Shown in pieces: positions 1-64,000 of a stretch of 64,000 nt of DNA. The notes below the pieces were generated by a model, which was not told the origin of the DNA, searched no databases, and saw only the letters and a list, made by a program, of their open reading frames with translations. Where the stretch lies: the NCBI RefSeq assembly GCF_026151205.1, contig NC_087072.1:4884084-4948083 (forward strand), in the 5' to 3' direction. The first letter of the stretch is position 1, and the number at the start of each line of letters is the position of its first letter. A program made the position numbers and the translations under genes. Origin of the DNA: Bolinopsis microptera (taxonomy: Eukaryota > Ctenophora > Tentaculata > Lobata > Bolinopsidae).

Positions 1-809
1 CTGGGAAGTATTAATGAATTATTTATAGATAATGTATTAGATTTTATTAATTAATAAAATTGAATTTGATAAATTATTAATGTTGATGGAAAAATATATT
101 TATTTAAATTATTTTTGTATTTAGTGCAATGATATTTTGTAGACACTTGTGATGATGTTATGTCATAATCTTTACTTACTTACTTACTAAGACCGTCGAC
201 GAGTCCAACACAGCGCGCGTTTTGGTAGGTTATAAACCTGCAATTTGCTTTGCATTGTAAATCTCAATGGGTTAACATTGCATTGTCAACCAAATAGTGA
301 ATTTATAAAAACGCGCAAATGCATCTCAACATTTCATTCTATAGTATAATCCATAAAAATATGAAATCTATAGTAATATTTTCAAAAAAATTACAAAGCG
401 TTCTTAAATTTTAAATCAAATCAAATCAAAATATAATGACACAAACATCATCACACATCATCAAAAATATATCTACTAAAGTTTAAAGATTAACTAAAAT
501 CTATTGGCCTAAACAGCCAAGTTAAAAATGAATCTAATTTACTTACTTTCCACTACTATATAAGTTGGTAAAGCGTTTTTAGCAACATGAACATGAGGAT
601 TACACATAAGATATTCATTGTGCTTCTTATCTATCTCTTTATTAGTAGCATAATTTAATACCTCAATCTTTCCTAATACTTCGTTCGAAACATACCAAAA
701 AACATACCAAAAATACTATCATTTACAGATCCGTTTGAAATAGTCTTTTTTTTAAAGCCTCTAATCAAAAAAATTTTGTTTTAATTAAAATTTTGTTTTA
801 CTTCTTATT
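1..809. other. AT-rich intergenic DNA without a recognisable gene
   Basis: No coding region is visible. A stretch at about 191-240 (CCGTCGACGAGTCCAAC, then GCGCGCGTT and GGTAGGTT) is a diverged third copy of the repeat found at 1229-1419 and 3849-4038, so this flank also contains dispersed-repeat sequence. Short simple repeats (ACTT and AAATC units) lie near 173-190 and 412-432. Confidence 0.6.
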
Positions 810-1235
810 TTAAAACTTAACACTGTCCGTCCCACAATTCTTGACATCCGAGGGGAGTTTGTTCCAATATGGTCTCACCCTCTCCGGAATAAAAGAATTG
901 CGGACTTTCTTCATTTTACTGCTACTTTTACTGCATCTACTGTTTGATATCACATCAAGACCCGATCTGCTCATACTGAACAAATCAGCTCCGTAATTGG
1001 CCAAACCACTTATCATTTAAAAAATTCAATGAGGTCCCCACGTATTCGCCGCTCCATGCCAGCGTTGTTAAATAAAGGATTTCCTAGTCGACGACTGTAT
1101 GGAAGAGTACCCACCTCGTCAATCAGACGGGTAAACCGCCTTTGGATGCTCTACAGCTCCAAAATGATCCCCCAACTTCCATGAGCCGCAACTGGACTCC
1201 ACAATCAAACACAATACTCTAAATGAGGTTTTCAA
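810..1235 (-). pseudogene. Degraded LINE reverse-transcriptase C-terminus
   Basis: Read on the minus strand, this matches the tail of CR1/Jockey-type ORF2 proteins. It has LEYCV..LWSPV, then SIQRRFTRLI, LPYSRR, ERRIRGDLIEFFK and, after a one-base frame change near 1016, a segment ending RVRPYWNKLPSDV. That order is the usual post-RT region of these retrotransposons. At least two in-frame stops (near 1153 and in the VWSP region) and the frameshift show it is an old, dead 5'-truncated insertion. It was read directly from the sequence. The clade is inferred from the motif order, since the catalytic RT core is absent. Confidence 0.8.
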
Positions 1236-1419
1236 AACTTTGTAAAAATTATAACAGTTTTTGAGTCGAGATTAACGGGTGATACTCGTAAAATATTTGT
1301 TCCATATATACCGTCGACAAGTCCAACTTGGCGCGCGTTCTGGTAGGTTGTAAACCTACAAAGTCGAGAAACGTTTTAAATGATTTGGCCCCCATCGTTG
1401 ACCATTGTTAATGATCTGG
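1229..1419. repeat. Dispersed repeat A, copy 1
   Basis: About 190 bp starting CAAAACTTTGTAAAAATTAT that recurs at 3849-4038 with a handful of substitutions. A shorter relative lies at about 191-240. It contains CCGTCGAC and GGCGCGCG motifs and no ORF. The two longer copies differ more from each other than the 1.25-kb repeats beside them, so A is probably an older dispersed repeat. Confidence 0.7.
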
Positions 1420-2589
1420 CCCGGCGCGCGCTACTTCGTAGCACTTGCCGTCGGGCAAGTGACATTTCGAGAAGAAAGCGACGCGCGCTACTTCGAAGAA
1501 ATTTAGACGAGTAACATCCGTCAACCCCCATCGTCGTTTCACCATAGAGTTTCTACGATACAGGGGAGCCGCGCACTCGTGCGCGGCGGGTCAAACAACG
1601 TATGATAAAATTTTACTAATTCGCTCGCCCAAAAATCATCACGGGACTTAAGTTTTTATGGTTTTGCAGTCGAACAAAACGGTTTTACATAAACCCTTAT
1701 CCCAAGCAACCCTAGCCCTAACCATAAACCCAAAGCTATCCATAATCCTAACCACAACTCAAATCCTTTAATAACCCAAGCGGATGATGATTAATCACTC
1801 TACACTCGACTGTCACGTGACTTTTTCAACCCGTTCTCTAGCTGGTTCTGAACGACTTTTCGAAACCCTTACCCTTTAATCTGATCCCAACCCTAACCCT
1901 AACCCAATCCTTAACAAAAACATATGCTGAAACTCTAACCCTAACGAGAAATTAGACTAACTTCCTTATACGGTCATATCACGTGATCGAGACAGTTTTT
2001 CGCCAATATCTCGTCAGGGGAGCATTTTAACCCTATGTCATGGGGGGTGATTCGGAATCAGCGTCCGAAAATACATCGATTGAAGTTGGTTACAACCGTC
2101 GGGGGCCCTTTTAGAACAATCTCGAAGATCGACTGTAGAGTGATTTAGCACGCTCGAACCCAAGCCCTAAACAATCAAATCGTTTTTAGGAAAACAAGGA
2201 AAACAAATTTAAATTTTGGTATTTATTAATAACAATCAAAACATATCATACCATAAAAATAAAGCCGCGCGTTGGTTGACTGCCTCAGTAAGGTGAATAA
2301 TATAAGCTCGAAGGTGCCCTGTGCATTTACAGAACCTCATGCGGCGATCACATGATCATGAGGACCTGTGAGCGCCAAATTTAATTTAAAGTTTTTAGAG
2401 ATCATACATCACTACGAGTTACTCATGCTTGCTTTTTTAATTTTTATAGGAGTGTAGGTTGTCAGGTATTTCATTCATTCATACTTAGTCGGTTTAAAGT
2501 TGATTGACGATGTCAATCCTTCGCATCTCGCCGATCTGCTTAAGGTGTGGTTGCGAGAAGGATTATTTGATGCGCGCGCGACCCAGTAG
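1420..2589. other. Non-coding repeat-derived block with telomere-like degenerate repeats
   Basis: No gene is visible. At 1690-1945 there are scattered CCCTAA/CCCTAACCC units (for example near 1708 and 1885-1900) resembling degenerate telomeric repeat. A segment at about 1990-2110 is a diverged copy of 2740-2880: both contain a GTCATGGGG tract followed by GATTCGGAATCAGCGTCC. The block separates repeat A from the 1.25-kb repeat in the first unit and is missing from the second unit. Confidence 0.5.
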
Positions 2590-3840
2590 TGCATCGCGCT
2601 ACAAGTTTAAAGCTGTTATATTTATGTTTAGAACTCACTATTGTTTAAACTATGAAAGCAGAACGTAGGTAATGGACAATATACCGACGACAATACCAAG
2701 GACCCGAGTGCCACAATGACTTTTCCGGATCTAGCGTGTCATGTGACCAAACAGTTTTTTCCCCATAACTTTCCAGGGAAGCATTTTTACTCTACGTCAT
2801 GGGGTGGGGGGATTCGGAATCAGCGTCCAAAAATACTTTAAATTGATACCTTCAGGGCCTTTTCACAAAAATTTTCTTAAAATTTGGGCTTGGTTGACGA
2901 TGTCAACCCATCGAGATCGTTGCTTTGCGAAGTAGAGCAAGAAGTCCTCCAAAATTTGGGCGAGCGATTTAGTGGAAGCGACCTTATCCACATATTTTAG
3001 TAAAACAAAAATTGTATATTTAAAATATACGGGTCTCCTGAATACTGGTGCAGCTCAGTAAAATGTTCTCCATCGCTTAATCGTAATTTTATAATCTTAT
3101 CAGTGTCCGGGACTACAAAATATGGTTTATTTGATTATTCTCAACCTTGTATTGTTTAACAGGAAATAAGCCATGAATAGTTACTGAGTACAGCAAAAGG
3201 GTCTTGCAGTCCAGGACTAATGAAAATAAAATGAGAGAGAGAGAGGTAATATTCCTTTAAGGAAGCAATATTACCCCAACTTTCACTTTTTTCAGATCTC
3301 TTATCACTACTTTCAGATCTCTTATCACTACTTTCAGATCTCTTATCACTACTTTCAATTCGTTTTAAAAATCTTGCTCTGCCTATTTATTGAAATTTGA
3401 AGACATGTCTCATCATGGCAATTCTCAACAAAACTCGGATCGCCGACAGAGCAAGGCTTCCCGTAATTCCTACTGTCCCGTGACTTCTCAGTTGTGAAAC
3501 TAATGTAACAGAACATGAGTCACAACCATTTTACATACCGGGTTATAATAAATTTGTACTTAATCGATTATTGAAGGAGGATGGAAAGCTTAAACACAAA
3601 GGTTCTGGTTTGGTAACGTTTTTGCGTGACAAATTTAATAATATTAATCAAAAATTTGAGCTTTGTTATTCTACCGTTGATTTTGAATCACTTTGTGTTG
3701 AAATAACAGTTAAATCTGAAAAGTTACTAGTTGTTAATTGTTATAGATCACCAAGTGGAAACTCTGATTCATTTATCGATATGTTTGGCAGTATCTTAAG
3801 TATATTGAACACATTTAAGGGACACAAAAGCTATATTCTT
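2590..3840 (+). repeat. 1.25-kb direct repeat, left copy
   Basis: The segment is repeated at 4040-5290 at a constant offset of 1,450 bp, and I found no differences when reading both copies. It starts GTGCATCGCGCTACAAG and ends AGCTATATTCTT inside a LINE endonuclease reading frame. It contains three tandem copies of a ~22-bp TTTCAGATCTCTTATCACTA unit (3293-3355), a GA-rich stretch (about 3233-3245) and a small hairpin (TAATATTCC...GGAAGCAATATTA). The left copy is then cut off and joined to repeat A (3849). Confidence 0.9.
3484..3840 (+). pseudogene. Truncated LINE ORF2 endonuclease fragment
   Basis: Same frame as the start of the ORF2 at 4934, but it stops matching at 3840, just before the GDFN motif of the apurinic-type endonuclease. 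After that the frame runs about 40 codons into unrelated repeat A sequence and ends at 3966. It holds only the middle of the endonuclease domain (IPGYN...NR, GSGLV, NCYRSPSG), so it cannot be active. Confidence 0.8.
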
Positions 3841-3848
3841 TTTAGGTT

Positions 3849-4038
3849 TTATCAAAACTTTGTAAAAATTATAACAGTTTTTGAGTCGAGATTAACGGGT
3901 GATACTCGTAAAATATTTGTTCCATATATACCGTCGACGAGTCCAACTTGGCGCGCGTCCTGGTAAGTTGTAAACCTACAAAGTCGAAAAACGTTTTAAA
4001 TGATTTGGCCCCCATCGTTGACGATTGTTAATGATCTG
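3849..4038. repeat. Dispersed repeat A, copy 2
   Basis: Near copy of 1229-1419 that abuts the right copy of the 1.25-kb repeat directly. In the left unit, A and the 1.25-kb repeat are about 1.17 kb apart. This suggests a tandem duplication followed by an internal deletion, or two independent insertions. Confidence 0.7.
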
Positions 4039-4039
4039 G

Positions 4040-5290
4040 TGCATCGCGCTACAAGTTTAAAGCTGTTATATTTATGTTTAGAACTCACTATTGTTTAAAC
4101 TATGAAAGCAGAACGTAGGTAATGGACAATATACCGACGACAATACCAAGGACCCGAGTGCCACAATGACTTTTCCGGATCTAGCGTGTCATGTGACCAA
4201 ACAGTTTTTTCCCCATAACTTTCCAGGGAAGCATTTTTACTCTACGTCATGGGGTGGGGGGATTCGGAATCAGCGTCCAAAAATACTTTAAATTGATACC
4301 TTCAGGGCCTTTTCACAAAAATTTTCTTAAAATTTGGGCTTGGTTGACGATGTCAACCCATCGAGATCGTTGCTTTGCGAAGTAGAGCAAGAAGTCCTCC
4401 AAAATTTGGGCGAGCGATTTAGTGGAAGCGACCTTATCCACATATTTTAGTAAAACAAAAATTGTATATTTAAAATATACGGGTCTCCTGAATACTGGTG
4501 CAGCTCAGTAAAATGTTCTCCATCGCTTAATCGTAATTTTATAATCTTATCAGTGTCCGGGACTACAAAATATGGTTTATTTGATTATTCTCAACCTTGT
4601 ATTGTTTAACAGGAAATAAGCCATGAATAGTTACTGAGTACAGCAAAAGGGTCTTGCAGTCCAGGACTAATGAAAATAAAATGAGAGAGAGAGAGGTAAT
4701 ATTCCTTTAAGGAAGCAATATTACCCCAACTTTCACTTTTTTCAGATCTCTTATCACTACTTTCAGATCTCTTATCACTACTTTCAGATCTCTTATCACT
4801 ACTTTCAATTCGTTTTAAAAATCTTGCTCTGCCTATTTATTGAAATTTGAAGACATGTCTCATCATGGCAATTCTCAACAAAACTCGGATCGCCGACAGA
4901 GCAAGGCTTCCCGTAATTCCTACTGTCCCGTGACTTCTCAGTTGTGAAACTAATGTAACAGAACATGAGTCACAACCATTTTACATACCGGGTTATAATA
5001 AATTTGTACTTAATCGATTATTGAAGGAGGATGGAAAGCTTAAACACAAAGGTTCTGGTTTGGTAACGTTTTTGCGTGACAAATTTAATAATATTAATCA
5101 AAAATTTGAGCTTTGTTATTCTACCGTTGATTTTGAATCACTTTGTGTTGAAATAACAGTTAAATCTGAAAAGTTACTAGTTGTTAATTGTTATAGATCA
5201 CCAAGTGGAAACTCTGATTCATTTATCGATATGTTTGGCAGTATCTTAAGTATATTGAACACATTTAAGGGACACAAAAGCTATATTCTT
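4040..5290 (+). repeat. 1.25-kb direct repeat, right copy
   Basis: Indistinguishable by eye from 2590-3840. Unlike the left copy, it continues without a break into the rest of the LINE ORF2 (GGTGACTTTAATG follows at 5291). This is therefore the original junction and the left copy is the truncated duplicate. Its upstream portion may be the 5' untranslated part of that LINE. Confidence 0.85.
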
Positions 5291-7371
5291 GGTGACTTTA
5301 ATGTAAATCTATATAACTCCAATTCTAGTGTTGTTAGGAGATATTTAGACTGCATGTTTAGCAATAACTTTTTACCAATTATCTCACGTGCTACTCATTT
5401 TGGAGGCTTAAATGGCACATGTATTGATCATATACTTACTAACAATATATCTAACATAATTTGTAACGGCCTTATACGATGTAATATAAGCTGTCACCTT
5501 CCTACATTCGTAGTTTTGGACTATAATTTTGATCCTAACGAAAAGTGTAGAAATAGAAATAAAGTAAATATTAATGACTTTTTATTACAAGGGTTTTTGA
5601 ATGATTTTAAATTATTAAAATTTGATCTTGAAAGTGATTCTGCCGAAAATATGTATTCCTTTTTTGACAGAAATTTTAAAACTCTGTATGATAAGTGGTT
5701 TATTAAAAGTCAGAAGTCTAGTGGTAATAATTCTCTTCTTCGCTCTGATTGGATTTCAATAGGAGTGGCCAAGAGTAGTGACACTAAAAACAAACCCTAT
5801 GATATTTGGGTTATGAATAAAACTAGAGTTAATTGGAACAAATATGTTGATTACAAACGAGTGTTTGATGCTATTAGAAGTAAAGAAAAATTTGAGTATT
5901 TTGATAAATGTTTTAAAGCAAATCAACATGATTTGAAAAAGACTTGGAAACTGATAAACGGTTTACTAGGTAGGAAGAGATCAAACAGATTACTAGTTTT
6001 TCCTAATCAAGATGCAGCGCATAATTTTAATTATTATTTTGTTAATATTGCTAATGATCTTTTACTAAAAACGTATGGTGAAAATGCTAACGCGGATTTA
6101 ACAGATTTTAATAAATATATGCCTGAGAGGAACATAAGCGAGCTATCGGATATTAATTTTTCAAGTGAAGAAATAAATAATATTATAAGTAAGCTTAATA
6201 ATAGCAAGGGTACGTATTATTCTCCTAGGGTCCTCAAACTTTTAGCTACCACTTTAAGTCCTTTACTGGCTGATATTTTTAATAAATGTGCAAATGAAGG
6301 TTATTTTCCGAAAGAATTAAAAGCAGCAAAAATAATTCCTTTGTATAAGAATAAAGGATCTATTTCTGATATAAGCAATTATCGTCCTATTTCAATGTTA
6401 CCTGTTTTTGCTAAGATTTTCGAGAAGTTAATACATAAAAACGTATCTGATTTCTTTAATAAGCACAATCTTTTCTGTGATAATCAGTTTGGTTTCCGCA
6501 GTAAGCACTCAACCTTTCATGCACTTGTTTCAGCAGTAGAAAATCTTCATGATGCTATCGATAATAAGAATTTTACATTAGGTATATTTATAGATTTTTC
6601 CAAAGCTTTCGATACAGTGCGGCATAATATCTTGTTAGAAAAGCTGGAGAACTATGGTATTCGAGGAAATGTCATTAAATTATTAAACAGTTATTTATCA
6701 GATCGGTTTCAGTATGTTAGCTATGGGGGATTCGAAAGTTGTCTCTTGAAAATAACCTGTGGTATTCCACAGGGGTCAGTGTTAGGCCCCCTGCTCTTCA
6801 TTATTTTTATCAATGATTTGGCAAATATTTGTGAGTTAGCTAAATTTATCCTCTTTGCAGATGATTTAAACCTTTTTCTTCAAAATAAAGACCGAAATTT
6901 ACTCTACAAAAATGCTAATGAGGTATTATCAAAGATTCACGACTATTGCTGCTTAAATAGGTTAATCATTAATTTTGAAAAATGCTGTTTTATGGAATTC
7001 GGAAGTAGTAAAGTTCCTAAGAATCAAAAGTTTGTTGGAATACTTAACAACCAGTTTAATCAAGTGAATAAGTGTAAATTTTTGGGAGTCATTATTAATT
7101 CTAATTTAACGTGGAATGATCATATTACCAATGTAATAACGCAAGTTTCAAAATCTTGCGGATCACTCTACTCCATAAGTTCTATAGTACCAGCCAAAGT
7201 GTTAAGACAAGTATATATTTCACTTGTTCAACCATATTTAATGTATTGTATACCACTGTGGGGTGCTGTTTTTCACCATCCTTTGCTGCAAAAACTGTTT
7301 GTGTTGCAGAAAAAATGTATTCGTATTGTGAGTAGAAAAACAACAAAGATTGATCACAAGTTTCAACATAC

Positions 7372-8788
7372 AGTTACAATCTTTTATATCAGTTACAATC
7401 TTTTATTCAGTTACAATCTTTTATTCTAGCTTTTGCAACATTTTAATTGCTCTCTTATCGGTAGTGTTATCTCAACTTGCTGTTACACCGACACGTCGTG
7501 CTGTACGCCTTGGCTTTTGTAAAATGGATTTTTCCGTCGAACATCTGAACAGATTTGAAAAGGAGCTATCGTCAGCGATGAATGAGATTTTGAAGATGTC
7601 AAAAGCACAAAGCGTTACAGAACTGAATCATTCGAGATTAATGGCTGTAAATAAAGATCCCTTGGCTACTGCAGTTGAAAATCTTTCTAAGCTAATGACT
7701 AGTAATCTTGAACTTTGTAAATGTGCAGCCAGTACGATAGACAAACTTAAATCAGATCAGCTGAACTATCAGAAAGACCAGATTAAACAGCAACAGGAGC
7801 AACTCGACTCTTTTAAAACAACTGTTCATACCGAGATGAAGACAGCGTGGAGCGATATCGTGAAGAAGAACTGCGAGACAACTACAAGTACTCCGTCGAT
7901 CAACAGTATAAAAACAGCTGTGAAAACCGTAGTTGAAGACGACATCCGTAGTAAGAATTTCATTATCTACGGTGTACCGGAGAATTATTCCCCTGATCCA
8001 CACTTAGTGGCAGAAGAAGTGATCGAATTGATTTGGGAATCCTCAGGGTGTGATCCTAAAGTTGTGGCAGCAAATTCTATCGGGACTAAAATAACTTCAG
8101 GCAGTGGTAAACCGAGACCAATAAAAGTGACATTGGCTTGCGCGGAATCAGTAAAAATGGTTCTTGCTCGAGCAAGAAATCTGAAGAAATCTAAATGTAC
8201 AGCGTACCACACATGGTACATCACACCTGATAGAAGCAAGGAGGAGAGAGCAGCTCATCAGAAACTTGTTGTCAAAGTAAAGGAAATGATCACTGATGAG
8301 CCAAAAAAGTATCATTATATTAGAGACGGCAAGATTTTCAGTGTAGATAAGGTTAAGGTGTAACATTCGGTGTTTTTGATATCTACATAATTACTTTGAT
8401 TTAAATGTGTGTATGGCTCTTATTTATGGCTGTTGCGTGTATTTGTTGATTACGGCTAATAACGAGGAACTTTTAATTGTGAGTTAATAAACTGCAACCG
8501 TGATTGTAACTCAGGTATGTGATGACTTGTGGAGCACACATCGCTGAATAGCAATCGCGAAGCAGGTCTCACCAAGGCTAGGTATATTTAGGGTTTTTAT
8601 TTTTCTGAGGACACTTTGCCAGTAGTTTAACTTTTTGTGTTGTGTGCTACGGTACAGTGTTTCAATTTTTGGATAAAGTGGTATGTTCTATCTTTCTATT
8701 TATTTATCTAATTCTAATGTAATATTTCAATATTATAGTAAACATTAACCAGTGTACCAAAAGCTGGTCCCCAAACAAACAAACATAC
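7372..8788 (+). mobile_element. ORF1-only LINE (HAL1-like) inserted in LINE ORF2
   Basis: An insert of about 1.41 kb flanked by a 7-bp duplication AACATAC (7365-7371 and 8782-8788). It starts with three tandem copies of an ~18-bp AGTTACAATCTTTTAT unit, carries one ORF1 (7524-8363) and no reverse transcriptase, and ends in an (AAAC)3-like tail just before the duplication. Its last ~40 bp (GTAAACATT... then GGTCCCCAA and CAAA) resemble the 3' end of the intact LINE near 50852-50892. This suggests it borrows that family's machinery. The HAL1 comparison (LINE derivatives keeping only ORF1) is from general knowledge; the relationship here is inferred. Confidence 0.7.
7524..8363 (+). CDS. LINE ORF1 protein (coiled coil plus RRM-like domain)
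   Basis: 279 residues from the ATG at 7524. The same frame runs upstream to 7350 through repeat sequence, so I chose the ATG that begins MDFSVEHLNRF. Residues about 40-125 are heptad-rich and glutamine-rich (QKDQIKQQQEQLDSF), consistent with a trimerising coiled coil. Residues about 145-230 look like the RNA-recognition fold of LINE ORF1 proteins (NFIIYGVPE, then RPIKVTL). The end (ERAAHQKLVVKVKEM...YHYIRDGKIFSVDKVKV) is the usual small C-terminal domain. The expected role is binding LINE RNA as a chaperone in the RNP. The frame is intact, with no ORF2 behind it. Confidence 0.8.
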   Translation: MDFSVEHLNRFEKELSSAMNEILKMSKAQSVTELNHSRLMAVNKDPLATAVENLSKLMTSNLELCKCAASTIDKLKSDQLNYQKDQIKQQQEQLDSFKTTVHTEMKTAWSDIVKKNCETTTSTPSINSIKTAVKTVVEDDIRSKNFIIYGVPENYSPDPHLVAEEVIELIWESSGCDPKVVAANSIGTKITSGSGKPRPIKVTLACAESVKMVLARARNLKKSKCTAYHTWYITPDRSKEERAAHQKLVVKVKEMITDEPKKYHYIRDGKIFSVDKVKV

Positions 8789-9170
8789 GAAACCAATGTT
8801 CTTTCGTTTGAAATTATTAACCTTGTTTAACTTATTTACATACTTTACTGGATGTATTGCAATGAGGCTACTTAAAGAACAAATTCCTGTTGATGTTTAT
8901 CGCCGGTTTAGCAAGTCAAGTAGATCATGCAGACTGCTATATCCTAAATTCTCAATGTCTAAGACCAAGAATAGTAATTTTGTTTTTAATGCATCCAAAA
9001 TTTTAAATTATCTCCTTGATCATGATGTACCGTATCATATTTTGTCAATTTCACTATTTAAAAAGAGATTTAAGAACCATTTGCTTCATATACAAAACCT
9101 AGGGCTAAATGGGGATCATGGATGGCTACCATGTAATCACGATATCTTCTCGAATGTATCAATTTCATAA

Positions 9171-10872
9171 AATAAGTTAATTTCAACTAGGGAAATATAA
9201 ATTGAAGTTAATGTTTTGGGGACGTTTGTGTGTTTTTTGTGTGTATTTTATTGTGAGTATTTAAAACAAGATGGGGACTATAATTGTAACGGTTTAAGTG
9301 TATACGTCTTTATTAATGTTGCCTCCGATTTCACTACACTGACAACATTCACTTTTTATTTTTTGTGTTATTTTTTACTTGAGATCTCATATCATAAAAT
9401 TTTACCATCGCGATACGGGTATTAATTTACCTCCCAGCGGTGAGACACCGCTTCCCTCCATCGCCATGTTTGAAGCTCTCCCATCATCTGTTCTACTTCA
9501 GAGGGAAGTGACTTATTTTATATTTTAAAATTGTTATTATTCCGGTATAACAAATACATTTTCTAATCGTGTAATCGTGTTTATTTAGAACTTTTAACTT
9601 CCGTATCTGTCTCATATTCGCTCGAGAGTAGTATGGTTAACATGAACAGCAATGTCCAATGTCCATTGTGAGCATGTTATAAAACAACAACAAAATAATG
9701 AAGAATATGGTAAACTTAGTCTGGTTAAAAACGTGGTAGTTTTTATTTAGCTAAGCTTACCTGATAATGTCTGAGTTTGTAGTTTGATAACACATGATCT
9801 TTAACAATACAGCTAATACCTTGATGCCTTGACCCTTGGCCCCCCTGTCAGCAACTGTCAGCATTGAGCCCCCCCCCCTATTGTCAGCATTTGCCACTCA
9901 CCCCCCCCCCCCCCCCTTCTTAATACGTACTCCCTTCTGTTAGCCAGGGAATGTGTTTTGAAATGCTGACGGGGGTGTAGGCAGGGAAAATTGATGTGTG
10001 ACTTATTTGTACAGTTGGTCATCAGAGTTCAGTTCACCGAATTTCTGCTGACGTCAACAAGGCTCGGACCCCCTCCACCGTCAGCAGCCGTCAGCATTTT
10101 CAAACTCCTCCTCCCCCTTCGCTGCTGACGTCATATTATGTGAATGCTGCCACCTGTTCACAAACCAGTACTACATTTGATCCGACTGGGACTCATAAAT
10201 TAAAGCCCCAATTTGCTTTCACTCTGATTTATCGTACCGCTGTCCTTTCCCTAAATGTTACCTGGTTGCAATGTGTAAGTAAATACCAGCAAGCCCTTTC
10301 TTTAATTGACCTCTACAAAACCTTAATTATCATCAGTGAACTGATGATTTTAGTGAAAAAATGAACATGTATATCCAGTGCAGTAGTCAATGAAACAAGA
10401 AATTTCAATGAAACAAGAAATTTAATTTTAGCACATTTTTACAGAACAAAAAGATGTAAAACAATTCATAAAATATAATGCCCATTTGGTGTATGCCTTT
10501 TTGTCCTGACTGCTAGTTTGGTTTAAGAAGGACAGGTAACTAACGGGGCAAGGAATGCGCGTGCCTGGAAGCTTTTGCACACACCGAAACGCTAGTTCAG
10601 TCACTGTATGAGTTTTTAGTAGAACTTAATTTGTAGGTAATTCATATTTCTCTCTCATGTGACAGCAATAACCAAGCAGCAGCCAATCAAATTTAAACCT
10701 CAGAATCACTTTAATCAGTCAAAACTAATACATTGCTCACCTCCCACTATTTCCCTAATTGATGTTGAGAATGGAAAACACCAACAAATTTATTATCAAC
10801 ATAAACATCGATTTGTACTTAACATCATATATCATTGCATTGTTCTTATTGAAAGTTTTCAAAAAGGTTTGA
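9171..10872. other. Spacer with C-rich low-complexity tract
   Basis: No gene is recognised. The first few hundred bases are probably the 3' untranslated part of the interrupted LINE. At 9839-10135 there is a cluster of GTCAGCA and TGCTGAC motifs in both orientations mixed with runs of C (9869-9878 and 9902-9916). It may be a degenerate small inverted-repeat element, but I could not define ends. A short tandem duplication (AATGAAACAAGAAATTT twice) lies at 10389-10423. The promoter and 5' UTR of the coiled-coil gene should lie just before 10873, but no core promoter motif stands out. Confidence 0.4.
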
Positions 10873-13800
10873 ATGTCAGCAACCTCGACAAAGACCCATT
10901 CTGCGTCCAGCAAGTCAAGCCGACGTGTAGCTTTCGCAGATGCTGTCTCGGATCACAATTCTGGTGTAGGGACTGAACTTGAAAGTCGGGTTAGTCTTTA
11001 ATAGTGGTTTAGAACATTTATGGATACATAACAACACTATAGTAATATGATGACCTGATTTACAATCGTTTACTCTCAATTGATTGATGATCATGGATCA
11101 TCTTATGATTTGTTTTCAGAATGAGAGTGTTCTTGATTTAGCAGACATGGATCCAGGGGACCAGGTAGTACTGGACATGGCCGACCACCCTCCAGCTCCC
11201 ACAACTGCAGCTAGTGATGGTCTGGAGTCTGCTTTAACCATCTATACTCCTGGTATGTTAACTTGTGCAATCATTTCAAAAACGGGTAATCATTTGGGTT
11301 GGGAGCCGGAAATGTGTGAACTGTGATTGAAGTTGTGATTTCTTCTATCACTACGAATTGCTAGTTGTATAATGATTTGAATATAGTGCTGTATTTAACC
11401 AGGTGATGAGATGGTGCACATTCCTCAACTAGGAGGATTGAGAAGGGAGAGTTGTGAGTGGACTAACACTAACCTGCCTTGTATCAACAAGGTATACCTT
11501 CAAACACTTGCTTTATTTACCACAATACTCATCCAGTTCCTCCGGCAGATGTTTAATGATGTACCAACCAGCTTTATGTCCAAAAACCGGATTTGAAAAG
11601 ATAAGTTTTATTTTTCGAAATAAATTTAGCATCTGATTACAGCATGTAATTTCAGGTAGCTGCCCATCTAGCAGCATTACAGCGTCAGCTGGAAGTACCC
11701 CGAGAGTTGACGTACGATGAAATGGGGAGATTGGAGAACATGGTCGGCCCTACTCCTGGCATGGTTAACTCCATCAAAGTCACCTCTCTTACTTCCAATC
11801 CGGTATGTTACTCTCTCCTTGAATTACTCAGATTATCTCGAATATAACTTGTGGTTTAACTTCTGAATGATCGACAATTTATTTATTTAATGTTACATAT
11901 AACTGGAATTACATTTTTTTTCCTTTTCGTTATTTGTCACAAAATAAACCAGAAATATAGATCTAGGTAGTAGAAGCTGTAAACGATTTCAAACGGTGTA
12001 TTGAACAATTCCATAGCTTTAAAATGTTTACTCAAAAACAGCAAAGATCAAATTTGACGCTGGTCAGTTATAGTGCTATGTTAAATCCATAAAATATCCT
12101 TTTTCTTCAGTTAAATGGAATTCTTTAAAATCATGTCTGTTATTACAAGTATCAACTATCAAGTCTATCAAAACATTTAAAAGTTCGTACATAAGTAAAT
12201 AAACCTAGATACCATCAGTGGTATCAGAGTGAAGGGAAGACACCACTTGATTTAATCTGCTCCTAAGAAAACGCCTGAAACTCCTCACCGTAACGCTGTA
12301 TATAAAAACATTTGATGTGATGCTGAACCAGAGGAATGTCCAAGCTATTCTGTAGAAAGTTATTAAAGCTGGATCACTTCCCCCTATACTGTCTTGTAGA
12401 AGGTGAAACACGATGTAAGGCATGGTAGAGATAGAGTAGATAGTGGCCGTCAGTATTACAGTGATAATACCCTGTACTGGGGCAGTTCCACCGCATCTTT
12501 TGGCAACTTTCTTAGCTTCGAGAAGGTGTTTTACTAAAACGGTAGTACAAAAGATGATGCTAAGATTTGGAAAAAGAATGAAAATGACGTTGGAACCGAT
12601 TACTAACCAAGTCAAACGGTTAGCAAAACTAAAGTCGCAGGTGTAAATTCGGTAGTCGAACAGAATGCCTTCTCTTCCAAAACTGAGAAAAATGGCAGAA
12701 ATAAGCAAAGCAAATAACCAAATTCCGGCACATACCACTTGGGCTTGTTTCCTTGACAAATATCTGGTTTTGGCAGGATACTTTAACAGCAGCACTTTAC
12801 AGATCGTCATAGCGCAAATAAATAAAAAGCCTACAAGGAATGCACAGTGGGGGGAATGCAACGTCAATTAATGTCAGTATTCCATGAAAACCCCAAACTG
12901 ACATTGACATTAATTGACATTAATTGACATTATTTGACATTAATTGACATTAATTGACATTAATTGACATTAATTGACATTAATTGACATTAATTGACAT
13001 TAATTTGTCTTGAAATTTGAGATTATCATTATTCGATAAATATTCAAGATATTCACGTCTATGTAAGTTAGACCGGTTCAAAAAAACAAAATGTCCTTGA
13101 ATAATTATGAGTATATAATCAAGAGGCTTACATATGAACATATTGACATGGCTGTAGAGTTGAGCCTGTACGGAACCTAGTAGTTTCAGTTCCTTGTTTA
13201 ACTTGCCGTACAGCAAGGACATTCACTACTTTAGCCCGGCGAGGCACATAGCTCACTCCACAACTCCGTGTCAAATGTTTCATATATACTAGCCAAGAAC
13301 ACAAGATATATCCTTGTGTGTTTGGGAAGCGCTCATTACCGGTCATTACATCATTACTGATGCAGTCAGGCAGAACTGCTTCCTATCCCTTCAGTTTCCC
13401 ACAGTCTCTCGAGCTTCGTAACTGCCAGAGAAGTCTCTTAAACAATTACTAGACCCGGTGATTATATAATCAAGAGGCTTATGTTCTTATCTGTTGATCC
13501 TTAGGTTCAAAGACCACAACAAAAAATTTCAGCTTCCAACTCTTCCATCTTCGGTCTCCACCGGCCACGCCCATATTTTATTGGTTTCTTATACAGGTAA
13601 AATATCTAGAATCGGCTTTTTTAGTATGAAGGAGTAATGTTAGCTGTTTAAGATTCGTTATTCAAATATAGGGGGGGGTGTCACGTCCGTCTATGTCCGC
13701 TTGTCTCATAGAATCCAAAAAGGACAGGACATAGGCGGACATAGGCGGACATAGGCGGACATAGGCGGACATAGACGGACATAGGCGGACATAGGCGGAC

Positions 13801-16800
13801 ATAGGCGGACATAGGCGGACATAGGTGGACATTAATGGACACCTAAATTGCTAAATAAAATGTTCAATTTTTGCTGTTATAGGGGGATCATGTTTTTTGT
13901 CCGTTTGGTACCCTATATTTTCAAAACGGACAAAAAATAGAGCGGACAAAAACGGACAAAAATGGACAAAAACGGACAAAAATGGAAATAATCCTACTCT
14001 TCCTCCTCCTCCCCCTGGGTCTTCCTGATCTTCCTCAGTCCTCTTCCTCCTCCCCTCCTCAGTCCTCCTCCTCGTCCTCAGTCCTCCTCATCAGTCCTCA
14101 ACAGTCCTCCTCCTCCTGAGTCCTCCTCCTCCTCCTGAGTCCTCCTCCTGGGTCCTCCTCCTGGGTCCTCCTCCTCCTCTTCATCCTCCTCCTCTTCCTC
14201 CTCAGTCCTCAGTCCTCCTCCTCATCCTTCTCCTCAGTCCTCCTCCTCCTGGGTCCTCCTCCTTATCCTTCTCATCAGTCCTCCTCCTCCCCAGTCCTCT
14301 CCCAGTCCCCCTCCTTCTCCTCCTCCTATTCAGTCCTCCTCCTCCTCAGTTCTCCTCAGTCCTCTTTCTCATTTCTCATAAGTCCTCCTCCTGAGTCCTC
14401 CTCCTCCCTCTCAGTCATCTTCCTCAGTCATCCTCCTCAGCCATCCTCCCCAGCCATCCTCCTCAGCCATCCTCCTCAGTACTCCTCAGTCCTCCTCCTT
14501 CTCAGTCATCGTCAGTCCTCCTCCTCAGTCCTCCTCCTCCTCCTCCTGGGTCCTCCTCCTCCTCCTCCTCCTGGGTCCTCCTGGGTCTTCCTGATCCTCC
14601 CCAGTCCTCTTCCTCCTCCCCTCCTCAGTCCTCCTCCTACTCCTCCTCCTCGTCCTCATTCCTCCTCATCAGTCCTCAACAGTTCTCCTCCTCCCCAGTC
14701 CTCCTCCTCCTCCTGGGCCTTTTCCTGGGTCCTCCTCCTGGGTCCTCCTCCTCCTGGGTCCTCCTTCTCCTCCTCAGTCCTTCTCCTCCTCCTCCTCAGT
14801 CCTCTTCCTCCTCTTCCTCCTCCTCCTCCCTCTCAGTCATCCTCCTCAGCCATCCTCCTCAGTCCTCCTCCTTCTCAGTCCTCCTCCGATCCTGAGTCCT
14901 CCTCCTCCTAAGTCATCCTCCTCAGTTCTCCTCCTTCTCCTTCTAGGTCCTCCTTCTGGGTCCTCCTCCTCTTGGGTCTTCCTGATCCTTCTCCTCCCTC
15001 TCAGTCATCCTCCTCAGTCATCCTCCTCAGTCATCCTCTTCAGCCATCCTCCTCAGCCATCCTTCTCAGCCATCCTCCTCAGTACTCTTCAGTACTCTTC
15101 AGTACTCTTCAGTCCTCAAAATGTTTGTCCGCTAATGTCCATCAATGTCCGCTAATGTTCACCAATGTCCATCCAAGTCCGCCAATGTCCGTCCGGGTCC
15201 GCCAATGTCCGTCCGAGTCCGCCAATGTCCGTCCGAGTCCGCCAATGTCCGTCCGAGTCCGCCAATGTCCGTCCGTGTCCGCCTATGTCCTCCTCCTACT
15301 CCTCCTCCTCGTCCTCATTCCTCCTCATCAGTCCTCAACAGTTCTCCTCCTCCCCAGTCCTCCTCCTCCTCCTGCGGCCTTTTCCTGGGTCCTCCTCCTG
15401 GGTCCTCCTCCTCCTGGGTCCTCCTCCTGGGTCCTCCTTCTCCTCCTCAGTCCTTCTCCTCCTCCCCCTCAGTCCTCTTCCTCCTCTTCCTCCTCCTCCT
15501 CCCTCTCAGTCATCCTCCTCAGCCATCCTCCTCAGTCCTCCTCCTTCTCAGTCCTCCTCCGATCCTGAGTCCTCCTCCTCCTCAGTCATCCTCCTCAGTT
15601 CTCCTCCTTCTCCTTCTAGGTCCTCCTTCTGGGTCCTCCTCCTCTTGGGTCTTCCTGATCCTTCTCCTCCCTCTCAGTCATCCTCCTCAGTCATCCTCCT
15701 CAGTCATCCTCCTCAGCCATCCTCCTCAGCCATCCTTCTCAGCCATCCTCCTCAGTACTCTTCAGTACTCTTCAGTACTCTTCAGTACTCTTCAGTCCTC
15801 AAAATGTTTGTCCGCTAATGTCCACCAATGTCCGCTAATGTTCACCAATGTCCATCCAAGTCCGCCAATGTCCGTCCGGGTCCGCCAATGTCCATCCGAG
15901 TCCGCCAATGTCCGTCCGAGTCCGCCAATGTCCGTCCGAGTCCGCCAATGTCCGTCCGTGTCCGCCTATGTCCCAAAAAACACGTCCGTTGTCTCATAGA
16001 ATCCAAAAAGGACAGGACATAGGCGGACATAGACGGACATGACACCCCCCCCCCAATATAAATGTCATGAAAGCATTTCGTTTAATGTGGGTTTTAAGTT
16101 CTGATGATGTTGAGAACCACGCCCTTGGATGGCCACGGCCATTTAAGAAAATTAAATTTCGGAAAACCGTATTATTTTAGTTTTATTGTTTAATCTTTTG
16201 ATGATCTACATTTTTTTCACATTTCACATTTCTATATGTGATAGTAGTGAATAAATTGATGATATAAACGTTCTAAAGTGCTAAAAATATGGTAGAACTA
16301 CATAATCTCTGGTCGAAAAATATCGTGTCAATTAATGTCAGTATTCCAAAATTTTGCAAAACTGACATTGACATTAATTGACATTAATTGACATTAATTG
16401 ACATTAATTGACATTAATTGACATTAATTGACATTAATTGACATTAATTGACATTAATTGACATTAATTGACGTTGCATTCCCCCCTGCACAGTAGCTCA
16501 TGAAAACCCTAATGGTACACAAATGAAGCCCAAAGACCCATTTATTTGCTATGAGAGATGTTATAGATGGGAACAGGGAAAATACACACAGTATCAGATC
16601 AGAGGCAGCTATGTGTTCTATGAACACAACAAGGGTGCTATGAAGTTTGAAAGCTCTGTGCTTTACAGATCCAATAAGTATGGTACTGTCCCCGATTATA
16701 GAAGACATCAGGACCAAGATAAGCCATACCGCCCAAGTCTTCCTAGTTACAACGTCCTGGACTCCAAACATGGTGTAGTTGGAATAGTTGGCCATCTTGA

Positions 16801-19800
16801 ATTTACCTGAGATTCTGAGGTGTGTGCAAATTATAAATAGTTTATAATTAGTTATTATATATCAGGACATTTTAATCGAACGAATAACTGAAAAGTTGAT
16901 AAACGCGGTTATAAGAGACGAAGGTATTAGTCGTAAGTTTAAATTACCTTTTTGTATTGACTATTATATAATCAGCAAGAAAGCTTTCCGCTCAATTTAA
17001 AAAACGAAAATTAAGTATAACTGTATGTAGACACCTGATAGCGACATGTGCCAGTTGTGCCTCATACACAGGTGCATCATCTAGAGATACATGCATTCTT
17101 AGTTAAATATAATATTACAATTATATGCTTGAGTCATGAGTGGTAGCAACAACAGCATTTACAGCAACAGAAAGGTTCACAAATGAGAGAATTTTGCTGA
17201 AATTTACAGCAACAGAAAGGTTCGCAAATGACAGAATCTTGTTGACGTAATATGTGAACGGTCCCTAAACACAAAACACGTGAGTGCTGTAGCGACATTC
17301 AACAGGTGCCTCACAGAGATACAGAGTGCTTAGTTAGACGTAAGAATTCTAGAAAATTAAGTAAATAAATTAGATTTTTTGCAACATTAGACTTGTCTGG
17401 TATTTCAGACCAGTGCGACCCGACCCGGACCATAGTTTTTTAATTAGGATAGTGCCAGGTGATGTGGAACATGTAAGGTGTAAGCAACAATATTACAATA
17501 AGACCGAAAAAAGTTCACGACTTAATGAGATTGTTACGTTGTAGATCCTCATGGTTTGTTTCATAAACAATTGAAACAATGTTGTTGAGTAATAGCGTTA
17601 GACTGTGAACTCCATGCTACAGTGCAATAGGTTTTAGTACTATCGTGGTCCCATTTCAACCTCTACACAATAATGAAACGTGACAGCTCTGGACAATATA
17701 TGTGTGATATTGTAACCTTGCTAAAGAAAAGTCAGCAGAAGTTGTAATATTCAACAATTTGGTCCTCGAACAGTTGGCTCAACACAACAGTGGTTTGTAG
17801 AAAACAAGGTTCATAACATTTGGCCTCATCTGTACCAGCTATTTGACCAGGTTTTACTATGGTAATAGCTAGAAAAATTACTGCATGCAGTTATGTCCAT
17901 GAACCTGTGTATGAATATTATAATGACTGAGATATTGACCAACCACTTAGCTTATATTAAGTAAAGTGACATTCACTTAGCCCCTACAACCCCGCCTGCC
18001 TAAACCTTAAGTACCAAACAATGTTTTAAATCCCCCCATTAACCACAGCTGACCGTACACAGGGACTAGAAGTAGTGGACGAAGTAAAGACGCTGATAGC
18101 GCGGCTGGAACAGGACAGACAACAGACCATCAGGGCCTATCAGAGAGAGGTAGAGCGAGTCAAACTCCTCCAAGTTCAGGTGGACAAGGTGGAGAGACGG
18201 AGACTTTATATTTTACCTAAAGCTGTGCAACTTGGTGAGCTTGTCATGGCTTTGACGATGGTTTCAATGTTATCATTTTGTTTTCTCACGTTGCCGGCCA
18301 ATTAGCTATCCTGTGACTGAGCGTTTTATGATGTTGGGGTCACCTAGTTTATTTTTTATCTACCGCATGGCATATGAGGTGAATGTTTGTCATGTTTTCA
18401 GGACAGTTCCTCAAGACATGACAAACAGTTCAACAAGTGACATGACTATTTAATGAGAAGGAATTATTCTCATTAAATTATCATGTCATGACGTGTCCAA
18501 CTGCTAATATAATAAGCTGCTTAAATTTATAATTTACGTTTATCATAAATACTATAAGTAATAATATAAGTGAGTTTTTCTGTCACTGAGTAAGATGGGA
18601 TATTATTTGGTTTCAAAGTTTTTTATTTATCAGCTGTCGAAAAAAGATTTTAAAATTAAGTTACAATTTTTTTTGAAAATTCTTTGATTAAAAGTAGGTT
18701 TAGTTTTAAACCATCTCCATCTTCAGAACACGAAGCGTGTACACAAGATATCTCGGAATTAAGGTGGGATCTAGATAACTGGTTGGAAGAGAAGAAGGAG
18801 ATGGAGAAGCAGGTTCTTGCTGCAGTAGATAAGAACAGAAACCTTCAGAGCTCTATCGAGGAGCTAACTGCACAGTGGTGAGATAGTTGTGTAAACTTTT
18901 AGAGGGGCCAGTTATTATCGTTCTCGATAATAATTATTTATAGCGATTTCCCCCCGATTTGGCAGCATAAAGTAAATGGGGGCTGGGCCGCCAAATATTG
19001 AAACTTATAATAATTTTCCGTCCTAAATCATGTTTTTCCTGTTTTATGAAATTATATCCATTATCCATGATACCTCTACATCAGTCCGAATATCAAAGAG
19101 AAACTTGAAATCGACAAGGAGTGTTTGGAGGGAATTTCAGCTGACCTCAAGGAGGTACCATATTATTATTATCAAGATTTTTTACTCAAATCAGAGTTCA
19201 CTCAGATTGCATAATACGGAGATTTATTACCTCATTTCTGCTAGAAACATTCTCAATGAATTTGTCGAGTTATTTACATGTGTTTTTAATACCGATTTTC
19301 AGAGTAAGTTAGCACTGAAATATACTCAAGATTTATACGCCAAAGCTAGACTTAAGCTTAAAAAGGTAACGCAGATCTGTGATTTGCCCAATTTTGATTA
19401 ATTTAATCGTATATTACTTGACTTGACCCGGAATTCAGGCAAAGGCACAGCTGGAATCAGTTCATGTTGAGATGAACGAAGCTAAGAATAAGTCCAGTTT
19501 GGTAGGCCATGCCTTGAGCATTTGTATACGTGTTGTCCAGAGTAATATTAGATACTTTGTGTACAAGTAGTAGAGACTCCATTTCAAGTTGGTGGTTGAG
19601 CTGAACATTGACTTTCTCCTGATATTTTTGTGGGTACTTTGACAAGAAACATTATTGAATACTGAATACTGTATAGTGATTAGTGATGCAGCTCTGTTTC
19701 AGCCACCAATTTGAAATGTGTCCATTATAGTATTTTGTGGGCGATGTAAGTGTTGTAACCTATGTTTGCTGTTACGTTTGAAATGTAGAATGCACTGAAG

Positions 19801-22800
19801 AGTTTGTGACTGAATTTTAGTTTAAAATATGGCGTTTTAAACTGTGTGCAAGTTATTTGCATGCCACAAGAGTTGAGTGGTGTAAGAATGTAAGCATGTT
19901 TAGAATTTGTCAATCTCGGCAGAGTTGACTGCAAAATACTAGCACAACCTGAGAATATTCAATTTTGCACGAATCGCATTGTTTTCAGGAGCCCAAAAGT
20001 AGACTCCAATAAAACTATAGATCTAATACAAAATGTTCAGTGCTTTTTGTAACGACTTCATCTCAAGGCGGACGGCAGAGCTGAGTCAGAGAGGATACAG
20101 TTAAGAAGTGAGCTGGCTAGCATCAGGAAGACATTGGCCGGAGTTCAGTAAGTGACAAGCATATCTTATACTTCTTGTTAATACCGGGGTTTAGCTCTCT
20201 CTTTCATGAACCACCTACAATAACATACACTCAGTCGTTTTGATGTCTGATCTTGAAGGATCATAAAACACTCCCTAGAGGTGAGCTGCAAGAGGCTGAA
20301 GATGTCAACGCTACACACAATGCTGACATAGAAGAGCTCAACAACGCGATAGATACTGCTAAGATGGATGGGAGCGTTCTTGGTTAGTTTTCTCATTACA
20401 TGGCTATTGTCATCTTTTAAGGAATCATTCACTTTCCAAATCATAATTTTTAGATATTTAGGATAATGCACTAAATAATGTTGGTGACGTTGTTTTTTCT
20501 CGGCTGAAAATTAAACTAATGTTTTCAGACAGTGAAATAGCAGAAGCAAAGAAACAAGAGAGAGAATCTCAATCGAGGGTTTGTTTCTCAAGTTCACTAG
20601 GCATACCTAATAATTACAACACTTTTCACCTTAAATGTCATATTGCATATTACATATTATTACCACACATAAATAATGCGAATTTGCAGCGACTTTTGTG
20701 GAATAATCATCCATCTAGGTTCTCAGGGATAGTTTATCTTCTGAATCCGATATTTCTCAATTTAGGAAACAAGTTTCCATGAGTAAAATACTGTATTATA
20801 TACTAGATATAATAGGTGACCGATTAATATTAGGAGATCGAGTTGCGCAAATCACCTCATCCAGATTATGCTTTGTAAGCAAAATTGTCGTGTTTTTTTG
20901 GTAAAAATTTGGTCCTGATCGGATTTTTGATAAGAATCATATATCAGTCAAAATGAAAAACAAAGTAATGTTAGAATATACGAAAAAATAATGTTGTATA
21001 GTTGTATGCTTTCCAGATCTTCCAAATTCGAAAGATTTGTTCAATCTTAGAAACAGACATGTATTTTACGAATTTAAACTGGCTTTACATTAAAACTGGC
21101 TTACAGTTGGAAAACTAAAAATAATCGTGAGTTAGACCAAACCCTCGTTAGGCCAATCATACAGTGCATATTAAAGTGTATTATGACACTTTGTGTTCAC
21201 ACAAGAGTAGTGATTTGGTTGACTAAAAATCCAATATCTAAGTTAAAACTAAGAGTTCCATATCAGTGAGGAAGATTCCAATACCACTTCTCGTCACCTA
21301 GCAGATCAACTAGGTCTCTGAGATAGGGTTTGAAGAACTTCTCAAGTAATTCAGTCGTTTCCGTGAGAACATAGGGAAGCTTCTTGTTATTACTCATCGC
21401 GTTTTTTATCTTATGCTGCTCCAAAATGGTTTGCAATTCGTCATCAGGAAATCGTGGTATCTCCAGGAAGTCACAGAGATTATTGTAAGTTGTGATCGGG
21501 TCCCGGATACGTTCCTCCATCTGGAGTATATAGATCTGATTCTTGGGAAACACCTTCATGTAGTCGAGAATATAGACATGGTAGATACTTGCATATAAAT
21601 GGGTCGCTAGTTGGTGGGTTTCAGTGCTATAAGTGCATCCTCTCAAAGTGTTCACTTTCAGGCAGTTATTAAACTTATCAACCGCCTCCACCACCAAATT
21701 ATGATATTTCTCCGGTGTAATGGGCCTGTCGCAGTTGTAGGTATAAATATGGGTACAGAAAAACTGGTACGCTGATTGCATCCGCTTTATGGGGTCCCGC
21801 AAGGAGAATATAAATTTGGTTTTAGGATTAAGTTTTGCAAGAGTGTCTGCGGTAGTCACTGGTGGCTCTTTGTAACCGGGGTGAAAAGTTTCCCAAAACT
21901 CGTTGTCCCATACGTGGGAGGGGGTAGCGTCCACAGTGATTCCGTGAAACAGGACATCTGTTCCTTCAAATTCTTTATATGTCTTCATCAATTTGTCTCG
22001 ACATGGTCCGGAATTAGAATAACCCATAAATGACGTGGGATTTTTGTCGGGCATTCGGTGCATTCGAATTGACCTTCCCCTCCTTCCCCTGTCAAAGTAG
22101 TGTGTTTCTTTCTTGGATCGGGCGCTTATGAGGATATGTTCGTTGAGTATGAAGAATAAATCTGTCGTTCCAGCTTTTGTGAAACCGATGATGTAAAAGT
22201 AAGGTAAGCAAAACATGGCCTCCCGGTCAAGAAGATCATTTCCTTTCCAGCAGGGGTTCTTAAATTCTTTCAGAAATTCTTCTTCTGGTGGGAGAAAGGT
22301 GAACATGTCTTTAGGATTTTCTGTGATATGCTCTTTTTTCAGAGTTCTCCCGTTCAGGTAACAAAAAGTGTCATTACAGTTCATCTCGTTCGGATCACCG
22401 AATGTAGATTTCTTTGGTACTCCCCTTTTTAGCATCTCTACATTACTTGGTGCGTATTTTAGGAACTCAATTTTCTGGTGCTTTTCAGTAACGTTGAAGA
22501 TATTTGTATCGTTAACTTCTTCTAATTGCTGAACGAATGTTTCGTAAGGAGTGTCGGACGTTTTGATTTCATTCTTCGTAAAAATGTTGGATGCTGATTT
22601 GGTGATCACGTCTCCCTCTACGTTCTGTCTGTCGCTAGGTACAGTGTTCTTGTCGATCACAGCTCCTCGAGGTTGAGAAGTGAGAGTATCATCAATATCT
22701 AAGATTGTTCCAGTTCCATCTAGCTGTTCTGTGGAATCCTTAACATTGTCACGGACTTGATCTGTATTGTTGCTTAGAAATATGATATGGTCTTCAGTTG

Positions 22801-25800
22801 CACTTGAAATGTTTTTAAAGTTCTCAGTTTCTAACAACATCTTTATGAACTGGAAAGAAGCAATGAGGAGCAAGATCCAGACAACCTTACTTTTCAGCCC
22901 TCTGTGGGATATTACCATCTCCGAATCCTCTTCAGATGGTAAGGCACACCCAAACTCTGCAGGAATTATAGAGTAAGTCAATTTGGAGCTGGTGGAATAA
23001 TTTAATTTAATTTAAGTTTTAAATGAAACTGAACCTCAGCAAATGTGGACAGTACAGCAAATAATTTCAATCACAAGTGTTTCCGCGGATCTTAAGCATG
23101 ATATAATGAAGTGTACTGATCAGAGCATGCGTCGAGAAAACGGACGCAATTCTTGTTAAAATTTAAATACTGATCAGCGTGTTACTACAATCATTTTGGA
23201 GCAAATATGAATAAACTACAAGGTGGTGGAACGAATTCATCCACCTATATAAGTTACATGTATGAGACAATAATCATCATGCATCAGGGACACAGCATAC
23301 ATTTGAATAACACCATTATGGCCTAATTATCCTTTATCAAGTCTTAAGAATATAACATAAAATGAATGTCACTTAAATTTCAAGGCCATATTAGTCATGG
23401 ATCTTAGAATATTCCCGTAGACACGTCTTCCGCCCCGAGGTTTGAGACCTGGAACGGCTCGAGAGACCCCTCAGAAACAAATTTGGCTTGGGTAGACTTT
23501 CTGAATATGGGACAGTTTTGGGCAATTGACCACGCCCTTTTTTGGCGCTTTCGCGATATCTAAACCCACATATCACAACCTCTGATTGGAGAAAAGAGAT
23601 CAACTTGGGTATGAAAATGGTCATAATCAACATATTTCAAAGTCCTTACACTTAAGTTTGATGAGTTATATGACCACACCCTTTTGCGGTCTCACGAGTA
23701 ACAATTATCACACTTATTTCAGGATATCTCAGCTTCTAATTAAAACGCTCATCTTGGCATTAAAATGGTCAGAATCATTACATTGAGTGGGGTAGAGAAT
23801 GGTTTTAAAGTCTACAGACTTCAGGTTGTTGAGTTAATAGGTCAGACTTCATTTTATACGCTTGTATACAAGCACCATATACATTGTACAAGCACTATCT
23901 ACAAGCAATAAGTACAAACATAAAACTTATAGAGAAAGTTCTGACTTTGGCACTTTAAAATTACCCGATTCCTCTATCAATAGCCTAATTGTTCAAGCAA
24001 CAATATCACCTATGGGTAAGATAAATACACGTTAAGGCATCACGCTTATAGTTATACTTTATTATTATATTTTGAAGGTGATCTATGTCCATACACTGCA
24101 CTATTACAGACAATTTAAGGACAATGGAGTTGAAATGATATGGATACGGATAGCTAGTGGTGCTAAGAGTAGGTTAATATCAATATATCACCTATATAAT
24201 AACAGGATGCCCCGACCATTGGTAAAATTTTTACTTGCAGCCCATATTGCCACAGGATGTGACACTGCGTCAAGAGTAGGTACCAAATTTGCGTCATTGA
24301 ATGCTATTCCTGAAATGTACCTTGAAGGCTTTGGTAAAGGAGAACTCGATGAAGCAGAGGTCAAGAAATGCGAGGAATACTTGGGGAAAGTTTTCAAGCT
24401 TACAAGAGACATTTGACATGTTAAGAGCCTATAATCAATATAGAAATAATGATTCTATGTTTGACTTGCCACCAACATCGCACTCTATTGTACACATCCC
24501 CAGTGCAAAGGGCACTATCTCGTAAAGGACCAGTACAATATCCTAAATAGAAACAGCGTACCCCTAGATCCTTGTGGTTTTCAATGGGTACTAGAAAATG
24601 AAGAACTTTTTCCGGTAAAACATCTTCATCCTCTTCCTGGAGAATAGAACTAACGGTTACATGTTCATGTTACAAGAACAAAGATATCGACAAAATTGTG
24701 GTGGCAGATGCAAATGCTCAAAGAAAGGTGTGCTTTGCAATGCTTATTGTGTCTGTCAAAAGATTTGTTGCAACATGGACAAAGATAGAGGCCCACCTAA
24801 GAGAAAGCAGTCATTGACATCTTTAAGAAATAAACGTAGAAAGTCTAACAAAGAGTAACAAAGAGTAAATTCCTAAATTTCCTAAGGTATTGATCAATCA
24901 TATGAATGAAACAATTTTAATTTTCTTGAATATATAGGTCACACAATAAATATATAGGTCACACAATAAATATATAGGTCACAAACAAACAAAAGACAGA
25001 CACAATGAGTTAAGATACCCCATGATTTAAGTGTGTATGTACTATGTTTAATAAAAGAGAGTTATAGGAAAGTAATGTGAACTATACAGTATACATCTTG
25101 ACGACATGCCAAGTGACCGAAGTAGTGACAACTAGAAAATAAGTGAAAAAAAGTCTCCAGATGCTTCTGTCGCGTTAGGTGGAAAGGGGTCAGGCAAGTA
25201 GATTAGTGATTTTTCTTTTGCATTCGCGGCCAAGAAAAATCACTTGCTACTGCAAAAAATAGGGTTTGACCTAATAACTCAACAACCTGAAGTCTGTAGA
25301 CTTTAAAACCACTCTCTACCCCACTCAATGTGATGATTCTGACCATTTCAACACCCAATAAGAGCGTTTAGCTCCAATTAGAAGCTGAGATATTCTGAAA
25401 TAAGTGTGATAATTGTTACTCGTGAGACCGCAAAAGGGTGTGGTCATATAACTCATCAAACTTAAGTGTGAGGACTTTGAAATATGTTGATTATGACCAT
25501 TTCCATACCCAAGTTGATCTCTTTTCTCCAATCGGAAGTTAACATTATATGTGGGTTTAGATATCGTGAAAGCGCCAAAAAGGGCGTGGTCAATTGCGAA
25601 AAACTGCCCCGTATTCAGAAAGTCTACCCAAGCAAAATTTGTTTCTGAGGGGTCCCTTGAGCCGTTCCAGGTCTCAAACCTCGGGGCGGAAGACGTGTCT
25701 ACGGGAATATTCGCAGATCCTTGATTATAACACTAAATCGCTGGCAAGTCCCACGTGCAATGTTCAGTTGTTTTAGAATCTGGATTGTTATGACGTAGGC

Positions 25801-28800
25801 ATTAACTTGACGTGATGAGTGTCATGTGAATGCTACGTTGTACCTTGCAATCATGTCACAGAATATGACATGTAAGACGGGCTCCATAGGGAAATAGCAT
25901 CAGTGATGGTCCACACTTCCCGATCTTTCAAGTATACTAGCTACGAGGAGTTTCGAGATCATGGGATGTTTTCAACAGAAGCTAACTGCATGCAGTTCGT
26001 CGAACTTGGCGGTTGGCTGCATCCAGGATTTTTAGCTCCGTGATGGGTCGTTTCTGTAACCAGGTTCTGCCAGATATCTTGACAGTCTTCAAGATCTCTG
26101 GAAGCTGGAACAGATTGATTGATTTGAAGGGAGATGTAGAGGATAGTTGAACGATAGCTGCAGTAGGTAGCTGTATCATGTAGTTAGCTTCTGTTGAAAA
26201 CATCTCATGATCTCGTCGTAGCTGGTATACTTGAAAGATCGGGAAGTGCGAACCATCACTGATTACTAGTTCCCTAAGGAGCTCGTCTTATATTCCATCT
26301 TCTGTGACATGATGTCAAGGACCAAGGTACAAGTTACAACGTAGCACGGAAATGCCGCGACAGTGCCATTCGGATCCGGATGTATGACCGCCACTTGCAG
26401 TAATAAAGTAAAAAGACACAAAATCAAATCGCAAATTTAAAATGAACACGTAGTAACTAATATCACTATCACAACAGCATAGTTATAACTCATATCAATA
26501 ATGCTAATAATAATATGAGGTGGTACCTATTTATTATTTAGTGTACTTTAGTCGCATTGTTCAGCACATGGAGTTCTGCGTCAGGACACTACAAACAGCC
26601 CTCTCCGTAACATACTGTTCACTTTTTGAAGATATTATAACTGTATAGTGTATACTAGTGTAACCTGTGCATACGGCCGGAATTTCACTATCGCAGTTGA
26701 AATGCAAAAGCCTATTATATTCGAAAACACGCATTACATTTTCTTAGTTAAAACTTTGCGAAAGTATGAACTCGTTCAGTCCAAACAGACTGCAATTTAA
26801 TTTTGGGAGCCCCTCACATATCTATAAAAAGAAGATATATATATTTAAAAAATAATAATAGGAGTTATACGAGAATGCTGAGGATGGCACTTAACATAGA
26901 CTGAAAAGAGCGGCAGACAAACGCCAAGGTATATATGGACACCTCATCAGAGCATCTGATAAGATAGCTGAACGGAGGATGAGACTCGCTGCGAGTCTCA
27001 TCCTCCGTGAGTCACTCGCAGGTCATCTAGCCAGACATGAAGAACTTCTGAGACATCAACTTCTCTTCTGGGAACCCCTTCAAGGACATCGTCGAAGGGA
27101 AGACCACACCTCACATATATTGACATCCTAGTCGGAAGGACACGAGGCTTGACGAAAGCAAGGAGATTAACAAACTCATGCTGGATAGACAGATTTGGGA
27201 AAAAACTATCTCTGTTCGGACGTTGAAGCCGCCCTTAGTCTTGAAGTAAACCAGTTACCACCGACCGATTTAAAAAAACTTAATTATTTGGCTTCGTCAG
27301 AGTTTTGTCGGCATTATACCGAAAAAACCAGTCGCATATCTCTTACCGTTTTCTTGATTTAATTTAACCGTTCGGAAATTTCTCAAAGACAAACAGACAC
27401 ACAGACACATCCTTGGATTATTAGTATATAGATTATCATAATATAAATTATTTCGATGAAAGATTTGGGTGGAACACCTTAATATTATGTCTGGTTCATG
27501 TCTGCTATGACTACCTCCTCTCCAGAGACAGTGATAGTGATATCAGGGTTAGGAAAGGAAGAGCATGGGGAGCATGCCACACTCTCAAAAAACTTTGGAA
27601 ATCTAATCTTAGAAAGTCTATCAAGACCAGCGTGTTCACAGCACTAGTCGAGTCGGTGCTTCTATACGGTTCCGAGACTTGGACTATGACGAAAAGGCTA
27701 GAGACGATGGTTGATGGTTGCTATACACGAATGTTAAGAATGGCCCTTTAAAACATCAATCAATATCAAGACCATGTCAGCAACCACAGCCTGTACTGTG
27801 ATCTTCCCAAAGTCAGCTCCAAGATTACCCAACGAAGGCTCAGACTTGCAGGTCATGCTCACCGACATCCGGAGCTGACACTGAACAAACTGATCCTCTG
27901 GAAGCCGAGTCATGGACATACTAACAGGGGGCGACCTTACTTAACACTACTAGATAACCTAAAAGCAGATACTGGGCTGAAATCAGTAGATGAGATAGCT
28001 AGACTGATGGAGGACAGAAAGCTGTGGAGAACTGTTGTCAATGGATCTCGTGAATACTACCCGCCTCAAGTCAAGGAAGTCAAGTCAGTCTAGTAAAGTA
28101 GTAATGTGTCTTGCAGTTAACATTAAAATGAAGGCCAACCCAATAATGAAATATCAGGACATTGGCCTCTTTACTTTAACATGAAAATATCATCCTCTAT
28201 TCCCTCCGAAGGTTGTAACATTTTGCTAAATTATTGTAAAGTTAGCAGGTAGGTCCTGTACCATAATCCATATTACTGATCATTTCTATTTACTGGTATT
28301 GTTATCACCCAGACATCTATGCAGACATTTACTTAATTTCTTCCAGAGGTCTTCCATGTGGTGATGAGAGCAATCAAATGTGGTCAGCACCTCTCACTTT
28401 ATTATCGTTACGTTATTATTAACTCATTATATTTAAGTTATACTCATCTGCATTATTCCGTGCTGTGACCTTCTACTTGTTCGTTTTGTATAGTTGTATG
28501 TATAATTGAGTGTTTTAGATGCATAGTAGTACAGTGTGACGCTATAATTGTAGTTGGCTCTCTTATTTCTAATCATCGATTAGTTGTTTAAGATAATAAT
28601 AACTAGCATCAGAATTTATGAATTGAAATTAAGACGTCTTCAGAATTAAGGGCCCATAATCTAATTCTGTCCAGCCCAAATGACTCACAGAAAGTTCAGT
28701 GACCATCTTGGGTCATTTCCACATAAGCATAATATTTTTTACGACAAAATTATATCAAATCAGGAAATGCTCGTTTGTATTATATTATTGATTTTGATGT

Positions 28801-31800
28801 TCCTGGAAATTTGCTTATTCTATAAATCCTGCAGGTGTGCCTCGGCTTATTCGGCGAGAATGGTTTTATTTAGCAGATGGCTGAAAAGTAAGGTTGTATG
28901 GGTCTTGCTACTTTTTGCTAGTTTCCATCTCATAATGATCTTGTCACAAACTGAGAATACTATAAGAAATTCAAGTGGAGCTGAGGACGACCAGCTTGCT
29001 GTCGACAGAAGAAATCGATTCAGTAACATTTTGAGTGACGTCACAGTAAAGGTTTTAGAAGCTGACGGTATATTAGGTAATAAAGCACCTTCAAGTAAGA
29101 TCTACGAGAAAAAGAAACCCGTCATCGGTTTAGGAAGCATAAACACAAAAAGGATGAAAAAATCAGCGATGAAACAATTGCCTAGTTCTATACCAGGAAA
29201 TTTAACAGAAAATAGAGTAAGAACGCAAGATATACCCTACAAATCATTTTTCTCTCAACCAAGGCCAATGAAAGTCATTGAAAACCTTCCTGAAAAGTAC
29301 CAGAATATCGGGTTCTTAAAGAAGCAGCCAAGTTATGAGGAAATGAACGTGGAGGAAGCAATCCCACAAAGGACTTCATTCGGTGATCCGAACGAGATGA
29401 ACTGTAATGATACTTTTTGTTACCTGAACGGGAGAACTCTGAAAAAAGAATTAATCACAGAAAATCCTAAAGACATGTTCACCTTTCTCCCACCTGAAGA
29501 AGAATTTCTGAAAGAATTTAAGAACCCCTGCTGGAAAGGAAATGATCTTCTTGACCGGGAGGCCATGTTTTGCTTACCTTACTTTTTCATCATCGGTTTC
29601 ACAAAAGCTGGAACGACAGATCTATTTGGACTCCTCAAAAAACACGTCCTTATAAGCTCCCGAGCCAGGAAAGAAACACATTTCTTTGACAGGAGAAGTC
29701 GAGGAAGAGCAATGCCAATGCATCGAGCTCCCCATGGTTTGCCCAGATCATTCAGGTTCTACGCTAATAGAGGTTCGTATCGAGACTATCTGATGCCAAC
29801 TTACCAAGAAGTTGAAGGAACGGATGTCCTGTTTCACGGAATTACTATGGACGCTACCCCCTCCTACGTATGGGACAACGAGTTTTGGGAAACGTTCCAC
29901 CCCGGTTACAAAGAGCCACCAGTGACTACCGCAGACACTCTTGCAAAACTTAATCCTAAAACCAAATTTATATTCTCCTTGCGGGACCCGATCAATCGGA
30001 TGCGATCAGCGTACCAGTTTTTCTGTAAGAGTTTGCAAACATACAAGTGCGACAGGCCCATTACACCGGAGAAATATCATAATTTGGTGGCGGAGGCGGT
30101 TGATAAGTTTAATAACTGCCTGAAAGAGAACACTTTGAGAGGATGCACTTATAGCACTAAAACCCACCAACTAGCGACCCATTTATATGCAAGTATCTAC
30201 CATGTCTATATTCTCGACTACATGAAGGTTTTTCCCAAGAATCAGATCTATATACTCCAGATGGAGGAACGTACCCGGGACCCGATCACCACTATCAATA
30301 ATCTCTGTGACTTCCTGGAGATACCACGATTTCCTGCGAGGATATTGAAGAAGATTTTTGAAGAGCGGGAAGGAATCGCAAGGAATCAGATAAGTGATGA
30401 ATTGAAGATCCCCTATGTTCTGCCAGAGACAACTAAACTCCTTGAGAAGTTCTTCAGACCGTATCTCAGAGACCTAGTTGATCTGCTAGGTGACGAGAAG
30501 TGGTATTGGAGTCGTCCTCACTGACAGAAGAACTGATGTAGATCGGTCATTAGCACCTTTGACCGTTTAACCATATAAAATTCGAGCTAATCAAGTTTTA
30601 TGTTTGCAGGGTTCTATGACATTTTAAACCACAAAGCTTTCAAGTGTGTAGTATTAAGGTATTAACGTTAGTAATATTTGATTCAATTGGAAAACTTACA
30701 AATTTTATTGGAGCGGTCTTGTGAACTAAACCTCTTTGAGGAGCATTCCCTAACAGCCAATAAAGCTGGCATACGATACAATAATATGATGTGACATAAC
30801 GTATTCATATCATTATTTACACGAAACAAAACACTCGGAACACTGGCGAGCTAACTGGTTAGCTAACGAGGTTTTCTTTGTATATGGTAGCTTGCGACCG
30901 TGCGAGCGTGCGTGAATACGTGCCCGCCCACGTTCCTACCTGCGCAAAGTTATTTTGAGTGATAATCTGAATTACCTTACTCGGGATTATTATGACCGGG
31001 ATAAAGTGGTGGGTTTAGGGTAATTTCGCCATATTTTTCCCGAACCACATTTTCACCGGTCGTTAATAAACCCGCCTACTCAGCTTTTAGGGTTCCCAAG
31101 GGGTATGGGTGCTCATATTTTAATCGTTGTCTTATATTCACTAAAGAAGACTATTGGGACACTTGTTGTAGGTTTTTCGACTTCATTTGGCTAAAATTGC
31201 AATAAATTCACCTTTTTGCCCAATTCTTGTCATATATCCTTATTGTCAAATTTGATTTAAATAGGCCATTTTTTTATTTCTTAGGTATTGACTATCTCTA
31301 CATAATGAAATAGGACTCAAAGTAAAAGTAACAGTTAAATTAAAACTTGAATTAATTAAAACTGATGAAAGGGATGATCCAGATGAAGATAACGAAGATG
31401 ATTACAACTTATTGGAAGACTAAACATCTCTCCCTTTATCTTAATATCGATCTGGTTGTTACACTTCAAATGTTAAAAATTATTTTCGGGAAGTTGGTCG
31501 TTTAGCTCCGGACAGTCTATGCAACGTCTATGCAACGTCCGTGCAACAACAAAAGAACCGTCTATGCAACGTCTATGCAACGTCCCTGCACAATGAACAC
31601 TCTATGCACACTCCCTGCACGGTCAGTCTATGCAACGTCTATGCAACGTCTATGCAACGTCCCTGCACAGTACCATATGAACACCGGCTACTAGCCGGCT
31701 ACTAGCCGGCTAGTAGCCACTTTTGTAATAACAGATCCTCAACTTCACATTAACAACCGGCTACTAACCGGCACTTGAAAAGTGGTCACTAGCCGGCTAC

Positions 31801-33937
31801 TAACCGGCTACTAGCCGGCTAGTGACCACAAAGTAGCTACTAACCGGCTACTAAGCGGTCACTAGCCGGCTATTAGCCGAGCTCTAAAGCAGACCTATTA
31901 GTAAGTGCCGGCTACTAGTAGGTCTGCTTTAGAGCTCGGCTAATAGCCGGCTAGTGACCGCTTAGTAGCCGGTTAGTAGCCACTTTGTGGTCACTAGCCG
32001 GCTAGTAGCCGGTTAGTAGCCGGCTAGTGACCACTTTTCAAGTGCCGGTTAGTAGCCGGTTGGTAATGTGAAGTTGAGGAGCTGTTATTACAAAAGTGGC
32101 TACTAGCCGGCTAGTAGCCGGTGTTCATATGGTACTGTGCAGGGACGTTGCATAGACGTTGCATAGACGTTGCATAGACTGACCGTGCAGGGAGTGTGCA
32201 TAGAGTGTTCATTGTGCAGGGACGTTGCATAGACGTTGCATAGACGGTTCTTTTGTTGTTGCATGGACGTTGCATAGACGTTGCATAGACTGTCCGGAGC
32301 TAAACGACCAAGTTGCCTTATTTTCCATCTAGTTTGATTAACCACGAGTCATTATTTCTGTCTACTTTCAACAATTATTGATAATTCGACTTGTTTCACA
32401 AGTTTTAGCAATGCGAAAATTTCTAAACTTGCTTATCTCTAATAAGGAAATTTACATCTGAGACAAAATTTTTGAATCTAAAATTGAAAGGTTGGACACC
32501 GGTAAAATGGCGACCGGGAAAATGTGGTGGGTTTTGAGCAATTTCGCCATATTTTCCCCGAACCATATTTTAACCGGTCGTTAATAAACCCGTCGTAATA
32601 ATCCCGAGTAAGGTATATAATTGTTGGCGCGCGACGCTGAACCAACCAAGTACACTATTAATTTCATCATGTACGTATCCCACTAGGCACTAATTGATAG
32701 CATATTATTATTATTTTGAGTTAGAAGTACTATCTTGCACAGATCCGTGTCAGGTTGCATAACCAATAAAAATATGGTTACATATGTTCAAATTCAATAT
32801 AGAATTATATTAACTGGGCGGCGCTCGGCAGTCGGCATGTCACTTCGCCATATTTGCATGTTTATATAAACAGTAAAGACTGGGCCGTCCCCAGGTTGTA
32901 TGGAATATGATAAATACGCCATCACGGATCGGGAAATTGAGCGGCCATCCACAAAAGAAAAGCGGCCGCATTTCTTGTTACATTAGACTATCAGCTAATT
33001 GGATAATTGCCAATTAGTTAATTACCAAACATTTTTATTGGCTTAAAACTTTAAAATGATTAAAATCGTTTGAAACACGGAGAAATGTAGTTTTTAGAAA
33101 AACTTCAAAACTTTTTCGCTTACAAATTTGTTTCGAGATGTGGATAAAAATGCTTTGCAGAAAAACTTCGAACATTTTCAGATTGGGGAATACTAAAATC
33201 ATCAATATTTGAAGTTGAAGTTCAGTAGATCTCGGCATATTTTAATAATTAGGAATAGCTTAGCGGAAAGGGCTGAACCTGAAAAAGGTTAATCACACAA
33301 TATTAGAGTTTCATAACTAATTACAATACAGCTTTATCAAATTCCACATAAAGAAACAGCACAAAAGGACCATTTAAGATCGAATCGATTTTACCTGATG
33401 TACTATCATTTTATTGATTTTAATGATCAAAACCTCTCTGTACCGTCAATCTTGCCAATCTATACCGGGTATCTGAATGTACCGGACCTCTACTTTGCCT
33501 TTATAATTAGACCCAGTTGTGCAAGAAATACGATTTCTCACGGGGGTTTCTTTTAACTGTGCACTTTTTGTCACTCTCGCAAGAGGCCCGGTATTATAGG
33601 GGGTACTAGTGTAAACCGGCCTACGGCCGGGATTTCACTGCCGCAGTTAAAAAGGGTAGGAGTAATTACCCGCTAAGTCAAAACCCGCATTAGGTGACCC
33701 AATAGTTTCTTAAACAATAATCTCATAATCAGTTATTTCTTGTGGATAATTAAGTCATTATTAGCCATGAGGCACCACACTCCATGATCATAAGGTCTGA
33801 ACACCGAGTATTACACCTCATCACTCCCGTCTTGAACCGCTTTCTATTTTTATTTAAATCGTTATAGAAATTAACCCTTGTTAACTCCGCACCACACCCG
33901 CATATTATATTTGAAAACACGCATACCATTGTCGTAT

Positions 33938-33989
<52 letters not shown>

Positions 33990-36900
33990 GTCCAAACAGA
34001 CCCCAAACACTAACAGTCCCCCCTCCCCTAATAAGCTTAAGGTATAACATTAAAGCGAATCTTCCGGGCTAATCCAATTATGACGCTACTTAAATGCAGC
34101 TATAACATATAACACAGTAATGAGAGAGAGAGAGCAAGCCCCGTTACTCTTGCCGTTCTGCTCAAGCAATTTTATGTAACATTTGTGGTACAAAACCATC
34201 AATTAAACCACTTACCACCGGCCGATTTAAAAAAAAATTTCCTATGGGCTTCATCAGAGTTTTGTCGACACTATACCGAAAAAATCAGTCCCGTAACTCT
34301 TACCGTTTTTTTTGTATAACCGACCGGAAATTACTGATATCTGGATATTATCCGGTTGGAAGAGACAAGGACAAGTGAAACAAGGAAGTTAGGAGTAAGG
34401 GCAAATTTTCGGCGTCAACGCCATCTTCAGGCTAAAATTGTTATAAATGTTAGTATATAATAAATGCTTCTATACTAGTTAAAATGCTAAATTAAAATTA
34501 CACACACTGAATACAGGTTACATCAAATGGTATTGTACATTACAGTGAATGGTATTGTACATTACAGTGAATGTAATGTACAATACCATTTGATGTAACC
34601 TGTATTCAGTGTGTGTAATTTTAATTTAGCATTTTAACTAGTATAGAAGCATTTATTATATACTAACATTTATAACAATTTTAGCCTGAAGATGGCGTTG
34701 ACGCCGAAAATTTGCCCTTACTCCTAACTTCCTTGTTTCACTTGTCCTTGTCTCTTCCAACCGGATAATATCCAGATATCAGTATTTCAATCATGAGACT
34801 AATAAACAGCGAACTACTCCGTTATTTGACCGGAAATTACACACGGACAGACAGACAGACACACAGACACACAGACACACACACATTCTGGTGTTATTAA
34901 GGTGATAGGAAGCAAGTGTAAATATACCTTCCATCATCCACTGTGGCTATTTTGTGTTTTTTCTGGGAAATTATCTATTGGGTCTACTTGTTTCCCTGGA
35001 AACCGGCATATATTTGCTTACCAAGTCTGCTATTTTTCGCGCATTGAGCCGCGCACACGTGGTTTATTAACAAATCATTACAGTACATGTACTATCGTAT
35101 TCCGGCTCCGTATTATTTAATTTCGATCAAAGTTTGTTTTCTTGATTTCTCAAATCCAATCCAGGTTAACACAGCGAAGATAAACTTACTAGAGGTTGCC
35201 GAAAATATCAAAGCTAGAAGGAGAGCCAACAAGCGTCTCTCCGAACAAATGGCAGAAAAGGTTAGTCAGCGACAGTTCTACTCCAGTCCATTGGAAAAGC
35301 CTTAATAAATTACTTAAAGAGTTTAAATTCGACGATATTTCCTATTTTTTCAATGATTTAATTGCAAGGTTTAATAGAATATTCATTCAACCAATATTTA
35401 TTTAATTGATGAAGTCTCTAATCAAAACATATTCCTAGCACTTATACGTGGTAAGATATCTGTTTGTCATAACAATAATGTTATAACCAGTTGTCCGTGT
35501 AGAATAAAGCCAATTGCCGCACTGTTAGTAATGTGAAGCTATTTTTCCTCCTTGGATCCAACTTATATTATCCCTTCATCTTATATCCTGCTTTTCCTTA
35601 AATCCCACTTTTCCTCATATCCCGCTTTTCCTTATATCCCGCTTTTCCTTATATCCCGCTTTTCCTTATATCCCGCTTTTCCTTATATCCCCTTTTTCCT
35701 CCACCTACACCTTTCGCAACGTTCTTCGGTAAGCTGAGTTATGTTTCCTTCTTAGAAAACAGAATTAGAAAACCGAGACAAGAAGCAGCAAAGAACTCTC
35801 AGATTTGATAAAAGCATGTTACGTGAGGCACTGCAAACCACCGTCAAGATGGAGCGAGAAATTATAGATTTTAAAAAAGAGCTAACCGTCAGGTATGAAT
35901 TTCTTTGAATCAGACCCGGAGTAATTTCTTTTTTAGAAAACAGAATTGGAAAACCGAGACAAGAAAAAACAGAGAACTCTGAGATTTGATAAGAGCATGC
36001 TGCGTGAGGCACTGCAAAGCTTCGTCAAAATGGAGCGGGAAATTTTGGATTTTAAGAAGGAACTGACCGTCAGGTATGGATTTCTTTCTGTTCATTTTAA
36101 GAGTCACATTAGTTCCAGCCAGTGCCAGAGATTCTCATGTTGGATTTTATTCTTAATTTTACCGTTTTATATTGTCCGCTCTATGGCGTGAAAAGTTAAA
36201 ATTTCACAGAACATAAAGTTAAAGTATTAAGCATAAGCCTTCAATATGCTAAAAAACAGCATAATGTACACTTGACCCATGTTCAGTATCAAGAAAGCAC
36301 GAGATGACGAGAAGGCCACAAGCAGAGCACAAGCAGAACTGAAACATCTCGACCAGCAACTACAGGTCAGACATCACAACATCTCTCAGTTGTACATTCA
36401 TTTTTAAATTGAGTAAAGTAACTGCTGACTGCAGGGGAGGGGAGGGGCGTTGGTGTGGTCAAATGGGCGTCGGCATAAACACAGCTAAAACTTGAGTTAT
36501 GCTATAATGATGAAAATAACATCACCGTCGTGTTCGCTCACTGTCCTCTAATTAGTAAGTACGGCTATATTTCTGCAAAATAGATTATGTATCAGGAATT
36601 ATGGTAATCAGCAAACGTACATTCAATCGGTCACCAGGTAGTGGTAGAGGAGGTGCAAAAACTGGCGGAGTTGAACGCGAAGCTCTCGTTAGAAGCACAC
36701 CGTACAGAGGAAGATATCGTGAACACGGAGACTGCTCTACGTAACAACCTCACCATGTTGCGCAAGACATTGCAGGACGAGATCCAGGCCAAAACTTCAC
36801 TTTCCAACAAAATGGAGAGCGAAGCGGAGGACTTTGAGAAGTACCAGGGGGATTCCTCAAGAAAATTGACTAGGGTAGGTGGATTTTAGAAGTTTCGTCG

Positions 36901-39900
36901 AACGAAAATTCTTTATTTCAATTTGAGCGCTAGTTTGTAGTTTTATGAACTGATCCTAAGTCAATAAAATTTCCTGCAGACTCAAAAGAAAAAGAACGAC
37001 CTGGAAGCGATACACCAGAAGTATTCTAACAAGAAAGATGATTTGAGTAACAAACTGACTGGTATACACACGGATCGAGATAAGCTGCAGGCAGAGATAG
37101 ATCACACTGCTACAACTTTCAAGGCGGAGAAGGAGGACCTTGAGAAACAAATCACTCTGCTCAAACCGGAGGAAAAACAGGTACTATATACAATATTACA
37201 TAACCTTCAATCTAATTATTTGAGAAATTCACAATTTACCAATTTTTCGGGCTTAAATTCTTTGACCACAATTTATTCAATCTATTCATAACAGACCTTT
37301 TAAAACTACCCCTGTTTCTACCTCTCGCTTTATTTCTGTGAGCAGATGTTCCACTCAGACTCGCTGTAGTATTGAACTCAAATTGATTCATAAAATATAT
37401 TTATGAAATAGAATAGCTGTAAAATAAGTTCGTGACGGCTGGGAACACAAATGTGTGACAACTCACAACAAGTCATTGGCCTTCACATCTGTGTCACTTC
37501 CAGCTATAAAAGTTTCCGTTATTAGGTTCGTGAGGAAAGTGAGGAGACCCAGAAAGCTATAAACGACCTGCAGTGGCGTAACGATCTCGTCAGCAAAAAG
37601 ATACAGGAGTGTTTAGATGCCACTAGAGTCGTAATGAAGATTCAGAAACAAACTGACGATCAAATCGCAGATTTGGGGTAACTTTTTTTAACGTCTAAAT
37701 TAACTTGCAGGAACACGCATATAGTTTGAGCGGATTTGATTGAAAATAAATTCATGGTTTCGAATTATATTACACAATCTACGTAACGATTAAAAAATGT
37801 CCAATTATTCCAGTAAAAAGATCGAAAACTTTGAGAATGATTTGACTGCGGGTCAAGAGACAGAGAAACAGTTGCAGTCCAACCTGAACCACATCAGAGA
37901 TAACCAACTTCTCCTACGAAACCAACATAAGGCTCGACTCGACAAACGGGTCACAATTTTCAACGAACTAAAGGTAAAACAAAAATTTCAGAGTAACAAA
38001 AATCACACATCAAAAATGTTTATTTCCTTTTCACTATGATCAGATACATCGGACAACGGTTCCCAATGTTCGTCCTCATCTCCCAAGTTCATTTTTGATC
38101 CTTCTATCGTAGACAATCTGGGCTCCCGAGAAGTGTAAAGTTTCAGGAGGGTGGGGCTGTTCGTCATCGTATCCTGCTGCCAGCTGGACCTCGGACCCCC
38201 GGTAATACTGTCCCTGGAAACGTCCCAACTGTCTCTTTTCATACCATTACTGTACTGTTTCATGAACCCCATATTACGTGGTTCTTGTGCTGGAGCCGGG
38301 CTGTTTGTTGCCATGCTCATCCTGGATCTAGCTAATTCAAGCTTTGGGGTTATCGCCAGGGAGAATCTCTTACGAATCTGGTTGAAACTGAACCGTTGGT
38401 CCGTCATCTTGAAGTGGAGGAGTTTCTTCGGGATACGATTGTGTATCTTGATACTATCCCGGAGACGCCATGTGACGGCTAAAGCGATTCCCGCTAAAAT
38501 GAAAATTAGTGTTAGGACTATCAGGTTTATTTTCCAGCCTACTACATGAACATGTGCTGTCTCACTCGTCGTGCCATTTGCAGTTGCTTCAGATCTAATC
38601 GACGTGTCCTTTCCAATTGTTTCGCTCTCGTCGCTGGAGTTTGTTTTTGTTACTTGGGATGAGTTGTTGTTACAGCCAGCATAGGAAACAAATGCAAGAA
38701 AAAACAGTAAAACTAGAATTACATTGCAAACCATGATCTTCAAACAAATTGCCGCCACCGAAAGTAATTGTAAGGTCGTTAGAAATGTTTGCGATCTGTA
38801 ATAGTTTTTTATAGGTTGCTCCTTCGTAAAATTTGTCAAGGTAACAAATCTATAATTGTTTTTGACCTCATTTTACATTTATTCGAAACTCACAGTGTAC
38901 CATATTTATCAGGAGACTGTGGCAGAACTGATCGGAGAGAATCAGAGGAACTCAGAAGCGTACACGGTGATGCAGAAGAGGCATCTCAAAGTAAAGGGCC
39001 AGTATCAGAGAATTCTAGACAGCAAACTCGGACTGGAGATCAGCGTTAACGAGATAACAAAGGTTAGAAGTAATAGATTTCGTGTTTTAAGTTGCTTGAT
39101 CAAAATACAGATTTGATTTGATTTTTACAAACTCACGTTAAAAAATGCAGAAACCATAAAACAAGGCAAATAATTTGCGATCTTCCTTAAAAAGATGGAA
39201 GACTCGATCTAAAAATATGCTATGATTCATTGGTCTTCAATTGATCTAGAATTAAATTAAAATCTTAAGAAAAAACAAATCTCCATAACCTAGCTTACTA
39301 GCAAGCACCATTCAGCAAAGATTTTTTAAAACAGCTTGCTATCGTATATTATCAAGCCTCCTATGAGAGGTAGGAGTAGAAAGAGGAAACTGTCTAAGAG
39401 AGGAGGGAGTGTCGGGACAGGGTAGTCCTCCTCTCAATCTCGCAGTGTTCCCTAAATGTACACACATAGACGTGGGTGTGGTTGGGATGATCACCGTCTC
39501 ACCTATTCGTGGAGTCAGGTTCCTTTCAAAACCTCCCATCCCTCCCCCTCCACAGCCATTTAACCTCGTTTTGCCTCGCAGCTTCATCGAGATCCTCAAT
39601 CTTTTATTTGGGGCCGCGGTGGGTGCCATGCTCAACATGTTCTTATCAATCGTTATAGACCCTTTGCTCAATATTTTCAGAACCAGACTTTTAATGGAGG
39701 TTCTCAGAGAATGCATCCTGATCATATAGAGAACTGGATTTACTGCAGCGTTCAGAATAATGGTATAATAGTAAAGGAAATTCAGTAAATAACCAGTTGG
39801 ATCTAAATTGTTTGCCTTATCAACCAATTTAAAGTTGTTGAGGATCCTGCTTCCCAAATTGAAGATAATGTAGACCACGGTAAAAAGAACTATGGTGACA

Positions 39901-41326
39901 GAAGCGTATCGTTTCGTATCCCGTTGCAAATCATGCAGTTGATCAGCATCCCTCATCAAAATAAAAACCGACACAATGCAACTCAGGATGATTGGAAAGA
40001 TTGGTATGGAATATATAATCTCATTCAGAATGTCGCTAGGTTTCTCAAACTTGTTCGATGGCGCGTTAATATTCTCACAGTTACCAAAACCAGCAGAATA
40101 CTGGAACTCCCCTCCCACCTCCCAGTATGGCATGGAAACTACAACACACTGCAGAAGGAAATGAACACCAACAGTCACGAGGACAACCTCCATCTTTAGG
40201 CGTCTGAAGGGTAGGAGGAGTACAAACGTCCGGCTTATACTCAACACAGCCACATAGAAGATACTGAGAGAGGAAAGTAGCCGCTGAACCACACCCCAAA
40301 TGTTACAATAAACCCCACTCCTAAACATGATATCGTCTCTGAGCGCCATGTAGGTGATAGCCACTGGGAAACAGTTGACACAGGTGAGACAGTCCACCGC
40401 GCTGATACACGTGTAGACTATAGAGGAGACGCTGCGCCGTTGTGCTAGGAAGCACCAGAAGGCGAATATGTTAGCGGGGACTCCTATGAAGAAGCAGAGG
40501 AAACAGATGGCACCAAAGAGATAGTCTACAGATGGTATTACGTAGGGTGGGTAATCTGTTGTGAGGTTGCTACTAACATTTTCCATCCTGAAGATTAATG
40601 TGGGGTTACGGTTTGGTGGTAGCGTGGAAAATAAAAAATAAAACCTTGTGTTCATTTCCTGACGAGAAAAACGGAAACTTGACAACCATTTTAAATCATT
40701 AAAAATTTCATGATGATAACCATGTGCCAAATATCTGAAATAATACTCATGAAACAAGTAACATATACTGTTGTCCTGACTTTCAACTGATTCTAAACAG
40801 TGGAACAGCTCTATTGATCGGGTCTGACAGATATTAAATGAAGCGATGAAAGCAAGTCTAGCATACCAATCTTGTTCGTCGACTGTAGTTATAAGAATTC
40901 CTACGTTACAAACACGGCGCGGACTCAATCTGGGATTATCTTCCTAATTTGACTTCCGAAAAGCACAAGGAATGAATGTCTAGTTCACTCTAGCAGTAAG
41001 CATAAATCGCAGGAAAGTCTACGCCGAAAATTCCTATCTGTTCACAGTTCTAAGTATTGTGCTAGTCGCTAACAACTTAACGAGAGTTTGAGAATATGAG
41101 ACTCATGGAACACGTGTTTCCTGCTACTATTTCAACTATACACCGAATTTATATAAGTTCACAAAGCTTCATTTCAGCTGTGCAGATAAAAATAGCTATC
41201 AAACTAAAGAACTATAAACACAAATTACAAATTGCGCTCAAAGCACATCCTGAAGAGGGTGAGCTTATTGAAGTGTTACAGCTCCGAACATATCCCAAAT
41301 ATCCTCCCACTGCTCTGAGGATTTAG
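10873..41326 (+). CDS. Large coiled-coil protein gene, 21 coding exons (CCDC178-like)
   Basis: Exons, all with AG/GT borders and matching phases: 10873-10989, 11120-11252, 11403-11491, 11656-11802, 18063-18234, 18727-18877, 19085-19154, 19303-19365, 19439-19501, 20068-20147, 20279-20382, 20529-20578, 35165-35260, one of 35756-35892 or 35937-36073, 36287-36365, 36638-36874, 36980-37180, 37526-37677, 37814-37973, 38913-39062, 41186-41326 (stop TAG). The sum is 2,592 nt, exactly 863 codons plus stop, which supports the model. The start is the ATG of MSATSTKTHSASSK. Residues 1-160 are low-complexity or globular; from exon 5 the protein is almost continuous charged heptads (LRWDLDNWLEEKKEMEKQV, MEREIIDFKKEL). 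It ends YPPTALRI. I see no signal peptide or membrane segment, so it is probably cytoplasmic or cytoskeletal. Size and layout resemble CCDC178, whose role is poorly known. That name is a guess; other ciliary-type coiled-coil families are possible. Confidence 0.82.
13112..13481. repeat. 19-bp direct repeats flanking a ~330-bp segment
   Basis: TATATAATCAAGAGGCTTA occurs at 13112-13130 and again perfectly at 13463-13481. This looks like a long target-site duplication around a ~330-bp retroposed segment (13131-13462) inside the outer transposon. No poly(A) tail or clear RNA polymerase III boxes were recognised, so calling it a SINE would be speculative. Confidence 0.45.
13883..13986. mobile_element. 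Single end of a third G-run/decamer element
   Basis: GGGGGATCATG is followed by a hairpin (TTTTTTGTCCGTTT, loop GGTACCCTATATTTTC, AAAACGGACAAAAAA) and then five ACGGACAAAA-type 10-bp units ending at about 13985. This is the same order of parts as the outer and inner elements but with a different sequence. I did not find the matching opposite end, so it is a truncated or solo end. Confidence 0.65.
13987..15800. repeat. TCC-rich polypyrimidine tract with internal ~670-bp duplication
   Basis: About 1.8 kb of CCTCCTCCT/CAGTCCTC units on the plus strand. Two halves repeat each other: 14637-15120 resembles 15290-15795, both ending in runs of CAGTACTCTT and then CCTCAAAATGTTTGTCCGC. Long Ser/Pro-rich open frames here (for example 14972-15568 and 15145-15999) are by-products of the repeat. 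Strong purine/pyrimidine strand bias could favour triplex or slipped DNA (inference). Confidence 0.9.
16820..18062. other. Intron 4 remainder, no gene seen
   Basis: AT-rich intronic sequence between the GPCR and exon 5. The only structure noted is a tandem duplication of ~57 bp at 17158-17245 (ATTTACAGCAACAGAAAGGTTC repeated). Two AG acceptors precede exon 5. The one at 18061-18062 keeps the frame; the one at 18047 would run into a stop. Confidence 0.5.
21263..22918 (-). CDS. CHST15-like carbohydrate sulfotransferase, copy 1
   Basis: 551 residues, intronless, antisense inside intron 12 of the coiled-coil gene. The ATG at 22918 (MVISHRGLKSKVVW) aligns with the second copy; the frame is open upstream but without an ATG. 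Residues about 10-28 are a signal anchor (VVWILLLIASFQFI), so this is a type II Golgi protein with a ~200-residue variable stem. The catalytic domain starts near CLPYFYIIGFTKAGTTDLF, the 5'-phosphosulfate loop for PAPS. KFIFSLRDPIKRMQSAYQFF is the 3'-phosphate site, and the domain ends DEKWYWNLPH. The family transfers sulfate to GalNAc 4-sulfate in chondroitin or to related glycans. The exact acceptor cannot be read from sequence. All key motifs are present. Confidence 0.88.
   Translation of the reverse strand: MVISHRGLKSKVVWILLLIASFQFIKMLLETENFKNISSATEDHIIFLSNNTDQVRDNVKDSTEQLDGTGTILDIDDTLTSQPRGAVIDKNTVPSDRQNVEGDVITKSASNIFTKNEIKTSDTPYETFVQQLEEVNDTNIFNVTEKHQKIEFLKYAPSNVEMLKRGVPKKSTFGDPNEMNCNDTFCYLNGRTLKKEHITENPKDMFTFLPPEEEFLKEFKNPCWKGNDLLDREAMFCLPYFYIIGFTKAGTTDLFFILNEHILISARSKKETHYFDRGRRGRSIRMHRMPDKNPTSFMGYSNSGPCRDKLMKTYKEFEGTDVLFHGITVDATPSHVWDNEFWETFHPGYKEPPVTTADTLAKLNPKTKFIFSLRDPIKRMQSAYQFFCTHIYTYNCDRPITPEKYHNLVVEAVDKFNNCLKVNTLRGCTYSTETHQLATHLYASIYHVYILDYMKVFPKNQIYILQMEERIRDPITTYNNLCDFLEIPRFPDDELQTILEQHKIKNAMSNNKKLPYVLTETTELLEKFFKPYLRDLVDLLGDEKWYWNLPH
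22990..23395. other. Non-coding spacer upstream of sulfotransferase copy 1
   Basis: No gene is visible. The promoter of the antisense sulfotransferase should lie here. There is a TATA-like TATATAAG at 23246-23253 on the plus strand, but nothing can be assigned with confidence. Confidence 0.4.
23399..25725. mobile_element. DNA transposon with ~460-bp terminal inverted repeats
   Basis: The left arm (about 23399-23857) and right arm (about 25262-25725) are inverted copies, roughly 90% or more alike by eye. Both start GGATCT, then GAATATTCCCGTAGACACG, and end inward at a TAGGTCA/TGACCTA sequence. The interior holds a frame-broken transposase-like gene (24072-24858) and a triple repeat of ATATAGGTCACACAATAA (24935-24985). 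No clear target duplication was found at the outer edges. I could not assign a superfamily. Confidence 0.75.
24072..24858 (+). pseudogene. Broken transposon protein with TGCDT motif and Cys-cluster tail
   Basis: Three successive reading frames give one recognisable protein end. 24072-24416 has LLAAHIATGCDTASRVGTK; about 24415-24525 has MFDLPPTSHSIVHI; then a frame gives DPCGFQWVLENEELFP; and 24661-24858 has CGGRCKCSKKGVLCNAYCVC. The order 'TGCDT-S', 'LPPTS-S', 'GW/QW-P' and a C-terminal CxC-type cysteine cluster is familiar from uncharacterised proteins that are abundant in aquatic invertebrates and fish. Those are often thought to be transposon-derived. At least two frameshifts and a stop near 24530 make it non-functional, and its N-terminus is missing. 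The family assignment is from memory. Confidence 0.6.
25831..26346. repeat. Imperfect inverted repeat, ~165-bp arms
   Basis: Arms at about 25831-25992 and 26165-26346 (TGCTACGTTGTA at the outer edge, TTTTCAACAGAAGCTAACT near the inner edge) surround a ~170-bp loop. The open frame on the minus strand across the loop (26203-25982) has no recognisable domain. It is probably a foldback or MITE-like element next to the TIR transposon. Confidence 0.65.
26872..27240 (+). pseudogene. LINE reverse-transcriptase C-terminal remnant
   Basis: YTRMLRMALNID followed, in shifting frames, by an 'AGHLARHEELLRHQLLFWEP' stretch and 'MLDRQIWEK'. This is the typical tail of one family of endonuclease-type LINEs, and the same family as 27528-28093. 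Several stops and frame changes make it ancient. It contains the perfect hairpin at 26973-27007. Confidence 0.6.
26973..27007. repeat. Perfect 17-bp hairpin
   Basis: CGGAGGATGAGACTCGC, a single T, and the exact inverse complement. It lies within the LINE remnant and probably arose by a small local inverted duplication. Confidence 0.85.
27528..28093 (+). pseudogene. LINE reverse-transcriptase C-terminal fragment
   Basis: One nearly open frame: RVRKGRAWGACHTLKKLW, VESVLLYGSETWTMTKRLE, DGCYTRMLRMAL, an in-frame TAA near 27749, then ITQRRLRLAGHAHRHPE, KPSHGHTNRGRPYLTLLD and LMEDRKLWR, ending at TAG 28091-28093. This is the standard region after the RT catalytic core in a widespread LINE group. 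Catalytic motifs are absent (5' truncation), and one stop interrupts the frame. Confidence 0.8.
28860..30524 (+). CDS. CHST15-like carbohydrate sulfotransferase, copy 2
   Basis: 554 residues from the ATG at 28860 (MVLFSRWLKSKVVW), which aligns with copy 1. An in-frame ATG at 28680 would add 60 residues including a second hydrophobic stretch (MLVCIILLILMFLEICL); I prefer the shorter start. There is a signal anchor (VVWVLLLFASFHLIMIL) and a variable stem. The PAPS 5' site is in FFIIGFTKAGTTDLF and the 3' site in FSLRDPINRMRSAYQFF; it ends DEKWYWSRPH. Intronless and on the same strand as the host gene. Two long tracts are almost identical to copy 1, while the stem and the segment after ETHFFDR differ. 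That implies gene conversion and possibly different acceptor specificity. Confidence 0.88.
   Translation: MVLFSRWLKSKVVWVLLLFASFHLIMILSQTENTIRNSSGAEDDQLAVDRRNRFSNILSDVTVKVLEADGILGNKAPSSKIYEKKKPVIGLGSINTKRMKKSAMKQLPSSIPGNLTENRVRTQDIPYKSFFSQPRPMKVIENLPEKYQNIGFLKKQPSYEEMNVEEAIPQRTSFGDPNEMNCNDTFCYLNGRTLKKELITENPKDMFTFLPPEEEFLKEFKNPCWKGNDLLDREAMFCLPYFFIIGFTKAGTTDLFGLLKKHVLISSRARKETHFFDRRSRGRAMPMHRAPHGLPRSFRFYANRGSYRDYLMPTYQEVEGTDVLFHGITMDATPSYVWDNEFWETFHPGYKEPPVTTADTLAKLNPKTKFIFSLRDPINRMRSAYQFFCKSLQTYKCDRPITPEKYHNLVAEAVDKFNNCLKENTLRGCTYSTKTHQLATHLYASIYHVYILDYMKVFPKNQIYILQMEERTRDPITTINNLCDFLEIPRFPARILKKIFEEREGIARNQISDELKIPYVLPETTKLLEKFFRPYLRDLVDLLGDEKWYWSRPH
30759..30764 (+). promoter_or_regulatory. 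Candidate polyadenylation signal of sulfotransferase copy 2
   Basis: AATAAA, about 235 nt after the stop codon at 30524. A plausible 3' end signal on position and motif alone. Confidence 0.4.
30973..32626. mobile_element. TA-flanked TIR element carrying a giant foldback
   Basis: Both ends read inward CCTTACTCGGGATTATTA and are flanked by TA, so a TA target duplication (mariner-like MITE) is likely. Sub-terminal sequences around GTGGTGGGTTT...AATTTCGCCATATTTT...CCGGTCGTTAATAAACCC occur near both ends in the same orientation (31000-31075 and 32525-32590). No coding gene. The core 31494-32311 is a separate palindrome. Confidence 0.65.
31494..32311. repeat. ~400-bp-arm foldback built of 11-bp units
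   Basis: An inverted repeat whose arms start TTGGTCGTTTAGCTCCGGAC and meet near 31902 around an AGAGCTC..GAGCTC core. Each arm contains tandem 11-mers TCTATGCAACG and then 11-mers CCGGCTACTAG with many self-complementary CCGG/CTAG steps. The open frame at 32103-32345 is a by-product. It could be a fossil of several rounds of fold-back synthesis. Confidence 0.85.
32627..33599. other. Intronic spacer, no gene seen
   Basis: AT-rich. Only a weak local duplication is visible (GAAAAACTTC..AAC... at about 33097-33115 and 33164-33180). No coding or RNA feature can be supported. Confidence 0.5.
33941..33986. repeat. (CT)n microsatellite
   Basis: About 23 uninterrupted CT units. The equivalent position of repeat B copy 1 has no such run, so the expansion is specific to this copy. 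Confidence 0.95.
34322..34852. mobile_element. Palindromic insert with 212-bp arms and 13-bp flanking repeat
   Basis: GACCGGAAATTAC occurs at 34322-34334 and 34840-34852, consistent with a target duplication. Inside, 34333-34544 and 34572-34783 are inverse complements (212 bp, apparently perfect or nearly so) around a 27-nt spacer that contains a small tandem duplication of TGGTATTGTACATTACAGTG. Each arm includes CTGAAGA, a GGCG-TTGA-CGCC hairpin and GAAA (34686-34709 on the plus strand). That resembles a hammerhead ribozyme core. It is non-coding. Confidence 0.75.
35581..35700. repeat. 17-bp pyrimidine-rich minisatellite
   Basis: About seven copies of CCTTATATCCCGCTTTT in the intron directly upstream of the duplicated exon 14 pair. 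It ends about 55 nt before the first exon copy. Confidence 0.9.
35756..35892 (+). CDS. Exon 14a of the coiled-coil gene (mutually exclusive)
   Basis: 137 nt, entering in phase 0 and leaving in phase 2 (CTTAG before, GTATGA after). It encodes KTELENRDKKQQRTLRFDKS and on to VKMEREIIDFKKELTV. It is the diverged twin of 35937-36073. Because 137 is not a multiple of three, using both copies would shift the frame. Confidence 0.85.
35937..36073 (+). CDS. Exon 14b of the coiled-coil gene (mutually exclusive)
   Basis: 137 nt with the same phases as exon 14a. Most differences are silent or conservative, with replacements such as SF for TT before VKMERE. The gap to exon 14a is only 44 nt (35893-35936), probably too short to splice out. 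Either copy joins exons 13 and 15 in frame. Confidence 0.85.
38003..38734 (-). CDS. Small single-pass membrane protein, unknown family
   Basis: 243 residues from the ATG at 38734 (MVCNVILVLLFFLAFVSYAG, a signal peptide). A ~55-residue Ser/Thr/Asn-rich ectodomain has several N-glycosylation sites (NNSS, TNSS, NGTT). The transmembrane helix is INLIVLTLIFILAGIALAV, followed by a basic stop (TWRLRD) and a ~120-residue tail rich in Ser, Arg and acidic residues (SDVSDHSEKEIN at the end). Intronless and antisense in the intron between the exons ending 37973 and starting 38913. The open frame continues 35 codons upstream, but the signal peptide argues for this start. No domain is recognised. The overall plan suggests a small surface receptor or adaptor; that is an inference only. 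Confidence 0.7.
   Translation of the reverse strand: MVCNVILVLLFFLAFVSYAGCNNNSSQVTKTNSSDESETIGKDTSIRSEATANGTTSETAHVHVVGWKINLIVLTLIFILAGIALAVTWRLRDSIKIHNRIPKKLLHFKMTDQRFSFNQIRKRFSLAITPKLELARSRMSMATNSPAPAQEPRNMGFMKQYSNGMKRDSWDVSRDSITGGPRSSWQQDTMTNSPTLLKLYTSREPRLSTIEGSKMNLGDEDEHWEPLSDVSDHSEKEINIFDV
39339..40586 (-). CDS. Rhodopsin-type GPCR
   Basis: 415 residues from the ATG at 40586 (MENVSSNLTTDYPP, two N-glycosylation sites). Seven hydrophobic helices: TM1 with IGVPANIFAFW, TM2 (CISAVDCLTCVN), a cysteine before TM3 (GVYCNIWG), SISRTF at the end of TM3 in place of DRY, TM4 through TM6, and TM7 with NPVLYMIR, the canonical NPxxY. The third intracellular loop is short (RDTKRYAS). The C-terminal tail is ~110 residues, basic and Gly/Pro-rich. 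Intronless and antisense in the last intron of the coiled-coil gene. The frame stays open upstream to 40928, but those codons look like 5' UTR. The ligand cannot be inferred. Confidence 0.88.
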   Translation of the reverse strand: MENVSSNLTTDYPPYVIPSVDYLFGAICFLCFFIGVPANIFAFWCFLAQRRSVSSIVYTCISAVDCLTCVNCFPVAITYMALRDDIMFRSGVYCNIWGVVQRLLSSLSIFYVAVLSISRTFVLLLPFRRLKMEVVLVTVGVHFLLQCVVVSMPYWEVGGEFQYSAGFGNCENINAPSNKFEKPSDILNEIIYSIPIFPIILSCIVSVFILMRDADQLHDLQRDTKRYASVTIVLFTVVYIIFNLGSRILNNFKLVDKANNLDPTGYLLNFLYYYTIILNAAVNPVLYMIRMHSLRTSIKSLVLKILSKGSITIDKNMLSMAPTAAPNKRLRISMKLRGKTRLNGCGGGGMGGFERNLTPRIGETVIIPTTPTSMCVHLGNTARLRGGLPCPDTPSSLRQFPLSTPTSHRRLDNIR

Positions 41327-41420
41327 TTTCCAGCAGTTATAAGTACTAAGGTTTGTTAAAATTACAATCTATTAGAATAATAGAATAACTGGCCAGGCGC
41401 ACAGCCGCAAATTGGAGCTT

Positions 41421-41426
41421 AATAAA
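41421..41426 (+). promoter_or_regulatory. Candidate polyadenylation signal of the coiled-coil gene
   Basis: AATAAA located 95 nt after the TAG at 41324-41326. Confidence 0.5.
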
Positions 41427-44400
41427 GTGCGCGTGTACCTGGTGACTTCATTGTTACAGGTGATGGGATGCTAGCTTTGATTTGTCATGACTCTGGAGTC
41501 TGATTATTATGGAGAGAATACCTTACAGTTACACGTATTACCTCTAACTGACTGGTCTGTGAATCTCGAAGCGTTTCACGAGCCTAGACCGCAGAAATAT
41601 CAACATTGGATTTTACTAGTTGCAGAACATTGAGATATTTTAATATAGCATGCTCTACTGCACAATAGTCAGCAACGCTATGCTCTACCTCTACTTTTAC
41701 CATAATAAATAAATTCATATCAAATGTAGTGAATCGCAGATCTTCACAATTTCGATTTCACATTAACACTTAACTTTGGCATTATAGTACGGCGGTTGCT
41801 GGTCATGCATCAGGAAATATAGGCTACAGCATTAACAGAACTGGAAACTTTTAATTAAAAAGACAAGACAATGGAAGTGGACAATGCTACTATCTTAATT
41901 GGAAGTAACCTCTTTAACCGTGAAGCTGGAAACCTTTGATTAGGTCATATGTCACCCGAGAGAATATTTATGGACCAGATCAGAGGTCGTGTCGGCGAAA
42001 TGTCGATAACGGAGGACGAGGATAGTTGGTGGATAATTGTGGGCCTATTTAGGTTATTGAATGAGGCATACTATAATTCTTAACGGTCAATAAAATCATC
42101 CCACGGGATCACGTGAGTAAGTTTTAAAGTTAGAGGACGGTACCCTGTTTGGGGACAGTACTCTGTGGTAAATCTCGATAATCCTTTCAATTTGAGAAAG
42201 AGCCGACTATGTAGGAGGCATGCAATGACCAACATATCTGACTGAACCAGGGCACAAATCCTCCCGAACAATCCAATAATTTATCGACGATTATTAGAAT
42301 GAACAATTATTTCTTTGTCACTCGAAGTGACCGGCTATTGACTTCTTATAATTTTCTAATATGGATTGAGTTTCGGTCCCGTTTCGGTTAATAACTTGTT
42401 AATGATGAAAAGATGCTGTCCAGATAAAACTGCTTTGATATCTCAAAAGACAGGTCCAACGTCAAATTAAAATATCAATCATTGTCGCTTTAATTACGAC
42501 GATTCGTTTGGTGATTACATCTGCATCATCCAATATTGGCACGTCAATAGAAAGTGGCAACGATTAGGCATAACATTATAAGAACGAGCACTTAACCTTC
42601 CACTGATTCGAGACTTCGGAGGTGGAAACGGCTATCAAATAATATTGAAAAATCAAACTTATTTTATGCGTGCTGCACTATCTCAATCATTCTGTCTGGA
42701 CAGTTTACACTTTTGAGCCAACAGTCTGTGAAGATGTCTCTTCTTCGTTAAAGGTAAGCACTAATCGTCACGTACATTCATTAAACTATTAAACAGAGGC
42801 GGAGTTTAAATATCGCCTTGTTATTGTTAGATGAGGTCGTAATATGTGGAAAATCAATATTACGAAATGCCGAAAATTTTAATTAGGGCTTGATGATAAA
42901 ATAGAGGTGACAACTGTGACATTTATCATAAATGGATACATTGTTCGATCTCATTGAAAATGTGGCCCCTAATTTAGTAAGTTGATTGATGTTTAAGAGA
43001 CTGATAATCGTATGAAGGCTCCACTTTGGTCATTTGTATTGATTTCCCAGATATTTCGACAATATTATGCTAAATATGCCCAGGTATTATGATAAATTTG
43101 AACAACGAAGCAGTCGGCTTGTGGCACACTTTTAGTCTCCTGTGTATTGTAAGTAAATTGTTGCTCCATATTTATGCATAAGTTATCGGTTATAATTGTA
43201 TTGTATTAGATGCCATCGAGGAGTAGGTGGTATGAAAAAACATATGAATGCAACCTGCAATCCGAAGGTGATTGCAGCCCTTACGGAAGACTTAACTATT
43301 AGGTCTTCATTTTCCTACAATAAATGATACATAGCGATAACATCTAAACCCCAGAAGTTTCCAGCATCTTTAGGAATCTTTACAATCACTGAGCCTGGTG
43401 TCACAAGGCCATGAAGAAAGCTGAGACTGTCGTAAAATGTTATAGAAATGTCATAGAAATGAATTGAGTTTGAGTGAGGTGGATGGTGATTAAAAAGATA
43501 CCACTCTTAAGGAAGTTCGATTAACTCGCTAAGTATAGGCCACGTGGCAGGCGATCAGCTGCAAGATGAACACATAAGCAGGAGGTCTGAATCTCTGCTT
43601 AATATTTGTTTTATTCTGAATATTTGTTTTATTCTACCACAGTAAGAAAGTGTGAACTGGGGGATGAAACAAGGATTGTCCGTGAGTAAGCTGAAAGTGA
43701 GCTGATTCTTAGAACCAGCGGTTCTAGAAGATCTTCTTCATCAATTTGCTGAACGGAAAAAAGATCTATAAAATAATTTACACAATCAAAAAGAATGAAA
43801 TAGATGCAGAGAAAAGATGACGCCACGAAAGGACGCTGTAGAATCGAGTACCTCTAAAGATGACACAGTGTCGCTCACTCGTTGGAGAACGTAACTTCAT
43901 AAAAAAAACCAACAAAATGTGCTAAAAATGACAGACTTCGTACGTCTGACTGAGTGTCATAAACATGCGCTGATCAGGTGATGGAGTACCCTCTGGAGTC
44001 CACCTCAAGAGTAGAAGGTATTGTAGTAAAGCTTTTAAGTTGTATTACTTGTGTTTTAAGGTAGGTATTGCCCTGCAGATGGGCGCTTTCTGGAAAAGGA
44101 GAACACACAGAAAGTATGTGAACTGTTTATTGAACGAAGGATTTATAAACAAATTGATTCTGTTTTCAATAAAACCATAATAACTAATGACTGTGCTGTC
44201 AAACAAAGAACCTGCTTTATTCAATATATTTCCCAGCCGGGCTAATGATCCTATCCTTCAAGTACCAGTGTGATCCTGAGCAGCATATATACACTCTACA
44301 CTGATAGATAGGCTAATACTGACATTATCTTCTATCATTATTCAAGTAGTACTAGACACTAGACACCCCAAGCTGGAATGTCTATGCTCACACGACATTG

Positions 44401-47035
44401 TGGTGCTCACATGACGATCAACTATTGTCGGAAAAACGTACAGTAATTCTAAAACTTTGAGAACAAATGATAGAAAAATTGTGGCAAGGTTAAAGGGATG
44501 GTGAAGTAAAGAAAACAACAAAGGAAACAATGTGTATCAAGGAACTACTCCGTGACCTGGTGCTTGCTTGTACGCGTATACTAGGTATTATATATGCGGT
44601 TAGGTTGTGCTACATATGTGATGAGCCTACAACCTTAGTAATATGTGACATGTCAGTATTATAGCGGACAGATGTTTGGTGACGCATGGACCAATCAATA
44701 CACCTGCTGAGCAATCATTGTGCCCAATATCCGTCATTTTTATCCATTCTAACCGGAGTAACCTGGAATAATAATAAGTGGGCTATTTTTGTGATATTAT
44801 CCCAGGAAAAGGTTCAGGAATCTTCTACGGTTTGTGTGTGAACTGATAATTACAACTGTCAAAGATTCACAGACTGTATGGTGTAGAACAATATGAGCAA
44901 TGAAACCGTCACACATTATTGTCAGGTGATTATTTATCAAGGCAAACTATATAATCACTACGAGCTACTCATCAAGATGGAGATCATACTGATGTAGATA
45001 TGCCAGTGTTCTTCAACAGATCAAATACCAGTTGTAATTCCTGATTTGCAGATCAGGTATCTTAATCTGAATCTCGGGATTGCCGTCGTATCCTTCTGAT
45101 AACATTCTTAATTCCCTTTTTTGCAGATCAAATATTTATGAATGTATGAACTGTATCGAAGAATTGGAATGACTAATTGAAGAATTGGACTTGTAAAAAA
45201 CCACGAATCCATAAGTGACGTCATCCCACTCACACAATGCAGAACGGGTGAACTGTAAAAACATCCTCATCAATATTTAATGGATGTGTGATATAGTTGC
45301 AGGAACAGACTAACCATATCACATATTCGTAATACTATTCATTAAGATGAGTAATGACTATACTGGGCCTTTGACTAATAATAATGACGTCTAATGAAGC
45401 GAAGGCCTAGGTAGAGCAACACAAACCATGTTCATTGTTCATTAATGAAATAAGTAAAATCTCAGCTCACAAACCCTTCAATTCTAGTGTCGACTACCCG
45501 GGCACCAGGTTGTAAGTTCTGAATATCTACCAGAGTTTCTAATTTTAATAATATATAATAAATAATGACACCTGTCAGGTAAATCACCCGCTATATTCTC
45601 CGTTATCAGTAGTCAACATGAATACCATTGTAGAAACCAGACATATAACAGTGTGGGCATCTAGCTGAAGATAAGTCAGTGTCACGTATCCACGACATGG
45701 TATGAGAGGAGATAAGTGTGAGTAAATATTGCTAATTTGACATTATAAGATTATAGTAAACAGTGATCAGCCAGGTTTCTAGTTACTGCAACAGATGGGT
45801 AATGTCGCTAAAAAGTGTCAATTTGAAAACGCTGTTAGAACCTTTTACAGTGTAGACTGTAGAGGGGTTAAAAAACAAGCACGTACAAAATATATACAAA
45901 TATTGCGCAATTGTCGTCAAATGCACTGTTGCGACTGTTTATAAGTTCGTAAGGCACATAAACATATTAGTTTCGGTAATAACATACTTTTTCTTGTGTG
46001 TCCACAATCAAACCAAATAATGCCGGCTATATTTACTTAGTTATAACTTATACTTAATTATAAATTACTGGTGTCAGTTACTAACAACAACGAAACTACC
46101 ATTACTATTGCACAATTTCTGTACCAGATCTCAGACGCTAAATGTAAAAACTGTTGCGACACAGAGCTACTACGAATTTAACATCGATTACAGAACACAA
46201 GAAAATACAAAATTAAGGATTTGTTTAGGAAAGTTAGCAGCTGGTGGTATTGCTCTCAATCAAGTAATCTTTTAGCTGAATTATTCTACTTAGCATTTGA
46301 ATTGTGAATCTAGCGCACATATTTCCTAAGATTGTTGAACTATTCTAGCCAATTTTGCAAGTTTAACTTAAAACTAAAATAAAATGACGGGTCTTCAAGT
46401 ACGTAAATGTGATTGTTTATTTTTCTTTGCTGAAAATTTTGCCAAGAACTTATTTCCAGTCTCTAGAAGTTGATTGGAATGAGACTTGTTTGAGGCAACA
46501 AAAAGACTGAACTTTTAGATAAGGGTGATGGGAACCGGACACGAGGGCGGTACCAAACACCGTTATAAGTGATGAACTAGTAATAGACTTGTAACATCAC
46601 ACAATTTATGATCTAATTTATCTGATTAGACTTTACTGGCAAAACATAAGATTAAACGGGTTTTTTGATGTTCTCAACAGTCAGGTTAAGGTAAAACTTA
46701 CCTCGAAGAATTGGGTCTACTCACGTGTAAATTTGAAACAAAACTCACCAGCAGATTTTGGGGTTTGGTAACATGCTTAGACCAATCAAACACTGCCTAG
46801 ATGTTCATGTGACAAACTTGGTCATCAGAATATCGCAGTCGCTAGAAGTACACAATTTTAGATCAGGGGTAGTACGTACCAGGACGGGTATTTACTTTAC
46901 AACATGACTTGTGAGTTATATTTTTGAACAAGATAGATACAGGCAAAGTTCTTCGAAACCTTAAGCTGATCGTTATTTATAAATTTATACATTCTTTATT
47001 CTCTAATTCCTCCACAAGCATAAGAGTTAATTTAA
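41427..47035. other. 5.6-kb intergenic stretch, no gene seen
   Basis: Only short, unconvincing open frames (longest about 65 codons). I recognised no repeat pair, RNA gene or TE protein. The last few hundred bases may be the 5' untranslated region of the LINE that starts at 47036, but no ORF1 precedes it. Confidence 0.5.
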
Positions 47036-50000
47036 ATGGCAGCGAATGGAAATGTTACTGATACTTCTGGTCATAAAATCAAAATAAAATGTGGTAGCTG
47101 TAGCGGCTGGTGTTATTCTTCCAAAAACATCCGCAGCTGCTCATGGTGTCAAAACAACGTCCACGTCAAATGTTTTAAGGAAAATTTAGGTTGTACAAGC
47201 TGTTGTGAAAGTCTTATTCCTGGATTTTACGCGACTTATTATGAAATTTACGATGACTACAATAAGCTTAACGGCGCTATTTATAATCCATACGCTCAAA
47301 ACAGTCGATGTAATCTTATTGGAGACGCCATGACCAATGAAGAGCACCAGGATTCAACATGGAGTGACATTTCTGCTTTCCTAACTCACTGTCAGTATAA
47401 ACAGCAACGTAACGTGAAAAGGTCGACATCCTCTCAACTTAAAACATTTTCCATGAATATCAGATCCCTTTTCAAAAATATTGATCAACTACGAGAAGAT
47501 ATAGAAATATATGATAAGTGTGATGTATTGTGTTTTAACGAAACTAACTGCACACTAGGAAAATTGCCCAACGGAATAAACGACATCACATTAAATGGAT
47601 TCCATGAACCGTATATCCAAGATCCCATCCGCACAACGGGTAAAGGTGGGGGGCTTGCCATATACATACACAAACGTGTAGTTGACTCTGATAAAATTGA
47701 TGTTTTCAATCCCAACCCTGAACCCTCAAATACTAGCGGCGAATTTCAATTTATCAAGATCCACCAGTGTAAAGGATATAATAGAACAAAGATAATTGGA
47801 AATATTTATCGCTCTCCCGCTAGAAAACCTGAAGCATTTCTTGAAATTTTTAAAAGTACACTTCACAACCTGGGAAGACACTCTCGCAAGCATATGACGT
47901 TACATGGAGATTTTAACCTAAATTTACTGAAGCACAGTAGTAACCAGGCTTGTCAAAGTATTATAGATATTGCATCCTCTTACGGTTTCATCCAAATTGT
48001 ATCACGTCCAACTCGCATAACAGACCACAGTGCCACGCTTATTGATCATATCTACACGAACAATCTTGAAGATACAATAAGCTGCAACGTATTAACGACA
48101 GATCTGTCGGATCACTTAGCGATAGTTACTACAATTAATCTTGATAATACATCCACCAGCAGTTACCGCTCCGCATCTTATAATCAAAATCCAACTCAAA
48201 CCAACGTACGTAGTTTTAATGAGGCCAACAACCATAAATTTAGAGATTTAATAATGGAAGAAAATTGGTCTGTAATACTAACAAATACCCATGATGCTAA
48301 CCAGCAGTTTGATTGTTTAAATTCGGCTTACAACAGGATTTATAACGCTGCCTACCCGACAAAAAGACAGTCCGAGCGCAGACAAAATGAACGTGTAAAT
48401 CCCAAACCATGGATACTGCCCTGGCTTGAAGAAGCTATAGAACGTAAAAATCAGGCATATCATGATTTTGTTAAGGAACCAGTTGATAGGAACCAGCTAA
48501 AATACGACCGTTTGAAAAAGTTTTGCACCAAACACGTTGACAAAGCCAAAAACATACACTACAAAAAATTCTTTGAACAACACAAAGATAATTCTAAGAA
48601 GCAGTGGCAGATGATTAACGGTCTTCTAAATAGGAAACCAGCTAAACCTACATCGATAAAACTGTCGGACGAAAACGGACAAGTCAGCACTCCGGCAGCA
48701 GTAGCAGAAAAATTTAATGATCACTTCTCAAACATCGCTCCAAAAATTAAATCTGAAATTAGTAGTAGGACCACTTTCGATCCTGGTGGGGCCCAGGGGA
48801 CACTTCGCAACCCTTCTCCAAATAGTATCTACATAAAACCAGTCACAACTACCGAAGTTCAAGACGTTATTAACCTATTTAAGAATAAAGCTACTCTTGA
48901 CACCAAAATCCAACCACTCAAAATTGCCAACAGCTGTCATAATTTTACCACAGTATTGGCCCACGTTGTTAACAGCTCGTTCGAACAAGGGGTCTTTCCC
49001 CAAGCCTTGAAAACGGCAAAAGTAGTTCCTGTACATAAAGGTGGATCTAAAACTGACATCAAAAATTACAGACCGATATCTCTACTTGCCACTTTCTCAA
49101 AAGTCTACGAAAAGCTTATGCACAATCGAGTCATAAATTTTTTGGATACCTACAATATACTTTGTGAAAATCAATACGGCTTCCGCCCAGGCAGGTCTTG
49201 TGAACATGCACTTCTTAATGCTAAAGACAGAATTCTCAATTCAATGTCCAAAAAGCAAGTTACTTTGCTCCTTTTGATTGACTTTAGCAAAGCCTTTGAC
49301 CTTGTGGATCACTCTATACTCCTGAATAAGCTCGAGCACTATGGCATAAGAGGTCTCGCTCTAAACTGGTTTAAATCATATCTTAGGAACAGAAACCAGT
49401 TCGTATCTATTGGATCCTCTGAATCCTCAGCCAACCCCATTATTTACGGTGTACCCCAAGGTTCAATTTTGGGACCTCTCCTTTTTATTATCTACATAAA
49501 CGATCTTCCTCAAATATCAGAAATAGCTAATTTCATCATGTACGCAGATGATGCAAACATTTTCCTAACAGGAGAAAATATAAACGAGGTTTATGATAAG
49601 CTCAAAATTCTTAGCGATGTCTTAGTTAAATGGGTAGATAACAACGGTTTAGCTCTAAATCTTAAAAAAACGAATTATATGATCTTTTCTCGGCAAAGAA
49701 ACCTCATTTATCGCGATGTAGTAATTTCTGGTGTCACAATCGAAAGAAAAACAGAAGCCCGTTTCTTAGGAGTTATAATAGATAACAAACTGAACTGGTC
49801 GCAACATATTTCTGCCATGAAAATGAAAATGGCCAGATACATTGGAGTCATGTACAAACTTAAAAAATATTTGCCTCTGGAAGCACGTTTACAAATATAT
49901 CACAGCTTTGTTCAGTCTCACCTTAATTACTGCTCCCTCGTCTGGGGTTTTGCTGCCAAATCCCATATAGAAACACTATTTGTAAAACAAAAAATGGGTC

Positions 50001-50527
50001 TTAGAGCAATACTACCAGGTTTTGTTAATTACTGGTACAAAGATGGTACACCACCAGCAAGTACCAAGTCTGGTTTCTATGTACACAAAATATTGACAGT
50101 TCATAGTATCATCGTGAAGAACGCATTAGTTTTTATACATAAGCTCAAAAACTTCCCAAGTCTAGTGCCTCCCTCTATAAAGAAAACAATACCTAACAGT
50201 GCACCAATATTTAACGTCGCCGATCCGTATTCGAGTTTTACAACTTTATGGTCAGATGAATACGGTAAACACCCTTACAATAATTCAGTATTCTACAAAG
50301 GTCCACTATTAGCAATAAACAGATATAGTGTCGCAGCAACTTCCTTACCAAGTCTCTTCAACCTTAACATCTACAAAAGGTGCATAAAAAACATGCTGAT
50401 TGATCAACAAAACGAGGGCATCACAGACGAATGGCCTAACTTTATGTTACACAATATAACGGGACTAAGGAAATCAGAGCGCAACATCAACCGTAATGCT
50501 AATAATAACTCTGTCTCAATACCATAA
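47036..50527 (+). CDS. LINE ORF2: Cys finger, APE endonuclease, reverse transcriptase
   Basis: 1,163 residues, uninterrupted. Residues 17-60 hold a cysteine/histidine cluster (CGSCSGWCY, CSWCQNNVHVKCF, CTSCC) like a PHD or related zinc finger. The endonuclease (about 130-375) shows FSMNIRSL, CFNETN, GKGGGLAIYI, HGDFNLN, LIDHIYTNN and SDHLAI. The reverse transcriptase (about 640-920) shows NYRPISLL, QYGFRPGRSCEHAL, LLIDFSKAFDLV, GVPQGSILGPLLF, the catalytic YADD in MYADDANIF, and FLGVIID. The C-terminus (about 930-1163) continues with YCSLVWGF and a Trp-rich tail. It belongs to the CR1/Jockey supergroup; the clade is unresolved. All catalytic residues that I can judge are present, so activity is possible if the 5' end is complete. 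Confidence 0.9.
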   Translation: MAANGNVTDTSGHKIKIKCGSCSGWCYSSKNIRSCSWCQNNVHVKCFKENLGCTSCCESLIPGFYATYYEIYDDYNKLNGAIYNPYAQNSRCNLIGDAMTNEEHQDSTWSDISAFLTHCQYKQQRNVKRSTSSQLKTFSMNIRSLFKNIDQLREDIEIYDKCDVLCFNETNCTLGKLPNGINDITLNGFHEPYIQDPIRTTGKGGGLAIYIHKRVVDSDKIDVFNPNPEPSNTSGEFQFIKIHQCKGYNRTKIIGNIYRSPARKPEAFLEIFKSTLHNLGRHSRKHMTLHGDFNLNLLKHSSNQACQSIIDIASSYGFIQIVSRPTRITDHSATLIDHIYTNNLEDTISCNVLTTDLSDHLAIVTTINLDNTSTSSYRSASYNQNPTQTNVRSFNEANNHKFRDLIMEENWSVILTNTHDANQQFDCLNSAYNRIYNAAYPTKRQSERRQNERVNPKPWILPWLEEAIERKNQAYHDFVKEPVDRNQLKYDRLKKFCTKHVDKAKNIHYKKFFEQHKDNSKKQWQMINGLLNRKPAKPTSIKLSDENGQVSTPAAVAEKFNDHFSNIAPKIKSEISSRTTFDPGGAQGTLRNPSPNSIYIKPVTTTEVQDVINLFKNKATLDTKIQPLKIANSCHNFTTVLAHVVNSSFEQGVFPQALKTAKVVPVHKGGSKTDIKNYRPISLLATFSKVYEKLMHNRVINFLDTYNILCENQYGFRPGRSCEHALLNAKDRILNSMSKKQVTLLLLIDFSKAFDLVDHSILLNKLEHYGIRGLALNWFKSYLRNRNQFVSIGSSESSANPIIYGVPQGSILGPLLFIIYINDLPQISEIANFIMYADDANIFLTGENINEVYDKLKILSDVLVKWVDNNGLALNLKKTNYMIFSRQRNLIYRDVVISGVTIERKTEARFLGVIIDNKLNWSQHISAMKMKMARYIGVMYKLKKYLPLEARLQIYHSFVQSHLNYCSLVWGFAAKSHIETLFVKQKMGLRAILPGFVNYWYKDGTPPASTKSGFYVHKILTVHSIIVKNALVFIHKLKNFPSLVPPSIKKTIPNSAPIFNVADPYSSFTTLWSDEYGKHPYNNSVFYKGPLLAINRYSVAATSLPSLFNLNIYKRCIKNMLIDQQNEGITDEWPNFMLHNITGLRKSERNINRNANNNSVSIP

Positions 50528-50895
50528 GCACGCCATCACAGAATCAATTTCACTGCATACCATCTCAGTTACACTGCCATCAATTCGCCAGCAAAAACGG
50601 CATGACGCTATGCGACTGATAACAGTCGTAAAATTTTAAAATTTTGGAATAGCTAGCTAGCCGTAGCTATGCACCTGTTTCCACTCTAACAACTCTTATA
50701 GCGCATTAATATGATAATTTCAACTAAAGGCAACTTTATATGTGCTCAGCTATGTTTTGTTCGACAAGCTCCATTATATACATTTTAATCTTTTTAATGA
50801 GATCTAATCTTGTGCGAGTTTTGAGTTTGAATTGATAACACTTATTATATATATTATTTTTTGAGTAAACATTGGCTGGTACTTCGGGCCGGTCC
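47036..50895 (+). mobile_element. Near-complete LINE with intact ORF2
   Basis: Extends from the ORF2 start through a ~365-bp 3' untranslated region. The 3' end is taken at GTAAACATT...GGTCCCCAACAAAAAA (50852-50892), because the same terminal motif closes the ORF1-only insert near 8740-8781. The 5' end is undefined and no ORF1 was found upstream, so the element may be 5'-truncated or may naturally carry one ORF. Confidence 0.75.
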
Positions 50896-52700
50896 CCAAC
50901 AAAAAATCAGTAGGCCAGAATTTCGTGGGTTTAGGCAGCTTAGATTCTTACTTAAAACAAAAATGTACACCGCTATGAAAATGTATACCGTTATAGTAAC
51001 AACACAAAAGATAAATGCGCAGAATACAAGAGTAGATACAGTGGTCTGCTTCCATCTCTAAACTAGCTCATGATCCTCTGTGAGCTTCAAACCTAATGAC
51101 TGTTACCGCATAGAGTGCGTTCTGTGAGCTAAAGATTAACGCAATACTACCTGAAGTGAGTGTTGTGGGGTCAACTGGCGGTCACTATAAAGTCGTGGAG
51201 GAAAAGTGAAATTGTATGGTATATTAAAGATGTCTGTAATAGATCAAACTTGATATTTTGGAGTGTATGTGAAATAGATCTTGTAAAGAAGGCGGTGGGC
51301 TGGGTGTGGGGCTAGTAGGTTTACTTGCTCTCTTACTGTCTACTTCTCGGACAATGAGAAGTTCATCCTGTATAACACTGAGCAATGTGAGATAGTAAAA
51401 GTGAAGGGTCGGTACTGAGTACTCATTAACTAGACAAAGCTATAGCTTATGAATATGAGCAACAATAAATTATGGAAGCTTGTTGATAGCATGGCTGATA
51501 GCATGGATTGATCTTTCGATACTTTTATAAACAAGACCACAACTGTATCCTGTGCACAGTCTCCACGATAATGGAATATTCTAGAAATATAAAGTTAGAA
51601 ACAGCTAACAACGGGGAAACCCTGTCTTTAGTCATGATAAGGACGCTTAGTGTAGGAAATTGAACTAACTTTGGTGCTAGTTCTTGAAGTGGCACCTGGT
51701 CAGTGCTCTTTGCCATATTATAATGATATACACATTGCAGCGTACCACCCATATGCATACCCCACACATTATGTCAGGCGGCATTGTCAACAATAGCAAT
51801 AGTAGTAATGGCGTCAGGCACGTCTCGTGTTAACGTATACAATCTGTTAATCCTGCCACAAGTTCTATAGAATCTTCCCCCCCCCCCCCCCCCCCCCCAA
51901 TTATATGACTCAATGATCCCAGCCATGCCACTGGTTATTAACCCAGCGAGTCTGTCTAACAGCATCAAGTTTAGTGAGATTCTAGTATTGGGGTGACAGT
52001 GTCAGCACTGCAGCTACTGTTGACCAGGTAGTTTAAGAGTTATGGGTTAAAACGTTTATGATAAGGTTACCTATTTTGATATAAAGGTAAAAGGCACTTA
52101 AGCTGTATGTGCCGGGGATAAAGGCTGGTCATAAAAATGTGTTATGACAAGGCAATGATGTATATATCGTAACAAAGATAGCAATAAATATTTCAGTTTT
52201 TTGTCATGACATGGTTTTATCGCAAAATATGATCGCTGGTTTACAGTTTTTAGAATCGTCTCTACCCCCACCTGGTGTCGTGAAATGATGACCACACATA
52301 CTGTGACATAGGACTAATAGCCGACAAAGTCGACATTCACTCAAAGGTATAGCACGATCATCTTGACTTATGAACTATTATATTTATAATATATAATATA
52401 TATGTCATGTCACGAAAAATACTGAATAGAATTGTCGCACAAAAAGGGTTCCGCTTGGGCCTTGGCTCCAAAATTTACAAAATATTCTGCCAATCGTTTA
52501 ACTTCGGACAAATAGTGTGTGGATTGTGGAACGTCTAAATGCTTGTATAGGACAACAAATCTAGGCAACAGCAAAAAAATGAAAAATGAAGGCCGCTAAA
52601 CAATTTGGCAGACATGCATAGCCATAATGACCAAAAGGATAGCTTTTGGTCATGGTGCGCGATAAATGGTGGCGATGAATTAGAACGTTACGCCACTGTG
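50896..52700. other. Intergenic spacer with a 22-nt poly-C run
   Basis: No gene is recognised. A run of 22 C lies at 51877-51898. The rest is AT-rich without convincing coding potential. Confidence 0.5.
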
Positions 52701-52725
52701 GTTACGACTGTTCTATCAATTGTCA

Positions 52726-52790
52726 TGGTGGTTGCCCTTCAAAAGGGGATGCACAAAGCCCTCTTCTCCTACTTCATGAATAACTCCGTT
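52726..52790 (+). pseudogene. Decayed copy of the orphan exon
   Basis: GTGGTTGCCCTTC... encodes VVALQKGMHKALFSYFM, clearly related to VAALQRRMHKALVSYYM in the exon 160 bp downstream. It has no AG acceptor at the equivalent place, and the similarity stops after ~65 bp. It is therefore probably a dead exon duplicate. Confidence 0.5.
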
Positions 52791-52886
52791 TACACGTGGC
52801 GCCTGGTCACGGGGTATGCAGACGTCATTTCCTGACATGGAAATAACATCACGTGATCACAGTTCTAAATTATGTTACTATCCCAG

Positions 52887-53054
52887 GTGGCGGCGCTACA
52901 GAGGAGAATGCACAAAGCCCTGGTGTCCTACTACATGCACCGAGGCTACCACAACAGAATCGTACTGACGGACTTTGGCAAGGGTGCTGCTGTTAACTTA
53001 CACCAGTTGGAGAAGATTCACAGAAACCTTTATGATGTCATAGCCAAAACTGAC
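52887..53054 (+). CDS. Orphan internal exon, unknown gene
   Basis: 168 nt (56 codons, phase 0 in and out) bounded by TCCCAG and GTAAGT. It encodes VAALQRRMHKALVSYY, then a Gly/Asn segment and LHQLEKIHRNLYDVIAKTD. The strong splice sites and codon-like composition look real, and the partial duplicate upstream supports an exon origin. I found no other exon of the same gene in the window; the coiled-coil gene has already ended at 41326. The function is unknown. Confidence 0.5.
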
Positions 53055-53588
53055 GTAAGTCAAGTGAAGGTTCTAAACGAAATTTTAAAGTTTATCCTAT
53101 TATTCTTATTCAATTAAGTTCTTCGCAGCAAACTTTATACTATTAAAATAAACTCCACGGCCATCAATGAAAATAGGCAGAGGTTTTTAGAGCTTCAAGT
53201 GGATGCCCTGAAAGTTGTATACCGTCTCACTTAATATTCCCACTAAAATATGTTAACTAACATATCATCAACAAAACGTGTGTTGTGTTGAGGTTTAAAA
53301 TGAGATTCCTTCAGTCGGCTATTATGATAAAAAGTTAATCAATATGCACACCTTTAAAATCGATATGCTTAAAACTTCATAAAAATAAATGAATTTTAAT
53401 TTGTGAAATAGAATACTATTACTACTTGTGACTCGTCAGGCGCACCCTTTTGAATTTCAGAGACTTTTCAATCGTGTTAAAACAGCCTCTTTGAGCAGTC
53501 AGAACGTTTATTAGACGATAGGAAACGCAAAGTATTAGCACGTGTAAACAGTAGAACATATGAGTAAGAGATATTTACCCTCTGTAGC
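53055..53588. other. Spacer, no gene seen
   Basis: AT-rich sequence following the orphan exon. No further exon with good splice sites was found. Confidence 0.4.
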
Positions 53589-53941
53589 ACACATTTTGCT
53601 ATTGCACACATTTTCCGACACTTGTAAAAATTTCACGGATTTTCGACACTTGTAAAAATTTCACGGATTTTCGACACTTGTAAAAATTTCACGGATTTTC
53701 GATACTTGTAAAAATTTCGAGCATTTTCAACACTTGTAAAAATTTCACGGATTTTCGACACTTGTAAAAATTTCGAGCAATTTCATCACTTGTAAAAATT
53801 TCACATTTTCCGACACTTGTAAAAATTTCACGGATTTTCGACACTTGTAAAAATTTCACGGATTTTCGACACTTGTAAAAATTTCACGGATTTTCGATAC
53901 TTGTAAAAATTTCGAGCAATTTCATCACTTGTAAAAATTTG
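53589..53941. repeat. 28-bp tandem repeat array
   Basis: About 12 units of CACTTGTAAAAATTTCACGG plus ATTTTCGA, with variant units CGAGCATTTTCAA and CGAGCAATTTCAT. The first few and last few units are the most uniform. Non-coding. Confidence 0.95.
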
Positions 53942-54756
53942 TATTGAAGATGAATATCACAGAGGTTTTGTTATTGGGATCATGAGATTACTTGCTGTAC
54001 ATAGTTATTTGGTTACCAGAGCTTTTAAAAATTCCTTGAGCGCGGTAAGTGTTAACTATGGAACAGGACACACTGACACAGATGGTTTGATCATGACCTG
54101 TCTAGAACCATTAGGGTCGGTTCATTCAAGCATGCATTTAAGAGACCGCTCTGACTTAAATAAAGTGCTTTAAATAAAAAGAGATAGATGCAAAATATAC
54201 TGGAATTTTACCATTGGTCGACCACTAGGCGAGGTAGCCGTCCATTGGTTGTAAGTCATGTGACTATTGTTGGTGATCAGGGTCAACTGCATTATCAAGT
54301 ACATTAATTGTTAGTATTGTAGGTAAATTCCATTACTTGCTAGTATTCAAGATAGAGACAAGCATTAAGTCAAGCTACGAGAGCCGTCCAGTGGACTATT
54401 GAGTCCTTAATGTACTTGACAATGCAGCGGCTTGCCTGCATCGCTCAAGGGACAAACAACATGCAATGACATTTGTTTTCATGGTAACGGTCTGACTATA
54501 TCAAGCCGGAGAACGCTGCGGGAAATCAGATTGAATCAGTTCGTTTCGCAGAAGTTTGTAATCAATCAGTTCTTGATTGATAAATCTACTCAACTCGTTC
54601 CTCCACAGGTTCTATTTTATCTTAAAAAGATGCACAGTTCGTTCTTTAGTCTTGTGATACATAGTTCGCTCTTCAGTTTGCTAATTTGATTCTAATTCAA
54701 GTTGCATGCTAACTTATCATAAATAGCAGGGGCTCGTATTATACAATAATATTTAA
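53942..54756. other. Spacer with a short inverted repeat
   Basis: No gene is recognised. CTGCATTATCAAGTACATTAA (54287-54307) and its near inverse complement at 54407-54427 form a 21-bp inverted repeat with ~100-nt spacing. Confidence 0.45.
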
Positions 54757-55245
54757 ACGTAAATTCTAGCTTAACAGAACAACAACAGATCGTTATTCTA
54801 GATGTTCTTATTTTTCTCTATTTAAAATTAACAAATTTCAGTTGTGCTACAGTGACACGGACAGTTTTCTATACCACATACAAGAAGGCGATTTGACTGA
54901 AAAATTTTCGAGAATATCCTCAACTTTCATGGACTTCTCAAACTACCCTGTGAATCATTGTCTCTATTCCATTCAGAATAAACTCACCCCGGGCAGGTAT
55001 TATCAGTCACTAAATCAAAATAAAAATCAATGTATGATAAATTAGGGATGAAGGCAATCGAATTTAACACTTTCACATTTTCAGATTCAAGGACGAAATG
55101 GCAGGTGGCGAAATCCATCAGTTTGCCGGGTGTAGAGCCAAATGCTACTCTATAGTTACAGATGAAGAACAGAAAATGGGAGCCGCGGGAGTGAAGAGAA
55201 ATATGTAAAAGAGACTGAAGCATGTCGATTTTGTAACATGAGTCC
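54757..55245 (+). pseudogene. Partial copy of the Maverick-type polymerase B 3' exons
   Basis: Corresponds to 62562-63045, roughly 95% alike by eye. It includes the intron before the motif-C exon (54842-54996, with SDTDSF), the next intron, and part of the final exon from 55085. A stop (ATG TAA, near 55206) appears where the full copy has a glutamine codon, and similarity ends near 55242. The ~102-bp satellite starts directly afterwards. It is dead, but tells us that a segmental duplication occurred. Confidence 0.85.
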
Positions 55246-55264
55246 ATGTACTTGAAATAAAAAT

Positions 55265-57130
55265 AATACATTTATAAAGTATATTTAATAAAGATATAAA
55301 AATAAAGAATCTGAAAGATATTCGAAAGCTCTGCTAAATCACTGGTAGTCTGACTATCACGCTGTGCAGTATGAGTCGAATTATATTTTAATAAAGATAT
55401 AAAAATAAAGAATCTGAAAGATATTCGAAAGCTCTGCTAAATCACTGGTAGTCTGACTATCACGCTGTGCAGTATGAGTCGAATTATATTTAATAAAGAT
55501 ATAAAAATAAAGAATCTGAAAGATATTCGAAAGCTCTGCTAAATCACTGGTAGCTTGCCTATCACGCTGTGTGGTATGAGTCGAATTATATTTAATACAG
55601 ATATAAAAATAAGAATCTGAAAGTTATGAGAAAGCTCTGCTAAATCACTGATAGCTTGACTATCACGCTGTGCGGTATGAATCGAATTATATTTAATACA
55701 GATATAAAAATAAGAATCTGAAAGTTATGAGAAAGCTCTGCTAAATCACTGGTAGCTTGCCTATCACGCTGTGCGGTATGAGTCGAATTATATTTTAATA
55801 AAGATATAAAAATAAGAATCTGAAAGATATTCGAAAGCTCTGCTAAATCACTGGTAGTCTGACTATCACGCTGTGCAGTATGAGTCGAATTATATTTTAA
55901 TAAAGATATAAAAATAAAGAATCTGAAAGATATTCGAAAGCTCTGCTAAATCACTGGTAGTCTGACTATCACGCTGTGCAGTATGAGTCGAATTATATTT
56001 TAATAAAGATATAAAAATAAAGAATCTGAAAGATATTCGAAAGCTCTGCTAAATCACTGGTAGCTTGCCTATCACGCTGTGCGGTATGAGTCGAATTATA
56101 TTTAATAAAGATATAAAAATAAGAATCTGAAAGTTATGAGAAAGCTCTGCTAAATCACTGATAGTTTGACTATCACGCTGTGCAGTATGAGTCGAATTAT
56201 ATTTTAATAAAGATATAAAAATAAGAATCTGAAAGATATTCGAAAGCTCTGCTAAATCACTGGTAGTCTGACTATCACGCTGTGCGGTATGAGTCGAATT
56301 ATATTTAATACAGATATAAAATAAGAATCTGAAAGTTATGAGAAAGCTCTGCTAAATCACTGGTAGCTTGTCTATCACGCTGTGCGGTATGAGTCGAATT
56401 ATATTTTAATAAAGATATAAAAATAAAGAATCTGAAAGATATTCGAAAGCTCTGCTAAATCACTGGTAGTCTGACTATCACGCTGTGCAGTATGAGTCGA
56501 ATTATATTTAATACAGATATAAAAATAAGAATCTGAAAGTTATGAGAAAGCTCTGCTAAATCACTGGTAGCTTGCCTATCACGCTGTGCAGTATGAGTCG
56601 AATTATATTTAATAAAGATATAAAAATAAGAATCTGAAAGTTATGAGAAAGCTCTGCTAAATCACTGATAGTTTGACTATCACACTGTGCAATATGAGTC
56701 GAATTATATTTTAATAAAGATATAAAAATAAAGAATCTGAAAGATATTCGAAAGCTCTGCTAAATCACTGGTAGTCTGACTATCACGCTGTGCAGTATGA
56801 GTCGAATTATATTTTAATAAAGATATAAAAATAAAGAATCTGAAAGATATTCGAAAGCTCTGCTAAATCACTGGTAGTCTGACTATCACGCTGTGCAGTA
56901 TGAGTTGAATTATATTTTAATAAAGATATAAAAATAAAGAATCTGAAAGATATTCGAAAGCTCTGCTAAAACACTGGTAGCCTGACTATCACGCTGTGCA
57001 GTATGAGTTGAATTATATTTTAATAAAGATATGAAAAATAAGAATCTGAAAGATATTCGAAAGCTCTGCTAAATCACTGGTAGCCTGACTATCACACTGT
57101 GCAGCATGAGTCAAATTATATTTAATACAG
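55265..57130. repeat. ~102-bp satellite, about 18 units
   Basis: Each unit contains GAATCTGAAAG, then GAAAGCTCTGCTAAATCAC, CTATCACGCTGTGC and ATGAGTCGAATTATATTT. Two main variants occur in mixed order: GATATTCGAAAG units and GTTATGAGAAAG units. TTAATAAAG or TTAATACAG variants in the AT part suggest higher-order organisation. The array sits between the partial and the full polymerase B copies. No coding potential. Confidence 0.97.
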
Positions 57131-58038
57131 AATGATACGAAGCTATGAAGAGCAAACAGTCAATCATCATCTTATTGCAATTTACAAGCAGACGGTCCCA
57201 TCCGCTCTATAGAGTTTGTGTTTCCAATGCCCCCAATGGATGTGGACCGGATTGTAGTTTAAGGCTACAAATCTGACTATCTCATGATACGGCTGGGCAT
57301 TGTTTGTGTGAGATAATGGTAAGATCGCTTGTAAGCAAAGGGTTCCAGCAAGGCGGGGATTCCCGCTAAATATAACAAAATAAGAGAGTATTCTCTCTAA
57401 TTCCAAAAATTGAAAAATGACTGTTTGCAATTCATACTGCTTCAATGTTATTATCATCACTGATAATTATAATAATGAAACCACTAGTACTGAAAGATAA
57501 AAGGATTAAATTAGGTGGGAATTCCCACTATATTTAATGTAATAGGAGAGCACTCTCTTCGTTTACTTTTTTTCTCTAGTTATACTACTGTTTGAATTTA
57601 CTTGTTATTCTATTTTAATTTTAAATATTATCTTATTACACATTTTGCTACTATCTTTTCTTGCTATCTATTTTTAAAATGGTTAACCATACTTTTTTCT
57701 TTTTTTATTTTTGGGGAAAATTTGCCTTCCTCAGCTGGTCGTTACTTTATTTTTCTAATATTCTTATCATTTTAAAACTTTGATCAGCTGCAGGGGGTGA
57801 ATTTGCGTCAAGGTTCTGTAATATGAACCAGTTTTCACAGAAAAAAGACCGCCCGTAGGTGGTGAATAGCCACATCCTTCACGAGGTGACCCCGTTCTCT
57901 GCATTTTATTTTACTCTACTTTTTGACTTATATTTTTATTTTCCAATGCAGAGGTTACTAAATACGGCGGATCGGTTATAAAATACTTAGTACTATATAA
58001 AGGCTTAAAAACAGACCTCTTATCACAAAACTATTAGC
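57131..58038. other. Upstream flank of polymerase B, no gene seen
   Basis: T-rich. A ~45-bp segment near 57353 (GGGGATTCCCGCTAAATATA... GAGAGTATTCTCTC) recurs in diverged form near 57515. The open frame 57182-57460 (minus) has no recognisable domain, so I do not call it a gene. Confidence 0.4.
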
Positions 58039-61000
58039 ATGAGCGAACTGACTTTTAATGTAACACGAGCCTTGAATGACTCTGTCATTGAATTTAAGGT
58101 TAGAGCCCCTGAAACACAGTTCAACGGAACCCCCGAAGAAGGGTTGGAGGTGCTCTTGGGGGGTGTTGACACGATAATAGAGCACTCCATACAACGACGG
58201 AACTGTTTCAAGTTCCATGTCACTTTGGACGGAGTATTTCAGGTATTTGATTTGCTACTAACAATCTGTTAAAATAGTGATAAGGAAACTTTCAAATCAA
58301 AAAGAAGTGGTTTAACAAGAAAAAATATAGATAAATAGAAGTTAATATATTTCATTTACAGAAACATATAAACGGTGAAGAGCAGACATTTGGTTTCAAG
58401 ACACGAACAACTGTGTGCCTGAGATCATCAAATAAGGATGAGATGATCAATGAAGTTCGAAATAAACTCTTGAACTCATACGAGTCTTTTCAAGGAATGG
58501 GTTGGTAAAGTTTTCTAATTTTTATTTCATTAACCTCCAACTACCTTGACCCTAATTAAACCAAGTTGAGTTACGTTAAAATTGCAGATACAAAGATTAC
58601 TACAATTAATCTCAACAGGTAGCGGTTGGATATGGAGACGATGGCCAATGGTTACAGTGCTGGTCATAAAGTACAACCCTGTATCAGGATGATTGATTGA
58701 GTGATTGATTAAAGGTCTATATAGGGATCACTATAATGTTGAAAATTGTTGTTTTATATCTTACTAATTTCAATTAACTTTAAGAACTTTCAATAGTTTA
58801 AAACCACAAATCAATAACAAGAGTGATTGAAATTTAAAATGGAGATAGAAGACATATTGCGTTTTAGTTTGAATTATGACGTGATTTAAGAATGTAATTA
58901 ACCATGTTATATATAACACTCTATATAACATTATATAAACTCTCTTAAATTCTAGAATGTCGACTTACTTGCCAACTCCCAAACTGTTGAAAAAGAGAAG
59001 ATGTCTGTTGAACATACGGAATAAAGATAACCAATCATTCCTTTATTGTATTGTGGCTGCTTTGAAAAGACCTGATAGAAACCCAACACGACCCGGATTC
59101 TATAAGCGTTATGTCAAGAAACTGATCACGACAGGTATATATCAATTATTAACAGTTATAACATATGCAACCATCACATGACCGTAATTATTTAGTGAAT
59201 ATCTAGAGCTTAGTGAAGAATAGAAAATAATACTTGTACCCACAGGAATCAACGCACCAAAACGGTTGGAGGACATCCCCCTGTTTGAGAAACAAACCTG
59301 TAAGTCCCTTTATCCATATAATAAAGCAACTTTCCTAATTACACATTCATAATATTTTAAATTTATCTTTATTCTTATATCAACTACGATTTTCAGGTAT
59401 ATCCGTCAATGTTTTTGGTTACAGTGAGAGTGAGCCAAGAACACACATTTTCCCTATTTACACGACGAACTTCAAGTTTAAGAGGATAGTACATCTGATC
59501 AGTTTGACAGAAAGAAATAAAACACATTATGTTCTGATCAAATCCCTATCAACATTTTTGAGATTGGTCACGAAATACGAGAAAAGAATGTTGACATGTG
59601 AAAGATGTTTTAGAAGGTTCACATCCAAACTTTTTTTTGAAAAGCATGCAACGTTCTGTGAGACAGGAGAACCCTCTGTCTTCATGCCTGAAGACCCTGT
59701 ATTGAAATTCAAAAACTTTCAATACAAATTTCCCTGTCCTGTGGTCATGTATGCCGATTTTGAGGCCTATCAGATCAGCATGAACGAGAGCACCGGTTCA
59801 AAAAGCTCAAACATCGCTGAACAGAAACCAACAGGGTTCGCATACATGATTGTGTCACCTCATGATGTTCTTTGTAGACCATTGAAGTTATATAGAGGTG
59901 AAGACGCAGCCGCAAAGTTTGTAGACTGTTTGATAAATGAGTGTTACGACATAGAGGATATACTCAACGAGGTGAAACCGATGGAGTTCACAGACGATAA
60001 CATGGTGCAATTTCAAACAGCAACCAACTGCTCAATCTGTAAACAAAGCTTAATTTGGAGCGATTTGAACAATCCTGTTGTTCGCGATCACTGTCATATT
60101 TCAGGTTGATAAGTTAACTTATACTATTGATTAATACAAACGTTTACAATTGAAATATAAATCTAAAATTGATTATCACTAATGTAACATCTTATTCAGG
60201 TTCATTTCGTGGTGCCGCTCATTCTCAATGTAATCTGAAGGCTTGTCAACAAAAGAGGTTGTTTGTCTACTTTCACAATGGGAAGGGTTACGACAATCAT
60301 TTCATTCTAACAGCTTTAGCTGATGACAAGAGAACAGGTACCATAGAGGTTATTGCCAATACTGCTGAGAAATATACCCAGATTAAGACCCAAAGATTCA
60401 TAGTCCATGATTCAATGAGTCACCTCGTTGGCAGTCTAGATAATCTCTGCAAAAGCTTGCGACAGAGGGGTTTGGATGGGTTTAATCTAATGCGAAATGA
60501 ATTCCCCCTCGATGATCAATTTCGATGTGTGTTGCAAAAGTTAATCTACCCCTACGACTATATAGACGGGTTTGACAGATTGGCCAATTCCTGGTAAACC
60601 AGCGTTTTTCAACAAACTCACCGATGAAGATTGTCTGACGAAGATTATGACACACTTTTAAGAATTTGCAAAATCTTCAATATAACTACTTAGGGGAACT
60701 TCACGATTTGTACTTGAGGTGAAACATTAATTACATTTTAATGCTCTTATTTTGATAGCCTATCATCCTTTTGCGATTATACTCAAGAAATCGCATGAGT
60801 TTGATATGTAACCTTGAATTCCCTCCTTCTAGAATTTTGATAAGCTTACGAGTTGAATGATATTTTCCTGCCTAATCTAAATTCATGCTTCAGAGTGGAT
60901 GTTTTGATACTAGCATGTGTCTTTGAGGACTACAGACGGTTGGGTCTTGAAATGTTTGCTATAGATCCAGCGTATTACATAAGTTCACCAAGCTACTCGT

Positions 61001-63219
61001 TTGACGCTATGTTGCATCTAACGAATGTTGAGTTAGAATTGTTGACAGATGTGAACATGTATGAATTCTTTGAAAAAGGTTAGTTTCCTAATGTAGGGAG
61101 TAGATTATTTCTTCATGTTTTTCATTAATAAAAATACAGAAACCTTTTGAACTCACTTGAATATTGATTAAGGATTTTTCAGGAATGAGAGGAGGTTGCA
61201 GCACAGTTTTCAAACGTCTAGCCACAGCTAACAACAGAGGTCTACAAAGATATAACGATCAAATGCCTCAGTCATCGATTTTCTACACAGATTGTAATAA
61301 CCTGTACGGGTAAGTTTTAAAATAAATTAACTGGCAAGTGTAACTCAATTAAGTGTAAATCATATTAATTACATTCTGTTTAGCCTTATCTGGTCTCTGT
61401 TACAAGGTTTGTAAACTGGATCGGGTAGATAAGGATGGTTAGTTTAGGTCTGCACCATGCTTTCAACCATACACCATGCTTTCAATATCATTATTTTCCT
61501 CTGCAGGTATTGCATGCAAATGAAGCTGCCCCACAAAGATTTAAATGGTTGACTGAGCAAGAGATATCCTCTCTGGATGTCACAAAGATCGACGTTAATG
61601 GTGATACAGGGATGATTTTGGAGGTTAGCTAAGAGTTTACTTAATTATTTCAAGACTATATAGTGTAATGTTTCTGACTTCATTACATTTATTCTAAATT
61701 TTTACAGGTTGACTTAGAATACCCTGACTCACTTCATTCGAGTCACCGAGATTATCCCTTGGCTCCGGAGAGGTTATCTATAACAAAGGATATGCTGAGT
61801 GAGGAGACGAGGCAGTTTTTTGATGATTTCAACATATCATATTCAACCCAGACCAGACTCACGCAAACTGTCTTACCTAAAACGAATTATGTCACACATG
61901 TCAAGAACTTGCTGTTTTACACACAGCAAGGACTTGTTCTCAAAAAGATACATCGAGCTGTGACATTTTACCAATCTTCTTGGATGGCTGAATATATAAA
62001 AACAAATACTATGAAGAGGATTGAAGCCCAAAACAAGTTTGAGAAGGACTTCTTTAAACTTCTGATAAACAGGTGATTATTGACAGAATCAAACAGGTTA
62101 TTTTTACTAATTTCAGAAAAACGCGAATCTTTAAAATTTGTTGCTAAATCGATAATTTCAGTGTCTTTGGCAAGACCTGTGAGAACGTTAGAAAATATCG
62201 AAAGTTTGACTTGGCAACAACTGAAAAGCAAGTCAAACGCCTCTCTCAAAGAGTTGAACTGAAGTCTGCTGTCGTTGTATCCAAAAATCTCGTCATTTTT
62301 GAGTCAAACAACCTTGAGATAACGTTAAACAAACCTCTTTATGCAGGCATGGTAAGGATGTTCAAACCATGTATTTTAACCGTGGTCGCTCTCTCAATTA
62401 TACGTAATTTACTCATGTTTTCCAAAACAAATTTATAGACAAACTCATTTGTAACTCTGCTCATTTTCCAGGTGATTTTGGAACTTGCAAAACTCCACAT
62501 GTATCAATTCCATTATAAAGTTATGCGTCCTCTGTTCCCAGGGAAAATTGAGGTTAGTTCTACTAAAATTCTAACTTAACAGAACAACAACAGACCGTTA
62601 TTCTTGGTGTTCTTATTTTTCTCTAATTATAAATTACAAAATTTCAGTTGTGCTACAGTGACACGGACAGTTTTCTATATCATATACAAGAAGGCGATTT
62701 GACTGAAAAATTGTCGAGAATATCTTCAACTTTCATGGACTTCTCAAACTACCCTGTGAATCATTGTCTCTATTCCATTCAGAATAAACTCACCCCGGGC
62801 AGGTATTATCAATCACTAAATCAAATTAAAAATCAATGTATGATAAATTAGGGTGAAGGTAGCCGAATTTAACTCTTTCACATTTTCAGATTCAAGGACG
62901 AAATGGCAGGTTGCGAAACCCATCAGTTTGCTGGGTGTAGAGCCAAATGCTACTCTATAGTTACAGATGAAGAACAGAAAATGGGAGCTGCGGGAGTGAA
63001 GAGAAATATGCAAAAGAGACTGAAGCATGTCGATTTTGTAGAAACAATCGCACATTCCACGTTTAAGAACATTACTCAGAACACCCTAGTATCAAAAATC
63101 ATAGAATTTTTATGAGACAATCAGAGAGAATAGCTCTAAGTTTTGTAGATATTAAGAGGGTTGTTTTAGGTAATGGAATTGACACAATTCCATATGGGTA
63201 TAATGGATATGTTGATTGA
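58039..63219 (+). pseudogene. Maverick/Polinton-type protein-primed DNA polymerase B, intron-rich and frame-broken
   Basis: About 15 exons with AG/GT borders: 58039-58242, 58362-58500, 58619-58680, ~58956-59134, 59246-59299, 59397-60104, 60200-~60710, 60894-61078, 61183-61309, ~61507-61622, 61708-62072, 62162-62351, 62472-62552, 62648-62802, 62890-63219. In order it shows a LLNIRNKDNQSFLYC stretch typical of these polymerases, a C2H2-like finger (CERCFRRF), exonuclease motifs ADFEAY (Exo I) and GYDNHFI (Exo II), polymerase motif A (TDCNNLYG), motif B split over an intron (INS/VFGK) and motif C (SDTDSF). It is damaged. Exon 7 has frameshifts and stops around 60595-60700, exon 10 has a frame change near 61540, and the last exon has one near 63112. 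The E3/E4 junction is also uncertain. Identification rests on motif order; repeat ends of the element were not found. Confidence 0.85.
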
Positions 63220-63376
63220 CTTTTTATTTGTTTGTATCTTATTTATGTTTAGGTTATACAAAATAAAAGTCGCGTATCATTCGTTTATAAAATTAAAACG
63301 TAAATAATAATAACTAAATCTAAAACAATCAACTAAATCTAAAATATCCAACTAAACCTAAAAACACCCAAGAAAA

Positions 63377-63820
63377 TTAAGATTCAATAAAATTTTTTAT
63401 AGCAACACATTTCGCCTTGGCACAATATCTGGCATTGTGTGACCTAAAACAGTTTGCATCTGGCAACACGCCCGGCATCTGAAATCCTAATTCCTGTACA
63501 TTTGTAACTATAGTTGTTGGTAGAATGTTTTGAATAAATTTCAAGGTAAGATCGTTGTAGGTATACACATGATATTCTTGAAATCTCCAAAATATTTCGT
63601 CCATCTTCTCGTAGGGAAACCAGCCATCATGATAGGACAGGTTGTTGAGGTTCTTGGTGGCATAACCGTATGGTTCTTTTATCAACATCATTTAGATCTC
63701 GATTCATAGGGGGTTTCACAAGTAGTGGTTGAATTCATTGTTGATAAACATACAGCAGATTTCTTTGACGATAAAACCGCTCGGTAAAGTATATCCGTCT
63801 GTAGTGATGTAGACATTCAT
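63377..63820 (-). pseudogene. Frame-broken gene, possibly of the Maverick element
   Basis: On the minus strand a frame starts at the ATG at 63820 (MNVYITTDGYTLPSGFIVKE). Two frame changes between about 63720 and 63670 connect it to the open frame ending at 63377 (LSYHDGWFPYEK, GFQMPGVLP, then CFRSHNARYCAKAKC). The Cys/His spacing near the end may bind zinc. Similar short proteins occur, as far as I remember, beside Maverick-type polymerases, and this one converges on polymerase B from 158 bp away. The function is unknown and the assignment is tentative. Confidence 0.5.
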
Positions 63821-64000
63821 GATTTGAAACGTCTGTAATTCGCAAAACAAGAAATTGAAGTGAGAACATTTCACTCCCTCTTTATAGCTTTGCTTTCTTT
63901 ACTTTAACCATAGCCTCAGAAATGCAACTGTCGTTTAAACTGTTGATGTATCTCCCAAAGTACAATGCTTGAGGAGGAGCTTGTAATAGAAAAGTTTTTC
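63821..64000. other. Window edge, no gene seen
   Basis: Only the upstream flank of the antisense frame-broken gene; nothing further can be supported. Confidence 0.4.

Follow-up and report, generated by a model that had tools for sequence, protein, structure and literature searches.

Foldback-type elements, Tm1 and Galileo are among the transposons in which short-repeat arrays have been reported beside the ends (PMC3169594, PMC4079207). In this group (FB, Tm1, Tetris, Galileo) short tandem repeats of variable number lie inside the ends, Tm1 and Tetris produce target site duplications (TSDs) of 8-10 bp, and the Galileo repeats are described as holding extra transposase binding sites (PMC4079207, PMC3169594). 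Merlin elements are characterized by 5'-GG ends and 8-9-bp TSDs, and some Merlin families also carry short-repeat arrays near their ends (PMC8101967). Transposases of the DxxH group (hAT, P, MuDR, Kolobok, Dada) have the residue order D, D, DxxH, E and long TSDs (PMC3706591), and the coral CMITEs are MITEs with conserved internal structure that are related to piggyBac (PMC2872659).

A transposon in a 64,000-nucleotide stretch of the ctenophore Bolinopsis microptera (the whole stretch analysed, hereafter the window) resembles each of these in part. As in the Foldback-type elements, tandem repeats of variable number lie inside its ends, but its arrays are direct rather than inverted, with only a 28-bp terminal inverted repeat (TIR) inverted, and its coding relative has no match to MULE or P models. 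It shares GG ends, an 8-bp TSD and subterminal arrays with Merlin (such arrays are seen in Merlin elements of this genome), whereas its TIR sequence differs, its units are of 10 bp rather than 11-15 bp (mostly 11 bp), and its coding relative has a different protein. The D, D, DxxH, E order, recognized here by eye, and the long TSD are like the DxxH group, unlike which the coding relatives have no significant Pfam match, the TSD is 8 bp and Dada's small-RNA target is lacking; conserved internal structure is shared with the CMITEs, though not the relationship to piggyBac. The first-pass annotation had proposed a candidate new architecture, which is an overstatement. Arrays near ends were already known (Foldback-type, Tm1, Galileo, some Merlin); what is new is this combination of parts and possibly, when set against Pfam, NCBIfam and PDB, the transposase lineage, which lay outside the view of that annotation.

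The outer element and its insertion site

A DNA transposon occupies positions 12849-16486 of the window. Its inverted termini are perfect, it contains two hairpins and two decamer arrays, and the 8-bp TSD TGCACAGT flanks it on both sides (Table 1). The element boundaries and perfect termini of the first-pass annotation were borne out (28 bp, 100% complementary), as were its perfect target duplication and the decamer array on each side, measured at 10.3 and 10.6 copies with a period of 10. It had also placed a hairpin block by each end; both hairpins are real, shuffled sequences folding worse than either (z -2.99 left, -4.37 right), but the element is not mirror-symmetric, the right hairpin lying about 110 bp inside its end. 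The blocks run TIR-hairpin-array on the left and hairpin-array-TIR on the right; being in the same order on both sides, hairpin and array constitute direct repeats, the short TIR alone being inverted.

Table 1. Features of the nested elements and of the interrupted gene, in window coordinates
Feature	Position	Strand	Basis or remark
Whole outer element	12849..16486	+	MITE-type, non-coding; lengthened by two subsequent insertions
Outer left TSD, TGCACAGT	12841..12848	.	matching repeat and joined-flank ORF
Outer right TSD, TGCACAGT	16487..16494	.	matching repeat
Left TIR, 28 bp	12849..12876	+	100% complementary to right TIR
Right TIR, 28 bp	16459..16486	-	100% complementary to left TIR
Left hairpin block	12863..12908	+	DNA fold -7 kcal/mol, z -2.99
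Right hairpin block, orientation as left one	16326..16373	+	DNA fold -9.9 kcal/mol, z -4.37
Left 10-bp tandem array, 10.3 copies	12903..13005	+	tandem-repeat scan, period 10; 97% matches
Right 10-bp tandem array, 10.6 perfect copies	16367..16472	+	tandem-repeat scan, period 10; 100% matches
Secondary insertion, ~0.37 kb	13108..13481	.	23-bp direct repeats 13108-13130 and 13459-13481
Inner nested element, second G-run family	13671..16054	+	415 exact left-type ends in genome
Inner left 6-bp TSD, AATATA	13665..13670	.	repeat match
Inner right 6-bp TSD, AATATA	16055..16060	.	repeat match
Inner 10-bp array (GGACATAGGC), 10.6 copies	13727..13832	+	tandem-repeat scan
Inner TCC/CAG-rich array, 13-bp unit	13992..15117	+	tandem-repeat scan; second stretch 15288-15808
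Inner 20-bp (2 x 10) array	15820..15973	+	tandem-repeat scan
Receptor ORF, C-terminal part, rhodopsin-type	12208..12848	-	joined-flank ORF (coordinates converted from reverse complement)
Receptor ORF, N-terminal part	16495..16861	-	joined-flank ORF (coordinates converted from reverse complement)

The empty site, for which the first-pass annotation had proposed a check, was reconstructed by joining the flanks across the outer element, and this yields a single uninterrupted ORF of 336 codons that matches 7tm_1 (E 2e-20, residues 69-286), with the join near residue 123, inside the match. Since one ORF with 7tm_1 spans the join, the element lies in a host receptor gene, having inserted precisely into a coding exon with an 8-bp staggered duplication. 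The outer element was itself interrupted twice. One insertion, of about 0.37 kb, has no counterpart visible by eye in full-length copy L021; the other is a second G-run element. These two insertions make the window copy far longer than the ~780-bp form of its family.

Two G-run families in the genome

The 16-bp outer end has 152 exact occurrences in the 264.65-Mb genome (control 0), so the additional copies that the first-pass annotation proposed to look for exist, and an 8-bp TSD was present in 22/22 distinct two-ended insertions read; together these counts show that the family is not a chance assembly. The family is a multi-copy, ~780-bp non-coding MITE and apparently young; the central parts of eight full-length copies differ by 1.8% on average (12 were chosen, and four dropped for missing anchor strings). 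End pairing covered 100 listed of the 152 exact ends, of which 64 fall into 32 inverted pairs (22 at a spacing of 0.73-0.93 kb). The 36 unpaired ends comprise 13 in copies that had been read, four that are the diverged copies of L005/L006, 16 whose loci were read separately and three others; all 16 of the separately read ends start as the same MITE (L049 only for ~160 bp).

Wider pairs were considered as autonomous elements and rejected. The L005/L006 ends, 7192 bp apart, were judged to belong to a larger repeat bearing diverged copies, and L007-L010 contain nested insertions, retroelement-like ORFs (by eye) or, in L007, no ORF longer than 120 codons; no complete partner was found. A search for further relatives gave six matches at five distinct places (control 1): L085 is a coding sister, L084 and L086 are old outer copies, and L087 and L088 have no arrays. 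Searching for ACGTC-N5-ATGTC inside a G-run (only G/T after ACGTC) returned four places, consisting of inner-family variants and the small unit L083. In a literature text search the 15- and 20-base terminus strings had no match, and shorter strings matched 13 papers, which deal with other subjects.

Among the 14 two-ended inner-family copies read, 12 have a 6-bp TSD that directly abuts the G-run, one further copy matches at 5/6 positions and one has none. A 12-base piece of its 13-bp unit is present in 13/16 inner-family loci (absent from L030, L081 and L083), and among the loci of the set examined it recurs only in the window, L093, L094 and, once, L095. TCC/CAG-type arrays like those of the inner element adjoin a transposase-like exon in L094 and L093, and no inner-family copies were seen in L094 or L095. 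The shared repeat piece is suggestive of a tie between the inner family and this transposase lineage. MULE, Merlin and hAT matches were compared with listed ends, outer on C1-C8 and inner on C1-C3, usually with one end typed per pair. Three MULE matches lie inward of inner-family ends; at the two loci examined, L078 and L079, the MULE lies outside an inner element that is already complete, so that the link there is one of proximity only.

Coding relatives of the outer element

The first-pass annotation had looked to a full-length relative with a transposase between the same ends, and relatives having ends of the same kind were found at L085, L089 and L090, each with a transposase-like gene that lacks the first two acidic residues. 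Their ends are closely similar to those of the outer element; the hairpins follow the same direct order, and decamer arrays are present, as are 8-bp TSDs (ATTTGGAT, TGTGGGAA and TGTTAGAT, respectively). The first 70 bp of the coding sister are identical to the window element at 55 positions (79%), ungapped, compared with at most 39/70 in controls (70-mers beginning with G, from 43 loci), and the right hairpins agree at 41/46. For placing non-autonomous elements in the superfamily of a coding one, a Repbase rule calls for the same TSD length and at most one mismatch in positions 1-11 (PMC4455052); here these positions are identical at 10/11 on the left and 9/11 on the right, and the TSD is 8 bp both in 22/22 outer insertions read and in the three coding copies with both ends.

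Across the genome 121 stretches match the coding-sister protein piece, and at nine other places identity is 95-98% over ~200 residues. Motifs were read by eye from alignments of longer paralogues: L092 has D301, DDGD at 437-440, DxxH at 486-489 and E663, and L097 and L098 have D, D and DxxH at similar spacing, with the E in L097 and in a second piece of L098. Coding copies L085, L089, L090 and L091 begin at the DxxH region, and without the first two acidic residues none of those read is autonomous. For the N-terminal half of L092 there were only five matching places, its own among them and none at the near-identical coding copies, and the element to which L092 belongs yielded no convincing ends. 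In an eight-row protein alignment that includes partial pieces only D660 is invariant, with a mean column identity of 21%. The protein has no significant Pfam, NCBIfam or PDB match, and no profile confirms it as a transposase.

Several described superfamilies were set aside by profile, the coding relatives having no match to PF05699 (hAT), PF10551 (Mutator/MULE), PF18758 (KDZ/Zisupton) or any P/THAP9-like model. Genome searches for KDZ and for P elements (PF21787) gave nothing and say little, since their controls were equally silent. On C1-C8 no MULE, Merlin or hAT match is closer than 14.7 kb to a listed outer end, the nearest hAT match being at 28 kb (150/366 candidates scored). IS3EU, defined by TA..TA termini and a 6-bp TSD (PMC10045372), is ruled out by the G-run ends of both families; Dada, described as lacking TIRs and inserting in small RNA genes with 6-7-bp TSDs (PMC3706591), by the 28-bp TIR, the 8-bp TSD and the receptor-gene location of the window copy; and Foldback, with long inverted terminal repeats of tandem units, by direct arrays and an inverted part of 28 bp.

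Proposed mechanism, alternatives and significance

The outer element is probably a non-autonomous cut-and-paste MITE moved in trans by an intact copy of a DDE-type transposase of the L085/L089/L090 lineage, with L092, L097 and L098 as paralogues. Such a protein would bind decamers of the ATGTC-N5 or ATTAATG type, and the array, as many in-phase sites, would load it next to the G-run, where cleavage would take place. The hairpins may be points at which an originally palindromic end flips direction, and the intact transposase would be supplied by a full-length copy absent from the copies found.

Movement by a Merlin (IS1595-type) transposase is improbable, although the 8-bp TSD and 5'-GG of the outer element fit the Merlin definition. 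Merlin elements of this genome likewise have subterminal arrays, with 8-bp TSDs where both ends were found (L071, TSD CGTATAGA), and a Merlin-type element at window 31488-32317 shares the 10-mer ATGCAACGTC of the outer TIR within its array unit. However, Merlin ends here read GGCA(A/G), 16/16 Merlin loci show no outer ends over the 3.3-3.4 kb covered at each, although several elements extend past the sequence covered, and the nearest Merlin match to a listed outer end on C1-C8 lies at the 14.7 kb already given. The relatives at L085, L089 and L090, whose different protein lacks PF12762 (DDE_Tnp_IS1595), had already weakened this reading.

Two other explanations concern the blocks themselves and deserve more weight, without being favored. 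Arrays and hairpins could be by-products of slippage or recombination, dispensable for movement, with only a 15-28-bp TIR recognized; this is a real but lesser possibility. The number of perfect units varies among loci from 2 to 10, arrays look decayed in diverged copies, and L017 keeps perfect ends and a TSD without its left array and left hairpin, although it may have lost the array after insertion, and arrays, hairpins and their order are common to the coding sister family. Somewhat less likely, the ~780-bp form might be a composite of two small palindromic units in direct order around captured DNA, their inner ends decayed. L023 (~160 bp) and L024 (~130 bp) are stand-alone TIR-array-hairpin-TIR units with 8-bp TSDs, in the large form the left block is repeated directly on the right, and the second (inner) family has a comparable small unit in L083, which no clean TSD flanks. 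The two-block layout is already present in the coding sister, however, and because the hairpin in L023 and L024 is the right-hand one of the large form, direct-repeat recombination, as in solo LTRs, explains them equally well.

Beyond transposition in trans, a broader reading is doubtful and is offered tentatively: that the protein of L085, L089, L092, L097 and L098 founds an undescribed superfamily of eukaryotic DDE-DxxH transposons, recognizable by G-run termini, by decamer arrays of the ATGTC or ATTAATG type and by a hairpin at which direction switches. The outer family would be its branch with 8-bp duplications and the inner family its branch with 6-bp duplications. Within that reading both nested elements of the window would derive from one new lineage.

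An orphan MITE architecture is now linked to a transposase-like lineage with many matched stretches in one genome. If that lineage is undescribed, it would add an extra branch to the DxxH group, and the direct-repeat decamer arrays would offer a clean system for asking whether arrayed, helically phased sites raise transposition.

Interruption of a receptor gene by the outer element

The outer element is flanked on both sides by TGCACAGT in the window sequence, and when the flanks are joined with one target site duplication (TSD) retained, a single minus-strand ORF of 336 codons spans the junction (16861 to 16495, then 12848 to 12208), its end agreeing with a separate ORF listing. A Pfam 7tm_1 match to the joined ORF covers residues 69-286 (E 2e-20) and crosses the join near residue 123, showing that the element breaks a rhodopsin-type receptor gene and that its boundaries are exact. 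The first-pass annotation had described a candidate new architecture of perfect inverted termini, an 8-bp duplication, a hairpin next to each end and a 10-mer array on each side. The termini are indeed perfect inverted repeats, of 28 bp, and both arrays are present. Both hairpins are more stably folded than dinucleotide-shuffled controls (z -2.99 and -4.37); their placement had to be corrected, however, as the left side reads TIR-hairpin-array and the right side hairpin-array-TIR, with hairpin and array forming a direct repeat and the terminal inverted repeat (TIR) being the sole inverted part.

Features of the window, with coordinates
Feature	Coordinates	Details
Outer element	12849-16486	
Left 10-bp array	12903-13005	10.3 copies
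Right 10-bp array	16367-16472	10.6 copies
Secondary insertion	13108-13481	~0.37 kb; 23-bp direct repeats at both ends
Inner element	13671-16054	second family, G(n)TGTCACGTCCG
Merlin-type non-autonomous element	31488-32317	8-bp TSD TTATTTTC; TIR GG[GC]AA[GC]TTGGTCG; 11-bp arrays within a near-palindrome
Candidate element(s)	23407-25712	perfect inverted repeats; palindromic flanking 8-mers GAATATTC and ACTTAAGT
Satellite-like array	55280-57131	103-bp unit, about 18 copies
Sulfotransferase-family ORFs	21263-22981 (-), 28680-30524 (+)	apparent paralogues
Reverse-transcriptase-like ORFs	5021-7429, 47036-50527	judged by eye

Other genomic copies with these ends exist. The window sits in contig C1 (26.2 Mb) of a 264.65-Mb assembly, in which a 16-bp end pattern is matched exactly at 78 places on the forward strand and 74 on the reverse, and its reversed control at none. 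Among the 100 listed of these 152 end places there are 32 inverted pairs, 22 of them spaced 0.73-0.93 kb, and 36 unpaired ends (13 in full copies, 4 representing diverged copies in loci L005 and L006, 16 fetched and 3 unfetched). All 16 fetched unpaired ends open with the same sequence, L049 for ~160 bp only and L054 and L056 at 87-89% identity. Loci L005 and L006 lie on different contigs and are identical over 7801 bp; their diverged outer-family copies point the same way at a spacing of 7192 bp. The 8-bp duplication likewise recurs, in 22 of 22 distinct insertions read with both exact ends (left end set at G6), reaching 9 or 10 through chance extra bases in four. In a DNA search with 40 of 562 candidates scored, the 40 best matches were 92-100% identical to the query copy, and the central parts of 8 copies (12 were chosen and 4 left out, their anchors missing) show a mean difference of 1.8% (range 0.7-2.9%); the outer family is therefore young and non-autonomous. 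Perfect consecutive 10-bp units number 2 to 10 per locus, some loci overlapping.

The nested inner family

Two insertions account for the length of the window copy: the secondary insertion, a counterpart of which was not seen in full-length copy L021, and the inner element. The inner family has 225 + 190 exact ends in the genome (415 left-type ends) and a G-run of 6 to 50 bases, with 6-bp duplications flush with the G-run in 12 of the 14 two-ended copies read (one other has 5/6 matching and one none). By eye, ACGTC-N5-ATGTC directly inside the G-run is common to the outer and inner families; as a genome pattern (G or T only after ACGTC), it yielded just inner variants and the small unit L083. 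A separate small G-run element at L044:4949-5230 differs in sequence (GGGGGGATCATGAG...CTCATGA plus 25 C) and appears to be flanked by a 6-bp TSD, TATTTA.

A 12-base piece of the inner 13-bp pyrimidine-rich unit occurs in the window and in 13 of 16 inner-family loci (absent from L030, L081 and L083), and outside these, among all loci fetched by then, only in L093, L094 and, once, L095. In L093 (2020-6156) and L094 (2-2834) a TCC/CAG array lies immediately upstream of a transposase-like exon, and the CTTCAG at the boundary looks like a 3' splice site. The arrangement is as if the splice-site tract of an intron had been amplified. Comparison of these loci suggests that the inner family derived from another branch of the same transposase-like lineage, with 6-bp duplications, but this stays a lead because the array is low-complexity and an inner copy lies ~50 bp upstream in L093.

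Coding relatives and their protein

A genome pattern of G-run, ATGCAACGTC and a non-A base gave six matches at five places (control, one): two old outer copies, two places without such structure, and L085, a 2.1-kb element whose ends, hairpins and arrays are of this kind. L085 has the TSD ATTTGGAT and an internal coding sequence. Its first 70 bp match the window element at 55/70 positions, ungapped, versus 39/70 for the best 70-mer starting with G in 43 control loci, the five highest control values all coming from inner-family loci, L083 included; the right hairpins are identical at 41/46. At least 121 stretches of the genome match the 204-aa ORF of L085 (150 of the 159 candidates were scored; some loci contribute more than one stretch), and nine further places among those scored are 95-98% identical to it over about 200 residues. 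Three of the nine were fetched. At 2.07-2.09 kb, L089 (TSD TGTGGGAA) and L090 (TSD TGTTAGAT) are complete and each carry a 521-codon ORF, and the right end of L091 was not found in the fetched locus. As to the full-length relative with a transposase between the same ends that the first-pass annotation proposed to look for, L085, L089 and L090 are coding elements with similar ends; the 521-codon form begins at the DxxH region without the first two acidic residues, and is therefore truncated.

Longer paralogues (L092, 766 codons; L097 and L098, whose frames are broken) show the motif series D (SIDATAV, SIDSTPV, AVDATAA), D (in DDGD or GDGD), DxxH and E (in SDxxEQ), which is the order described for the hAT, P, MuDR, Kolobok, Dada group (PMC3706591). 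Only D660 is invariant in an 8-row protein alignment that includes partial pieces, which counts against the shared-motif reading. Database searches gave nothing significant in Pfam (lowest E 0.016, DUF4902, 15.6 bits versus a cut-off of 25) or in PDB (lowest E 0.067, from one piece; no hit with L092 or with the profile), no match in NCBIfam, and one in PHROGs (E 0.093).

Transposition and affinities

The outer element inserts in cut-and-paste style with an 8-bp stagger, and its terminus design is common to the coding family. A complete copy would make the transposase, which would bind the decamers and TIR as putative binding sites, pair both ends, cut at the G-run and insert with that stagger. 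Putative sites repeated every 10 bp would fall on the same face of the helix. Copy L017 has perfect ends and a TSD without the left array and left hairpin, so either movement may not require the left array or L017 may have lost it later. The small forms L023 and L024 may have arisen by recombination, or may be mobile in their own right.

Tandem repeats within the ends liken the outer element to Foldback-type, Tm1 and Galileo elements (PMC3169594, PMC4079207) and to some Merlin families (PMC8101967). Foldback arrays are inverted whereas those of the outer element are not, and membership is unsupported for Foldback as for Tm1 and Galileo. Membership in Merlin, hAT, MULE, P or KDZ is unsupported because the coding relatives fail those transposase models, as is IS3EU, whose termini are lacking. 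The 10-mer ATGCAACGTC is common to the outer TIR and the array unit of the Merlin-type element in the window. Merlin elements of the genome (L037-L042, L066-L071) carry tandem arrays beside the transposase gene, with 11-bp units (15-bp in L040); L071:101-2552 has both ends and TSD CGTATAGA.

The Repbase rule for non-autonomous elements (PMC4455052) uses TSD length and terminus match; the window element and L085 have equal TSD length and termini matching at 10/11 (passing) and 9/11 (one short). Among the open-licence papers listed by literature searches, no title or abstract opening described these termini. A new superfamily is possible, if rather unlikely; the outer element belongs to a new family, its combination of parts a variation on known tandem-repeat-ended transposons.
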